Assembly: GCF_000765215.1 (NCBI RefSeq)
Contig: NZ_JPJE01000037.1
Location: 1 to 42,468, forward strand
Source of the DNA: Eubacterium sp. ER2
GTDB lineage: Bacteria; Bacillota; Clostridia; Lachnospirales; Lachnospiraceae
DNA length: 42,468 nucleotides
Reading direction: 5' to 3'
The first letter of the stretch is position 1, and the number at the start of each line of letters is the position of its first letter. Below are positions 1 through 42,468 of the stretch, piece by piece. A program made the translations under genes and the position numbers. The notes under the pieces were generated by a model. The model did no database searches and had not been told where the DNA came from. It was given only the letters and a program-made list of their open reading frames with translations.

Positions 1-10
1 TTATTGTCAT

Positions 11-27
11 ACAGTTTTCAAGGTACT
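11..27 (-). promoter_or_regulatory. boxA-like rRNA leader sequence at window edge
   Basis: Read on the minus strand, this stretch contains CCTTGAAAACTGTATG, close to the boxA antitermination element of Firmicutes rRNA leaders (core CTTTGAAAACT). It would read out of the window to the left. This is inference from similarity to a known element; the rRNA gene itself is not in the window. Confidence 0.3.
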
Positions 28-31
28 GATT

Positions 32-58
32 GCAACGAAAAGTCGTTGCCACTTTTTT
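32..58 (+). terminator. hairpin plus T-run, possible terminator of a gene to the left
   Basis: GCAACGA and TCGTTGC form a 7-bp stem around an AAAG loop, followed two bases later by a run of six T on the plus strand. There is no T-run on the minus strand, so it would end a plus-strand transcript entering from the left and does not serve the minus-strand gene at 84-1172. The stem is short, so confidence is moderate. Confidence 0.45.
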
Positions 59-83
59 ACTTGACTTTCTTTAATAGTTAGTC

Positions 84-1172
84 TTATTTTTCCAGCTCTC
101 CCATGAGCATGTCCAGATCATCCTCAATCCGGCCCTCACGTCCTCTGCCCTTGAAAAAGCCGCAGTTTCTTCCCATATCCTTCTCTTTTTTGCACCGGGA
201 GACCATGAACCGGATGCGGAAGGTGAAATCCTCCGCCTCCATGGTGGTAAAGGGATGCTCCTCCGCGGCCACCACTTCCACGTTTCCCCTCGTATAGACG
301 GGATACTTCCCGCAAAATCCGGCCCGGTGCAGTCTCTGGTGAACACGCTTTCTCGCCCTCAGGATCTCCCCGTCCAGGGCCTCCCCGTAGACTCTCTTCG
401 GATATTTCAGGGAAGCGGCCCTCACCTTCCCGTAGATCGTCTCGTACAGTCTCTGCCTTGCCGGGTCACACAGCTTCCTTGCCAGCTTTTTCTTTAAAAA
501 TCCGAAGGGGAACCTGGCATACAGGCCGGCCAGCCTGGCGTAGCTCTTATCCCCCGCCTCCAGCGCCAGCCCCCGCATGCACAGGGCTCCCTCCCGGGTG
601 GAGGGATACCGGTCGTCCAATGGCTCGTCTATGGGGGACCAGTAGCGGAAGGGCGGGAATTCGATGAGACGCATGAATTTCTTCTCGCCCTCATTGCAGG
701 CCGCGTCGCCCAGATACTGGTACTTCTCGTAGACCGTCCCCGCCATATAGACGAGCTGTCTCCACTGCTCCTGCCCCTTTACCCAGAAGTGGCCGATCCG
801 GTGATACTGATAGCACTGGAACACCTCTGTCAGCTCAGAAAACCAGATGGTAAATACATTCTCCCTGCCCTGCTTTACGATGAGAGCCGACCGGTCATCC
901 CTCCAGGCAAGCTGCCCCTGTATAGGGTACTCCTCCTGATCCAGATCCAGATAATCTCCGGTCATCCAGGCATCCCTCAGCACCAGATAGCACTCCAGGG
1001 CATCGTTCATCATGTAGGGGATATAGTAATCCACCTTCCTGCCCCTGTCTTCTCCCAGGTGCAGTTCAAACACATGAAACTGAAAGATCTCCGCCAGCTT
1101 CCCGTAGCTCTCCGGCATGTCCCTTTGAAGCCCCGGCAGAAATTCCTTCAGCTCTTCAAATCTTTCTATCAT
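84..1172 (-). CDS. DUF3878-like protein of unknown function
   Basis: A 362-residue protein without signal peptide or membrane segment, so probably cytoplasmic. The middle carries the aromatic-rich segment YQYHRIGHFWVKGQEQW (about residues 118-134) and a following region with PPFRYWSPI, which I recall as typical of the DUF3878 family of Clostridia; that assignment is from memory. The C-terminal third is rich in Lys/Arg. The ATG overlaps the stop of the YkgJ-family gene upstream by four bases (ATGA), so the two genes are translationally coupled. AAAGGAG lies 11 bases upstream. No catalytic motif is visible and no biochemical role can be proposed. The pairing with a cysteine-cluster protein is the only functional hint. 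Confidence 0.65.
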   Translation of the reverse strand: MIERFEELKEFLPGLQRDMPESYGKLAEIFQFHVFELHLGEDRGRKVDYYIPYMMNDALECYLVLRDAWMTGDYLDLDQEEYPIQGQLAWRDDRSALIVKQGRENVFTIWFSELTEVFQCYQYHRIGHFWVKGQEQWRQLVYMAGTVYEKYQYLGDAACNEGEKKFMRLIEFPPFRYWSPIDEPLDDRYPSTREGALCMRGLALEAGDKSYARLAGLYARFPFGFLKKKLARKLCDPARQRLYETIYGKVRAASLKYPKRVYGEALDGEILRARKRVHQRLHRAGFCGKYPVYTRGNVEVVAAEEHPFTTMEAEDFTFRIRFMVSRCKKEKDMGRNCGFFKGRGREGRIEDDLDMLMGELEK

Positions 1173-1828
1173 AAACCAAGCTTCTCCTTTACCTGCGCCA
1201 GGCGTCTGTAGAACTCCCCATAGAAGTCCTCCCCGTCCCAGGGCGTCTGATAAAATGCGCGAAGCAGATACATCTGCAGTATTTTCAGGCTGTCCCCGTC
1301 CAGCCCCTCTGACTCCCTCTCACAGACTTTCAAAAAGCTGTGCCAGTCAAAGATATAGGTCTCATATCTCTTGAGATCCGGAATGTCCAGCCAGCTCCTG
1401 ACCCTGACCTTGGTCCGATCCTTCTTGGGGCACTCGTGCACCTGGAGGAAATAGCGAAATCCCGTCTCCTCATAGTACCGCCCCAGGGGAAACATCCGGC
1501 AGATCCCCGGCCTGAAGGGGTGGATGGAGCACCGTCCCTCCCGGTCCAGAAAGGTGCAGGTCTCCTCCTTTCCCGCCATCCGAAGACAGGGCAGGACAAT
1601 CCCGTCCGACAGGACAAGCTCTGCATGCTCTGCCAGAAGTCCCTCAAAGTCCTTCCCGGTTCCCTTTGTCAAAAGCCAGATATCCCGCGGATCCAGCAGG
1701 ATGGAGCTTCCCATGCCTTGACAGCAGGCAGAGCATCCCTGGCATCCCCGGCAGTCCGCCCGCACCATGTCCTGCGCCGTGTAGAGCTTTCCGTCAGAGA
1801 TATCCTTCAGTCTTACATTTCTCCTCAT
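1169..1828 (-). CDS. YkgJ family cysteine-cluster protein
   Basis: A 219-residue soluble protein. Near the N-terminus is CRGCQGCSACC (five Cys between residues 26 and 36). Further conserved cysteines follow in PCLRMAG, ETCTFLD, GRCSIHPFRPGICRMFPLG and HECPKK. This pattern is the hallmark of the YkgJ/UPF0153 cysteine-cluster family, thought to bind zinc or an Fe-S cluster; the substrate is unknown. The start is supported by AGGAGG eight bases upstream. The last codons overlap the start of the DUF3878-like gene (ATGA), so the two form a small operon. The exact role is not established for this family. Confidence 0.85.
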   Translation of the reverse strand: MRRNVRLKDISDGKLYTAQDMVRADCRGCQGCSACCQGMGSSILLDPRDIWLLTKGTGKDFEGLLAEHAELVLSDGIVLPCLRMAGKEETCTFLDREGRCSIHPFRPGICRMFPLGRYYEETGFRYFLQVHECPKKDRTKVRVRSWLDIPDLKRYETYIFDWHSFLKVCERESEGLDGDSLKILQMYLLRAFYQTPWDGEDFYGEFYRRLAQVKEKLGL

Positions 1829-1882
1829 CCACTCATCCTCCTGTTTCTTCCTTCTGTTCTGTCCGGCTGCTGCCTTTATTCC

Positions 1883-4800
1883 TTAATTTCCCAGCTCAAA
1901 GAGGCTCATCTGATGGCAGGTCTCCTCCTTTTTTACCGGGATCTCCTTCTCCCGTTTGAGAACTGTCTCAGGCAGCTCTGCCAGGAACCTGGACTCCTCC
2001 CCGGAGCAGGTGAGGATCAGCTCCTCCTTTGCCCGGGTCATGCCCACGTAGAGAAGTCTTCGCTCCTCTTCTTCATCCGACGGACGCTTCTCATTTTCCA
2101 GAGGGATATTCCCCTCTCTGGCGCCGTAAATGAACACTGCCGGGAACTCCAGGCCCTTGGAACCGTGGAGGGTCATCAGGGTAACAGCCCCTGACGTGTA
2201 ATTTTTCCCGCCGCATCGCTTCAGGTCGCTCTCCACGCCCAGCACAAGATCCCGCAAAAAGTCCGGCATGGTCTTGTAGAAGACGGTCATGGCTGCCAGC
2301 TTCTTCACAGCGTCCTCCTTCTGAAGGCCCTGTTCCTCCATCCACATCTCCAGGAATTTCCCCGGCTTCTTCTTTTCAAAGAGAGGGCGGTATTTCTCCG
2401 CCATGGCACGGATCATCTCCTCTGTCAGCTGGTTCCAGGAAAGTCCCAGGAGAAGCTCCGCCGCCATCTGCGCCGCAGACTCGTTCTCCGGATTTTCCAG
2501 ATACTGAAAGAAGCAGATGCTTCCCTGCACCTTGTCATCCTCCAGAAATCCCTCCCTGCCGGCCACGATATAGGGGATCCCCTCTTTTCGCAGGCACATT
2601 TCCACCAGATCCGCCTGCCGGTGGGTCCTGGCAAGGACAGCGATCTCATCAAAGGACCTTGTCTGTCTCTCTTTGCTGCCGGACAGCTCCTGAGCCTCCA
2701 GCATGCCGATGCCTCCGGCCATACGCCCGATCTCCTTGGCGATGAAAATGGCCTCCCCCAGCTCGCTTCCCGCTCTCAGAAGACGCACAGGCGCTCCCTC
2801 CGGGCAGTTGGGATGCAGAGGCTCACAGCCCTGCATCCTGCGGGCTGCCTCCAGGATCTGGGGCGTGGAGCGGTAGTTCTCCCTAAGCTCCACCAGACAG
2901 AACTCCCCGCCGGCCGCCTCCACATCCGCCCGCAGCCGCTCAAAGCAGCCGGCGTCTGCCCCTCGGAAGCCGTAGATAGACTGGTTCGGATCCCCGATGA
3001 CAAAGAGCTCTCTGGCATCCCGGTCCCAGGCTCTCACAAGTCTGTACTGGAGGGGATCGATGTCCTGAAACTCATCGATAAGCAGACAGGTGAACTGCTT
3101 TCCCGCAGGGGCGCCGCCCTCCAGCAGCCTCAGCGTCTCCAGAAGCAGGTCGTCAAAATCAAGGAGCCTCATCTCCTGCTTCTTCTTTTTGTAGAGCTCT
3201 TCCGCCTGCCGAAAGCGCTCCTCCTCACACACGGACAGGCCCGCCTGTTTCCGCGAGAGGCTCTCCAGAAATTTTCCGGCACCAACGGAAAGCCCCGCCT
3301 CCGACACAGCCTCCCCGGCCATCTGCCGGCACTGAGCCTCGCTTGCCAGGGAGAATTCCACTCCCGCCTTCCGCAGAAAATGCAGACAGATGCTGTGGAA
3401 GGTGCCGATCTGCAGACCGCTGACCCGCCGGCTTCCCATCTCCTTTTTCAGCCGCTCCCGCATCTCACCGGCAGCCTGGTTGGTGAAGGTAACCGCGGTG
3501 ATCTCGGAGGGCTTTACCTTCCTGTGCTCCAGCAGATACTGGATCCGGGACACCAGGGTCTTTGTCTTTCCGGTGCCCGGCCCGGCAACCACCGCCAAAT
3601 GCCGGCAGATCCTCCTCACAGCCTCCCGCTGCTCCGGGTTGAGGGAAGGAGCGCCGCCGGCAGCTGCCTCCTGCCGCTCCTCCTTCAAAGCGCTCACCGG
3701 CTCCTTTTCTGAAAGGACGGGCTGCGCCTCCCTCTGCCCCTTTTCGAGGGCTTCCGGCTCCACGCCGATGAGGCTGAAGAAATCCATCTGCCCATCCGTG
3801 TTCTCAAGCTCGTCCGCCGTAAAAAGCCGGATTGTCCCGTACTCCCCGTCAAATCCCGGGATCCGCTCCACCTTTCCCTGCCTGAGCCGCATGATGCCCT
3901 GGGCGATCCGGTGGCCCGCCGCCTTCTGGATATCCTCCTGGGGGATCGTCCGCAGGATCTCAAACTCCGGCCCCAGCTTTCCCAGCATTTCCTCATACTC
4001 TCTTAAGACCTTGCGGCTGACCGAAGAATGACCCAGAGATGCGCCGATGACCTCCGGCAGCGGCACCAGGCTCTCAAAGGCAGCGCCGTCAGTCCTGACA
4101 TAATCCTCCGGCCGGTCGGCCAGCTCCTCCACCCGGTGGGAGACGCCGATGGTAATCTTCCGACCGCACACCGGGCAGACGCCGCCATATTTTTCCGTCT
4201 CAGAGGGCGTCAGGCACAGGCCGCATTTCCGGTGCCCGTCCAGATGGTATTTCCCCTCCTCCGGGAAAAACTCAATGGTACCCTGAAGCCCCGTCCCATC
4301 CTGGATAGCCCTGCGCAGCCCCTCGTAGGACATCTCGATGTCAAGTAGGTTGGCCTCCCGCCCCAGCTTAGCCGGGGAGTGGGCATCTGAGTTGGAGATG
4401 AGATGGTATCTGTCCAGGGCAGACACTCTCCAGTTCATGGGTGGGTCTGACGAGAGTCCCGTCTCCACTGCGTGAATGTAGGGCGTCAGATCCTCAAAGC
4501 ACTCCTCCACCGTGTCAAAGCCGGAGAAAGCCCCGAACAGGGAGAAGTGGGGCGTCCAGATATGAGCCGGCACATAGATGCTCTCCGGGCAGGAGGTGAG
4601 CAGGATCTCCAACAGGTCATGGCAGGAGAGCCCCAGGATAGGCCGGCCATCAGAATGGATATTTCCGATCTCTTCCAGCCTGCCCGCAATCTCCTCCGCC
4701 GCCTCCAGACCGGGCAGAAGGATCAGGCTGTGAACCTTGCGCACTCTCCCTCCCTTTTTGTAGATGGAGCTGATTTCCCCCGTAACAACAAAACGAGGAG

Positions 4801-5041
4801 TCATACTGCCCCTCACTGTCTCATCCTCTATCCTGTATTCGTCTTTCAGCACGTACAGCCCGTCCTCCGCGGGCTTCAGTTTTTCCTTCAGCTCCTCCCT
4901 CCAGGCCGGGTGGGTGAAATCTCCGGTTCCCACAATGTGGATCCCCTTCCGCCTGGCCCACAGATCCAGGTGCTCCGGCGTACAGTCCTTACTGGTAGCC
5001 CGGGAATACCGGGAGTGTATATGAAGGTCCGCTATGTACAT
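1883..5041 (-). CDS. EndoQ-like PHP nuclease fused to UvrD/Rep helicase
   Basis: A 1052-residue fusion. Residues 1-410 resemble endonuclease Q, a PHP-fold enzyme that nicks DNA 5' of deaminated bases. Metal ligands are visible in DLHIHS (5-10), GTGDFTHP (38-45), KVHS (102-105) and SNSDAHS (216-222). A CxxC pair (C273/C276, C289/C292) forms the expected zinc knuckle. Residues about 466-1040 are a superfamily 1 helicase: Walker A GPGTGKT (487-493), LLIDEFQD (653-660), GDPNQSIYGFRG (683-694), ENYRST (721-726), TLMTLHGSKGLE (954-965) and VGMTRAKEE. An acidic, Ala/Glu-rich linker joins the parts. The ATG at 5041 is chosen because AGAGG sits eight bases upstream; the open frame to 5143 runs into the -35 box. 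The likely role is nicking at deaminated bases and strand unwinding by one protein. Confidence 0.88.
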   Translation of the reverse strand: MYIADLHIHSRYSRATSKDCTPEHLDLWARRKGIHIVGTGDFTHPAWREELKEKLKPAEDGLYVLKDEYRIEDETVRGSMTPRFVVTGEISSIYKKGGRVRKVHSLILLPGLEAAEEIAGRLEEIGNIHSDGRPILGLSCHDLLEILLTSCPESIYVPAHIWTPHFSLFGAFSGFDTVEECFEDLTPYIHAVETGLSSDPPMNWRVSALDRYHLISNSDAHSPAKLGREANLLDIEMSYEGLRRAIQDGTGLQGTIEFFPEEGKYHLDGHRKCGLCLTPSETEKYGGVCPVCGRKITIGVSHRVEELADRPEDYVRTDGAAFESLVPLPEVIGASLGHSSVSRKVLREYEEMLGKLGPEFEILRTIPQEDIQKAAGHRIAQGIMRLRQGKVERIPGFDGEYGTIRLFTADELENTDGQMDFFSLIGVEPEALEKGQREAQPVLSEKEPVSALKEERQEAAAGGAPSLNPEQREAVRRICRHLAVVAGPGTGKTKTLVSRIQYLLEHRKVKPSEITAVTFTNQAAGEMRERLKKEMGSRRVSGLQIGTFHSICLHFLRKAGVEFSLASEAQCRQMAGEAVSEAGLSVGAGKFLESLSRKQAGLSVCEEERFRQAEELYKKKKQEMRLLDFDDLLLETLRLLEGGAPAGKQFTCLLIDEFQDIDPLQYRLVRAWDRDARELFVIGDPNQSIYGFRGADAGCFERLRADVEAAGGEFCLVELRENYRSTPQILEAARRMQGCEPLHPNCPEGAPVRLLRAGSELGEAIFIAKEIGRMAGGIGMLEAQELSGSKERQTRSFDEIAVLARTHRQADLVEMCLRKEGIPYIVAGREGFLEDDKVQGSICFFQYLENPENESAAQMAAELLLGLSWNQLTEEMIRAMAEKYRPLFEKKKPGKFLEMWMEEQGLQKEDAVKKLAAMTVFYKTMPDFLRDLVLGVESDLKRCGGKNYTSGAVTLMTLHGSKGLEFPAVFIYGAREGNIPLENEKRPSDEEEERRLLYVGMTRAKEELILTCSGEESRFLAELPETVLKREKEIPVKKEETCHQMSLFELGN

Positions 5042-5114
5042 GATCATTCCCTCTTTCGTCTGCGCCCTGCCCGTTTCCACAGCTCCGCTTTCCCGGGCAG
5101 GGCTTATCTTATTT

Positions 5115-5143
5115 ATTATAATATGGATGGCGGAAAAATACAA
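5115..5143 (-). promoter_or_regulatory. promoter of the EndoQ-UvrD gene
   Basis: On the minus strand, TTGTAT and TATAAT are separated by exactly 17 bases. Transcription would start near 5108, about 67 bases before the chosen start codon. The -35 box overlaps the longest possible reading frame, which supports the shorter protein. Confidence 0.65.
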
Positions 5144-5150
5144 TTCCCGG

Positions 5151-5190
5151 AGATTTCTATTCTGGATTTTCTATATATAGATTTCTATTC
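5151..5190. repeat. 12-bp direct repeats upstream of the EndoQ-UvrD promoter
   Basis: AGATTTCTATTC occurs at 5151-5162 and again at 5179-5190, a 28-bp period, just upstream of the -35 box. They could be a binding site for a regulator, or chance in AT-rich DNA. Confidence 0.4.
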
Positions 5191-5222
5191 CACATTTTTC
5201 ACGCATCCCGTCACAGGCAGGC

Positions 5223-5962
5223 CTACATGTTCCGGGCCTTTTCCACTTCCTCCTCCGTGGCCCCGGTGAGGCGCATGATCTCTTCCGGGCTGGTGCCGCC
5301 CTCCAGCATCCGGCGGACTATAGACAGCCGGCCCTGCTCTCTGCCTTTCTGCAGACCTTTCTCCATTCCTTTCTCCATGCCGGTCTCCCAGGCGCTGCTC
5401 ATGATGGCATCGTGGTCCCGAATGGCCTTCTGCCGGGCCTCGTACTCCAGCCTGGCCCTCTCGTCCGCGCTCATCCTCTCCAGTTCCCTGTAGGCCTCCT
5501 CGATATATTCGCTTGTACTTGCCATATCCTCCAACTCCTTCCGGTCCTTCCCAGCCAGGAAGCGCATCCACTGGATGACCTCATCGTCCTCCCGCAGATC
5601 CCCCGGCAGCTTCTTCAGCTCCAGGATCTGCAGCTCCAGAAGGTCTGTGTACTTTTCCCCTGTCTGCTCATCGCACAGGCTGATGGTCCGGTGGCATTTC
5701 CTGTCATCCGCAAAGCGGATAAAGTCCAGTATGCTCACATGGATACACTTTTTCAGCTTCGTGTAGGGATCGCCCCTCCCGATCTGATCTGTGTACATTT
5801 TACTCAGATAAAACAGGGATCTGGCGTCCCACTGCCCGAAGGGGTACGCCTGCATCTCCATGTTGACCTGCGCCCCTTTCTCACCTTGGGATTGTACATC
5901 AGTCCCTTAAAGCACACGTCCACGGTGGGAAGCATGATAAACTTGTCGTTTTTCTTCGTCAC
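5223..5962 (-). pseudogene. broken Rpn/PD-(D/E)XK transposase-like nuclease gene
   Basis: The 5' end is clear: a GTG at 5962 with AGGAG seven bases upstream encodes about 28 residues beginning VTKKNDKFIMLPTVDV. The frame is then lost around 5870. It resumes in another frame at GAQVNMEMQAYPFGQWD and continues for over 200 residues with the typical charged C-terminus (METGMEKGMEKG-type repeats, then a short helical tail). In intact members of this family (PDDEXK_2/Rpn recombination-promoting nucleases) a further stretch of roughly 40-50 residues lies at the junction, including the nuclease Asp motif, so this copy has an internal deletion with a frame change. The 3' part (start 5861) could still be translated, but without a complete active site. 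The size of the missing segment is from family knowledge, not measured here. Confidence 0.75.
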
Positions 5963-6269
5963 TTGCCTTCTCCTTTCCTGGGTAGCTCATGCAGAAAAGG
6001 GGCATGTCTGTTTTTTGGCATATCCGGTCCGAATACCGGAGGCACGGCCCTCATTTCCTGCTCTGTTCAGTTGTGCAACAATCGGGTCATGCCTGGAAAT
6101 CAGGCTCCGAATAGCCAGATGCGCCGCCTTGACTTTGCGGTGCACTTGATGTGTATGCCTGGCGGCAGATGCGCCGCCTTGACATATTCAGAATAACATA
6201 ATTCATTTTGGACTGCAATAGAAAATTTGTATTTAAATCCGGTTGTTAAATCTGATTGAAATTCATTTT
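5963..6269. other. intergenic region without a gene
   Basis: Lies between the broken nuclease gene and the carboxypeptidase gene. No convincing coding frame is visible. It holds two 18-bp direct repeats (6116-6133 and 6166-6183) and becomes AT-rich beyond 6185. I see no clear terminator for the carboxypeptidase gene, which ends at 6270. Confidence 0.5.
6116..6183. repeat. two 18-bp direct repeats
   Basis: CAGATGCGCCGCCTTGAC is present identically at 6116-6133 and 6166-6183, with a 50-bp period. It could be a remnant of a mobile element or of a longer dispersed repeat; nothing in the window decides which. Confidence 0.7.
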
Positions 6270-7220
6270 TTACTCCGCGTTTTCTCCGATCCGCCCGTAC
6301 ACCTTCACCGCGTCCAGCACGTGGTAGGGCTCACTCTGGTGATCTCCCGGCGCCCCGGCTGTCACAAGGACATACTCTTTTCCATTCACCTCAGCCAGGC
6401 TGGCCAGACAAAGGCCCGCTTCTTGCGTGTACCCGGTCTTTCCTCCCAGTATCTCTCCCCCTGTGACGGACGGATCTGAAAGGCTGGCAAAGAGAGTGCT
6501 TGTCACGGTAAATCCCCCGGGATGAAAGGCGGTGGATGCCATGGTGTAGGATCTGCTGGTAAAGGCCTGCCGGAAGGTGTCATTTTTCAGGGCATACACC
6601 ACAAGCCGGGCCATATCCTCCGCCGTAGAGTAATGCTTTCTGTCGTGGAGCCCGGTGCAGTTGGTAAAATGGGTGTCCCTCATCCCCAGCTCCCGCGCCT
6701 TTTCATTCATCATCTCCGCAAAGCCGCTCTCGCTGCCCGCAATTTTCTCCGCAAAGGCCATGCAGCACTCCGCCCCGGAGGGAAGGAGCGCTCCGTAGAG
6801 AAGCTCCCGGTACGATACCTCCTCACCCGGCTCAAATCCGGCCATGGAGGCGTTTTCCTCATAGAGCTGCCCGTAGAAATCTCCCGGCATGGTGATAGTC
6901 TCATCCAGGCTGGAGATGTGCTCCAGCGCCACCACGGCGGTCATGATCTTAGTCATGGATGCAGGATAGATCCGCCTGCTCCCGCCGGCGGCTCCCAGCT
7001 TCTCACCGGTTCCGGCATCCACCAGAGCCGCCGAGGGACTGTACAGATCCTCCAGACAGGCGGACAGCCTCCCTCCGTCCCCGGATCCGGGAAGTCCCAG
7101 TCCCTCCATATTCATATAATTTCTCGCTCCAAGCCATATGAAAAACAGCATCAGCACCAGCAAGACAGCGGTGAGCCGGTTTCTCCTGCGTCTTCGCAGC
7201 TTTTTCTTTCTTCTATCCAT
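6270..7220 (-). CDS. serine-type D-Ala-D-Ala carboxypeptidase (S11), membrane anchored
   Basis: A 316-residue protein: a very basic N-terminus, one membrane segment (about 16-31), then an extracytoplasmic peptidase S11 domain. The nucleophile motif SMTK (S88, K91) and the KTG motif (261-263) are present. The SxN position reads SGA (148-150), so the usual Asn is replaced by Ala. Related PLP-type carboxypeptidases trim the terminal D-Ala of peptidoglycan precursors. It lies just downstream of a VanRS-like pair in the same direction, which suggests control by cell-wall stress. No vanH, ligase or vanX gene is nearby, so this is not a glycopeptide resistance cluster. AAGGGAGAG precedes the ATG. 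Confidence 0.88.
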   Translation of the reverse strand: MDRRKKKLRRRRRNRLTAVLLVLMLFFIWLGARNYMNMEGLGLPGSGDGGRLSACLEDLYSPSAALVDAGTGEKLGAAGGSRRIYPASMTKIMTAVVALEHISSLDETITMPGDFYGQLYEENASMAGFEPGEEVSYRELLYGALLPSGAECCMAFAEKIAGSESGFAEMMNEKARELGMRDTHFTNCTGLHDRKHYSTAEDMARLVVYALKNDTFRQAFTSRSYTMASTAFHPGGFTVTSTLFASLSDPSVTGGEILGGKTGYTQEAGLCLASLAEVNGKEYVLVTAGAPGDHQSEPYHVLDAVKVYGRIGENAE

Positions 7221-7275
7221 AGCGTTCTCTCCCTTCTTCTGGCTCTTAATCTACCAGAGGAGGGAGAGTGGAACT

Positions 7276-7314
7276 TTAATATGAAATTGTTTGATTGCTA
7301 AGAAAAGATTAAGA
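7276..7314 (-). promoter_or_regulatory. candidate promoter and response-regulator site for the carboxypeptidase gene
   Basis: On the minus strand, TCTTAATCTTTTCTTAG contains CTTA twice with an 11-bp period (TAAG at 7299-7302 and 7310-7313 on the plus strand), the layout expected for an OmpR/PhoB-type dimer. A possible -10 box, TATTAA, lies at 7276-7281, so the repeat covers the -35 position. The same TCTTAANNTTTT motif is found upstream of the response-regulator gene. Binding by that regulator is inferred. Confidence 0.45.
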
Positions 7315-7353
7315 CTTTGTGAGTATCTGAAAGGATTTGCCCGGCAGCTGCGC

Positions 7354-8421
7354 CTAACACCAGGCCGGCAGGCGCACCTCGAACCTGGTAATCCTCTCCT
7401 CACTGTAGGCGGCGATGCTGCCGCCGTGCTGGCTGACGATCTCCTTCGCAATGGCAAGCCCCAGGCCGGATCCCCCTGTCTGGGCACCCCGTGCATCGTC
7501 CAGGCGGAAGAATTTGTCAAAGATCATCTCCAGCTTTTCCCCGGGTATGGTGACCCCTGTATTTTCAAAAATAATAGCGATCTCCTCCCCTGTTCGCTGG
7601 GTCCATATCTTAATGGGGGTATCCCGGTCGCTGTAAGCCGCCCCGTTCTTCAGCAGATTGTTAAAGACCCGGGCCATCTTCTCCGGGTCAGCGTAAATAT
7701 ACTCCTCCTCATCCACCTCATTTTCCACTTCGTTTCCGTGCTTTTCAAGGGCAGGGTAGAGCTCCTCTGTCACCTGCACAAGGAGGGCGCACAGATTGAC
7801 CCGCCGTTTTTCCAGAGGCATTTTCTGGAGATTGTACCGGGTGATGTCAAAAAATTCATTGATCAGCCCCTCCAGACGCTCCGCCTTGGAGAGGGCCGTG
7901 TGCAGGTATTTTCCCCGCTGCTCTCCCGGCATGTCCGGCGCCTCGTCAAGAAGGCTCAGATATCCGATGACTGAGGTGAGGGGCGTCTTCAGGTCGTGGG
8001 CCAGGTAAGCGATCAGATCATCCTTTCGCCGCATCTCGTCCTCGATGACCTGGGCCTGCCTCTTCTGCTCTTCCTTCATGCTGTCCATACTCTCCCTGGC
8101 CTCCTGCCGGATTTTTGCCGTATTTCTCTCTGTAAAAACAAAGACAAGGAGGATGACAGCGGCCGCCACCACGGCCATGCTCCAGAAGATAAAATTTTTC
8201 AGGGAAGGCCAGAAAATCTCATCTCTCATAACCGTGTTCCCTGTCTGGGGATCATACCAGGCCGGCACCGAGGTGACAAAATTCCTCGTAAACCACTCTA
8301 CAAACACGCCGTTGCAGACATAATCCACAAAATCAAACAGAAAATAGAGCGCCAGCAGAGCTGCCAGGACCCCGCCCGCTGCCTTCCAGTACTTTTTACT
8401 GTTCTTCAATTTTGTAACCAC
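7354..8421 (-). CDS. VanS-like sensor histidine kinase
   Basis: A 355-residue kinase with two membrane segments (about residues 12-30 and 73-93) around a short extracytoplasmic part of about 40 residues. A HAMP-like linker and a HisKA domain follow, with the H-box YLAHDLKTPLTSVIGYL, which closely matches VanS. The ATPase domain shows the N box (NNLLKN), a DARG-type segment before GGSGLGLAIAKEI (G boxes) and GEKLEMIFDKFFR (F box). It starts at a GTG overlapping the response-regulator gene by 26 bases, so the two are co-transcribed. It probably senses a cell-wall state and phosphorylates the regulator. The ligand cannot be read from the sequence. Despite the likeness to VanS, no resistance genes accompany it. 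Confidence 0.88.
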   Translation of the reverse strand: MVTKLKNSKKYWKAAGGVLAALLALYFLFDFVDYVCNGVFVEWFTRNFVTSVPAWYDPQTGNTVMRDEIFWPSLKNFIFWSMAVVAAAVILLVFVFTERNTAKIRQEARESMDSMKEEQKRQAQVIEDEMRRKDDLIAYLAHDLKTPLTSVIGYLSLLDEAPDMPGEQRGKYLHTALSKAERLEGLINEFFDITRYNLQKMPLEKRRVNLCALLVQVTEELYPALEKHGNEVENEVDEEEYIYADPEKMARVFNNLLKNGAAYSDRDTPIKIWTQRTGEEIAIIFENTGVTIPGEKLEMIFDKFFRLDDARGAQTGGSGLGLAIAKEIVSQHGGSIAAYSEERITRFEVRLPAWC

Positions 8422-9091
8422 ACCCCCAGACTGTCTTAATGTATCTCGGATGGTCGATGGAGTCCCCCATCTTCTCCCGCAGATGCCGAATATGCACGGT
8501 GATAGTGTTATTTTTCCGACTGTAGTACTCGTCCTTCCATATGGCGTGGAACAGCTCCTCGGAGCTGACCACGCTGCCTCTCTTCCGGCACAGGATCTCC
8601 AGTACGGAAAACTCTGTGGGAGTCAGCTTTAGGTCCTTTCCCCCAAGGGTGCACTGATGGGTTCTCACATTCAAGGTGAGGCCTCCCCGCACAAGCAGAT
8701 CCTCCTCCTGGCCGGGACAGTTGTACTTCTTGCAGCGCCGCAGCTGGGCCTTCACCCGGGCCACCATCTCCAGAGGGCGGAAGGGCTTTGTGATGTAGTC
8801 GTCCGCCCCCAGAGCCAGGCCGTTGATCTTGTCGATCTCCTCCCCTTTTGCCGTCAGGAAAATAACCGGATAGGTGTCTTTTTTTCGTATCTCCCGGCAG
8901 ACCGTAAGGCCGCTCACCCCCGGCATCATGATGTCCAGGATGGCAAGGTCCGGCTTCTCCCGGCGTATTTCCTCCAGCGCCTCCTGGCCGGAATAGCACA
9001 CTCTTGTCTCATAGTTTTCGTTCTGAAGATAAAGGCAGACGAGATCCGCGATATCCGGTTCGTCGTCTGCCACTAAAATCCTCTCGTTCAT
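8396..9091 (-). CDS. VanR-like OmpR-family response regulator
   Basis: A 231-residue regulator: receiver domain (acidic pair DD near residue 8, phospho-acceptor Asp in LAILDIMMPG, Lys in FLTAKGEE) and a C-terminal winged helix with HIRHLREKMGD and YIKTVWGCGYKIE. The receiver segment GADDYITKPFRPLEMVARVKAQLRR is almost the same as in VanR proteins. The ATG at 9091 is preferred over an upstream in-frame codon because AGGAG sits eight bases before it; the extra 18 residues would cover the inverted repeat and promoter. It probably activates the downstream carboxypeptidase gene and possibly its own operon through the shared TCTTAANNTTTT motif. Confidence 0.9.
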   Translation of the reverse strand: MNERILVADDEPDIADLVCLYLQNENYETRVCYSGQEALEEIRREKPDLAILDIMMPGVSGLTVCREIRKKDTYPVIFLTAKGEEIDKINGLALGADDYITKPFRPLEMVARVKAQLRRCKKYNCPGQEEDLLVRGGLTLNVRTHQCTLGGKDLKLTPTEFSVLEILCRKRGSVVSSEELFHAIWKDEYYSRKNNTITVHIRHLREKMGDSIDHPRYIKTVWGCGYKIEEQ

Positions 9092-9135
9092 CTGTTTCTC
9101 TCCTTCCTGCCCTCCCATAAATAAAACAAATGGGA

Positions 9136-9217
9136 AAGGTACCACCTCCTGTAAGAAATGGTACCTTCATGATAGCAGGAAGACTTTAATGTTTTCCTTG
9201 CAAAATCTTAAGATTTT
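9136..9217 (-). promoter_or_regulatory. regulatory region of the VanRS-like operon
   Basis: Three elements are visible. AAGGTACCA at 9136-9144 is repeated inverted at 9159-9167 with a 14-base spacer. An extended -10 box, TGCTATCAT (minus strand, 9169-9177), lies beside it, so the inverted repeat would span the transcription start. A 16-bp perfect palindrome, AAAATCTTAAGATTTT, is at 9202-9217, about 47 bases upstream of the start. The palindrome includes the TCTTAANNTTTT motif also seen before the carboxypeptidase gene. The roles are inferred. Confidence 0.45.
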
Positions 9218-9338
9218 ATAAATCCTTTTTCCCCTTTCTGTGCTTCACGCACTCTGTCAGGAGATACTCGATCTGCCCGTTCATGGAGCGGAAGTCGTCC
9301 TCCGCCCACCGGGCAATCTCATCGCACAGCTTTTTTGT
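9216..9338 (-). pseudogene. fragment of an Arc-like ribbon-helix-helix gene
   Basis: Directly after the acetyltransferase stop codon, and in the same frame, the minus strand encodes about 40 residues: KKLCDEIARWAEDDF then RSMNGQIEYLLTECVKHR, ending KGKKDL and a TAA. This matches the helix-turn part of small Arc-type ribbon-helix-helix proteins. The N-terminal beta strand that makes the DNA contact is missing, and no start codon or ribosome site precedes the preserved part, so I read it as a remnant left by a deletion that fused the 3' end of the acetyltransferase gene to the interior of this one. Confidence 0.6.
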
Positions 9339-9968
9339 CTATAGCCCCCTGTCGTAGGGAAGCTTCTTGAAATAATACTTTTTGTCCTCCTCCGTGATAC
9401 AGCGGATCACCTTTGCCGGGTTTCCTCCTACGATCACGCCGTCCGGCACGTCCTTTGTGACCACGCTGCCGGATGCGATGACGCAGTCATTCCCAATGGT
9501 CACTCCGGGATTGATCACGCTTCTGCCGCCGATCCACACCCGGTCTCCGATCTTCACCTCCATGGCGTACTCCCACTCTGTACAGCGGGTCTCGGGGTGC
9601 ACCGGATGCCCGGCTGTGTAGATATCCACGTTGGGGCCTATCATCACATCATGCCCAAAGGTCACCTTCGCACAGTCCAACACGGTAAAGTGCACATTCG
9701 AATAAAAGTTATCTCCAAACTCTATGTTCGTCCCATAGTCACAGTAAAAGGGCGCCTCGATCCACGTGTGCTCCGCCTGCTCACCGATAATCTCCTTCAT
9801 GATAGCGGCCCGCTTCTCCATGTCCGCAGGATCACATGTATTGTAAAGGTATGTCAGATGCTTTGCCCGGATGCGGGCCTCACAGAGCTCCCGATCTGCT
9901 GCGTTGTACAAAAGTCCCGCCAGCATCCGCTCTCTCTGTGACATTTTCTGTGTCGGTTTTTCAGCCAT
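9339..9968 (-). CDS. maa: maltose/galactoside O-acetyltransferase family enzyme
   Basis: A 209-residue member of the left-handed beta-helix acetyltransferases that move acetyl from acetyl-CoA to a sugar hydroxyl. The N-terminal helical cap starts at MSQRERMLAGLLYNA. The hexapeptide-repeat region includes FGDNFYSNVHFTVLD, IGPNVDIYTAGHPVHPE (with the catalytic His) and VWIGGRSVINPGVTIG. It has the normal length for the family and ends in YDRGL. AGGAGG precedes the ATG. It is cytoplasmic; the natural substrate is uncertain in this family, where the name maltose acetyltransferase is conventional. Downstream, its frame runs into a ribbon-helix-helix gene fragment. Confidence 0.88.
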   Translation of the reverse strand: MAEKPTQKMSQRERMLAGLLYNAADRELCEARIRAKHLTYLYNTCDPADMEKRAAIMKEIIGEQAEHTWIEAPFYCDYGTNIEFGDNFYSNVHFTVLDCAKVTFGHDVMIGPNVDIYTAGHPVHPETRCTEWEYAMEVKIGDRVWIGGRSVINPGVTIGNDCVIASGSVVTKDVPDGVIVGGNPAKVIRCITEEDKKYYFKKLPYDRGL

Positions 9969-10042
9969 TGCCTGCCTCCTCCTTATCCTTCATGCATGTT
10001 CAGTCACGGTTAACGTTACACCCTCTGCGGATAAAAAGCAAG

Positions 10043-10216
10043 CTAATTGTGATACACCTCGTAAAAGCATCTGGCACAGAGCTGGCCCGCCCCCTCCACA
10101 TAGTATCTTCTGCCTGCAATATGACTGTCTCTGCGCACCGGAACCATACGCCCGCACAGCACACATTTTTCCATCAGCTCTTCGTCCTCTGCGGCCTGGC
10201 GGTATGTCTCCTCCAT
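10043..10216 (-). CDS. 57-residue protein with two CxxC pairs (zinc ribbon)
   Basis: A small protein running from MEETYRQAAEDEEL to EVYHN. C18/C21 (CVLC) and C47/C50 (CARC) form two CxxC knuckles 25 residues apart, a layout typical of a single zinc-ribbon fold. An acidic N-terminal helix precedes them. AGGGG lies nine bases before the ATG. It sits between the acetyltransferase and prolyl-tRNA editing genes on the same strand. I do not recognise a named family; the role may be protein or nucleic acid binding. The reading frame is uninterrupted and the cysteine spacing is regular, so I take it as real although short. Confidence 0.6.
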   Translation of the reverse strand: MEETYRQAAEDEELMEKCVLCGRMVPVRRDSHIAGRRYYVEGAGQLCARCFYEVYHN

Positions 10217-10301
10217 CCTGCATGTCCCCTTTCCGGCAAGTCCTGTTTTTTACAGTCTATACCAGAAGAGGAAAATATATACCATCTGCCTGGAGTCCTT
10301 T

Positions 10302-10841
10302 TTATCTGCTCAGCTTTACGGGTATATAGTCGTGATGCACTGCCTTCAGAAATTTTCCCAGCACATCCTCTGTCTTCAGCCGGATGCTGGACGTGTTGAC
10401 GCAGGGATGGCAGGCAAAATACTCCTCTCCCAGCACCTCCTCATCTATCAGGAGCTGTACCTTGTTTTCCGGATCAAAGATCAGCCCCATGATAGTGGCG
10501 GACCCAGGCGTCACATTCAGATATTTCTCCATATCCTCCCCGGACGCAAAGGAAAGCCTGGATGAGGGAATCTGGGGCGAAAGCTCCTTTGCCTGCAGAT
10601 TTTTCCCGCCCGGCATGACGAGAAGATAGTAGTTTGTCTTCTGCCGGTTGCACAGGAACAGGTTCTTGCAGATCTCTATGTGCAGCGCCTCGTCCACCTC
10701 CCTGCAGGCCTCAATAGTCATCACAGCCTCGTGGTCGGTCCGGACATAGGGTATCCCCAGTTCGTCCAGAAGATCGTAGACCTTCATCTCCTTTTCCAGT
10801 CTGCCCACCGCCTGGGCCGGGCGGCCCTCATATATCCGCAT
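10302..10841 (-). CDS. proX: prolyl-tRNA editing protein (YbaK/ProX family)
   Basis: A 179-residue member of the YbaK/EbsC/ProX fold, which hydrolyses mischarged aminoacyl-tRNA (alanyl- or cysteinyl-tRNAPro) in trans. The conserved core includes YVRTDHEAVMTIEACREVD, KNLFLCNRQKTNYYLLVMPG with the catalytic Lys region, and SFASGEDMEKYLNVTPGSAT. The length matches free-standing ProX. The ATG at 10841 has AAGGAG eight bases upstream and is preferred to the GTG nine bases earlier. It partly shares its upstream region with the 3' end of a small zinc-ribbon gene. The symbol is a family name, not a proven assignment. Confidence 0.85.
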   Translation of the reverse strand: MRIYEGRPAQAVGRLEKEMKVYDLLDELGIPYVRTDHEAVMTIEACREVDEALHIEICKNLFLCNRQKTNYYLLVMPGGKNLQAKELSPQIPSSRLSFASGEDMEKYLNVTPGSATIMGLIFDPENKVQLLIDEEVLGEEYFACHPCVNTSSIRLKTEDVLGKFLKAVHHDYIPVKLSR

Positions 10842-10846
10842 TGCTC

Positions 10847-11062
10847 TCACTCCTTCGTCCTGTATCCTGGTATGGTTCCTTTTGATGGCTCCGGAACGGG
10901 TCTTCCCCTATCCCTTCCCTTATTATATCCGCATTTATCTTCCATGACAACGCCCGTTTCGCCTGCAGTATCTATCGAAGTGCCCAGCACAGCATACCTG
11001 CAGTTCACGCACACATGGGTCCCCTCCGGGACAATCCTTCCGCAGATCACACAGTAATCCAT
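10847..11062 (-). CDS. 71-residue zinc-ribbon protein
   Basis: The N-terminal 21 residues, MDYCVICGRIVPEGTHVCVNC, hold two CxxC pairs (C4/C7 and C18/C21), a compact zinc ribbon often seen in small Clostridial proteins. The remaining 50 residues are polar and low in complexity, with no recognisable fold, so the protein may be mostly disordered. AAGGA lies about nine bases upstream of the ATG. The gene ends six bases before the ATG of the ProX gene, so the two are probably co-transcribed. The function is unknown; only the zinc-binding knuckle is supported. Confidence 0.55.
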   Translation of the reverse strand: MDYCVICGRIVPEGTHVCVNCRYAVLGTSIDTAGETGVVMEDKCGYNKGRDRGRPVPEPSKGTIPGYRTKE

Positions 11063-11066
11063 CCTG

Positions 11067-14000
11067 TCACTTCCTTTTCCTTATACGCAGCGCCCACAGC
11101 ATCAGGGCAAGGGATCCGGCCAGCGCCGCTCCAAGCCATGGAATATAAGAGATATCTCCTGTCCTTGGAGCCTTCACCAGTAGCTGATCCAGCATCTCCA
11201 CCTTCTGTTCTTCTCCCGTCTCCTTAAGAGTGAAGCTTACAGGCTCTGCCTTCTCATAGCCCTCCGGCGCCTGCTCCTCTGTCAGCACGTACTCCCCGGG
11301 CTCCAGTCTGTCAAATTTCTTTTCCTCTTTACCGGAAGTCCAGCTCTCCACCAGCTCCCTTTCTCCGCTCTCCAGAACTCTCTCCAGCTTCAGCCCGGCC
11401 CCGGGCAGATACTGGCGGTTTCCCCCGTCCAGCTTGGAGACGCGCAGCTTGGTATAGTCGTTTTCAAATTCCACCACACAGACAGCCTTATCCTCAATCT
11501 GTCCCCGGGAGTCCACACAGATCTCACGGATCGTACCGTCGGGAATATATCCCGGCAGAGCTTCCACCTCCTGTATACAATAAGTGCTGTCCGGCAGAAG
11601 ATAGGGGATTTCAATCCTTCCTTCTTCGTCCGTCTCATAGACCTCTTCCAGTGTGTATCCAGGATCCACCGTATCCGCCTGCATGACTGTGTCCTCTCCC
11701 ATGACTGCCTCCTCTTCCACAGCCTCATCCTGCTTCAGCCACACCTTAAACCTGACTCCTGCCAGGGCTGTCTTCTCCTCCGAGCCCTTTTCATATTTCA
11801 GGAGCACAAGAGAAGTCGGCTCATTATAGACAGTGAGATGCTCCTCCACCACAGGGGTCGTCTGATCCTTATATTTCAGCTCCACCTGGAACGCTTTCTC
11901 CGGAAGAGCAAATCCGGGAACCTGCTTTGTCTCCCTGACCGTATATTTCCCGAGGAACAACTCCTCGGACACAGCTGTCTCATTCCCCGTCGTTAGGGTC
12001 CCGGCCAGCTCCCCCTTTTTCAGGCGAACCGTCCCGTCAGGCGTCACGATGTCCTCCGCTGCCTGTATCTCAAACTCTGTTCCCGCTAGGTACTCTTCCT
12101 TCCCCTCCTCATACTTGTCGATGCTGATCCTTCCCATGGCGTTCTCATCGGCAAACCGCACGGTCAGAGGACTTCCCCAGTCCTTGTCCTCCTCCACGGT
12201 GAAGGCAAGCTCCTCCCCGTTCAGGAGGTACCCCTTGGGCGCCTTCACTTCACGCAGATAATAAGTCCCGTATTTCAGCTTTTCTGGGAATGTAAAACGC
12301 CCTTCCTCGTCTGTGACAAAGGTCTCGTACACCTGATATTCCGGATAGTGCGATGTCATAGTCACCACATTCCGGTCTGCGTCCAGCAGCTGGAATTCCG
12401 TCCCCGCGACGGGGATCGTCTTACCCGTGGAGGCATCCACCTTCAGCACCTGGATGGGACTGGTGATGAGCGTGTCCTGCCTGTATATGCCGCTGACCGT
12501 CACATTTTCTTCCGAGATCTCCACCTCAAAGGGCTTGACGGGATTGTACCCTTCCGGCGTTTTGGTCTCTGTCACCAGGTAGGTATCATACACCAGTCTG
12601 CCCCTTGGATAGTCCTCGCTCCTGGTGGTGGCCTTCCCCTCGCGGTCCGTCACGATCCGCAGGACCTCCTGCCCTGTTGTCCTGGAAGTGAGCGTAAATT
12701 CCACTCCCTCGATGCCCTCCAGCACATCCTCCTTTTCCTCCTCATTTTGGTACACCTTGATGAGCTCCAGGTCTCCCCGGATCACATCCTCCTCAAAGGC
12801 CGGCGTCTGGTATGTCTGCACCTGCTCACCGGTTCCCTCCGGCGTAACGCGCACAAGCTGCGTCTCACTGTTCAGATTATATCCCTGTGGAGCTTTTGTC
12901 TCCTGTATCGTCACTGTTCCAAGAGGGAGGAAAAATCCGCCGTTTCCGTCCCGCCACACCGGATCTCCCTCCAAAAAATACTCCTCCTGTGTGGACACAA
13001 ATCCCCTGTCGTTGCTTCGGAATACCCAGGTCCTGGCAGGGCTCACTCCCTCCAGCTTTTCCAGGCTGTCATAGTCTCCCGTGTAAAACCGGAAGGTAAA
13101 TTCCGCTCCCGCCAGAGAGGCCGCTCCCTGAGGCGCATTTCCCTCCTCCTGGAAATCCAGCTCTCCGTCATATTTCTTCAGCAGCACCTCCACCGGATTT
13201 TTCTGGGGAATGTCCTTTGCGCTCACCTGGGCTGTCTGTCCTGCCTGGACGTCCACCCTGTACACGGTCCCATCCAGGGCGTAGCCTCTGGGCGGTGTCT
13301 TTTCTTTTACATAGTAGGTTCCCGCGTTGACGGACAGAAGCCCACTCTTTCCGGACGCGTCTGTCACCAGCTCCCCTGCCTGGGCCGTGCAGCCTGCGTC
13401 TGTATACACGCCGTACACAGCCCCCTCCAGGCTATAGCAGGAGTTTCTCTCCGTTATGTCGATCTGTGCGGACACCTTCTGGAGCTGCACATTTCCCTTT
13501 GGCTGCTCCTCCAGCCAGACAATGTCCTGCTGATCATTGTAGGCAATGTACACCTGATACCGGTCCAGATTTTCGTGGATCTCCGGCGCCCAGGATCCCT
13601 GCACAGCAGCTGTGGCATAGTGGACCATGTTTGTCACACCTGCCTGCATGCTGGCGCTCAGGCCGGTAAGGCTTCCCTCGTAGGCGTAGCTCAGCGCCGC
13701 GTGAGCGTAGGCATAGGTATTGTTGTCAGCCTCATTATAAATAATTTTCCCATATGCCTCATAATAGGGATAGCCCGGTGCCATCATCAGGAGCGCCTTC
13801 ATCACATCGTTGTCAAGCCGGGACACCTGGTATGTCCCCGAGGGTGGCGGGCTCATAGGCTGCACACAGTACCCCGTATAGTTTCCTGTCTCAGCCGCCA
13901 CGTAAAATTCCCTCGTAAACCAGCTCCCGTAGCTGTGGCTGGCGCCGTAGGAGATGGTGCAAAGAGAGCCGACCGCTGACCTGGGCATAATGCCTCCCTC

Positions 14001-14186
14001 CGTCACACCGAGCCGGTCCGTCTCCACTCTTTCGCTGTCTCGCCCCAGCGTCCAGCTGATCTCACTGCCGCCTCCCGGATCTGTCTCCGGGCTGTCCTCC
14101 TCCGCCCGGGACTGCAGCGCAGAGCTGCCCAGAAGGGCTGCAAACAAAAACAAAGCACAACAAAGAATACATACAAATCTTTTCAA
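11067..14186 (-). CDS. SpaA/Cna-B repeat surface protein with thioester-type domain
   Basis: A 1039-residue cell-surface protein. The signal peptide is about residues 1-28. Residues about 60-215 resemble a thioester (TED) domain: the YCVQP cysteine motif is present, but the second motif reads AYAHAALSYAY, with His where the TQxA class has the reactive Gln. Seven Cna-B/SpaA-type repeats follow, each starting with a Lys strand (for example LQKV, LLKKYD, LIKVYQ, VLKVDA, SIDKYE, LLKYEK, VSKLDG) and ending with a Glu-bearing strand (such as YYVKEKTPPRGY, YLVTETKTPEGY, YYLREVKAPKGY), so internal isopeptide bonds are expected. The C-terminus has APRTGD, a membrane segment and RIRKRK, a sortase signal of variant form. 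The start is TTG with GGAGGT eight bases upstream. No sortase gene lies in the window. Likely an adhesin or pilin-like stalk. Confidence 0.85.
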   Translation of the reverse strand: MKRFVCILCCALFLFAALLGSSALQSRAEEDSPETDPGGGSEISWTLGRDSERVETDRLGVTEGGIMPRSAVGSLCTISYGASHSYGSWFTREFYVAAETGNYTGYCVQPMSPPPSGTYQVSRLDNDVMKALLMMAPGYPYYEAYGKIIYNEADNNTYAYAHAALSYAYEGSLTGLSASMQAGVTNMVHYATAAVQGSWAPEIHENLDRYQVYIAYNDQQDIVWLEEQPKGNVQLQKVSAQIDITERNSCYSLEGAVYGVYTDAGCTAQAGELVTDASGKSGLLSVNAGTYYVKEKTPPRGYALDGTVYRVDVQAGQTAQVSAKDIPQKNPVEVLLKKYDGELDFQEEGNAPQGAASLAGAEFTFRFYTGDYDSLEKLEGVSPARTWVFRSNDRGFVSTQEEYFLEGDPVWRDGNGGFFLPLGTVTIQETKAPQGYNLNSETQLVRVTPEGTGEQVQTYQTPAFEEDVIRGDLELIKVYQNEEEKEDVLEGIEGVEFTLTSRTTGQEVLRIVTDREGKATTRSEDYPRGRLVYDTYLVTETKTPEGYNPVKPFEVEISEENVTVSGIYRQDTLITSPIQVLKVDASTGKTIPVAGTEFQLLDADRNVVTMTSHYPEYQVYETFVTDEEGRFTFPEKLKYGTYYLREVKAPKGYLLNGEELAFTVEEDKDWGSPLTVRFADENAMGRISIDKYEEGKEEYLAGTEFEIQAAEDIVTPDGTVRLKKGELAGTLTTGNETAVSEELFLGKYTVRETKQVPGFALPEKAFQVELKYKDQTTPVVEEHLTVYNEPTSLVLLKYEKGSEEKTALAGVRFKVWLKQDEAVEEEAVMGEDTVMQADTVDPGYTLEEVYETDEEGRIEIPYLLPDSTYCIQEVEALPGYIPDGTIREICVDSRGQIEDKAVCVVEFENDYTKLRVSKLDGGNRQYLPGAGLKLERVLESGERELVESWTSGKEEKKFDRLEPGEYVLTEEQAPEGYEKAEPVSFTLKETGEEQKVEMLDQLLVKAPRTGDISYIPWLGAALAGSLALMLWALRIRKRK

Positions 14187-14530
14187 TTATGTTTACCTCC
14201 GTTTTTCTGTAAAATGCCTGTCGTCTAAAAACAAAGTTTGCTTGCAGATCACCTCCCGTCTCGGCTGAACCTGTAAATGTTCTGGTAATTGTCCGGCGAA
14301 ACGCCTGATTAAGTAAATAGAATATAGTGATAAATAAGAATAGCAGAACTGCTTTTCTATATGTACAAAGTTAACATAGCCTTTCGAAAAATGCAAGAGA
14401 AAAATACATTTATCAATATTTTTATACGCCGTATAAAAGACCGCCTGCCAGGGAAAGCTAAAACAGGCCGAAGCTTCTCTCGCATATAGAACATATATAA
14501 ATACATAAAAACTGAAAGGAGACAGAGCAA
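14187..14530. other. divergent intergenic region between surface protein and ldh
   Basis: AT-rich region without a gene. On the minus side is a leader of about 150 bases with a small GGCG-TTT-CGCC hairpin (near 14294-14305) and a strong GGAGGT. On the plus side is the ldh promoter with an inverted repeat. I looked for a c-di-GMP riboswitch, which often controls surface proteins, and did not find its conserved core. Confidence 0.5.
14410..14438 (+). promoter_or_regulatory. ldh promoter overlapped by a perfect inverted repeat
   Basis: TTTTATACG (14420-14428) and CGTATAAAA (14430-14438) form a perfect inverted repeat with a one-base centre. It contains a possible -10 box TATAAA (14432-14437), with TTATCA 16 bases upstream. 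A repressor bound here would block ldh transcription. The sequence does not fit the Rex consensus, so the regulator is unknown. Confidence 0.5.
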
Positions 14531-15478
14531 ATGAAAGCAGAAAAGAGAAAAGTTGTCATTGTAGGCACCGGCATGGTGGGGATGAGCTATGCCTACTGCC
14601 TCCTGAACCAGTCCGTCTGCGACGAGCTGGTTCTCATCGACGTGAACCGGGAGCGGGCCGAGGGGGAGGCCATGGACCTCAATCACGGCCTGGCATTTGC
14701 CGGCTCCAATATGCAGATCTACGCCGGGGAGTACCAGGACTGCCGCGACGCGGATCTGGTGGTCATCTGCGCGGGGGTAGCCCAGCAAAACGGAGAGTCC
14801 AGGCTGAACCTCCTGAAGAGGAACGCAGCCGTCTTCCGCTCTATCGTGGAGCCCGTCACGGCCTCCGGCTTCCTGGGCATCTTTCTTGTAGCCACAAACC
14901 CGGTGGACATTATGACAAGGATTACCTGCGACCTCTCGGGCTTTCCCTCCCAAAAAGTATTCGGCAGCGGCACCGCTCTGGACACCGCCCGGCTCCGCTA
15001 CCTTCTCGGCGACTACCTGAAGGTGGATCCCCGCAACATTCACGCCTACGTGATTGGCGAGCACGGGGACAGCGAGTTTGTCCCCTGGAGCCAGGCCCTG
15101 CTGGCAACCAAGCCCATCCTGGAGCTGGCCAGAGAGACAAAGTACCACACCTCCCCCGCCCGCCTCATGCAGATTGAGGAGGAAGTTCGCACCGCCGCCT
15201 ACAAGATCATCGAGGCAAAAAAGGCCACCTACTACGGCATCGGCATGGCTCTGGCCAGGATCACAAAGGCAGTCCTGGGGGATGAGCACAGCGTCCTCAC
15301 TGTTTCTGTCAAGGCTGACGGCCTCTATGGGCAAAGGGATGTATTTACCGGCATGCCCGCCATCATCGGCCAGACCGGCATCCAGGGGATCCTGCCCCTG
15401 TCCCTGACAGAGGAGGAGCAGGACAAGCTGAACGCCTCCTGCGACACTCTTTGCCGCAGCTACGAAGGCATCATCTGA
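14531..15478 (+). CDS. ldh: L-lactate dehydrogenase
   Basis: A 315-residue NAD-dependent enzyme reducing pyruvate to L-lactate in the cytoplasm, regenerating NAD in fermentation. The Rossmann motif GTGMVG (12-17) and NAD-selecting D37 are present. Gln85 in the mobile loop AQQNGESR favours lactate over malate dehydrogenase, which has Arg at this place. Arg91, Asp151/Arg154 (in LDTARLR) and His178 in GEHGDSE are the expected catalytic and binding residues. The length is standard. AAGGAG lies eight bases before the ATG. It is transcribed away from the surface-protein gene. The regulatory fructose-1,6-bisphosphate site was not assessed. Confidence 0.95.
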   Translation: MKAEKRKVVIVGTGMVGMSYAYCLLNQSVCDELVLIDVNRERAEGEAMDLNHGLAFAGSNMQIYAGEYQDCRDADLVVICAGVAQQNGESRLNLLKRNAAVFRSIVEPVTASGFLGIFLVATNPVDIMTRITCDLSGFPSQKVFGSGTALDTARLRYLLGDYLKVDPRNIHAYVIGEHGDSEFVPWSQALLATKPILELARETKYHTSPARLMQIEEEVRTAAYKIIEAKKATYYGIGMALARITKAVLGDEHSVLTVSVKADGLYGQRDVFTGMPAIIGQTGIQGILPLSLTEEEQDKLNASCDTLCRSYEGII

Positions 15479-15503
15479 CATTTCCCCGAATTTATGCTAT
15501 GAT
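15475..15503 (+). promoter_or_regulatory. promoter of the degV gene
   Basis: CTGACA, 17 bases, then TATGAT preceded by TGC (an extended -10). The -35 box overlaps the ldh stop codon, so the DegV gene can be transcribed separately from ldh. Confidence 0.55.
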
Positions 15504-15541
15504 AAGGGCAGGATAATCAATAACAGTAAAGGGGGATTTCC

Positions 15542-16444
15542 ATGGATACGAAATTTGCAATCGTCAGCGACGGCTCCTGCGACCTGCCCGCAGAGGAAGC
15601 CGCAAAAAACCACATTCACATCGTCCATTTTCTCGTCTCTTTCGATGGACAGGCCTACAAAAGGGAGGGCGTAGAGATCGAACTGAAGGATTTCTATCAG
15701 AAAATGGTGGACGAGCCCGGACATTTCCCCAAAACCGCGGCCCCTTCTCCTGAAGACTTCTATCAGGCCTTTGCAGACTGCGCCAGGATGGGTCGGCCCA
15801 TCCTGTGTATCTGCATTTCCACCAAACTGAGCTCCTCCATGCAGTCTGCCCAGATTGCAAAGCGGATGCTGGAAAATGAATACCCGGACATCCCGGTCAT
15901 CGTCCAGGACTCTCTTTGCGCCACCCTGATGCAGAGCGCCTACGTGCTGGAGGCCTGTCGTCTGCGGGACGCAGGGTACACGCTGGAAGAGGCCGCCGAC
16001 CTTCTGTCAGGCCTGCGCAGTACCGCCCGCATCCTTTTCACGGTAGGCAGTCTGGACTACATACAGCACGGCGGACGCATCGGCAGGATGACCGGCATAG
16101 CGGGAACTCTCTTACAGATCAAGCCCCTGATCACACTGCAGGACGGGGAAATCCACTCCTCCGGCATCCGCCGGGGCAGGCGCAGATCCATAGAAGGCGT
16201 GGTGGATCTCCTTGTCTCCTACCTGAAAGACAACAGCCTGGCCCCCTCAGACTGTCGCATCCTGGCCGGCTACGGATATGACCGGGAGGAGGCAGAGCGC
16301 TTTCGGGATCTGACAAAATCCCGGCTTCTTTCGGAATTTGGCCAGACACCCGACCTGCCTCTCTGCCAGATCGGCGCCACAATCGGCGTCCACGCAGGTC
16401 CCTACTCCGTCGGCTTCGGCGTGATCCAGAAAAGCAGGCTCTAA
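15542..16444 (+). CDS. DegV family fatty-acid-binding protein
   Basis: A 300-residue DegV protein. The family binds a fatty acid in a two-domain fold and can act as a FakB subunit of fatty acid kinase. The N-terminal motif IVSDGSCDLP, the loop segment CISTKLSSSMQSA (lipid head-group site), VQDSLCATLMQS and YIQHGGRIGRM, followed by LLQIKPLITLQDGEI, are all typical. The length is standard. AAAGGGGG lies six bases before the ATG. The last four bases overlap the 3' end of the convergent alkyltransferase-like gene. Substrate chain type is not readable from the sequence. Confidence 0.92.
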   Translation: MDTKFAIVSDGSCDLPAEEAAKNHIHIVHFLVSFDGQAYKREGVEIELKDFYQKMVDEPGHFPKTAAPSPEDFYQAFADCARMGRPILCICISTKLSSSMQSAQIAKRMLENEYPDIPVIVQDSLCATLMQSAYVLEACRLRDAGYTLEEAADLLSGLRSTARILFTVGSLDYIQHGGRIGRMTGIAGTLLQIKPLITLQDGEIHSSGIRRGRRRSIEGVVDLLVSYLKDNSLAPSDCRILAGYGYDREEAERFRDLTKSRLLSEFGQTPDLPLCQIGATIGVHAGPYSVGFGVIQKSRL

Positions 16445-16806
16445 ATACCCATTTTCCGGAACAGGGTGCGGAATTCTTCCGCATCCTTCAGGGTATGCCT
16501 CCATCCAAACCGCTTCATGTCCACCTGCCATCCATCCCTGGTTCCAAAAACCTCCACCCCTTCTCCCTCCAGAAGGTTTTTCTGCATGTCAAATGTCTCA
16601 AAGGCCGCTGCTCCGCTGAGCAGCCCTCTTCCATTGACCACCCTGTGGGCCGGTACATCCTCCCCCAGCTTTCCCCTGTTCAGAGCGTACCCCACCTGTC
16701 GGGCGTTCTTCGGCTTTCCGCTAAGAAGAGCAATCTGCCCGTAGGAGGCCACCTTCCCCCTGGGAATACACCTGCACACAATGCCGGCTCTCTGATAAAA
16801 ATCCAC
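16441..16806 (-). CDS. alkyltransferase-like (ATL) DNA-lesion-binding protein
   Basis: A 121-residue protein of the MGMT C-terminal fold. The helix-turn-helix and arginine-finger region is YGQIALLSGKPKNARQVGYAL. The active-site motif, PCHR in true O6-alkylguanine methyltransferases, reads PAHR (52-55), so the methyl-accepting Cys is Ala. This is the mark of ATL proteins, which bind O6-alkylguanine, flip it out and flag it for nucleotide excision repair instead of repairing it. The following VVNGRG is conserved. It starts four bases after the yaaA stop codon and is the last gene of a long repair-type operon. Lesion-binding function is inferred from the family. Confidence 0.88.
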   Translation of the reverse strand: MDFYQRAGIVCRCIPRGKVASYGQIALLSGKPKNARQVGYALNRGKLGEDVPAHRVVNGRGLLSGAAAFETFDMQKNLLEGEGVEVFGTRDGWQVDMKRFGWRHTLKDAEEFRTLFRKMGI

Positions 16807-16810
16807 TTTT

Positions 16811-17554
16811 TTACTCCTTTATGAATACATATTCCGCCGGTCCGGAAAGCTCTTCCCTGAACCGGTATCCCAGGCGGTCAAATCCACGGGCATCCTCGGG
16901 CTCCCGCCCCCCTGTCTGCGCCAGATAGCGCACCATCTCTCCCCGGGCCATCTTGGCCAGAGTCCCCTTCTGGCGCACCTTTCCATCAACCAGCTCCCCG
17001 AACACACAGGTCACAAACCGATCCCCCGGCCCCAGATACTTTTCTACACATTTAGAATACTCTTTGGAGGCCAGATTGAGGATAGTCCCATCCCCTGCCG
17101 TCACCGCCCGGCAGATTGCATCTCCCCAGAACTCATAGAGGTTCCTTGTCCCGGCCACCGCCGCCTTTGCCTGCATTTCCAGGCGGTAGGGCGTGACTCC
17201 GTCCAGAGGCCGCAGGACACCGTAAAATCCCGAGAGTATGTACAGGTGCTCCTGGATATACTGAATTTCCTTTCCCTCGAATACGGACGGAGCCATATAC
17301 TGGTACTGGATCCCCTCGTAGGAGAGGATGGCCGGCGTCAAGTTCTTCTCCAGCTCCATAGTCTGAAAGCGCTGATAATTTTCCCGGGCAATGGCGTCAT
17401 TGCATTTCCACAGCTCCTTTGCCTCCTGGCAGGTCAGCTTTTTCATCCACTGCGCCAGCTCCCGGGTCCTGCCCAAAAAGGCTGGCAGCCCGCTGCAGGG
17501 ATACAGATCCGGCTCACTTTTCATTTTCTTTGCGGGTGAGATAATCATTTTCAC
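16811..17554 (-). CDS. yaaA: YaaA family (UPF0246) peroxide-stress protein
   Basis: A 247-residue protein starting MKMIISPAKKMKS, the conserved N-terminus of YaaA. In Escherichia coli YaaA lowers intracellular iron during peroxide stress and protects DNA, and the fold includes a DNA-binding helix-hairpin-helix. Other conserved pieces here are AILSYEGIQYQYM, YILSGFYGVLRPLDGV, YRLEMQAK and NLASKEYSK. The GTG at 17554 overlaps the stop codon of the HAD gene (GTGA) and has AAGGAGG seven bases upstream, so coupling is expected. A downstream ATG is the alternative start. Neighbouring repair genes support a role in damage tolerance. Confidence 0.88.
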   Translation of the reverse strand: MKMIISPAKKMKSEPDLYPCSGLPAFLGRTRELAQWMKKLTCQEAKELWKCNDAIARENYQRFQTMELEKNLTPAILSYEGIQYQYMAPSVFEGKEIQYIQEHLYILSGFYGVLRPLDGVTPYRLEMQAKAAVAGTRNLYEFWGDAICRAVTAGDGTILNLASKEYSKCVEKYLGPGDRFVTCVFGELVDGKVRQKGTLAKMARGEMVRYLAQTGGREPEDARGFDRLGYRFREELSGPAEYVFIKE

Positions 17555-18402
17555 AGCTGTTCCTCCTTCTGCATGGCCAAAAGCCATTCAATGAACCTGG
17601 CCACTCCGTCCTCATCATTGGAGCCTGCGATGTAGTCCGCCGCCTGCAGGCAGCCCTGAGATCCGTTGGAGACCGCAATGCCAATCCCCGCAAACGCCAG
17701 CATCCCCCTGTCGTTGTCCCCGTCTCCAAAGGCTGCCGACTCCGTCTGCTCCAGCCCCAGATACCGCAGCAGAAACTTAAGAGCAGACTCCTTGCCCGCA
17801 TCCCTGTAGGAGATCTCCAGAAGCTGGGGGACTGAGGAAGTCACATAGATATCCGTCACCTCCCGCTCCAGGAGGCACCACAGACTGCGCTTTTTCTCCT
17901 CCCCCTTCACCACCACGTCCAGACAGTCCAGCTTCCCTTCTGCCGCATGCGCCCGGATAAAGGCCTCCATACCCGCCACCGGCTCCCGGGTTCTCTGGAT
18001 ATAGCCGATGGCTGCGGGCATGGCTCCATACCGCACCGGGTCTTCCACATACTCCTTCTGGGCATAGGGCTTTCCATCTATAAAAGCCTCAAAGACTACA
18101 TCCCTGCCGTCCATGAGCCAAAGGATCTTCTCCACAGACTCCTCTGTCAGCGAGAATTTCCGCAGGTACTCTCCCGTATGAACCTCCACCACAGCTGTCC
18201 CGTTGGAGGTGATAGCATATCGTATCCCGGAGATGCTCAGAATCTCCTCCGGCAGGGAATCAAAGGAGCGTCCGCTGGCCGGGATGACACAGATTCCTCT
18301 CTCCAGCGCCTCCGCAATGGCCCGCCTTGTTCTCTCGCTCAGTATGCCCCGGCTGTTCAGCGTAGTCCCATCCAGATCCAGGGCAATGCTTGTGATCTTC
18401 AT
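17551..18402 (-). CDS. Cof-type HAD-IIB phosphatase
   Basis: A 283-residue HAD hydrolase of subclass IIB. Motif I is ALDLDGTTLNS (nucleophile Asp9), motif II lies in CVIPASGRSFDSL, and motif IV is FGDGDNDRGML. The cap domain between them is the IIB type. Family members remove phosphate from sugar phosphates, phospho-coenzymes and similar small molecules; the substrate here is unknown. AAAGGAG lies eight bases before the ATG at 18402. The gene sits inside the repair-type operon, 38 bases after the AlkZ-related gene, and overlaps yaaA by four bases. A role linked to repair is not evident. Confidence 0.88.
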   Translation of the reverse strand: MKITSIALDLDGTTLNSRGILSERTRRAIAEALERGICVIPASGRSFDSLPEEILSISGIRYAITSNGTAVVEVHTGEYLRKFSLTEESVEKILWLMDGRDVVFEAFIDGKPYAQKEYVEDPVRYGAMPAAIGYIQRTREPVAGMEAFIRAHAAEGKLDCLDVVVKGEEKKRSLWCLLEREVTDIYVTSSVPQLLEISYRDAGKESALKFLLRYLGLEQTESAAFGDGDNDRGMLAFAGIGIAVSNGSQGCLQAADYIAGSNDEDGVARFIEWLLAMQKEEQL

Positions 18403-18440
18403 AGTCTGCTCTCCTTTGTTCTGTCTGTATATTGCACTTG

Positions 18441-19163
18441 TCATCCGCACACCTTCCGCAACTGCTTTTCATCTGTCTCAGGGTACAGCTCTCTCACATG
18501 ATCCAGTATCCTCTGGAAGGATTTCTCCGGCGCTTCCCTGTAGGCGGATGACACCAGCTCATACCCCCACAACGCCTCTGGAGCGGCATAGACGGAGGCC
18601 GCCATCCCGTAGGCCTGTCCCTTGCGGTTCCTCTTCTGGCGGAAGTCCTTTGTCACCAGGTAGGTCTGCATCTGCAGCTCCGTCACAATGCCGCTGAAAT
18701 TCTTCTCCCCGCCTTTGCCAAAGCCTGCCTCCTTCTTCAGCTCGTGGGAGGCATACTCCTCCCTCGCCTCAAAGAGATCCATGATCTTCTTGCTCCGGTA
18801 TCCGGCCAGGCCGTCCTCCCACCTGGCGTCGAAGTCGTAGCCGTCCCGCCTGTAGTTGGCAAACCAGGGAAACCACTCCAGGGAAATAAAACCGGCCTTT
18901 TTGTTGAAAAATTTCCCGTACGCCACTCTCCCGCTTCTGGCAACGATGGCACGCCACTCCCAGGGATCCTGCTCCGGATCCCCGGTCCACCAAAAGAGGG
19001 GCGAGGTCTTCTCCTCCACGGAAAACCCCTTCACCTCATTTTGAAACAGGGGAAGAAAGCCAACCCTGTCCACGTAGTCTATCAGCTCCCTCCAGGAACG
19101 GATCCGCTCCGGGCTGTCCCAGGCCGTGCCGTGTAGGATCCACTCTCCATTTTCAACTGCCAT
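18441..19163 (-). CDS. AlkZ-related protein (tentative)
   Basis: A 240-residue protein that I recall as being annotated as AlkZ-related, i.e. distantly linked to the HTH_42/AlkZ/YcaQ DNA glycosylases that excise bulky alkylated bases and unhook interstrand crosslinks. Visible traits are a Trp-rich core (WWTGDPEQDPWEWRAIVARSG), FFNKKAGFISLEWFPWFANY, GYDFDARWEDG and GFGKGGEKN. ELQMQTYL contains Gln-Met-Gln, which resembles the QxQ catalytic motif of AlkZ, but its position in the chain differs. The ATG at 19163 has GAGGAG nine bases upstream. It lies between a UvrD-type helicase and a HAD gene in the same direction. The glycosylase function is unproven. Confidence 0.6.
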   Translation of the reverse strand: MAVENGEWILHGTAWDSPERIRSWRELIDYVDRVGFLPLFQNEVKGFSVEEKTSPLFWWTGDPEQDPWEWRAIVARSGRVAYGKFFNKKAGFISLEWFPWFANYRRDGYDFDARWEDGLAGYRSKKIMDLFEAREEYASHELKKEAGFGKGGEKNFSGIVTELQMQTYLVTKDFRQKRNRKGQAYGMAASVYAAPEALWGYELVSSAYREAPEKSFQRILDHVRELYPETDEKQLRKVCG

Positions 19164-19204
19164 GGTCATCATCTCCTCTATATCACAGCTGTATCAACAG
19201 CCTT

Positions 19205-21337
19205 TCACCCTATCTCTTCCACTTCCCCCAAAGCCTTCAGGAACTTCTTGCGCCCGTAGCCCTCAAACTCCACCTCGACCATCATCTCATCCTCCCCCAC
19301 AATGGTTCCTTCTCCATACTTCCGATGTCGGGCTCTGCGGACCTCTTCCTCCGCCGGATGTGCATCTCCCACACAGGACTCCATCGGTCTGGAGCCAGGG
19401 TTAAGGTCTGTCTTCCGCTCTGCGCGGCTTTTCCGCATCTGCGCCGCCACCTCTCTTCGGAGCTCCTGCAGATCAGCTTTCTTTTCCTTCTGACTCCGAG
19501 CCTCGCTCCAGTCCAGTAGATGCTCCGGGATCATCCGCAAATAGGAGCTGTATCCCTCCAGCACTCCTGGCTCTCCGGGATTTGTGTAGTAGGACAGCTC
19601 CAGATGGTTCCTGGCTCTTGTAATGCCCACAAAGAAGAGCCGCCTCTCCTCTTCCTCCTGCTCATAGCTCTGACACCGCAGAGGGATCAGCCCCGGGTTC
19701 ACGCCAATCAGAAACACTGTATCAAACTCCAGCCCTTTGGAGGCGTGGAGCGTCATCAGCCGGACGCCATCGTCCTCCTGCTCGCTCCCCTTCAGGAACT
19801 CCAGTCCATAGAGCATGGAGCTGTCCAGGAAACGGCGCAGGTTTTCCAGAAAGGAGCCGTCCTGCTCCCGGCAGAACCGGCACAGATGCTCCAGCAGCTT
19901 CTCGGCTTCCTTGGCATCCTTTTCATAGTCAGCCGAGGTAGGGTGCAGTCGGGTACAAAGGTCAAAGTAATCGAACAGCCACTGGGCTGAAATTCCATCC
20001 TTATCTTTATCCTTTTCCACCGCTGCCTCCTGGAACCCGGTCATTCTGTCAAGGAGAGGCAGGGCGCCTCCCTCTCCCTTTTCCAGGATGGAGGCTGCTC
20101 TCTTCGGAGTGGCTTTCTCTCCATATTTCCGGTTCGTCAGCACCTGCAATCCCGTCTGGCGGTCAGCGGGATTGACAGAGAATTTAAGGATCTTCACCAG
20201 GTAGTCCAGTACTGGCACATCCCCCAGTGTCTTTTTCAGTGAGAGACTGCAGAGGATACCTGCCTTCTGAAAAACCTTCTCCAGAACCTCCGACTGTCGC
20301 TGCAGCCGGTAAAAGACAGCTATCTCTCTGTAGGCCAGCCCGTCCCTGTGGAGACTCTCTATCCGGTCAGCCAGATATTCCGCCTCCTGGAATGGATCGT
20401 AGTGGTTGCGGACCGTGATCTTTTCACCCCCGCCCCGGCTTCCCTCAATCTTCCCTCCGAACTGGAGAAAACGGTTCGCCGCCTCCAGGATCGAGGCGTT
20501 GGACCGGTAATTCACAGGGAGGGAGAGCTCCTTTGCCTGGAATCTGTGCTTGAGAAGAAAAAACATATTTTCCGTTGTCCCCCGCCAGCTGTAGATCACC
20601 TGGTTGGGGTCGCCCACGGCAAAAAGCCGGGACCGGCGCTCTCCGGCAATGTCTGTCCCCAGCGCCTCCAGAAAATCCATCTGGAGGGAGTCGCTGTCCT
20701 GCACCTCGTCCACAATGATCCACTCCGGGCACCTGTTCTCTTTATTCAGAAGGGCTGTGCTCACCCGGATCAGGTCGGAAAAGGTCATCTTGTTCTGTCT
20801 TTTCTTTTCCTCCTCCAGCAGAGGGAACAGCAGAAAAAGCTCGTCCTTATACCTGGGATTTCTCCCCTTCAGCCAGGAAGCGTACTCCTGCTCCAGACGC
20901 TTTTTCAGTCTGTTTTTATACTTGATCTTCAAGCCCCGCTCCGCCGCGATGGCCAGGGCAAGCTCCGCCTCCTCATCCGGATCCATCACCGAGAACTCCC
21001 TGGTCCACCCCGCCTCCTCTGTGGGAAGGCAGTTTTTCAGCAGATACAGCGCCACACTGTGAAACGTCCCAAAGCAGGCTGTCTCTTCTTTTGTGACAGA
21101 GGGCTCCCGCTGGGCAAGCCGCTGCAGGATCTCATCTGCGGCTTTGTTGGTAAAGGTCAGCACCACCATGTCCTTAAGGGGCACCTGCTTCTCAAAGTGC
21201 AGGTGGAGGATCTTCTCAATGAGCACCGTAGTCTTCCCGCTCCCCACATTGGCGTTGACCATACAGGCGGGACTCTCATCCAACACCGCCTCCATCTGAT
21301 AGGTATTCAGCCGATATGTGTTATGAAAGTCTGTCAT
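19205..21337 (-). CDS. UvrD/Rep/PcrA-type ATP-dependent DNA helicase
   Basis: A 710-residue superfamily 1A helicase with motifs in order: Q motif LNTYQMEAV, Walker A NVGSGKTT, FTNKAADEI, GTFHSVAL, IIVDEVQDSDS (Walker B), GDPNQVIYSWRG, NYRSN, LMTLHASKGLEFD and VGITRARNHLE. It is close in size to PcrA and UvrD, and its last 60 residues (RHRKYGEGTIVG to KKFLKALG) resemble the PcrA C-terminal tudor-like domain. It unwinds DNA 3' to 5' in excision repair or displaces proteins from DNA. Its start overlaps the MrfA-like gene by 17 bases, so the two helicases are co-expressed. It is shorter and clearly different from the EndoQ-UvrD protein. Confidence 0.9.
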   Translation of the reverse strand: MTDFHNTYRLNTYQMEAVLDESPACMVNANVGSGKTTVLIEKILHLHFEKQVPLKDMVVLTFTNKAADEILQRLAQREPSVTKEETACFGTFHSVALYLLKNCLPTEEAGWTREFSVMDPDEEAELALAIAAERGLKIKYKNRLKKRLEQEYASWLKGRNPRYKDELFLLFPLLEEEKKRQNKMTFSDLIRVSTALLNKENRCPEWIIVDEVQDSDSLQMDFLEALGTDIAGERRSRLFAVGDPNQVIYSWRGTTENMFFLLKHRFQAKELSLPVNYRSNASILEAANRFLQFGGKIEGSRGGGEKITVRNHYDPFQEAEYLADRIESLHRDGLAYREIAVFYRLQRQSEVLEKVFQKAGILCSLSLKKTLGDVPVLDYLVKILKFSVNPADRQTGLQVLTNRKYGEKATPKRAASILEKGEGGALPLLDRMTGFQEAAVEKDKDKDGISAQWLFDYFDLCTRLHPTSADYEKDAKEAEKLLEHLCRFCREQDGSFLENLRRFLDSSMLYGLEFLKGSEQEDDGVRLMTLHASKGLEFDTVFLIGVNPGLIPLRCQSYEQEEEERRLFFVGITRARNHLELSYYTNPGEPGVLEGYSSYLRMIPEHLLDWSEARSQKEKKADLQELRREVAAQMRKSRAERKTDLNPGSRPMESCVGDAHPAEEEVRRARHRKYGEGTIVGEDEMMVEVEFEGYGRKKFLKALGEVEEIG

Positions 21338-24005
21338 CGTATCTGCGCCTCAGCTTTCCCTTTGTCTTTTCCACCCGCTCTGCGTCCTCCTCCACCCGGA
21401 AGCGCACCTGCATGTCCGCCGGACAGACCGCATAGTATCGCAGGGTATTCTCCAGGCCCCGCCGGTTGTCCGGATCCTCCAGCCAGGTCTCGTAAAAGCG
21501 GCTTCCAAGAGTCAGAGTCAGGCAGTGCCCCTCCACCTCCACTTTCCGGATCATTCCCAGGAAGGCACCTCCGCTCTCCCCGCTTCTCACTACCCGGTCA
21601 CAGAAAGCAGGCCACTGATCCGCCAGCCTGAAAAAGGAAAATTCCTTCTCTATAGCAGGCACCTCCGCCTCCATCTGTTTGCCGTGAAAGGCCGGGGGCT
21701 CTGTCTGTTCTCTCAGGTTTTCCAGGCCCCACAGGACCATCTTTTTATTCAGGCTATAATCCCCCACACAGGCGGGGCAGCCGTCCTCGCAGGCACATCC
21801 TCCTACCATCCGGATAGCCGCGTCCACGATCTGGGGGATCAGGTCATAGATCTTCTCGGAATAGCCCAGCCCGCCCTCATATTTGTCGTAAATAAAGAGA
21901 GAGACCTCCTCTTCCCTGCTGCCGTTTGGGATAATTGCGTTGTTGGAGACGATAACATCTATATCGTCCCGCTCTGTCATGGTCACCATCATAGCTGCAT
22001 TTTTAATAGCGTAAGCCAGTCCTTCGAAGTGGTTATTCAGCGCCAGCTCTCCCGTCCTGGTGGGGGCCAGAAGGCTCCGGTAGGTCTGAACCACATTTTC
22101 CGGAATCCTGATCCAGGTGCTCTCCGTGTCATAGTCCTTCTGCAGGGGAACGGTCAGAGAGACATAGCCCAGGTTCTGATGGTTGTGGAACTGGAGCTTT
22201 TTGTACATGGAGATTACCTCGTTCACATTGATGTCCCCGAAGCAGATATGGCTCCGCTCAAACTCCTCCTGCTGGAACACCTGAAGGATTCTGGTCTCCT
22301 GGGTTCCCGAAGGCACAGTGTAGTAGTTGCCCTCAAAGGGCACTGCCTCCGCGGTCCGGCGTACAAGATCCAGCTTCAGCACCTCGTAGAGCTCCCCATC
22401 GTGCATGTAGACCGCCCCCGGGTGAAGCTCATGGTAGGCCTGGGACTCATCCATCTCTGTGATCTCCCGCATGTCCCCATCTTCCCCTGACCGGAGGAGC
22501 AGCTTGTACCTTGTCTTGTCCATGTTTCTCAGACTGTAATCTCCTGCCGGGAAGGCAGGGCCTGACCAGGCAAATCTCCCCGCCAGTGTCCTCACTTCCT
22601 CTGCTCCAAGGAGCACCGGGATCACCTCCCCCAGATCCGGAAAAAGAGCCGCGTCGTCCAGCGACAGGGGGAGCTCCGCCGCTGCCGCCCGTATGTGGGA
22701 GAGCTGGATCAGCAGGTTGTCCGGATCCACAATGGCATTTTCGCTGCCGCCGGCAAAGAGCCAGTCCGGGTCGATGGCAATATACTGATCAAAGGGCTGA
22801 TTTTCCAGGATCAGATAGTTGACGCACTTCTCCCCGTTTCTCCCGGCCCGCCCGGTCTGCTGCCAGAAGGAGGCTCTCGTCCCCGGGTAGCCCACGATCA
22901 CCGTGGAGTCCAGCTTCCCGATGTCGATCCCCAGCTCCAGAGCGTTGGTGGACACGAGGCCCAACAGCTCACCGGCAGCCATCTTCCCCTCGATCTTTCG
23001 CCTCTCCTGTGGGGTGTAGCCCCCTCTGTATCCGGCGATCCGGGAGCTGTCCGCCCTGGACAGAAATCCAGCTCCGTCCAGCCTGTCCCTGGCCTCCTTT
23101 AAAATGACCTCCACATTTCTCCGGCTCTTTCCAAAGGCGATAAAATGGTGCCCCTCCTCCGCAAGCCGCGGGATCAGCTCCGCCGCCACGGAAGAGGCGG
23201 AGCGCCTGCCGTACACCTTGTCATTGCTGCCCTTGATCCGGGGCGGCTGCAAGATCCGGTACTCCTTCTCCGGAGCCGGAGAACCGTCCCTGTCGATCAG
23301 CGCAAAGGGCACTCCGCATATCTTTTCCGCCAGCTCCACCGGATTGGCGATCGTGGCCGAGCTGCAGAGAAACTGAGGCCCGGACCGGTAATACCCGCAG
23401 ACTCTCTTCATCCTCCGGAAAATATTGGCAAGGTGGGCCCCAAAGGCGCCCCGGTAGCTGTGGAGCTCGTCGATCACCACGTATTTCAGATTTGCAAAGA
23501 TAAAGTCAAATCCATATTTACTGTGATTGGGAAGAAAGGCCGCGTTCAGCATCTCCGGGTTTGTAAGGATAATGTTGGCATTCTTCCGGATCCTGCTCCT
23601 CTCAGCAGGCAGAGTATCCCCATCGTACACCCCCGCCGAGATACGGCCCTCCCCGAAATATTCCAGCACCGGCTGCAGCGCCCGGTACTGGTCGCTGGCC
23701 AGAGCCTTTGTGGGGTAGACAAAAACAGCTCTCGTCAGAGGGTCTGTAAGGGCAGCCTGCAGCACAGGCAGCAGAAAGCTCAGCGTCTTGCCGCTGGCCG
23801 TGGATGTGGTGATGACCACGTTTTTCCCTGCGGCTGCCTTCTCGAACATCTCCGCCTGGTGGGTGTAGAGCCTGGAAATCCCCTGCCCTTCCAGATAGGC
23901 CCTTATTTCCGGCAGGAGAGCGCTGGGAAAGTCCGCATACTCTCCTGTCCGCGCCGGAACGGTCTTTGTGTAGATTGTCAGGTCTTCGCTCGTCTGCTCT
24001 CGCAC
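21321..24005 (-). CDS. mrfA: DEAD/DEAH helicase with DUF1998, MrfA/YprA type
   Basis: An 894-residue superfamily 2 helicase. RecA-like motifs: TSTASGKTLSF (Walker A), VYPTKALA, VVIDELHSYRG (DExH), CSSATIAN, FGKSRRNVE, STNALELGIDIG and QQTGRAGRNG. The C-terminal DUF1998 region contains four clustered cysteines in GGCACEDGCPACVGDY, the metal site known in Bacillus subtilis MrfA (YprA), which acts with the MrfB nuclease in repair of mitomycin crosslinks. No MrfB partner is visible here. The GTG at 24005 has AAGGA ten bases upstream; longer open frames overlap a promoter. The pairing with UvrD, AlkZ-related and ATL genes fits a crosslink or alkylation repair role. The symbol is a family name. Confidence 0.87.
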   Translation of the reverse strand: MREQTSEDLTIYTKTVPARTGEYADFPSALLPEIRAYLEGQGISRLYTHQAEMFEKAAAGKNVVITTSTASGKTLSFLLPVLQAALTDPLTRAVFVYPTKALASDQYRALQPVLEYFGEGRISAGVYDGDTLPAERSRIRKNANIILTNPEMLNAAFLPNHSKYGFDFIFANLKYVVIDELHSYRGAFGAHLANIFRRMKRVCGYYRSGPQFLCSSATIANPVELAEKICGVPFALIDRDGSPAPEKEYRILQPPRIKGSNDKVYGRRSASSVAAELIPRLAEEGHHFIAFGKSRRNVEVILKEARDRLDGAGFLSRADSSRIAGYRGGYTPQERRKIEGKMAAGELLGLVSTNALELGIDIGKLDSTVIVGYPGTRASFWQQTGRAGRNGEKCVNYLILENQPFDQYIAIDPDWLFAGGSENAIVDPDNLLIQLSHIRAAAAELPLSLDDAALFPDLGEVIPVLLGAEEVRTLAGRFAWSGPAFPAGDYSLRNMDKTRYKLLLRSGEDGDMREITEMDESQAYHELHPGAVYMHDGELYEVLKLDLVRRTAEAVPFEGNYYTVPSGTQETRILQVFQQEEFERSHICFGDINVNEVISMYKKLQFHNHQNLGYVSLTVPLQKDYDTESTWIRIPENVVQTYRSLLAPTRTGELALNNHFEGLAYAIKNAAMMVTMTERDDIDVIVSNNAIIPNGSREEEVSLFIYDKYEGGLGYSEKIYDLIPQIVDAAIRMVGGCACEDGCPACVGDYSLNKKMVLWGLENLREQTEPPAFHGKQMEAEVPAIEKEFSFFRLADQWPAFCDRVVRSGESGGAFLGMIRKVEVEGHCLTLTLGSRFYETWLEDPDNRRGLENTLRYYAVCPADMQVRFRVEEDAERVEKTKGKLRRRYDDRLS

Positions 24006-24045
24006 TGTAGCCACTTCCTTTTTTCGAACATGTGTTTGTCTATGT

Positions 24046-24074
24046 ATCATAACATATTGTGGTGCCGGATACAA
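24046..24074 (-). promoter_or_regulatory. internal promoter before the MrfA-like gene
   Basis: On the minus strand TTGTAT is followed after 17 bases by TATGAT, a good sigma-A promoter in the 72-base gap after the RQC-GNAT gene; the -35 box lies against that gene's stop codon. It would allow the MrfA-to-ATL genes to be expressed independently. It also places the MrfA start below 24040, supporting the GTG at 24005. Confidence 0.55.
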
Positions 24075-24077
24075 TCC

Positions 24078-25124
24078 TCAATGCAGCCTTTTTTCCATAA
24101 TCTCGTATACAAGCACCGCCCCGTCGAAAACAGACATGCTCTGATGGGAGACCGTCTTATACCCGAGCTTCTCGTAAAAGCAGCAGGCCGGGAGAGAGGC
24201 ATCCAGCACTGCCCTGTCATGGTGCTTGCGGATTTCCTTTTCCAGTTCCCCCATGATCCAGGCGCCATATCCCTTTCCCTGGAACTCAGGCAGCACATAC
24301 ACTCTTGTAACGTGCTCCTCCTCCAGGCTCCCGGTTCCGATGATGCGCCCGTCCAATCGCAGCACCCACACCTTCCCCTCCAGTATATCCTGCGAAATCC
24401 TGTCCTTGCTGTGAAACATAGCGAAAAAATCTGCCACTGCCTGCGGATAATATTTGGGGTAAACTGTCCGCACTGTCTTCTGCACCAGTTCCGAAATTTC
24501 CCTGGCGCTGGTCTTCCCCGCCTTCACAAACGAAACGGTCGGCTCATATGCAGGGCTGCCCAGCGATTTCTGAACACTCTCTATCCTCTCCCGAACCTTG
24601 CGCACTTCAACCTTCTTCCAAGCTTCCAGCAGAGGGATAAACTCTCTTTTCCCGCTGTTTCGGATCATTTCCAGCACATCAAACACCACCTGCCGGTTAA
24701 TATCCTTCATCCTGGTGATGACAGACTGTTCCCCCTCGCTCAGGGCACGGCAAAATTCTGCGTAAATCTCTTCCGCAAACGTCTTCTCCTCAATCCCCCA
24801 TCCTTTTTCGGAAAAAACAAGCATGGGAAGCCTTCCGCTGTACTCAATCCGCAGATAGTCCTCCTCCAGAGTCCAGTCCACTCTTCTGGATATTTCTTCC
24901 ATCGTCAGGCTGCGGTAATATCCGTATACAGGACACTCATCCAGGTGATGCTCCAGGATTTTCTTATCTTTGGAGCCCTTCAATATTTTCACCAGCATGC
25001 TTCGTCCTCCCACACCGATCAGCTCATCCGCCGCCCGCAGAATGGCCCGTATCTCCTCGTCCCTCAATTTTACAACATCTCCCGAGTCCAGGGATACCCC
25101 GACTCTCTGCCGTCTTCTTCCCAT
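24078..25124 (-). CDS. RQC-minor-1-like DNA-binding domain fused to GNAT acetyltransferase
   Basis: A 348-residue two-part protein. Residues 1-115 (MGRRRQRVGVSLDSG, AILRAADELIGVGGRSMLVKILKGS, VYGYYRSL, GRLPMLVFSEKGWGIE) match the stand-alone RecQ C-terminal (RQC) winged-helix family called RQC-minor-1, a DNA-binding module seen in Clostridia. The middle is a helical linker. Residues about 205-348 form a GNAT acetyltransferase: VYVLPEFQGKGYGAWIM is the acetyl-CoA-binding Q/RxxGxG/A motif, followed by ASLPACCFYEKLGYK. AGGAGGT precedes the ATG by five to six bases. It starts nine bases after the SWIM gene. The likely role is recruitment of an acetyltransferase to DNA or to a helicase complex; the acetyl acceptor is unknown. 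Confidence 0.78.
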   Translation of the reverse strand: MGRRRQRVGVSLDSGDVVKLRDEEIRAILRAADELIGVGGRSMLVKILKGSKDKKILEHHLDECPVYGYYRSLTMEEISRRVDWTLEEDYLRIEYSGRLPMLVFSEKGWGIEEKTFAEEIYAEFCRALSEGEQSVITRMKDINRQVVFDVLEMIRNSGKREFIPLLEAWKKVEVRKVRERIESVQKSLGSPAYEPTVSFVKAGKTSAREISELVQKTVRTVYPKYYPQAVADFFAMFHSKDRISQDILEGKVWVLRLDGRIIGTGSLEEEHVTRVYVLPEFQGKGYGAWIMGELEKEIRKHHDRAVLDASLPACCFYEKLGYKTVSHQSMSVFDGAVLVYEIMEKRLH

Positions 25125-25133
25125 AAAGACCTC

Positions 25134-26834
25134 CTAAAATCCAGCCCGTCCAAGCTCGTCCATCATGGCGGATCTTCGCCGGTACTTTTGTTTCCATTCG
25201 TCTGCAATCTTCCGGGCCATCTTCTCTCCGTCAGGATATCTCTTTATCTTCTTTAAATATACCACAAGCTCCTTATACATTTTCCTGTAGGATGTCCTTT
25301 CCGCCTGACTCTGCACATAGCGGATATACATATCCCTTACTCTCTCCGGGAAATGCTCCTTCAGCACTTTTTCATACTGGTCAAGCCGACTGATCCATCC
25401 TTCCCTCTCTATTTCCGCCAGAAGCCGCCCGTATAGTTTCTCATGCTCCAGCAGCATAAACTTCACAGGCTCTCTTCCCGACTGCTCCAGATATTTCTCC
25501 CGGTATCCGTTCCATTCCTGTTCAGTACATATTTTTTTTAGTCTCATAAGACGTTCCAGGTCGCTCTGTCCACAGTGAAATATATTCCAGAGGAGCTCCT
25601 TCCTGTAAGAAACCTGATCTCCCGTCCTTTCATAGATGTCGATCAGCTTCTGACTGTAATCTGACACCAGGCCGCACTTGTCCTTATCCAGCTCTTTGCT
25701 CTCTCTCAGCACCTCCGCAGCCTTATCATAGTCTCTATCCTGCTGGTACTCTCTGACTTCCTGCATGCGTATCCCGGAGAATTGTCGGTACTGGTCTCTG
25801 TACGTCCGTATGTCCTGCCTGGAATATCCCAGACGCTCCATAATGCTGATCCGGCGCAGGACTGCCTCCTCACACTGATATCCGGCATACCAGTCCTTGT
25901 CCACGCTCTGCTCCAGCTCCCTGATCTGTCCATCCAGATCCCGCAGCTGTTCGTGGAGCAACTCCTCATTGCCAAACTCACTTATCATGAACTCTTCCAT
26001 GACATCCTGCAGGTAGTCCAGGACATACCATTTCCGATGCTCCTGAAACCACCGGATCATTTCTTCCTCTTCCCTCTCATCTGACGCATCCAATATCCGG
26101 CGCCACATCTCATAGCACGCGCCTGCCACCTCCATCGTCCCACCATCAGAATCGTCCATATCCCTGGTCCCAATTTCGTGGAAGACATGGTTGGTCAGTT
26201 CAAATGCCTCCTTCAGACAATTTCTCCCGATCAGCTCAGGCACGTGCTCGTATAGGACATCCTGTAATTCACATGCATAATCATAGGCTTCCTCATAGTC
26301 CACAAAGCCGCTCTGGTCAGAGTGTCGCCATCCGATCTCATCCACCTCTTTTTCCAGACGCACAAGCATCATCGGATCCCTGGGTCCGTATTTTGTCAGG
26401 AGAGTATTGCAAAAAGATGTATCCTGACGCGCCAGGGATATGACAATACCCCGAAGCTCCTCCTCAGGAATAGACGCTACGATTTCCTGTATCTGATCCT
26501 CTTTTTTATTTTTGCTTTTCTTTACTTTATCAGCCTGGGCACTCTTGCCGCGGTTTCCGGAGGCGAAGACTTCTACATCTTCCTCCTCCACCGCGTAGAG
26601 CACTGCCGCCATATGCTTGCAGTAATTGCCGTCGTCCGCATAGGGGCAGTCACAGTACATTTCTGCAATCTCATCCCCATCCAACTCAATCTCCACCTCA
26701 TAGTCCTCTGTTCCCGACACAGTGGCCCTATAGCCTGTAGGCGTTGTGGTGAAAGACTGTACCGCACCGTCCTTATAATAGTTCCAGCCCCGCTCCAGGA
26801 TGCGGGGAAGAAAATATTCCTGCCAGTTTTTCAT
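25134..26834 (-). CDS. SWIM zinc-finger family protein
   Basis: A 566-residue soluble protein. Residues 1-80 form the SWIM domain: after a SWI-type beta region (GWNYYKDGAVQSFTT, GTEDYEVEIELDGDEI) comes CDCPYADDGNYCKHM, giving the CxCxnCxH zinc motif (C61, C63, C72, H74). The rest is helical, rich in Glu, Arg and Tyr. SWIM proteins bind DNA or proteins and bacterial ones often travel with SNF2 or other helicases, as here. It overlaps the AT-rich upstream gene by four bases (ATGA). Its exact role is unknown; the linkage to RQC-GNAT and MrfA genes suggests a part in DNA repair. Confidence 0.82.
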   Translation of the reverse strand: MKNWQEYFLPRILERGWNYYKDGAVQSFTTTPTGYRATVSGTEDYEVEIELDGDEIAEMYCDCPYADDGNYCKHMAAVLYAVEEEDVEVFASGNRGKSAQADKVKKSKNKKEDQIQEIVASIPEEELRGIVISLARQDTSFCNTLLTKYGPRDPMMLVRLEKEVDEIGWRHSDQSGFVDYEEAYDYACELQDVLYEHVPELIGRNCLKEAFELTNHVFHEIGTRDMDDSDGGTMEVAGACYEMWRRILDASDEREEEEMIRWFQEHRKWYVLDYLQDVMEEFMISEFGNEELLHEQLRDLDGQIRELEQSVDKDWYAGYQCEEAVLRRISIMERLGYSRQDIRTYRDQYRQFSGIRMQEVREYQQDRDYDKAAEVLRESKELDKDKCGLVSDYSQKLIDIYERTGDQVSYRKELLWNIFHCGQSDLERLMRLKKICTEQEWNGYREKYLEQSGREPVKFMLLEHEKLYGRLLAEIEREGWISRLDQYEKVLKEHFPERVRDMYIRYVQSQAERTSYRKMYKELVVYLKKIKRYPDGEKMARKIADEWKQKYRRRSAMMDELGRAGF

Positions 26835-27157
26835 TGGTGTTCTCCATTTAATATTTGCCCTTCATCTTTAACATATATATCAACTTTTTTTAGCGCTGTT
26901 GCCAGTACTGTCAGTAAATTCTCTATAGCTTCATAATAGAATTCCAAATCCGAAATTTTCATATCATACAAATGGCCTTCCCCATTTTCATTCCCCCATA
27001 TCACATCTCTACTTTTCAGATAATCGATTTGTACACTCTTATCCGATGCAAATTCCAAAAAATTTTTAAATTGATAAAATCCGAAAAATTGTGTTGACCA
27101 CAAATTTGTAAAATCATATGTTACCTTGCTTTTTTCATTTTGTGCCTTTTCAAACAT
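26831..27157 (-). CDS. AT-rich small protein at the head of the repair-type operon
   Basis: A 108-residue soluble protein, begins MFEKAQNEKSKVTYDFTN. It is rich in aromatic residues (YDFTNLWSTQFFGFYQFKNF). The DNA is markedly richer in A and T than the GC-rich genes beside it, suggesting recent acquisition. I do not recognise the family. AAGGAGAG lies before the ATG, and the stop overlaps the SWIM start (ATGA), so it is co-translated with the operon. The promoter and operator-like inverted repeat lie directly upstream. It could be a regulator or partner of the operon, but nothing in the sequence proves this. Confidence 0.6.
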   Translation of the reverse strand: MFEKAQNEKSKVTYDFTNLWSTQFFGFYQFKNFLEFASDKSVQIDYLKSRDVIWGNENGEGHLYDMKISDLEFYYEAIENLLTVLATALKKVDIYVKDEGQILNGEHQ

Positions 27158-27182
27158 TTACTCTCCTTATCTCTTTATCCAG

Positions 27183-27210
27183 AATATAGTGTTTAATCAC
27201 TGTTAAACAC
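27183..27210 (-). promoter_or_regulatory. promoter with perfect inverted-repeat operator
   Basis: GTGTTTAA (27189-27196) and TTAAACAC (27203-27210) form a perfect inverted repeat around a 6-base spacer. Immediately downstream on the minus strand is a -10 box TATATT (27183-27188). The repeat covers the -35 region and the spacer, so a bound dimer would block RNA polymerase. The start codon of the first operon gene is only about 20 bases beyond the predicted start site. Confidence 0.6.
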
Positions 27211-27264
27211 GCAAACAAAATTAGTATGATCATTGTACCATTATTAAATTTAATTAACAAGAAA

Positions 27265-27305
27265 CTCACTTCCTGTTATCCACCCATATCATAACAGAAA
27301 GTGAG
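27265..27305 (-). terminator. terminator after the merR gene
   Basis: On the minus strand, CTCACTTTCTGTTAT pairs with ATAACAGGAAGTGAG (one G-U pair) across an 11-base loop. This is a 15-bp stem, followed by TTTCTTGTT. It lies about 75 bases after the MerR stop codon and separates it from the AT-rich gene. Confidence 0.65.
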
Positions 27306-27381
27306 TCCCATAAACCGGACTTAATTGTCCCTCCAGCCTTCTTTGATTGTAAGTCTTAACGCTATGATTATTTCTCTCCCT

Positions 27382-28185
27382 TTATTTCCTCCTCACCGGA
27401 AAATACACCTCCGTCTCCCAGTCCTCCGGGGAAAGTGTGTCAAACTGGGTCCTGAGATAGAGCTCAAAGGGCTCCCCCGCCATCTCATAGCCGTTCTCCA
27501 TGATCCAGGAGACCACCGCCCCGTAGGCCTCCGAGAGGGTGGAGTAGCTGCCCCTGTGGAGCGTCATGGCGCACAGGCAGGGCTCCATCACCTCATCCGC
27601 CTTGTCCTTCTCTTTTATTCCGATAAAGAGCTCAATATCCGAGGACTCCCGGTCAAACTCCTTGTCGTAGTACCTGGACCCGTTTATTCCGGTGGGGGTC
27701 ACCCGCTCCTTTGGCACCCGCTCAAAGAGGGGGCTGTAGTACTTCCCGAATTCATCCACGCTCATCATGGCCCGGTTTGTCAGCACGTTCATGGCCGGCG
27801 ATTCCTTCACTTCGATCCTGTAGCCTTTCTGGTATGTCATCATGTCACCTGTCCTTTCAAATACAGAAATATGTGTCTGGAGCTCGTTCAGGATGAGGGC
27901 CCTCTCCTGCTGCTCCCACTTGATCTTTTCTTTCTGCTGCCGCAGCATGGTCAAAATCTCTCTGTCCTCTGAAAGGGTGAGCAGCTTCTGTATCTCCTCC
28001 AGCGAAAACCCGTAGCGCTTCAGGCGCTGGATATAGTTCATGACATCGATCTGCTCCGCCTCATAGTAGCGGTACCCTGTCAGGGCGTCCACCTTTGCAG
28101 GTGCCAGGAGCCCGATCCTGTCATAGTGGTGCAGCGTCTTGACGCTCACCTGGCATATTCTTGAAAATTCACCAATCTGAAGCAT
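27382..28185 (-). CDS. MerR family regulator with GyrI-like effector domain
   Basis: A 267-residue transcription factor. The N-terminal winged helix-turn-helix (MLQIGEFSRICQVSVKTLHH) and YRYYEAEQIDVMNYIQRLK wing are typical of MerR. A coiled-coil dimerisation helix follows. Residues about 115-267 form a GyrI/SOUL-like drug-binding domain (begins after YQKGYRIEVKESPAM, ends LYLRTQFDTLSPEDWE). Such proteins activate drug-efflux genes by distorting a promoter with a 19-base spacer, and this gene is preceded by exactly such a promoter, so it is likely self-controlled. The ATG at 28185 has AAGGGGA seven bases upstream. No efflux gene lies next to it. The ligand is unknown. Confidence 0.9.
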   Translation of the reverse strand: MLQIGEFSRICQVSVKTLHHYDRIGLLAPAKVDALTGYRYYEAEQIDVMNYIQRLKRYGFSLEEIQKLLTLSEDREILTMLRQQKEKIKWEQQERALILNELQTHISVFERTGDMMTYQKGYRIEVKESPAMNVLTNRAMMSVDEFGKYYSPLFERVPKERVTPTGINGSRYYDKEFDRESSDIELFIGIKEKDKADEVMEPCLCAMTLHRGSYSTLSEAYGAVVSWIMENGYEMAGEPFELYLRTQFDTLSPEDWETEVYFPVRRK

Positions 28186-28229
28186 ATTCTCTTCCCCTTT
28201 CCGCAGCTTTGTGATCCGGATCTGATACC

Positions 28230-28260
28230 AGTGTAGGCCCTGCCCCAGGAGGAGGGTCAA
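28230..28260 (-). promoter_or_regulatory. MerR-type promoter with 19-bp spacer
   Basis: On the minus strand TTGACC and TACACT are 19 bases apart, the long spacing of MerR-activated promoters. The spacer contains a partial dyad with GACCCT on one side and AGGGCC on the other. It sits 45 bases before the merR start codon, so self-activation is likely. Confidence 0.7.
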
Positions 28261-28295
28261 TCCCTTTTTGCAAATTTCCTTTTATTTTTAGCAGA

Positions 28296-28898
28296 TCACA
28301 TCACAGCTCCCCGAAGCCGCCTCTCAAAGGCAGCTGCCAGCTCCCCCTCGTTCTCATATCCGCTCACCAGCAGGTAGCTCCTCTTCCCCTGCTTTTTATT
28401 GGGGTATTCCACCAGGCATCGCACCCGCAGGCCGTCTCCTGCAGGCCGTATCTTCTCTACAGACAGGATCTGGGTCTCCACACCTGTGAGGCTGGGGCTC
28501 TGGCGCAGATACCGTTCCAGGATGTGATTTTTCTTCATATTGGTCTTTGCCTTCTGCATCTGAAAGAGCATCTGGATAAACCCGGGCAGGCCCCTCTGGT
28601 ATCCCACAAATTTCCGGATATCCACTGCAAAGAGTCTTCCCTCATCGTCCTGGCAGAAGACCGTGCAGTATTGATGAACCTTCCTCCCGATCTGCCTTGC
28701 GAAAAACAGCGCCAGCGCCACTCCGATCAGGCAGGCTGCCATTGACACCTCCGCCACCGGCCAGTCCAATATCAGGGCCAGTACGACAATCCCGCAGGGC
28801 AGAGCGATGACGGCAGCCACCAGCCCCGCAAAAGCCAGCGTGATCTTTGCCGCAAAATGGTCCCTCTCCCCCGCCTGTTCTTCCATCCAAATCCTCAT
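28296..28898 (-). CDS. small membrane protein of unknown function
   Basis: A 200-residue protein with two adjacent membrane segments (about 20-45, and 51-67) after a short basic N-terminus, then a long soluble part containing a Lys-rich stretch (QMQKAKTNMKKNHILERY) and a C-terminal alpha/beta region ending in FERRLRGAVM. The arrangement suggests a membrane-anchored cytoplasmic domain. AAAGGAG lies eight bases before the ATG. It follows the ABC permease gene by about 84 bases. I do not recognise the family. Confidence 0.7.
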   Translation of the reverse strand: MRIWMEEQAGERDHFAAKITLAFAGLVAAVIALPCGIVVLALILDWPVAEVSMAACLIGVALALFFARQIGRKVHQYCTVFCQDDEGRLFAVDIRKFVGYQRGLPGFIQMLFQMQKAKTNMKKNHILERYLRQSPSLTGVETQILSVEKIRPAGDGLRVRCLVEYPNKKQGKRSYLLVSGYENEGELAAAFERRLRGAVM

Positions 28899-28982
28899 AT
28901 TCCGTACTCCTTTCTCTCCTGCCCGGCCTTCTCTCCACGCCCCAGCCCGAGGCCCACAGCCTGCTCGACTCCACGCCCCTAT

Positions 28983-31538
28983 TTACTCCACAGCCCGGAT
29001 CCGCTCCACGATGCTTCCGCCCCGCATCAGGGCCCGGCCGCAGGCCAGGGGCACCAGCACACAGATAAAGACCGCAAAGACGGCCATGCCGGCCACGGGC
29101 CAGAGGGGCACATAGAAATCTGCTCCCATATAATTCATGGACTGATAGATCACGTAGGTGACTCCAAGCCCCAGGGTTCCCACGAGAAGGAGGGAGCCTG
29201 CCGCCACCAGAAGCCCTTCCATGACCAGCATCCGCCTCATCTGCCGGTCCGTCATGCCGATGCTTTCCAGGGCCGCCAGCTCTCTCTTCCGGCTCTGGAT
29301 ATTGCCGATCACCGTGTTGATATAGTTGAGGATGCCTATAAAGGCCAGGACGGCCGCCACGCCGATGCCCACCTCCATCATGTTCCCCTGGGCGCTCTTG
29401 ACAGTTTCCGCCTCGCGGATCCTGGACGTATAGGAAAAGTCCTTTGCGTCCGGGCTCGCATCCATAAGGGAGAGGACCGCGCTCTCCGTCTCTTCGTCGT
29501 AGCTCTCCTTGTACTGCACCGCCGCCTTGGACACGTAGTACCTGTCTGTAAACTCCCGCACCGCCTGCTCGCTCACAATGACCACGGGCGGGCAGCCCAG
29601 CATGGGGCCGGTAAAATAGCTCTCATCCGTCAGGCCTGCGATCTCAAAGCTGCAGGTGTTTCCAAGGGCCTCCTCGTTCAGGACGGCGTCCGCCTCCCCG
29701 GCAAGGCCCTCCACCGGGTATTCCCCGCATGTCACCGTCTTTCCCATCACGTCCGCATCGGTGAGTTCCAGGCTGTTCCGGTACAGGACGCAGGTCTTGC
29801 CCGCCAGGAAATCCTCTCTGTCAATCTCCGCGTCCACAAAGTCCGTCAGATAGTCAAGATCCGACTCCGTGATGCCCACCAGGAAGGACCCAAAGTTTTC
29901 CGGGTGTTCCTTATACTCCTGCAGGTCATCCTCATAGGGGATATACATCCACATGTCATAGAACTCCCGCATCCACATGTCCGCGAAATCCGGCTCCCAT
30001 GGCACGGTAATCTGGGCCGCCAGCACCGGACTTACCCGGGACACCCCCTCCGTGTCCGACAGCCGCTCCAGGAAGTCCCCTCCCAGGATGTCCTTCCACT
30101 GCCGGTTGTCCGCCCTGGCCATGGTCTCATTGTCAATCTCCATGTCCTGATCCATGAAGTTGGAGACGTAGGTCCGGGGGCCCTGACTCTGTATCATGGT
30201 GACCAGGCACAGGAACACGGAAAAGCCGGCCGCCAGAGATAAAATGATGACCGCTGACTTTCGTTTGTCCTTTGTGAGCTGCTGCAGCGCCAGCCGCCAC
30301 AGAAGGCGGCCCTTCCCGGTTTTTCGCACGCTCTTCCCGCCGTACACCGGCCGGTAGCCCGCCGCCTCGATGGGGGAGACACAGACCGCCAGCTTCACCG
30401 GCTTGCGGCTGCCGATCCAGACCGTGGCTCCGGTCAGGAGGATGGTCAGAAGGAAGACCGCCGGGTGGAAGCTGATCTCTATGGGCCCCGCCTCCTTCGC
30501 CCTCACTCCGAGGAACCGGATGATGGAGGGGATGAGGAAGAAGGACACCCCTGTCCCGAAAAGCAGCCCCGCCGCTATGCCGGCACCGCCCACAAGGACG
30601 CTCTGGCGCCCCATCAGAGCGCGTATCTGCCGCCCTGTCATGCCGATGGTCTGGAGGAGTCCGTAGTACCGGACATTCCCTGCCACGGACAGGTACAGGA
30701 TGTTGTAGATCAGAAGGCAGGCGCACAGGCAGGTGACAAGGGCAATGCCCCCAAGCCCCAGGACAATGGGGATAGAGTACCCGGCCTCCACAGAGAAGAA
30801 AATATTCTGCTGCTTCTCCAGGTCCATGCTGTCGATGAAGGCCGTCTGCTCCTCCTGGGTCCAGAAATTCCTGTGAAAGGTCATGAAATAGCGGCCGGAA
30901 GCCACCTCCGACAGTTGGTAGCCGCACTGGTCATAGAAGGCCTTGGACACGTAGAACTCGTTCTGCGACCCGTAGCCCTCCCAGATGCCGGAGATTTTAA
31001 ACTCCCTCTCCATCTGGTTGCCCTGTCCGTCCTGCCAGAGGGCCCGGAAGGTGTCGCCTATGCCCAGCCCCATGTCCTCAAAGCCGCAGGTCTCAAGCGC
31101 CCCTTGCGTCAGCATGACCTCGTTTTCCTCCTGAGGATAGGAACCCTTCACCTGGGTCCTGGCAGGCGCCATGATATCGTTCCAGTACACATCGTCCGCC
31201 CAGATGCAGCCCACATTGACAGTATTGTCGTAATCCGTGGAGAGGACGGAGCCGGCCACGGCGGCAATGCCGATCCTGTCGATGTCCGGATTTTCCTCAC
31301 ATTTCTCCCTCTGCTCCTCTGTCATGCCGTACATGACCGCGTCAAAGTCCCCGCCTGCCAGGCGGATATTCTGGAGATGGTACATGTGGAACCAGGTGAT
31401 CCCCACAGTGAACACAGAAAAGAGCATAAAGGCCGACAGGGCCACGGCCAGGCCCATGATGACGGTCCTGCGCCGGCTGCTTGCAAGAGACCGTCTCGCC
31501 ATCCGGCGGATGACTCCCTGATTGTTGTTAGCCAGCAT
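28983..31538 (-). CDS. FtsX/MacB-type ABC transporter permease
   Basis: A protein of 851 residues with the duplicated FtsX arrangement: a first membrane segment near residue 30, a long extracytoplasmic domain (about 55-245), a cluster of three segments (about 250-385), a further segment near 430, a second large external domain, and three segments near the C-terminus (about 725-840). It partners the ATPase encoded just upstream; the two genes overlap slightly. Such permeases export or mechanically extract peptides, lipids or antibiotics. It does not have the ten-segment BceB layout. Segment positions are estimated by eye. The ATG at 31538 is preferred over a GTG nine bases earlier. Confidence 0.85.
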   Translation of the reverse strand: MLANNNQGVIRRMARRSLASSRRRTVIMGLAVALSAFMLFSVFTVGITWFHMYHLQNIRLAGGDFDAVMYGMTEEQREKCEENPDIDRIGIAAVAGSVLSTDYDNTVNVGCIWADDVYWNDIMAPARTQVKGSYPQEENEVMLTQGALETCGFEDMGLGIGDTFRALWQDGQGNQMEREFKISGIWEGYGSQNEFYVSKAFYDQCGYQLSEVASGRYFMTFHRNFWTQEEQTAFIDSMDLEKQQNIFFSVEAGYSIPIVLGLGGIALVTCLCACLLIYNILYLSVAGNVRYYGLLQTIGMTGRQIRALMGRQSVLVGGAGIAAGLLFGTGVSFFLIPSIIRFLGVRAKEAGPIEISFHPAVFLLTILLTGATVWIGSRKPVKLAVCVSPIEAAGYRPVYGGKSVRKTGKGRLLWRLALQQLTKDKRKSAVIILSLAAGFSVFLCLVTMIQSQGPRTYVSNFMDQDMEIDNETMARADNRQWKDILGGDFLERLSDTEGVSRVSPVLAAQITVPWEPDFADMWMREFYDMWMYIPYEDDLQEYKEHPENFGSFLVGITESDLDYLTDFVDAEIDREDFLAGKTCVLYRNSLELTDADVMGKTVTCGEYPVEGLAGEADAVLNEEALGNTCSFEIAGLTDESYFTGPMLGCPPVVIVSEQAVREFTDRYYVSKAAVQYKESYDEETESAVLSLMDASPDAKDFSYTSRIREAETVKSAQGNMMEVGIGVAAVLAFIGILNYINTVIGNIQSRKRELAALESIGMTDRQMRRMLVMEGLLVAAGSLLLVGTLGLGVTYVIYQSMNYMGADFYVPLWPVAGMAVFAVFICVLVPLACGRALMRGGSIVERIRAVE

Positions 31539-32220
31539 AGGTATCACCTGCCTTCACGATCCGTCCGTCCTCGATGTGCACGATGCGGTCCGCCATCTGG
31601 GCGATGTCGCTGTCGTGGGTGATGAGGATGATAGTCTGCTGAAACTGTTTCGCCGCCACCTTCAAAAGCCCCATCACGTCGTGGCTGGTGGCCGTGTCCA
31701 GGTTGCCTGTTGGCTCGTCTGCCAAAATGATGGCGGGCTTGCTGGCGATGGCCCGGGCAATGGCCACCCGCTGCTGCTGTCCCCCGGACAGGGTGCCGGG
31801 CAGGGCCTCCCGCTTTTCTTCCAGTGCCAGTAGGGACAGGATCTCATCCACAAACGCCCGGTCGATCCTGCGCCCGTCCAGCTCGATGGGCAGGACAATG
31901 TTCTCATACACGTTCAGGTCCGGCACCAGGTTGTAGCTCTGGAAGACAAAACCCACCTTCCTGCGCCGGAAGACGGCAAGCTGCTCCCGGCTCATGCCCG
32001 CAAGCCTCCGGCCGTCCACGTACACCTCCCCGGAGGTGGGCTCATCCAGCCCTCCGATCATGTGCAGAAGAGTGCTCTTGCCGCTTCCGGATTTTCCGAT
32101 AATGGCCACAAACTCCCGCTCTGCCGCGGCAAAGTCCACTCCGTCCAGGGCCTTCACCGTGTTCTTTCCAAGCTGATAGTATTTCTTTAAATTTTTCGTC
32201 TTTACGATCCAGTTATCCAC
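31528..32220 (-). CDS. ABC transporter ATP-binding protein (MacB/LolD type)
   Basis: A 230-residue nucleotide-binding subunit. Walker A is [11 protein letters not shown], the Q loop is [13 protein letters not shown], the signature [14 protein letters not shown], Walker [13 protein letters not shown], and the switch His in LITHDSD. This set matches the MacB/LolD subgroup that powers FtsX-type permeases. The start at GTG 32220 has AGGAGG seven bases upstream, better placed than the longer open frame. The gene follows the sensor kinase by about 115 bases, a gap that holds an inverted repeat likely to be the operator. It is in the same operon as the permease. Confidence 0.92.
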
Positions 32221-32315
32221 TTTTACGCCTCCTTTTCTCGTCCGGCCATAGATCCCTCTGGCCATGGCTTTATTGTAAAGCGCAAAAGTCACAAACCAGT
32301 CTCAGTTCCGAATCA

Positions 32316-32329
32316 TCACAAAACTGTGA
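32316..32329. promoter_or_regulatory. TCACA-N4-TGTGA inverted repeat upstream of the ABC genes
   Basis: TCACAAAACTGTGA has 5-bp arms with a 4-base centre. It lies inside the kinase-to-ATPase gap, about 100 bases before the ATPase start. It fits the layout TNACA-N4-TGTNA described for BceR-type regulators of ABC transporters. A second TCACAAA half-site starts 27 bases away (32289). Binding by the neighbouring response regulator is inferred. Confidence 0.45.
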
Positions 32330-32334
32330 CCGCG

Positions 32335-33255
32335 TCACTCCCTCTCCTGCAGGGGAAGGCAGATGGCAAAGTCGGCCCCCTCCCCTTCCCGGGAGCGGAC
32401 CTCCACATATCCGCCCTGGAGCTCTGCGATCCGCCTTGTCAGGTACAGGCCGATCCCGATCCCCTCCACGTCGTGGACCTCCGGCTCCCGGTAAAACCGG
32501 GTAAAGATTTCCGCCTGCCTCTCCAGAGGGATTCCTTTTCCCGTATCTTTCACATGGATTTCCGCAAAGATTTCCCCCTTCTTGACAGACAGTCCTATCC
32601 GGCCTCCCCGCCCGGTGTACTTCACCGCGTTGTCCAGAAGGTTGAACACCGCTTCTTCTGTCCACCTGGGGTCGTGGGATAAAAGGAAAGGCCCCTCCGC
32701 CTCCGCCCGGATCTCGATATCCTTTGCGGCAGCGGCGGCCACCACGGCGGAGATGGCCCGCTTCAGCGTCTCCGCCAGATCGCAGTCCCTCTTTTTTATC
32801 TGGATGATCCCCGTCTCCAGCCGGGACATTTTCACCAGGCTGCGAAAGAGAAAGTCCAGCTTGTCCGTCTGGTGCTCCAGCCTGTCTAGAAAAACTCCGG
32901 TCTCCTCCGGGAGCTCCTCCCTCCTGAGGATTTCCAGGCAGAGCTTCTGATTGGCGATGGGCGTCCTTGTCTGATGGGAAATATCTGAGATGAGCTCCTT
33001 CATCTGCTCCTTGGCCTCCAGGCTCTCCTGCTCTCTTCTCTCCTGGATATGCTGGATGCGGGCCAGTTTCTCATTTACCTTCCCGGACAGGGTATCCCTG
33101 GTCTCCTGGTCATTTTTCAGGGGTTCCCCCGCAAGGAGGGCATCCAGGTTCTCCTCCAGCTCCTCTGTAAATGTATATATATCCTTTTTCTGCCGCCCCA
33201 TCCTCCAGATGGAAATCCCTGCCAGGACAAGGGCCGCGGCTGTGATCGCCATCAT
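32335..33255 (-). CDS. sensor histidine kinase with one membrane segment
   Basis: A 306-residue kinase with a single N-terminal membrane helix (about 3-18) and almost no outside domain, so it probably senses through a partner, here possibly the ABC permease. A coiled coil follows, then the H-box SDISHQTRTPIAN, and the ATPase domain with FNLLDNAVKYT (N box), VKDTGKGIP (G1) and GIGIGLYLTRRI (G2). The ATG at 33255 overlaps the stop codon of the response-regulator gene (ATGA). The longer GTG start nine bases earlier is the alternative. Confidence 0.88.
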   Translation of the reverse strand: MMAITAAALVLAGISIWRMGRQKKDIYTFTEELEENLDALLAGEPLKNDQETRDTLSGKVNEKLARIQHIQERREQESLEAKEQMKELISDISHQTRTPIANQKLCLEILRREELPEETGVFLDRLEHQTDKLDFLFRSLVKMSRLETGIIQIKKRDCDLAETLKRAISAVVAAAAAKDIEIRAEAEGPFLLSHDPRWTEEAVFNLLDNAVKYTGRGGRIGLSVKKGEIFAEIHVKDTGKGIPLERQAEIFTRFYREPEVHDVEGIGIGLYLTRRIAELQGGYVEVRSREGEGADFAICLPLQERE

Positions 33256-33986
33256 CTGATCCACTGATATCCCATCCCGTACACATTTGAAATATATTTG
33301 TGGTCCTCGTCCTCTATCTTACCCCGGAGGCGGCCGATATTGACCGTCAGGGCGTGCCGGTCCACGATCTGACTGCCGCCCTCCCAGAGCCGGTCCAGCA
33401 GCACGTCGTAGGTGAGGAGCTGCCCTTTATGGGAGAGGAATTCCTTAAGGAGCCGGAATTCCGTGGGCGTCACCGGACAGGGCCGGCCCTCCACCTCCGC
33501 CTTTGCCCCCAGAAGGTCCAGGCGCAGATGCCCGTCGTCAAAAATCTGCCCCGCGTCCTTCTTCTCCCTCCTGAGTATCACATCGATCTTCTTCAAGAGC
33601 ACCTTCATGGAAAAGGGCTTGGTCACATAGTCCTGGGCTCCCAGCTCATAGCCCTTCAGCATGTCCTCCTCCAGGTCCCGGGCCGTGAGGAAGAGGACCG
33701 GGGTCCTGCTCCGGCCTCCCCCGCTCTCCGCCAGATACCGGCAGAAGTCAAAGCCCTCCCCGTCCGGCAGGTTCACATCCAAAAGTACCAGGTCCGCCCC
33801 CTCTCCCCGGTGCAGTCTCCCGGCCTCCGAAAGCGAGCGGGCCACAAGGGGGATAAAGCCCTCCTTCTCCAGCATCCAGGCAATCCCCTCTGCCAGCTCC
33901 CGGTCGTCCTCCACAACCAGGATCCTCCCGCCCGGCATCTTCCCCGGTGCCATGCCTGGTCTTTTGTCCGGCATCTTATCTCTCAT
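33252..33986 (-). CDS. OmpR-family response regulator (ABC-linked)
   Basis: A 244-residue regulator. The receiver starts at GGRILVVEDDRELAEG, with the phosphoacceptor Asp in DLVLLDVNLPDGEG and the Lys in FLTARDLEEDMLKGYELGAQDYVTKPF-type region. A C-terminal winged helix (VTPTEFRLLKEFLSH, HALTVNIGRLRGK) follows. A Met- and Pro-rich N-terminal extension of about 20 residues is odd; M17 could be the true start. GGGAG lies seven bases before the first ATG, which I kept. The gene overlaps both the upstream 98-residue gene and the kinase, forming one operon with the ABC genes it probably controls. Confidence 0.9.
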   Translation of the reverse strand: MRDKMPDKRPGMAPGKMPGGRILVVEDDRELAEGIAWMLEKEGFIPLVARSLSEAGRLHRGEGADLVLLDVNLPDGEGFDFCRYLAESGGGRSRTPVLFLTARDLEEDMLKGYELGAQDYVTKPFSMKVLLKKIDVILRREKKDAGQIFDDGHLRLDLLGAKAEVEGRPCPVTPTEFRLLKEFLSHKGQLLTYDVLLDRLWEGGSQIVDRHALTVNIGRLRGKIEDEDHKYISNVYGMGYQWIR

Positions 33987-34272
33987 CTTTCCACTCCCTC
34001 TTTAAAAATTCCGCAATGTCCACCGCCTTGGGCGGGCAGCCTGCCAGTGATCTCCGGAAGCAGCGGGTGCAGTTTCCCACACCCAGCTCTCCCTCCTTCC
34101 CCCGGAACCCCTGGCCGATGGCAATACTCTCTCTTACCTTTCCCTTAAGGTACCCCGTCTCGTCCAGCCGGTCCGGGGCGTAGATGAGGGAGCCGTAGCA
34201 GGCCTCCAAAAGCTCCCTGGTCATCTCACAGTAATCCTTTCCCTGAGTGATATAAATATCCGTCTTCTCCAT
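33976..34272 (-). CDS. 98-residue cysteine-containing protein of unknown function
   Basis: A small soluble protein beginning MEKTDIYITQGKDYCEMT, with a cysteine-rich segment GNCTRCFRRSLAGCPPKAV. Three of its cysteines could bind metal. No known fold is recognised. GGGAG lies nine bases before the ATG. The last 11 bases overlap the response-regulator start, so it is translated with the operon. It might be an accessory of the two-component system, but that is a guess. Confidence 0.6.
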   Translation of the reverse strand: MEKTDIYITQGKDYCEMTRELLEACYGSLIYAPDRLDETGYLKGKVRESIAIGQGFRGKEGELGVGNCTRCFRRSLAGCPPKAVDIAEFLKREWKDER

Positions 34273-34301
34273 ATTCCGTCACTCCCATCCGGCGTTTCTT
34301 A

Positions 34302-35420
34302 TCAGTACAGCTTCCGGTAGATTTCCTCCATCTCGTCCGCCGTGAATTTCACATAGCTCTGGTTTAAAAGCCGCTGCTGAGTCGCCTCCACGCTCTCGGC
34401 AAAGGCCCTGATCTCCTCCTCCTTCATGCCATATTCGCGGAGGGGCTTTCTATGGATCAGGCTGCCCAGAAGCTCCTCTATCTCCCGGTAGACACGCCCG
34501 GGCCCGCATCCCAGGATACCTGCCAGGAACTCATTGAGCCCACCTATGTCGCCCTCCGGGGCCTTCTCCTGGTAGGCCTGGAACACGGCTGTGAGGAACT
34601 GGTAGTTGGCCTCCCCGTGGGTCACATGGTACACCCCGCTCAAAGGATAGGACATGGCGTGGACAGCGCCGGTCCCCGCATTGGCAAAGGAGATGCCCGC
34701 CATGTTGCTGGCCACAAGGAACTCCTCATACAGGCTCTCTCTGCAGCCCTGCCCCTCCCCTGCCAGCTTCCGAAAGCCTCCAAGCAGCATTTCCATGGCC
34801 TGCTTTGCAAACATCCTTGTGTAGAGATTGCTCTTGGGCGACACATAGGACTCAATGGCGTGTATCAGGGCGTCGATGGCGCTGGTGACAAAGAAATGCC
34901 AGGGCAGCTCCTTTAAAAGCTCCGGGATCAGCACCGCGTGGTCCGGGTAAATCTCATCACAGGCCAGTCCCAGCTTTGTGTGCAGCTCCGTCACCTCCGC
35001 GATGGACACGCTGGACACCTCCGAGCCGGCGCCGCAGGTGGTGGGCACAGCCACCAGGGAGCGCACCTTATTAAGCTCTGTCCTTCTCTGGTAAATATCC
35101 GCTGCCGGGGCATCTCCGTCCAGCACCAGTATCTTGGCCATATCGATGACCGCACCGCCGCCGATGGCAATGATCCTTCCACAGCCTGTCTTTCGGAAGT
35201 CCGCAAGAAGCGCGTCCACCATCAGGTCTGTAGGCTCTCCCTGGCCATACCGGCTCTTGCAGCGTATCACTGCACCGGTCTTCTCCAGCCCCGCAAAATG
35301 GGCCTCAAGCACGGATTTCCCCGCCAGGACAAAATCCCCTTCCCCAATCTGGAAATCCTCCACAAACTCCTGCGCGCCGCCGTACTGATGCACCTCCGGC
35401 TTCTCCTGAAATAGTTTCAT
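34302..35420 (-). CDS. 4hbD: 4-hydroxybutyrate dehydrogenase (iron-type alcohol dehydrogenase)
   Basis: A 372-residue group III metal-dependent alcohol dehydrogenase. It closely resembles Clostridium kluyveri 4-hydroxybutyrate dehydrogenase, which interconverts succinate semialdehyde and 4-hydroxybutyrate on the succinate-to-butyrate route. Visible motifs are the nucleotide-binding IIAIGGGAVIDMAKIL, VPTTCGAGSEVSSVSIAE, SAIDALIHAIESYVSPK (metal ligand Asp and His) and YPLSGVYHVTHGEANYQF (further metal-ligand His). GGAGG lies nine bases before the ATG. No other gene of the 4-hydroxybutyrate pathway (CoA-transferase, 4-hydroxybutyryl-CoA dehydratase) is in the window, so a complete route must be encoded elsewhere, or the enzyme has another role. 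Confidence 0.88.
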   Translation of the reverse strand: MKLFQEKPEVHQYGGAQEFVEDFQIGEGDFVLAGKSVLEAHFAGLEKTGAVIRCKSRYGQGEPTDLMVDALLADFRKTGCGRIIAIGGGAVIDMAKILVLDGDAPAADIYQRRTELNKVRSLVAVPTTCGAGSEVSSVSIAEVTELHTKLGLACDEIYPDHAVLIPELLKELPWHFFVTSAIDALIHAIESYVSPKSNLYTRMFAKQAMEMLLGGFRKLAGEGQGCRESLYEEFLVASNMAGISFANAGTGAVHAMSYPLSGVYHVTHGEANYQFLTAVFQAYQEKAPEGDIGGLNEFLAGILGCGPGRVYREIEELLGSLIHRKPLREYGMKEEEIRAFAESVEATQQRLLNQSYVKFTADEMEEIYRKLY

Positions 35421-35499
35421 ATCCTCTGTCCTCCCGTCAAAATCAGCTTTTGTATCATTGTATCATATCTGTCCGCTTTTTCGGCAAAATCCTCTCCGT

Positions 35500-36534
35500 C
35501 TAGAGCGCCCTGATATCCCTCAGGAGGGCCTGCACATCCGCCTCCTTTGTGCTCCAGCTCGTGCAGAAGCGGACGCAGAAACGGCCGTCCCTGGTCTGGA
35601 ACTGATTTTCAAAGATATGGTTTTTGGCCAGCTTTTCCTTCTGCTCCTCTGTCAGAAGGAGGAACTGCTGGTTTGTGGGGCTGTCGATGTAGGACTCTAT
35701 GCCCTTTTCGGCAAAAGCCCGGCGTATGTCCATGGCGTACCCGTCCGCCCGCTCTGTGATGTCAAAGTAGGTGCCGTCCCTGAACAGGGTGTAGAACTGG
35801 AGACCCAGCACCCAGCCCTTGGCCAGCAGTCCCCCGTTCTGCTTCATATAGCTGCGGAAATGGTCCTTCAGCTCCTCATTCACGATGACCACAGCCTCCC
35901 CCATCATGGCCCCGCACTTGGTGCCGCCTATGTAGAAAATATCCGCCGCGGCCGCAATGTCCGCCAGGGTCACGTCATTTCCCTCAGCGCCCAGCCCGTA
36001 GCCCATCCTGGCGCCGTCCACCATCAGGTACAGGCCGTACTTGCGGCAGACCCGGCTGATGTCCGAGAGCTCCTCCTTTGTGTAGATAGTCCCGTACTCG
36101 GAGGGGAAGGACAGGAATACCATCTTCGGCTGGGTCACATGCTCCGGGATGTCGCTTGAGCGGTAGTCCTCCGCCTCCCTCTCCACAGCCCGGGCCGTGA
36201 TCTTCCCCTTCACCCCCGGGACTACGTGTATCTTGTGCCCGGTGTGCTCCACCGCCCCGGTCTCATGGACCTGGATGTGCCCTGAGTCCGCGCAGATGAT
36301 CCCCTGGTAGGGGCGCAGCGCCGCGGCGATCATGGTGTAGTTCACCTGGGTGCCTCCCAGCATGAAGTGGATGTCTGCATCAGCCCCTCCCAGGTGCTTC
36401 TTTATCTCACCGGCTGCCCGCTCGCACCACTCGTCCATACCGTAGCCTCCGTAGCTCTCGCCGTTCGTATCCATAAACGCCTGTAAAATAGCGGGATGAG
36501 CCCCGCAGTTGTAGTCATTGTTCCATCTGATCAT
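35500..36534 (-). CDS. ltaE: low-specificity L-threonine aldolase family PLP enzyme
   Basis: A 344-residue pyridoxal-phosphate enzyme of fold type I. The N-terminus MIRWNNDYNCGAHPAIL, the cofactor-site segment MLGGTQVNYT, HIQVHETGAVEHTGHKI, MVDGARMGYGLGA (Asp interacting with PLP) and FYIGGTKCGAMMG, which holds the PLP Lys, fit the threonine aldolase/beta-eliminating lyase group. It would split L-threonine into glycine and acetaldehyde, or act on a related beta-hydroxy amino acid. AAGGAG lies well placed before the ATG. It is divergently transcribed from the GH3 gene. Substrate specificity is not certain. Confidence 0.85.
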   Translation of the reverse strand: MIRWNNDYNCGAHPAILQAFMDTNGESYGGYGMDEWCERAAGEIKKHLGGADADIHFMLGGTQVNYTMIAAALRPYQGIICADSGHIQVHETGAVEHTGHKIHVVPGVKGKITARAVEREAEDYRSSDIPEHVTQPKMVFLSFPSEYGTIYTKEELSDISRVCRKYGLYLMVDGARMGYGLGAEGNDVTLADIAAAADIFYIGGTKCGAMMGEAVVIVNEELKDHFRSYMKQNGGLLAKGWVLGLQFYTLFRDGTYFDITERADGYAMDIRRAFAEKGIESYIDSPTNQQFLLLTEEQKEKLAKNHIFENQFQTRDGRFCVRFCTSWSTKEADVQALLRDIRAL

Positions 36535-36650
36535 TTTCCCTCTCCTTTTTTACCTCTTTGTATCAATCTGCAGGCATCATAGCCCCGGGCTTTTGGCCTT
36601 AACATCATTTTATACAATATCATTTGCCGCCGCAATCCGAAAATTTTCAT

Positions 36651-36680
36651 CTGTCATTTCCCCTCTCTTTATGCTATGGT
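36651..36680 (+). promoter_or_regulatory. promoter of the GH3 beta-glucosidase gene
   Basis: CTGTCA, an 18-base spacer, then TGC-TATGGT, an extended -10. The layout repeats that of the degV promoter (CTGACA, TGC-TATGAT). Confidence 0.5.
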
Positions 36681-36694
36681 AAAAGAAAAGGCAG

Positions 36695-36716
36695 CGCCGG
36701 CAGACCCCGGCGTTTT
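36695..36716 (+). other. GC-rich leader hairpin with T-run before the GH3 gene
   Basis: CGCCGG (36695-36700) and CCGGCG (36707-36712) form a six-pair stem with a six-base loop, followed by TTTT. It lies about 20 bases upstream of the start codon, between promoter and ribosome site. It might act as an attenuator; it may also simply be GC-rich sequence. Confidence 0.35.
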
Positions 36717-36736
36717 AGAAAGGAATGGTATATCAT

Positions 36737-39034
36737 ATGGAACGCGATATCAGAACCATTGTCAGCCAGATGACTCTGGAGGAAAAGGCCGGCATGTGCT
36801 CCGGCAGGGATTTCTGGCACCTGAAGGGCGTGGAGCGCCTGGGCGTCCCGGAGGTCATGGTGAGCGACGGCCCCCACGGCCTGCGCAAGCAGAACGAGAA
36901 GGCGGACCACCTGGGAGCAAACGAGAGCATCAAGGCGGTCTGCTTTCCCACCGCCTGCGCCACAGCCTGCTCCTTTGACCGGGAGCTCCTAAGAGAGCTG
37001 GGGGAGGCGCTGGGAGACGAGTGCCAGGCGGAGGACGTGTCCGTCATCCTGGGCCCCGCGGTGAACATCAAGCGCTCCCCCTTATGCGGGCGCAATTTCG
37101 AATATTTTTCCGAGGACCCCTATCTGGCCTCCCAGATGGCAGCCGCCCACATCCAGGGCGTGCAGTCCAAAAATGTGGGCACCTCCATCAAGCACTTCGC
37201 AGCCAACAACCAGGAGTACCGCCGTCTGTCCTGCTCCTCAGAGATCGACGAGCGGACTCTCAGGGAAATCTACCTGGCTGCCTTTGAGACGGCCGTCAGG
37301 GAGGGAAAACCTGACACCGTCATGTGCTCCTACAACAAAATCAACGGCACCTTTGCCTCCGAAAACCACTGGCTCCTGACAGAGGTCCTGCGGGACGAGT
37401 GGGGCTTTGAGGGCTATGTCATGTCCGACTGGGGCGCTGTCAACGACAGAGTCCGGGGACTGGAGGCCGGGCTGGACCTGGAGATGCCCGCCAGCGGCGG
37501 ACACACGGACGCAGAGATCGTGGCCGCTGTCAAAGACGGGACCCTGGACGAGGCTGTCCTTAACAGAGCCGTGGAGCGCATCCTGCGCATCATCTTTAAA
37601 TTCGCGGACGACCGCAGGCCCGGCGACTTTGACAAGGAGAAGCATGACAGGCTTGCGGAAAAGATTGCGGAGGAATCCATGGTCCTCCTAAAGAATGATG
37701 GTCTTCTCCCCCTGCCGAAAGCGGGAAAGAAGATCGCCTTTATCGGAAAATTTGCCCAGAAGCCCAGATTCCAGGGCGGCGGCAGCTCCCACATCAACTC
37801 CTGCAAGATCACGGGAGCCCTGGAGGCGGCAGGGCAGCTGCCGGAGATCACCTCTGATATCACCTACGCCCAGGGCTACGATACAGCGGAGGACAGGACC
37901 GACCCGGCCCTCCTCGCCGAGGCGGTAAAGGCCGCAGAGGAGGCGGACGTTGCCGTCATCTTCGCCGGCCTCCCGGACGCCTTTGAGTCCGAGGGCTACG
38001 ACCGGTCTCACATGCAGATGCCAGAGTGCCAGAATGAGCTTATCCGGGAAATCCTCCGAGTACAGAAAAACACGGTCGTCGTCCTCCACAATGGCTCCCC
38101 GGTGGAGATGCCCTGGGCCGGCGATGTAAATGCCATCCTGGAATCCTACCTCTGCGGCCAGGCGGTGGGCGCCGCCCAGGTGCGCCTCCTCTTCGGCCTT
38201 GCCAATCCCTGCGGGAAGCTGGCTGAGACGATCCCCCTGAAGCTGCAGGACAATCCCTCCTATCTGAATTTCCCGGGAGACGGGCAGACGGTAGAGTACA
38301 AAGAAGGAGTGTTCGTGGGCTACCGGTACTATGACACGAAGGAGATGGACGTACGCTTCCCCTTTGGCCACGGGCTCTCCTACACCACCTTCCAGTACAG
38401 CGACATGCAGCTCTCCAGAGGACAGCTCTCGGACCGTGACACCCTGACCGTATCCCTCAAGGTGAAAAACACCGGAACCGTGGCCGGAAAGGAGATCGTT
38501 CAGCTCTACGTGGCAGACCGGACAGGCGCTGCAAACCGGCCGGTGAAGGAGCTGAAAAACTTCACCAAGGTCTTCCTGGAGCCAGGACAGGAGAAGACTG
38601 TGGAGATGACGCTGGACAAGCGCAGCTTCGCCTGGTACAACACGCGGATACACGACTGGTACGCGGCCACCGGCGACTACGAGATCCTGGCCGGGGCCTC
38701 CTCAAGGGACATCCGCCTGACAAAGACCGTCCACTTTGTCACAGAGACACAGCTTCCCTTCCACATCCACAGGAACACCACCGTGGCAGAGCTTCTGGCC
38801 GATGAGCGGACCGCCCCTGTCATCCGCTCCATGATGACCAGTCTCGCCTCAGACATGACCGGAGGCGGGGACAACTCCTCAGAGGCCGCTTCCGAGGCGA
38901 TCACCCCGGAAATGACTCTGAAAATGCTGGAGAACTCTCCGCTCCGCTCCTTCAAGAGCTTCTCCGGACTGTCGGAGGAGGAGCTGACTTCCCTCATCCA
39001 GACACTCCAGGAGGCTGCCGACACCGTCAGGTAG
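36737..39034 (+). CDS. glycoside hydrolase family 3 beta-glucosidase
   Basis: A 765-residue GH3 enzyme without signal peptide, so probably cytoplasmic. The N-terminal TIM-barrel has VSDGPHGLR, VNIKRSPLCGRNFEYFSEDP, KHFAANNQE and VMSDWGAV, in which the Asp is the catalytic nucleophile. Domain 2 contains KKIAFIGKFAQKPRFQGGGSS, a conserved stretch, and the C-terminal fibronectin III-like domain starts near FPFGHGLSYT. About 95 residues beyond that (from PFHIHRNTT) form a tail with unusual Ser/Glu-rich content. The ATG at 36737 is chosen because an AAGGA is nearby; the earlier ATG leaves no spacing. It would hydrolyse terminal beta-glucosides or related oligosaccharides. The aglycone specificity is not readable. 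Confidence 0.9.
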   Translation: MERDIRTIVSQMTLEEKAGMCSGRDFWHLKGVERLGVPEVMVSDGPHGLRKQNEKADHLGANESIKAVCFPTACATACSFDRELLRELGEALGDECQAEDVSVILGPAVNIKRSPLCGRNFEYFSEDPYLASQMAAAHIQGVQSKNVGTSIKHFAANNQEYRRLSCSSEIDERTLREIYLAAFETAVREGKPDTVMCSYNKINGTFASENHWLLTEVLRDEWGFEGYVMSDWGAVNDRVRGLEAGLDLEMPASGGHTDAEIVAAVKDGTLDEAVLNRAVERILRIIFKFADDRRPGDFDKEKHDRLAEKIAEESMVLLKNDGLLPLPKAGKKIAFIGKFAQKPRFQGGGSSHINSCKITGALEAAGQLPEITSDITYAQGYDTAEDRTDPALLAEAVKAAEEADVAVIFAGLPDAFESEGYDRSHMQMPECQNELIREILRVQKNTVVVLHNGSPVEMPWAGDVNAILESYLCGQAVGAAQVRLLFGLANPCGKLAETIPLKLQDNPSYLNFPGDGQTVEYKEGVFVGYRYYDTKEMDVRFPFGHGLSYTTFQYSDMQLSRGQLSDRDTLTVSLKVKNTGTVAGKEIVQLYVADRTGAANRPVKELKNFTKVFLEPGQEKTVEMTLDKRSFAWYNTRIHDWYAATGDYEILAGASSRDIRLTKTVHFVTETQLPFHIHRNTTVAELLADERTAPVIRSMMTSLASDMTGGGDNSSEAASEAITPEMTLKMLENSPLRSFKSFSGLSEEELTSLIQTLQEAADTVR

Positions 39035-39049
39035 CCCCTGAGATCCACA

Positions 39050-39084
39050 CAGGAGCAGACCTTAAAGGTCCGCTCCTGTTTTAT
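39050..39084 (+). terminator. terminator of the GH3 gene
   Basis: CAGGAGC, one mismatch, GACC, loop TTAAA, GGTC, one mismatch, GCTCCTG, then TTTTAT. It is an 11-pair stem with a single internal A/C mismatch and begins about 15 bases after the stop codon. Confidence 0.85.
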
Positions 39085-39189
39085 CTGAAAATTTTGATTT
39101 TTATATGCAAATTAAAAATTTTATTTTGTTTATAATTCTTTTTAATCTGTTATTTTTGTTATTTATTTTATTTTTTCTGTTTTTTTATA

Positions 39190-39459
39190 TTGACATTTCC
39201 AGTTTTGTGAGGTATTATAATGACAACAAAAGAAAAGGAGGACGGACCACCGAAAACTTAATCTTAAATCCAAATTATCAACAAAACTAATGAAAGAGGT
39301 AAAGACCAATGGGAAAGTAATTTAAATCCAAAAAATTCACTATTTGAGATAATAGTTTCAAATAGATATCAAGTAAATAAGGAGGTAAATTCCAATGGAT
39401 GGAATAAGTTGAAAATCCACTGTACCTTTAAAAATCAAAAGATACAGTGGATTTTCTTT
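39190..39459 (+). ncRNA. candidate small RNA with repeated Shine-Dalgarno-like blocks
   Basis: A promoter (TTGACA at 39190, 17 bases, TATTAT at 39213; TATAAT also at 39216) precedes about 235 bases and a strong hairpin terminator. Three loosely repeated blocks, near 39234, 39293 and 39376, each hold an AGGAGG-like element followed by CCANNG: AAAGGAGGACGGACCACCG, GAAAGAGGTAAAGACCAATG, AAGGAGGTAAATTCCAATGG. AAATCCA recurs at 39266-39272 and 39324-39330. The ATGs after blocks two and three open only MGK and MDGIS frames. A shared left arm gives two exclusive hairpins: 39339-39344 with 39351-39356, or 39340-39347 with 39358-39365. No known RNA family is recognised. Confidence 0.35.
39412..39459. 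terminator. bidirectional terminator
   Basis: AAAATCCACTGTA (39412-39424) and TACAGTGGATTTT (39443-39455) are perfect 13-bp arms around an 18-base loop. The plus strand continues TTTTCTTT; the minus strand also ends in a T-run. It would end the AT-rich plus-strand unit and the NagZ-like gene on the minus strand. Confidence 0.75.
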
Positions 39460-39504
39460 GTGCTCTTATTTACTTTTCAGGAGCATGTCCAACATGCGGA
39501 GGGG

Positions 39505-40797
39505 TCACATGGAAAGCTTGATCCTCAGTATCCTCTCCACAGACTGGTCTATCCGCTCTTCTGTCAGCCGTCCGTCGCTGACCGCCTGGAGCACTCCCTG
39601 GAAGGCGCTCTCAAAATCCTCCGGCATGAGCAGCATGTCCACTCCCGCCTGCAGTGCCTTCACCGCCGCGTCGGCGGAGGAGTACTGCGAGGTGATGGCT
39701 CCCATATTGAGGGCGTCTGTCATGACCATCCCGTCAAATCCCATCTGACCGCGCAGCACATCCGTGATCATCACGGAGGACAGCGTGGCCGGCGTATTGT
39801 CTCCTGTCACGTTGGGGCAGGCAATATGGCTCACCATGATGACCTGCACCCCCTTGTCGATGCCGTCCTGAAAGGGCACCAGCGCCTGGCTCATGAGCTG
39901 CTCCAGATTTTCCTCCACATAGGCATACCCCTGGTGGGAGTCCGCCATGGTCCCTCCGTGGCCCGGAAAATGCTTGTACATGCCGATGATGCCCTGCTCC
40001 CGAAGCCCCTGCAGCTCCGCCTCCGCCATAGAGGCCACAAGCCGGGGGTCCGATCCGAAGGAGCGGTATTTCACCACCTCGTTGGCAGGGTTGGTCAGCA
40101 CATCCGCATCCGGCGCCGCATCCATATTAAAGCCCAGGTCCCGCAGGTAGGCCCCGATCTGACTCCCGATGTCATAGGCCTCCTGGGTATTTCCCCTCTG
40201 CCCCACCTGGCTCATGTACTCAAAGGACGGAACCTGGAAGGCAGGATTTGAGGCAATCCTCGACACCTGGCCTCCCTCCTCGTCTACGGAGAGGAATATA
40301 GGAAAGCCCGCGGCCTCCTCCCCATACTGGCTTGTATTAGCCAGCATCTGCCGGGTCTGGTCCGGGCTCTGCAGATTCTGGGCAAAATAGATCACACCCC
40401 CTACCGGGTGCTGCTCAAGGGCCGCCCTGGTAGCCTCCCCCGCCTGCACAGCCGTGCCCACTCCCGTCAGCTGCTCCGGTGTCACCATGAAGAGCTGGTT
40501 CACTTTTTCTTCCAGTGTCATCCCATCCAGCGTCTCCTTCACTCTCGCCGCCAGCTGCTCCTCCGGGGTCTGATCCTCGGTCTCTTCCCCGGCTGCATCG
40601 TCCTCCTCTGCCGGCCGTCCCTCTTCCTCTGCCTGCCGGCCGTCCTGGTCTGTCCCGGCTGTGTCTGTTTTCCCCTGTCCGCCGCCTCTCAGGAGTATCC
40701 AGGCCGTCCCGCACAGCGCCGCCGCCAGCAGGATACCAAGGACCGCCAGCGCCGCCTTTTTCTTTGCGGAGGAGCTTCTTCCCTGTCTTCTCATCAT
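39505..40797 (-). CDS. GH3 beta-N-acetylhexosaminidase, NagZ-like, membrane anchored
   Basis: A 430-residue protein. Residues about 13-37 are a membrane segment after a basic start, followed by a long acidic linker (about 38-80, rich in Glu, Asp and Gly). The rest is a one-domain GH3 barrel: LSVDEEGGQVSRI, GMYKHFPGHGGTMADSH (catalytic His-Asp loop typical of NagZ), VMVSHIACP-type strand and MVMTDALNMGA with the nucleophile Asp. It removes N-acetylglucosamine from glycans, such as cell-wall fragments. Being anchored outside, it likely works on peptidoglycan or host glycans, not on internal recycling. It starts 14 bases after the DUF6472 gene. Confidence 0.88.
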   Translation of the reverse strand: MMRRQGRSSSAKKKAALAVLGILLAAALCGTAWILLRGGGQGKTDTAGTDQDGRQAEEEGRPAEEDDAAGEETEDQTPEEQLAARVKETLDGMTLEEKVNQLFMVTPEQLTGVGTAVQAGEATRAALEQHPVGGVIYFAQNLQSPDQTRQMLANTSQYGEEAAGFPIFLSVDEEGGQVSRIASNPAFQVPSFEYMSQVGQRGNTQEAYDIGSQIGAYLRDLGFNMDAAPDADVLTNPANEVVKYRSFGSDPRLVASMAEAELQGLREQGIIGMYKHFPGHGGTMADSHQGYAYVEENLEQLMSQALVPFQDGIDKGVQVIMVSHIACPNVTGDNTPATLSSVMITDVLRGQMGFDGMVMTDALNMGAITSQYSSADAAVKALQAGVDMLLMPEDFESAFQGVLQAVSDGRLTEERIDQSVERILRIKLSM

Positions 40798-40811
40798 CTT
40801 ACCCTATTCCC

Positions 40812-41006
40812 TTACATTTGTTTTCGTACGATCCTGTAATCATCCCCGCTGCGGTAGTAGGGACAGGCATAGCGGCTGTCCGATATGAGCCGGACATACT
40901 CGTCCTCGTCCATGTTCACATCGCAGACATAGCCGCCGTACTCCTCATCGTAGCTGTAGTAGGTACAATCTGCACAGCTCCGGACCGTTTTCTTCTTATC
41001 TGCCAT
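40812..41006 (-). CDS. DUF6472 family small cysteine protein
   Basis: A 64-residue protein starting MADKKKTVRSCADCTYY. Four cysteines (C11, C14, C28, C48) sit in conserved settings: SCADC, GYVCDVNMDEDEY and ACPYYRSGDDYRIVRK. This matches what I recall as DUF6472 in Lachnospiraceae. CAGGAG lies about five bases before the ATG at 41006; the longer frame to 41153 lacks such a site. It may be a zinc-binding protein. Its gene sits between the NagZ-like gene and the Cys-containing gene at 41093 on the same strand. Confidence 0.8.
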   Translation of the reverse strand: MADKKKTVRSCADCTYYSYDEEYGGYVCDVNMDEDEYVRLISDSRYACPYYRSGDDYRIVRKQM

Positions 41007-41092
41007 ACTTGCTCCTGTTTTCATTTGATTTCCGTCGGGAAATGTAGTTTCGGACCTCTCTCCCGGCTTCAGATACGTGTTGCCCTGCCTAC

Positions 41093-41449
41093 TCAGGCCA
41101 GCATCTCCTCTTTCTTCGCCAGGATAGCCTCCACAGCCGCGCAGGCCGGACAATCACAGTACTTTTTCCCGGCAGCCTTGAGCTCCCTTCCGTGCTCTGC
41201 CACACCCCTGGCATTGTCCCCGAACACCTTTGCTCCCATATCAGACTCGGCAAAGGCGATCAGGCCATCCAGTGGCATGATGTCTGCTTCCAGCTCAGCG
41301 ATATATTTCTTTGTCTCCTCGGCCTCCCCTTCTGTCCCCACAGCGTCAAGCCATGCCTGGGCAGCCTCCTTTGCCTCCTTGCTGCAGGTTTGTGCCTCCA
41401 TCAGCTCATGGGTTTTCTCTGTAACATAGTCTTTTACTTCTCTGGTCAT
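41093..41449 (-). CDS. small conserved cysteine-containing protein (database label Hsp90-like, unsupported)
   Basis: A 118-residue helical protein: MTREVKDYVTEK at the start, a Glu- and Ala-rich body (ETKKYIAELEADIMPLDGLI), and CDCPACAAVEAILAKK near the end. I recall homologues in Lachnospiraceae being called molecular chaperone Hsp90, but no GHKL ATPase motif is present, so the label has no sequence support here. The CDCPAC cluster may bind metal. The ATG at 41449 has AAGG eight bases upstream and is preferred to an earlier GTG. It leads a small operon with the DUF6472 and NagZ-like genes. Confidence 0.7.
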   Translation of the reverse strand: MTREVKDYVTEKTHELMEAQTCSKEAKEAAQAWLDAVGTEGEAEETKKYIAELEADIMPLDGLIAFAESDMGAKVFGDNARGVAEHGRELKAAGKKYCDCPACAAVEAILAKKEEMLA

Positions 41450-41612
41450 ATCAGACACCTTCCTTTTCTTTTTTCTGTCTCTATCTTATCACAACAGCAC
41501 TGATTTACAAGAGGGCAATCCGACTGCCGGCGCGTTATTGGCATGATTATAAGCACTTATTATAAAAGCTAATAAAAGAATATGTAAAAATTAGAGCAAA
41601 TAATAATTTTTG

Positions 41613-41621
41613 TGTTATAAT
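41613..41621 (+). promoter_or_regulatory. extended -10 promoter of purC
   Basis: TGTTATAAT is an extended -10 box (TGnTATAAT) located about 40 bases before the purC start codon. A clear -35 is not seen. No purine riboswitch is visible between 41459 and 41661. Confidence 0.55.
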
Positions 41622-41661
41622 CTCTTTAGTATCAACAGATCATAGAAATGAGGTATCGAAT

Positions 41662-42468
41662 ATGAAGCCAATCAAAGAAGGAAAAGTACGCGAGATCTAC
41701 GACAACGGCGACAGCCTGATCATGGTCGCGACAGACCGCATCAGCTGCTTTGACGTGATCCTTAAAAATGAAGTGACCAAGAAGGGGACTGTGCTGACAC
41801 AGATGTCCAAATTCTGGTTCAATATGACCCAGGACATCCTGCCCAACCACATGATCTCCACAGACGTAAAGGACATGCCGGAGTTCTTCCAGCAGCCCAG
41901 ATTTGACGGCAACAGCATGATGTGCCGCAAGCTGGAAATGCTCCCCATCGAGTGCATTGTCCGGGGCTACATCACGGGAAGCGGCTGGGCCAGCTACCAG
42001 AAGGACGGCACTGTGTGCGGCATCAAGCTGCCCGAGGGCCTGAAGGAGTCCGACAAGCTGCCTGAGCCCATCTACACACCGTCCACAAAGGCAGAGATCG
42101 GCGACCACGACGAGAACATTTCCTACGAGCAGAGCATTGCCCACCTGGAGAAATATTTCCCGGGAAAAGGCGAGGAGTACGCGGCCCGTCTCCGGGATTA
42201 CACTATCGCCCTCTACAAGAAATGCGCTGATTACGCGCTGACAAAGGGGATCATCATTGCGGACACCAAATTCGAATTCGGCCTGGACGAGGAAGGCAAC
42301 ATTGTCCTGGGCGACGAGATGCTGACACCGGACAGCTCCCGCTTCTGGCCCGCAGAGGGGTATGAGCCGGGACACGGACAGCCCTCCTTTGACAAGCAGT
42401 TTGCCCGCGACTGGCTGAAAGCCAACCCGGACAATGACTGGACTCTGCCGGACGACATCGTGCAGAAG
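41662..42468 (+). CDS. purC: phosphoribosylaminoimidazole-succinocarboxamide synthase, partial
   Basis: The first 269 codons of purC, running off the window without a stop. It joins aspartate to CAIR to give SAICAR in de novo purine synthesis. The start MKPIKEGKVREIYD, ATDRISCFDVIL, RKLEMLPIECIVRGYITGSGW, TPSTKAEIGDHDENIS and ADTKFEFGLDEEG are the usual conserved pieces. GAGG lies eight bases before the ATG. It is transcribed away from the NagZ operon. About 20-30 residues are probably missing at the 3' end, judged by typical lengths. Confidence 0.95.
   Translation, partial: MKPIKEGKVREIYDNGDSLIMVATDRISCFDVILKNEVTKKGTVLTQMSKFWFNMTQDILPNHMISTDVKDMPEFFQQPRFDGNSMMCRKLEMLPIECIVRGYITGSGWASYQKDGTVCGIKLPEGLKESDKLPEPIYTPSTKAEIGDHDENISYEQSIAHLEKYFPGKGEEYAARLRDYTIALYKKCADYALTKGIIIADTKFEFGLDEEGNIVLGDEMLTPDSSRFWPAEGYEPGHGQPSFDKQFARDWLKANPDNDWTLPDDIVQK

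Follow-up and report, generated by a model that had tools for sequence, protein, structure and literature searches.

A conserved pair of long-form MrfA and UvrD-like helicases within a nine-gene stretch, a candidate two-motor DNA-repair module

Do nine closely spaced genes form a single operon for alkylation or crosslink repair, as the first-pass annotation of this locus had proposed, or is the conserved unit smaller? In the window, the whole stretch of 42,468 nucleotides analysed here, all nine open reading frames lie on the minus strand from 27157 to 16441, and with the preferred start codons neighbouring genes are separated by −17 to +63 nt, which confirms the close one-strand arrangement described before. 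The domains assigned to the nine genes were likewise borne out by Pfam and NCBIfam profile searches:

26831..27157, minus strand: small protein of 108 aa, first gene of a probable upstream unit, identical in genome G159
25134..26834, minus strand: SWIM zinc-finger protein of 566 aa (PF04434), in the same probable upstream unit
24078..25124, minus strand: RQC-GNAT fusion of 348 aa with NCBIfam RQC-minor-1 (242 bits) and GNAT
21324..24014, minus strand: mrfA, long form, 897 aa, with DEAD, Helicase_C and MZB domains; stop codon at 21321-21323
19205..21337, minus strand: UvrD-like SF1 helicase of 710 aa with UvrD_N, UvrD_C and a weak tudor match
18441..19172, minus strand: AlkZ-related protein of 243 aa (PF24741 "AlkZ related", 298 bits)
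17551..18402, minus strand: Cof-type HAD phosphatase, 283 aa with the ATG start
16811..17554, minus strand: YaaA, 247 aa with the GTG start (PF03883)
16441..16806, minus strand: ATL of 121 aa, PF01035 MGMT DNA-binding domain without the catalytic cysteine

For MrfA, GTG 24014 (897 aa) is the probable start in preference to TTG 24074 of the longest frame, with GTG 24005 as a possible alternative. The uvrD gene overlaps the mrfA stop by 17 nt, and the in-frame GTG of yaaA at 17554, which overlaps the HAD gene by 4 nt, matches the 247-aa frame in G153. At the thresholds used, neither Pfam nor NCBIfam gave a family match for the 108-aa protein. The window contains no tRNA and no Rfam match at the gathering threshold.

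The proposal of one coordinated nine-gene system did not survive the comparison of neighbourhoods between species, in which neither of the two nearest relatives was found to carry all nine genes at this place. The RQC-GNAT gene is absent here from both and a 71-aa gene stands there instead, SWIM is degraded to remnants in Claveliimonas monacensis, and in the other relative (G159/L120) the AlkZ-related gene is reduced to a remnant. The collinearity of all nine genes with short gaps would fit a single alkylation and crosslink repair operon, as would the conservation of MrfA, UvrD, AlkZ-related protein, HAD phosphatase, YaaA and ATL, intact and in the same order, in Claveliimonas monacensis, and readthrough from the upstream unit is possible. 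However, with one gene missing and two broken in near relatives, the AlkZ-related gene unlinked in 29 other loci and a LexA-type promoter internal to the stretch, we consider such an operon highly improbable.

SWIM, RQC-GNAT and the AlkZ-related gene look like passengers. The RQC-GNAT protein combines RQC-minor-1 with GNAT but has no helicase core, and is thus not a RecQ-type RQC-helicase fusion. It was matched in 32 of 150 genomes of the family: the full-length fusion occurs only in this genome and G057, the matches in G033 and G046 are best in the RQC half, and the other 28 cover the GNAT half only. Due to its absence here in the near relatives and to the unrelated neighbourhoods in which the matching loci of G057, G033 and G046 stand, we rejected it as a core part and regard it as a probable insertion. 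SWIM is found upstream of mrfA in three intact and one broken Mediterraneibacter loci, its linkage to mrfA extending over Claveliimonas relatives and some Mediterraneibacter; it is unlinked in G028, and G152 encodes SWIM without mrfA, so that it was rejected as core as well. AlkZ glycosylases carry a catalytic Q-x-Q/D motif. The AlkZ-related protein matches PF24741 only, its residues Q167 and Q169 fall below the 93% conservation level in an alignment of 29 members, and its structure model, calculated from a two-sequence alignment, has a pLDDT of 34. Of 299 genomes in the family, 66 carry the gene, and in 29 sampled loci its surroundings, out to about 1.5 kb, showed none of the other eight genes. 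A role as crosslink glycosylase in this cluster was rejected because the gene is unlinked elsewhere; it is probably a passenger.

The conserved core of the stretch is mrfA-uvrD, encoding two DNA-unwinding enzymes, and the UvrD-like helicase, to which the first-pass annotation had given no role, is the near-invariant partner of mrfA. Among the best 80 of 145 long-form mrfA loci, UvrD follows mrfA in 79 (76 by open frame and three by tblastn on truncated contigs); at the 80th the contig ends 6 nt past the match, so that UvrD is untestable there. Measured from the longest frames, the gap between both genes is −133 to +95 nt in 74 of 76 loci, the outliers being L085 with 505 nt and L108 with 2233 nt and intervening genes. 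Of 397 genomes in the family, 17 carry long-form MrfA and the identical 17 carry its UvrD, with adjacency checked in 17 of 17, and UvrD scores 543-1407 bits in these genomes compared with at best 270 bits in any other. The adjacency could in principle reflect shared ancestry without joint function, with the nearby repair genes present by chance, as the linkage is indirect and much of the sample consists of Lachnospiraceae and Clostridium. Against this, both genes are present or absent together across the 397 genomes, and the pair is spread across Bacillota, with single further records labelled Synergistota (a MAG) and Calditrichota, though the genes around it vary between loci. Common descent as the sole explanation is therefore very improbable. 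No report of this mrfA-uvrD pair appeared among the papers listed by searches of open-licence literature.

The long form differs from Bacillus-type MrfA in its partner. Residues 21-752 match the structure 6znp of B. subtilis YprA/MrfA with 521 bits, and DEAD, Helicase_C and MZB all score above cut-off, so that the protein has the SF2 core and the MZB/DUF1998 zinc-binding domain of the MrfA/YprA family. DELH is invariant in six aligned MrfA proteins and the Walker A string is present in 68 of 77. In a tree of 47 rows, the 27 long forms (the window and 26 of the 80 loci) make up one side of a 100/100 branch; the 20 short forms come from loci taken from 119 other matching genomes. Within about 5 kb of these short-form genes, this UvrD was found in 0 of 20 loci and an MrfB-like gene in 13 of 20, and one of the MrfB-like proteins matches the MrfB structure with 483 bits. 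Full-length MrfB was found in none of the 30 long-form records searched, with six of six short-form controls positive; where MrfAB has an adjacent MrfB exonuclease, UvrD sits in its place. In the long-form pair, UvrD thus appears to replace the DNA-digesting partner known from Bacillus subtilis, and the best reading is a two-helicase variant of MrfAB repair, with a biochemistry that we infer.

The partner itself shows both UvrD domains, N and C (Pfam), along with helicase motifs and is a helicase of the UvrD/PcrA type. Walker B is present in 66 of 66 homologues, which had been chosen by Walker A, and motifs V and VI went undetected by their patterns in 3 and 21 of the 66, respectively. It is not equivalent to housekeeping PcrA: its best piece scores 156 bits and the whole protein 244 bits versus a cut-off of 911 for TIGR01073, and a separate housekeeping PcrA gene in the same genome reaches 946 bits. 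Judged by these scores, the UvrD partner of long-form mrfA constitutes a subfamily of its own.

Three putative regulatory sites bear on how the pair is expressed:

27232..27260, minus strand: promoter-like site of the upstream unit, TTGTTA-17-TACAAT with TG, before the first gene
24046..24074, minus strand: candidate promoter of the mrfA unit, TTGTAT (24074-24069), 17 nt, extended −10 TGTTATGAT (24054-24046)
24025..24038, minus strand: putative LexA-like (SOS) box CAAACACATGTTCG, identical in two related genomes

The latter two lie in the 63 nt before mrfA. The mrfA promoter was read from the sequence and is kept in three genomes; it is absent from a stricter consensus scan and therefore stands as a candidate. 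The promoter scan gave 9 sites versus 5.9 expected in shuffles, so that the upstream-unit site is weak when taken alone. In the same genome, recA, lexA and a rarA-like gene also have the LexA-like pattern of mrfA in their upstream regions; as the pattern was derived from the mrfA site, only the other four sites are independent. Across loci, 7 of 76 mrfA genes have the exact LexA core in their 250 bp upstream, compared with 4 of 736 other genes (p = 1.2e-5), and in a comparison with random stretches it occurs in 7 of 78 at mrfA versus 0.3% of 1488. A box at the promoter that is common to recA and lexA of the genome would place mrfA in the LexA regulon. In the main text of the Clostridium difficile LexA paper (PMC4234289), the terms helicase, UvrD and PcrA do not occur. 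As a separate promoter and LexA-like box precede mrfA, the window probably contains two transcription units, the second of which (mrfA) is probably SOS-induced, and mrfA-uvrD in this genome is probably under its own LexA-controlled promoter. With this internal promoter and the separate promoter-like site at the first gene, the DNA does not suggest one operon. The broader idea of a function in DNA damage gains support from the box in common with recA, lexA and the rarA-like gene and from the ATL/MGMT genes that recur beside mrfA-uvrD.

An SOS-type promoter is less expected for an anti-phage defence module, which the pair might form by analogy with ARMADA type II, where ArmC and ArmD combine a YprA and a UvrD relative, according to the parts of PMC12458937 used here. 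The patchy distribution of mrfA-uvrD would be in line with defence, as would the match of UvrD to PADLOC GajB models (up to 212 bits) and the partial match of SWIM to the PADLOC candidate PDC-S62 (76 bits). MrfA, however, fits the repair-type YprA (6znp, 521 bits) far better than the PADLOC helicases (best 134 bits). The neighbour clusters present in at least three loci are, judged by eye, mostly housekeeping-like, and neither a methyltransferase nor a BrxHII helicase or nuclease partner was recognised among them. With the patterns applied, viral contigs yielded no confirmed relative. A defence function is thus improbable.

Long-form MrfA also carries an additional region:

21324..21761, minus strand: MrfA C-terminal extension of 146 aa, comprising the end of the zinc-domain region, a low-confidence linker and a predicted DnaA domain I-like KH-type fold

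The long tail is present in 73 of 77 measured long-form loci and missing in four. DnaA domain I and the KH-type domain of DciA are its best matches in both sequence and structure, although the match is moderate; the tail resembles these domains in its predicted helix-strand order, the fold sought being helix-helix-strand-strand-helix-helix-strand. DnaX was not among the listed matches of the tail (VIA-align), which is uninformative either way. The tail and the UvrD 2B region are lost together in L115, L118 and L124; joint loss as a sign of contact was dropped, as L090 and L113 contradict it, their UvrD being shortened while the tail keeps its normal length. DnaA domain I and DciA contact the replicative helicase, and UvrD/Rep/PcrA relatives act at replication forks. 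The pair might therefore be a replication-fork or recombination helicase module, in which the tail brings MrfA to stalled forks and MrfA together with UvrD clears protein roadblocks, remodels forks or removes RecA, tasks that would account for its SOS induction. Both the resemblance of the tail and the SOS-type box in common with recA and the rarA-like gene are consistent with such a role. We nevertheless think it rather unlikely, since the nearest characterised MrfA relative acts on mitomycin lesions, as described in the portion of PMC11194089 considered, ATL/MGMT genes recur in the cluster and four loci lack the tail.

The ATL protein reads PAHR at the position where MGMT carries PCHR, and is thus an MGMT-domain protein with the catalytic cysteine replaced, as is characteristic of ATL. 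Nine of the best 80 of 145 loci have ATL/MGMT-family genes inside the cluster, in four arrangements and with no further match there. An ATL orthologue lies directly 3' of uvrD in a Blautia group, where HAD adjoins ATL, and YaaA is immediately upstream of mrfA in L069. Because ATL/MGMT-family genes occur in these 9 of 80 clusters, alkylation is a plausible optional input to the mrfA-uvrD module.

Based on the near-invariant adjacency, the co-occurrence across 397 genomes, the separate MrfA clade, the lack of full-length MrfB in the 30 long-form records searched, the LexA-like box and the presence of the key motor motifs in most members, we propose with moderate confidence that long-form MrfA and a dedicated UvrD-like SF1 helicase make up a two-motor DNA-repair module, the functional core of the stretch. 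After SOS induction, MrfA would load at bulky or alkyl adducts and translocate, thereby opening the duplex around them, and UvrD would displace the damaged strand, which in Bacillus would be degraded by MrfB. As an adaptor, the DnaA domain I-like tail could dock the pair on the replicative helicase or replisome, or on UvrD itself. ATL/MGMT-family proteins might be optional lesion flags that joined the cluster more than once, and SWIM, RQC-GNAT, the AlkZ-related protein and HAD might be accessory or passenger genes in this species. More tentatively, we speculate that long-form MrfA-UvrD represents a distinct, SOS-induced bacterial excision-repair route with a nuclease-free core, in which a lesion-scanning SF2 motor passes the damaged strand to the dedicated SF1 helicase, with a DnaA domain I-like tether to the replication machinery and cysteine-less alkyltransferases as interchangeable lesion sensors.

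With these findings, a large clade of YprA helicases, earlier described without conserved context, gains a fixed UvrD partner, a replication-type adaptor domain and, in part of the loci, a regulator. The pair may be a route by which Clostridia that carry it cope with bulky and alkyl DNA damage, and it raises the question of strand removal without MrfB. Among known systems, MrfAB (YprAB) of Bacillus subtilis is described in the consulted part of PMC11194089 as an SF2 helicase with a DEDDh exonuclease, acting in mitomycin C repair independently of UvrABC. The long-form pair resembles it in the homologous MrfA core (21-752), the two-gene operon and the damage response, and differs in the UvrD-like helicase in place of MrfB, the C-terminal MrfA extension, the separate clade and, at some of the loci, the LexA-like promoter. 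A survey of the YprA family distinguishes a repair branch ("YprA only", MrfAB) with no conserved context or with MrfB; the long form shares its repair-type YprA helicase, and the consulted parts of the survey mention no UvrD partner for this branch (PMC12458937). ARMADA type II (YprA-like ArmC and GajB/UvrD-like ArmD) likewise has helicases of the YprA and UvrD families in the same operon, but also has a BrxHII-like helicase, a PglX-like methyltransferase and a RelE fusion, none of which is among the nine genes here. Like UvrD/PcrA of nucleotide excision repair, the partner belongs to the SF1 helicases, has Walker B and gives a weak match to tudor, although its 156 bits versus the PcrA cut-off of 911 point to a subfamily of its own. 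ATL proteins hand O6-alkylguanine to nucleotide excision repair, as stated in the part of PMC7835731 referred to; the ATL described here has the same MGMT DNA-binding domain without the cysteine, and differs in being encoded with MrfA-UvrD. Finally, the MrfA tail moderately resembles DnaA domain I and the KH-type domain of DciA, but is fused to a helicase.

The first-pass annotation had proposed a nine-gene repair operon, and reading frames and domain searches of the window confirmed the positions of all nine genes, their minus-strand orientation and their assigned domains. The window features are:

16441-27157, minus strand: the nine-gene run, in order small protein, SWIM protein, RQC-GNAT, MrfA, UvrD, AlkZ-related protein (PF24741), HAD, YaaA and ATL
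25134-26834, minus strand: SWIM protein, matching over its N-terminal part PDC-S62, a candidate defence protein in PADLOC (76 bits)
about 1907-3646, minus strand: another large helicase of the UvrD family (1095-aa open frame), outside the cluster
11067-14186, minus strand: surface protein of 1039 aa; by eye, its translation shows repeated pilin/Cna-B-like domains and ends in a sortase-type C-terminus

The junctions of the run range from -17 to +63 nt if the YaaA start is taken as GTG 17554. The most probable MrfA start is GTG 24014. An extended -10 promoter and, after it, CAAACACATGTTCG lie within the 63 nt that separate this start from the RQC-GNAT gene. We infer this mrfA promoter from sequence and conservation, because a stricter consensus promoter scan of the window did not list it. 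The first gene of the run has a separate promoter-like site of its own in the promoter scan.

As a neighbourhood, the proposed set of nine did not hold up, since neither of two related genomes has all nine genes here. In the closest one, Lachnoclostridium An118 (96% identity to the window for MrfA, 97% for SWIM), the order is small gene, SWIM, 71-aa gene, MrfA, UvrD, AlkZ-related remnant, HAD, YaaA and ATL. Claveliimonas monacensis keeps MrfA through ATL as six intact genes and has a fragmented SWIM; here, too, a 71-aa gene occupies the RQC-GNAT position. The remaining 8 of 11 searched genomes of the genus gave no match to MrfA (E 1e-60) or to the AlkZ-related protein (1e-10). The latter is frequent in the family (66/299 genomes); no other window gene was found within about 1.5 kb of it in 29 other sampled loci, and in G110, G176, G189, G263 and G275 it lies on a separate contig from MrfA or more than 1 Mb away. 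Among 150 family genomes, just one other has the full RQC-GNAT fusion, and its neighbourhood there is unrelated. Upstream of mrfA, 14 loci (L062:544-774, for instance; L056 and the An118 locus L120 too) encode a protein of 71-76 aa that shares a conserved CSICTGEQVAGF-like stretch and for which no Pfam family scored above cut-off; its carriers are Mediterraneibacter and Claveliimonas relatives, and the window has RQC-GNAT in its place. At locus L043, a SWIM relative stands after a helicase gene.

The mrfA-uvrD pair very probably represents one functional unit. Contigs of 84,980 species, one genome each, were scanned with a MrfA alignment, and among the best 80 of 145 relatives a window-type UvrD follows mrfA in 79 loci; in the 80th, the contig stops 6 nt past the match. 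Exceptional spacers occur at L085 (505 nt) and L108 (2233 nt, with genes inside), and at L075 uvrD is divided over two frames. These best 80 include Clostridium, Acetobacterium and Aquibacillus as well as single records of Synergistota (MAG) and Calditrichota. In the window's family, long-form MrfA (E up to 1e-80), which in most loci carries a C-terminal tail with a putative DnaA domain I-like fold, and the window-type UvrD (at least 543 bits) are found in the identical 17 of 397 genomes. The top UvrD score in any other of these genomes is 270 bits, within the PcrA-type range, and the housekeeping PcrA of the window genome is a gene separate from the paired UvrD. Walker B is present in all 66 UvrD frames, which were picked by Walker A, while 3 and 21 of them escaped the motif V and motif VI patterns; of 77 MrfA, 68 contain the Walker A string, and DELH is invariant across six aligned MrfA proteins.

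Most of the 2B-subdomain region is gone from the paired UvrD of L090, L115, L124 and L127 (by length, also L113 and L118). The motor halves are 53-94 residues apart in the 2B-short loci and 173-299 in all others that could be measured. Rep-type helicases become activated when 2B is lost, and thus some of these UvrD partners may, by analogy, be constitutively active.

The Bacillus-type partner of MrfA is the exonuclease MrfB. A MrfA search of 398 phylum-wide genomes gave matches in 120. All but the window's own scored at most 653 bits and ended at residue 779 or earlier, many near 747; none of those outside the window extends into the tail region, although some are cut at contig ends. Matches stopping before this region were defined as short forms. 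Among 20 fetched short-form loci, 13 contain a MrfB-like gene (one gave 483 bits against the MrfB crystal structure) and none a window-type UvrD. Full-length MrfB was found in 6/6 short-form controls; weak, unlinked exonuclease-domain matches of at most 88 bits were obtained in 15 of 30 long-form genome handles, two of which (G189 and G808) apparently represent one genome. In a tree of 47 MrfA proteins (the window, 26 of the best 80 loci and 20 short forms; L135 is long-branched and five rows are of odd make-up), a 100/100 branch sets the 27 long forms apart from all others, and the 13 MrfB-paired and the other 7 short forms also split off, each with 100/99.

SOS control in the window genome appears quite probable. 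The 3.27 Mb genome contains 5 separate matches to a LexA-type box pattern derived from the mrfA site, against 1 for the reversed control pattern. Four lie upstream of mrfA, recA, lexA and a rarA-like gene (L051:1501-1514); the recA and lexA products score above their NCBIfam cut-offs, the rarA-like protein below its own. The box suggests that the rarA-like gene is a member of this genome's SOS regulon. The fifth (L055:1501-1514) has HTH and ImmA-like protease genes nearby, recognized by eye, perhaps a mobile element. Within 250 bp upstream, the exact GAAC-N4-GTTC core was found for 7/76 mrfA genes versus 4/736 other genes (p 1.2e-5) and, with one mismatch allowed, for 16/76 versus 51/736 (p 1.8e-4), both uncorrected for kinship. 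No such box is present in this range in 60/76 loci; hence SOS control likely holds for the window lineage and several others, not for all.

The proposed link to alkylation repair survives in part: MGMT/ATL proteins recur near MrfA-UvrD, but as optional rather than fixed members. MGMT/ATL superfamily proteins lie inside the cluster in 9 of the best 80 of 145 loci, where no further MGMT/ATL match was found at E 1e-4, and in none of the 20 short-form loci, whose flanks are shorter. Four kinds of placement occur:

Placement of MGMT/ATL proteins near mrfA-uvrD
ATL at the end of the run, like the window: two Claveliimonas relatives
MGMT/ATL directly after uvrD: five loci, Blautia group
YjbR-MGMT-domain fusion between mrfA and uvrD, cysteine kept (PCYR): L108:4759-5379, Roseburia inulinivorans
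True Ogt just upstream of mrfA (4-nt overlap): Blautia luti, L114; mrfA itself (L114:9986-12686) in several broken frames, uvrD still there

One further lineage (L069) has YaaA immediately in front of mrfA. Thus, alkylation functions are attracted to MrfA-UvrD, but are optional.

By analogy, we lean towards adduct repair as the task of the pair. As a tentative and rather doubtful scheme, MrfA would open DNA around bulky adducts, UvrD would take off the strand which MrfB would otherwise digest, the MrfA tail would dock the pair onto UvrD or the replication machinery, and ATL would flag alkyl lesions. Linkage, co-occurrence, MrfB absence in the searched genomes, promoter element and domain make-up were computed, and the steps are drawn from MrfAB and UvrD biology.

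In a YprA survey of nearly 52,000 proteins (PMC12458937), the repair branch stands without conserved context or with MrfB, and no report of the mrfA-uvrD pair was found in the open-licence literature searched. Due to the absence of full-length MrfB from all 30 long-form handles searched, the window system is not classed as MrfAB. We class it as a new variant of the MrfA type, distinct from MrfAB: while MrfB is the partner in MrfAB, the partner in the window pair is UvrD.
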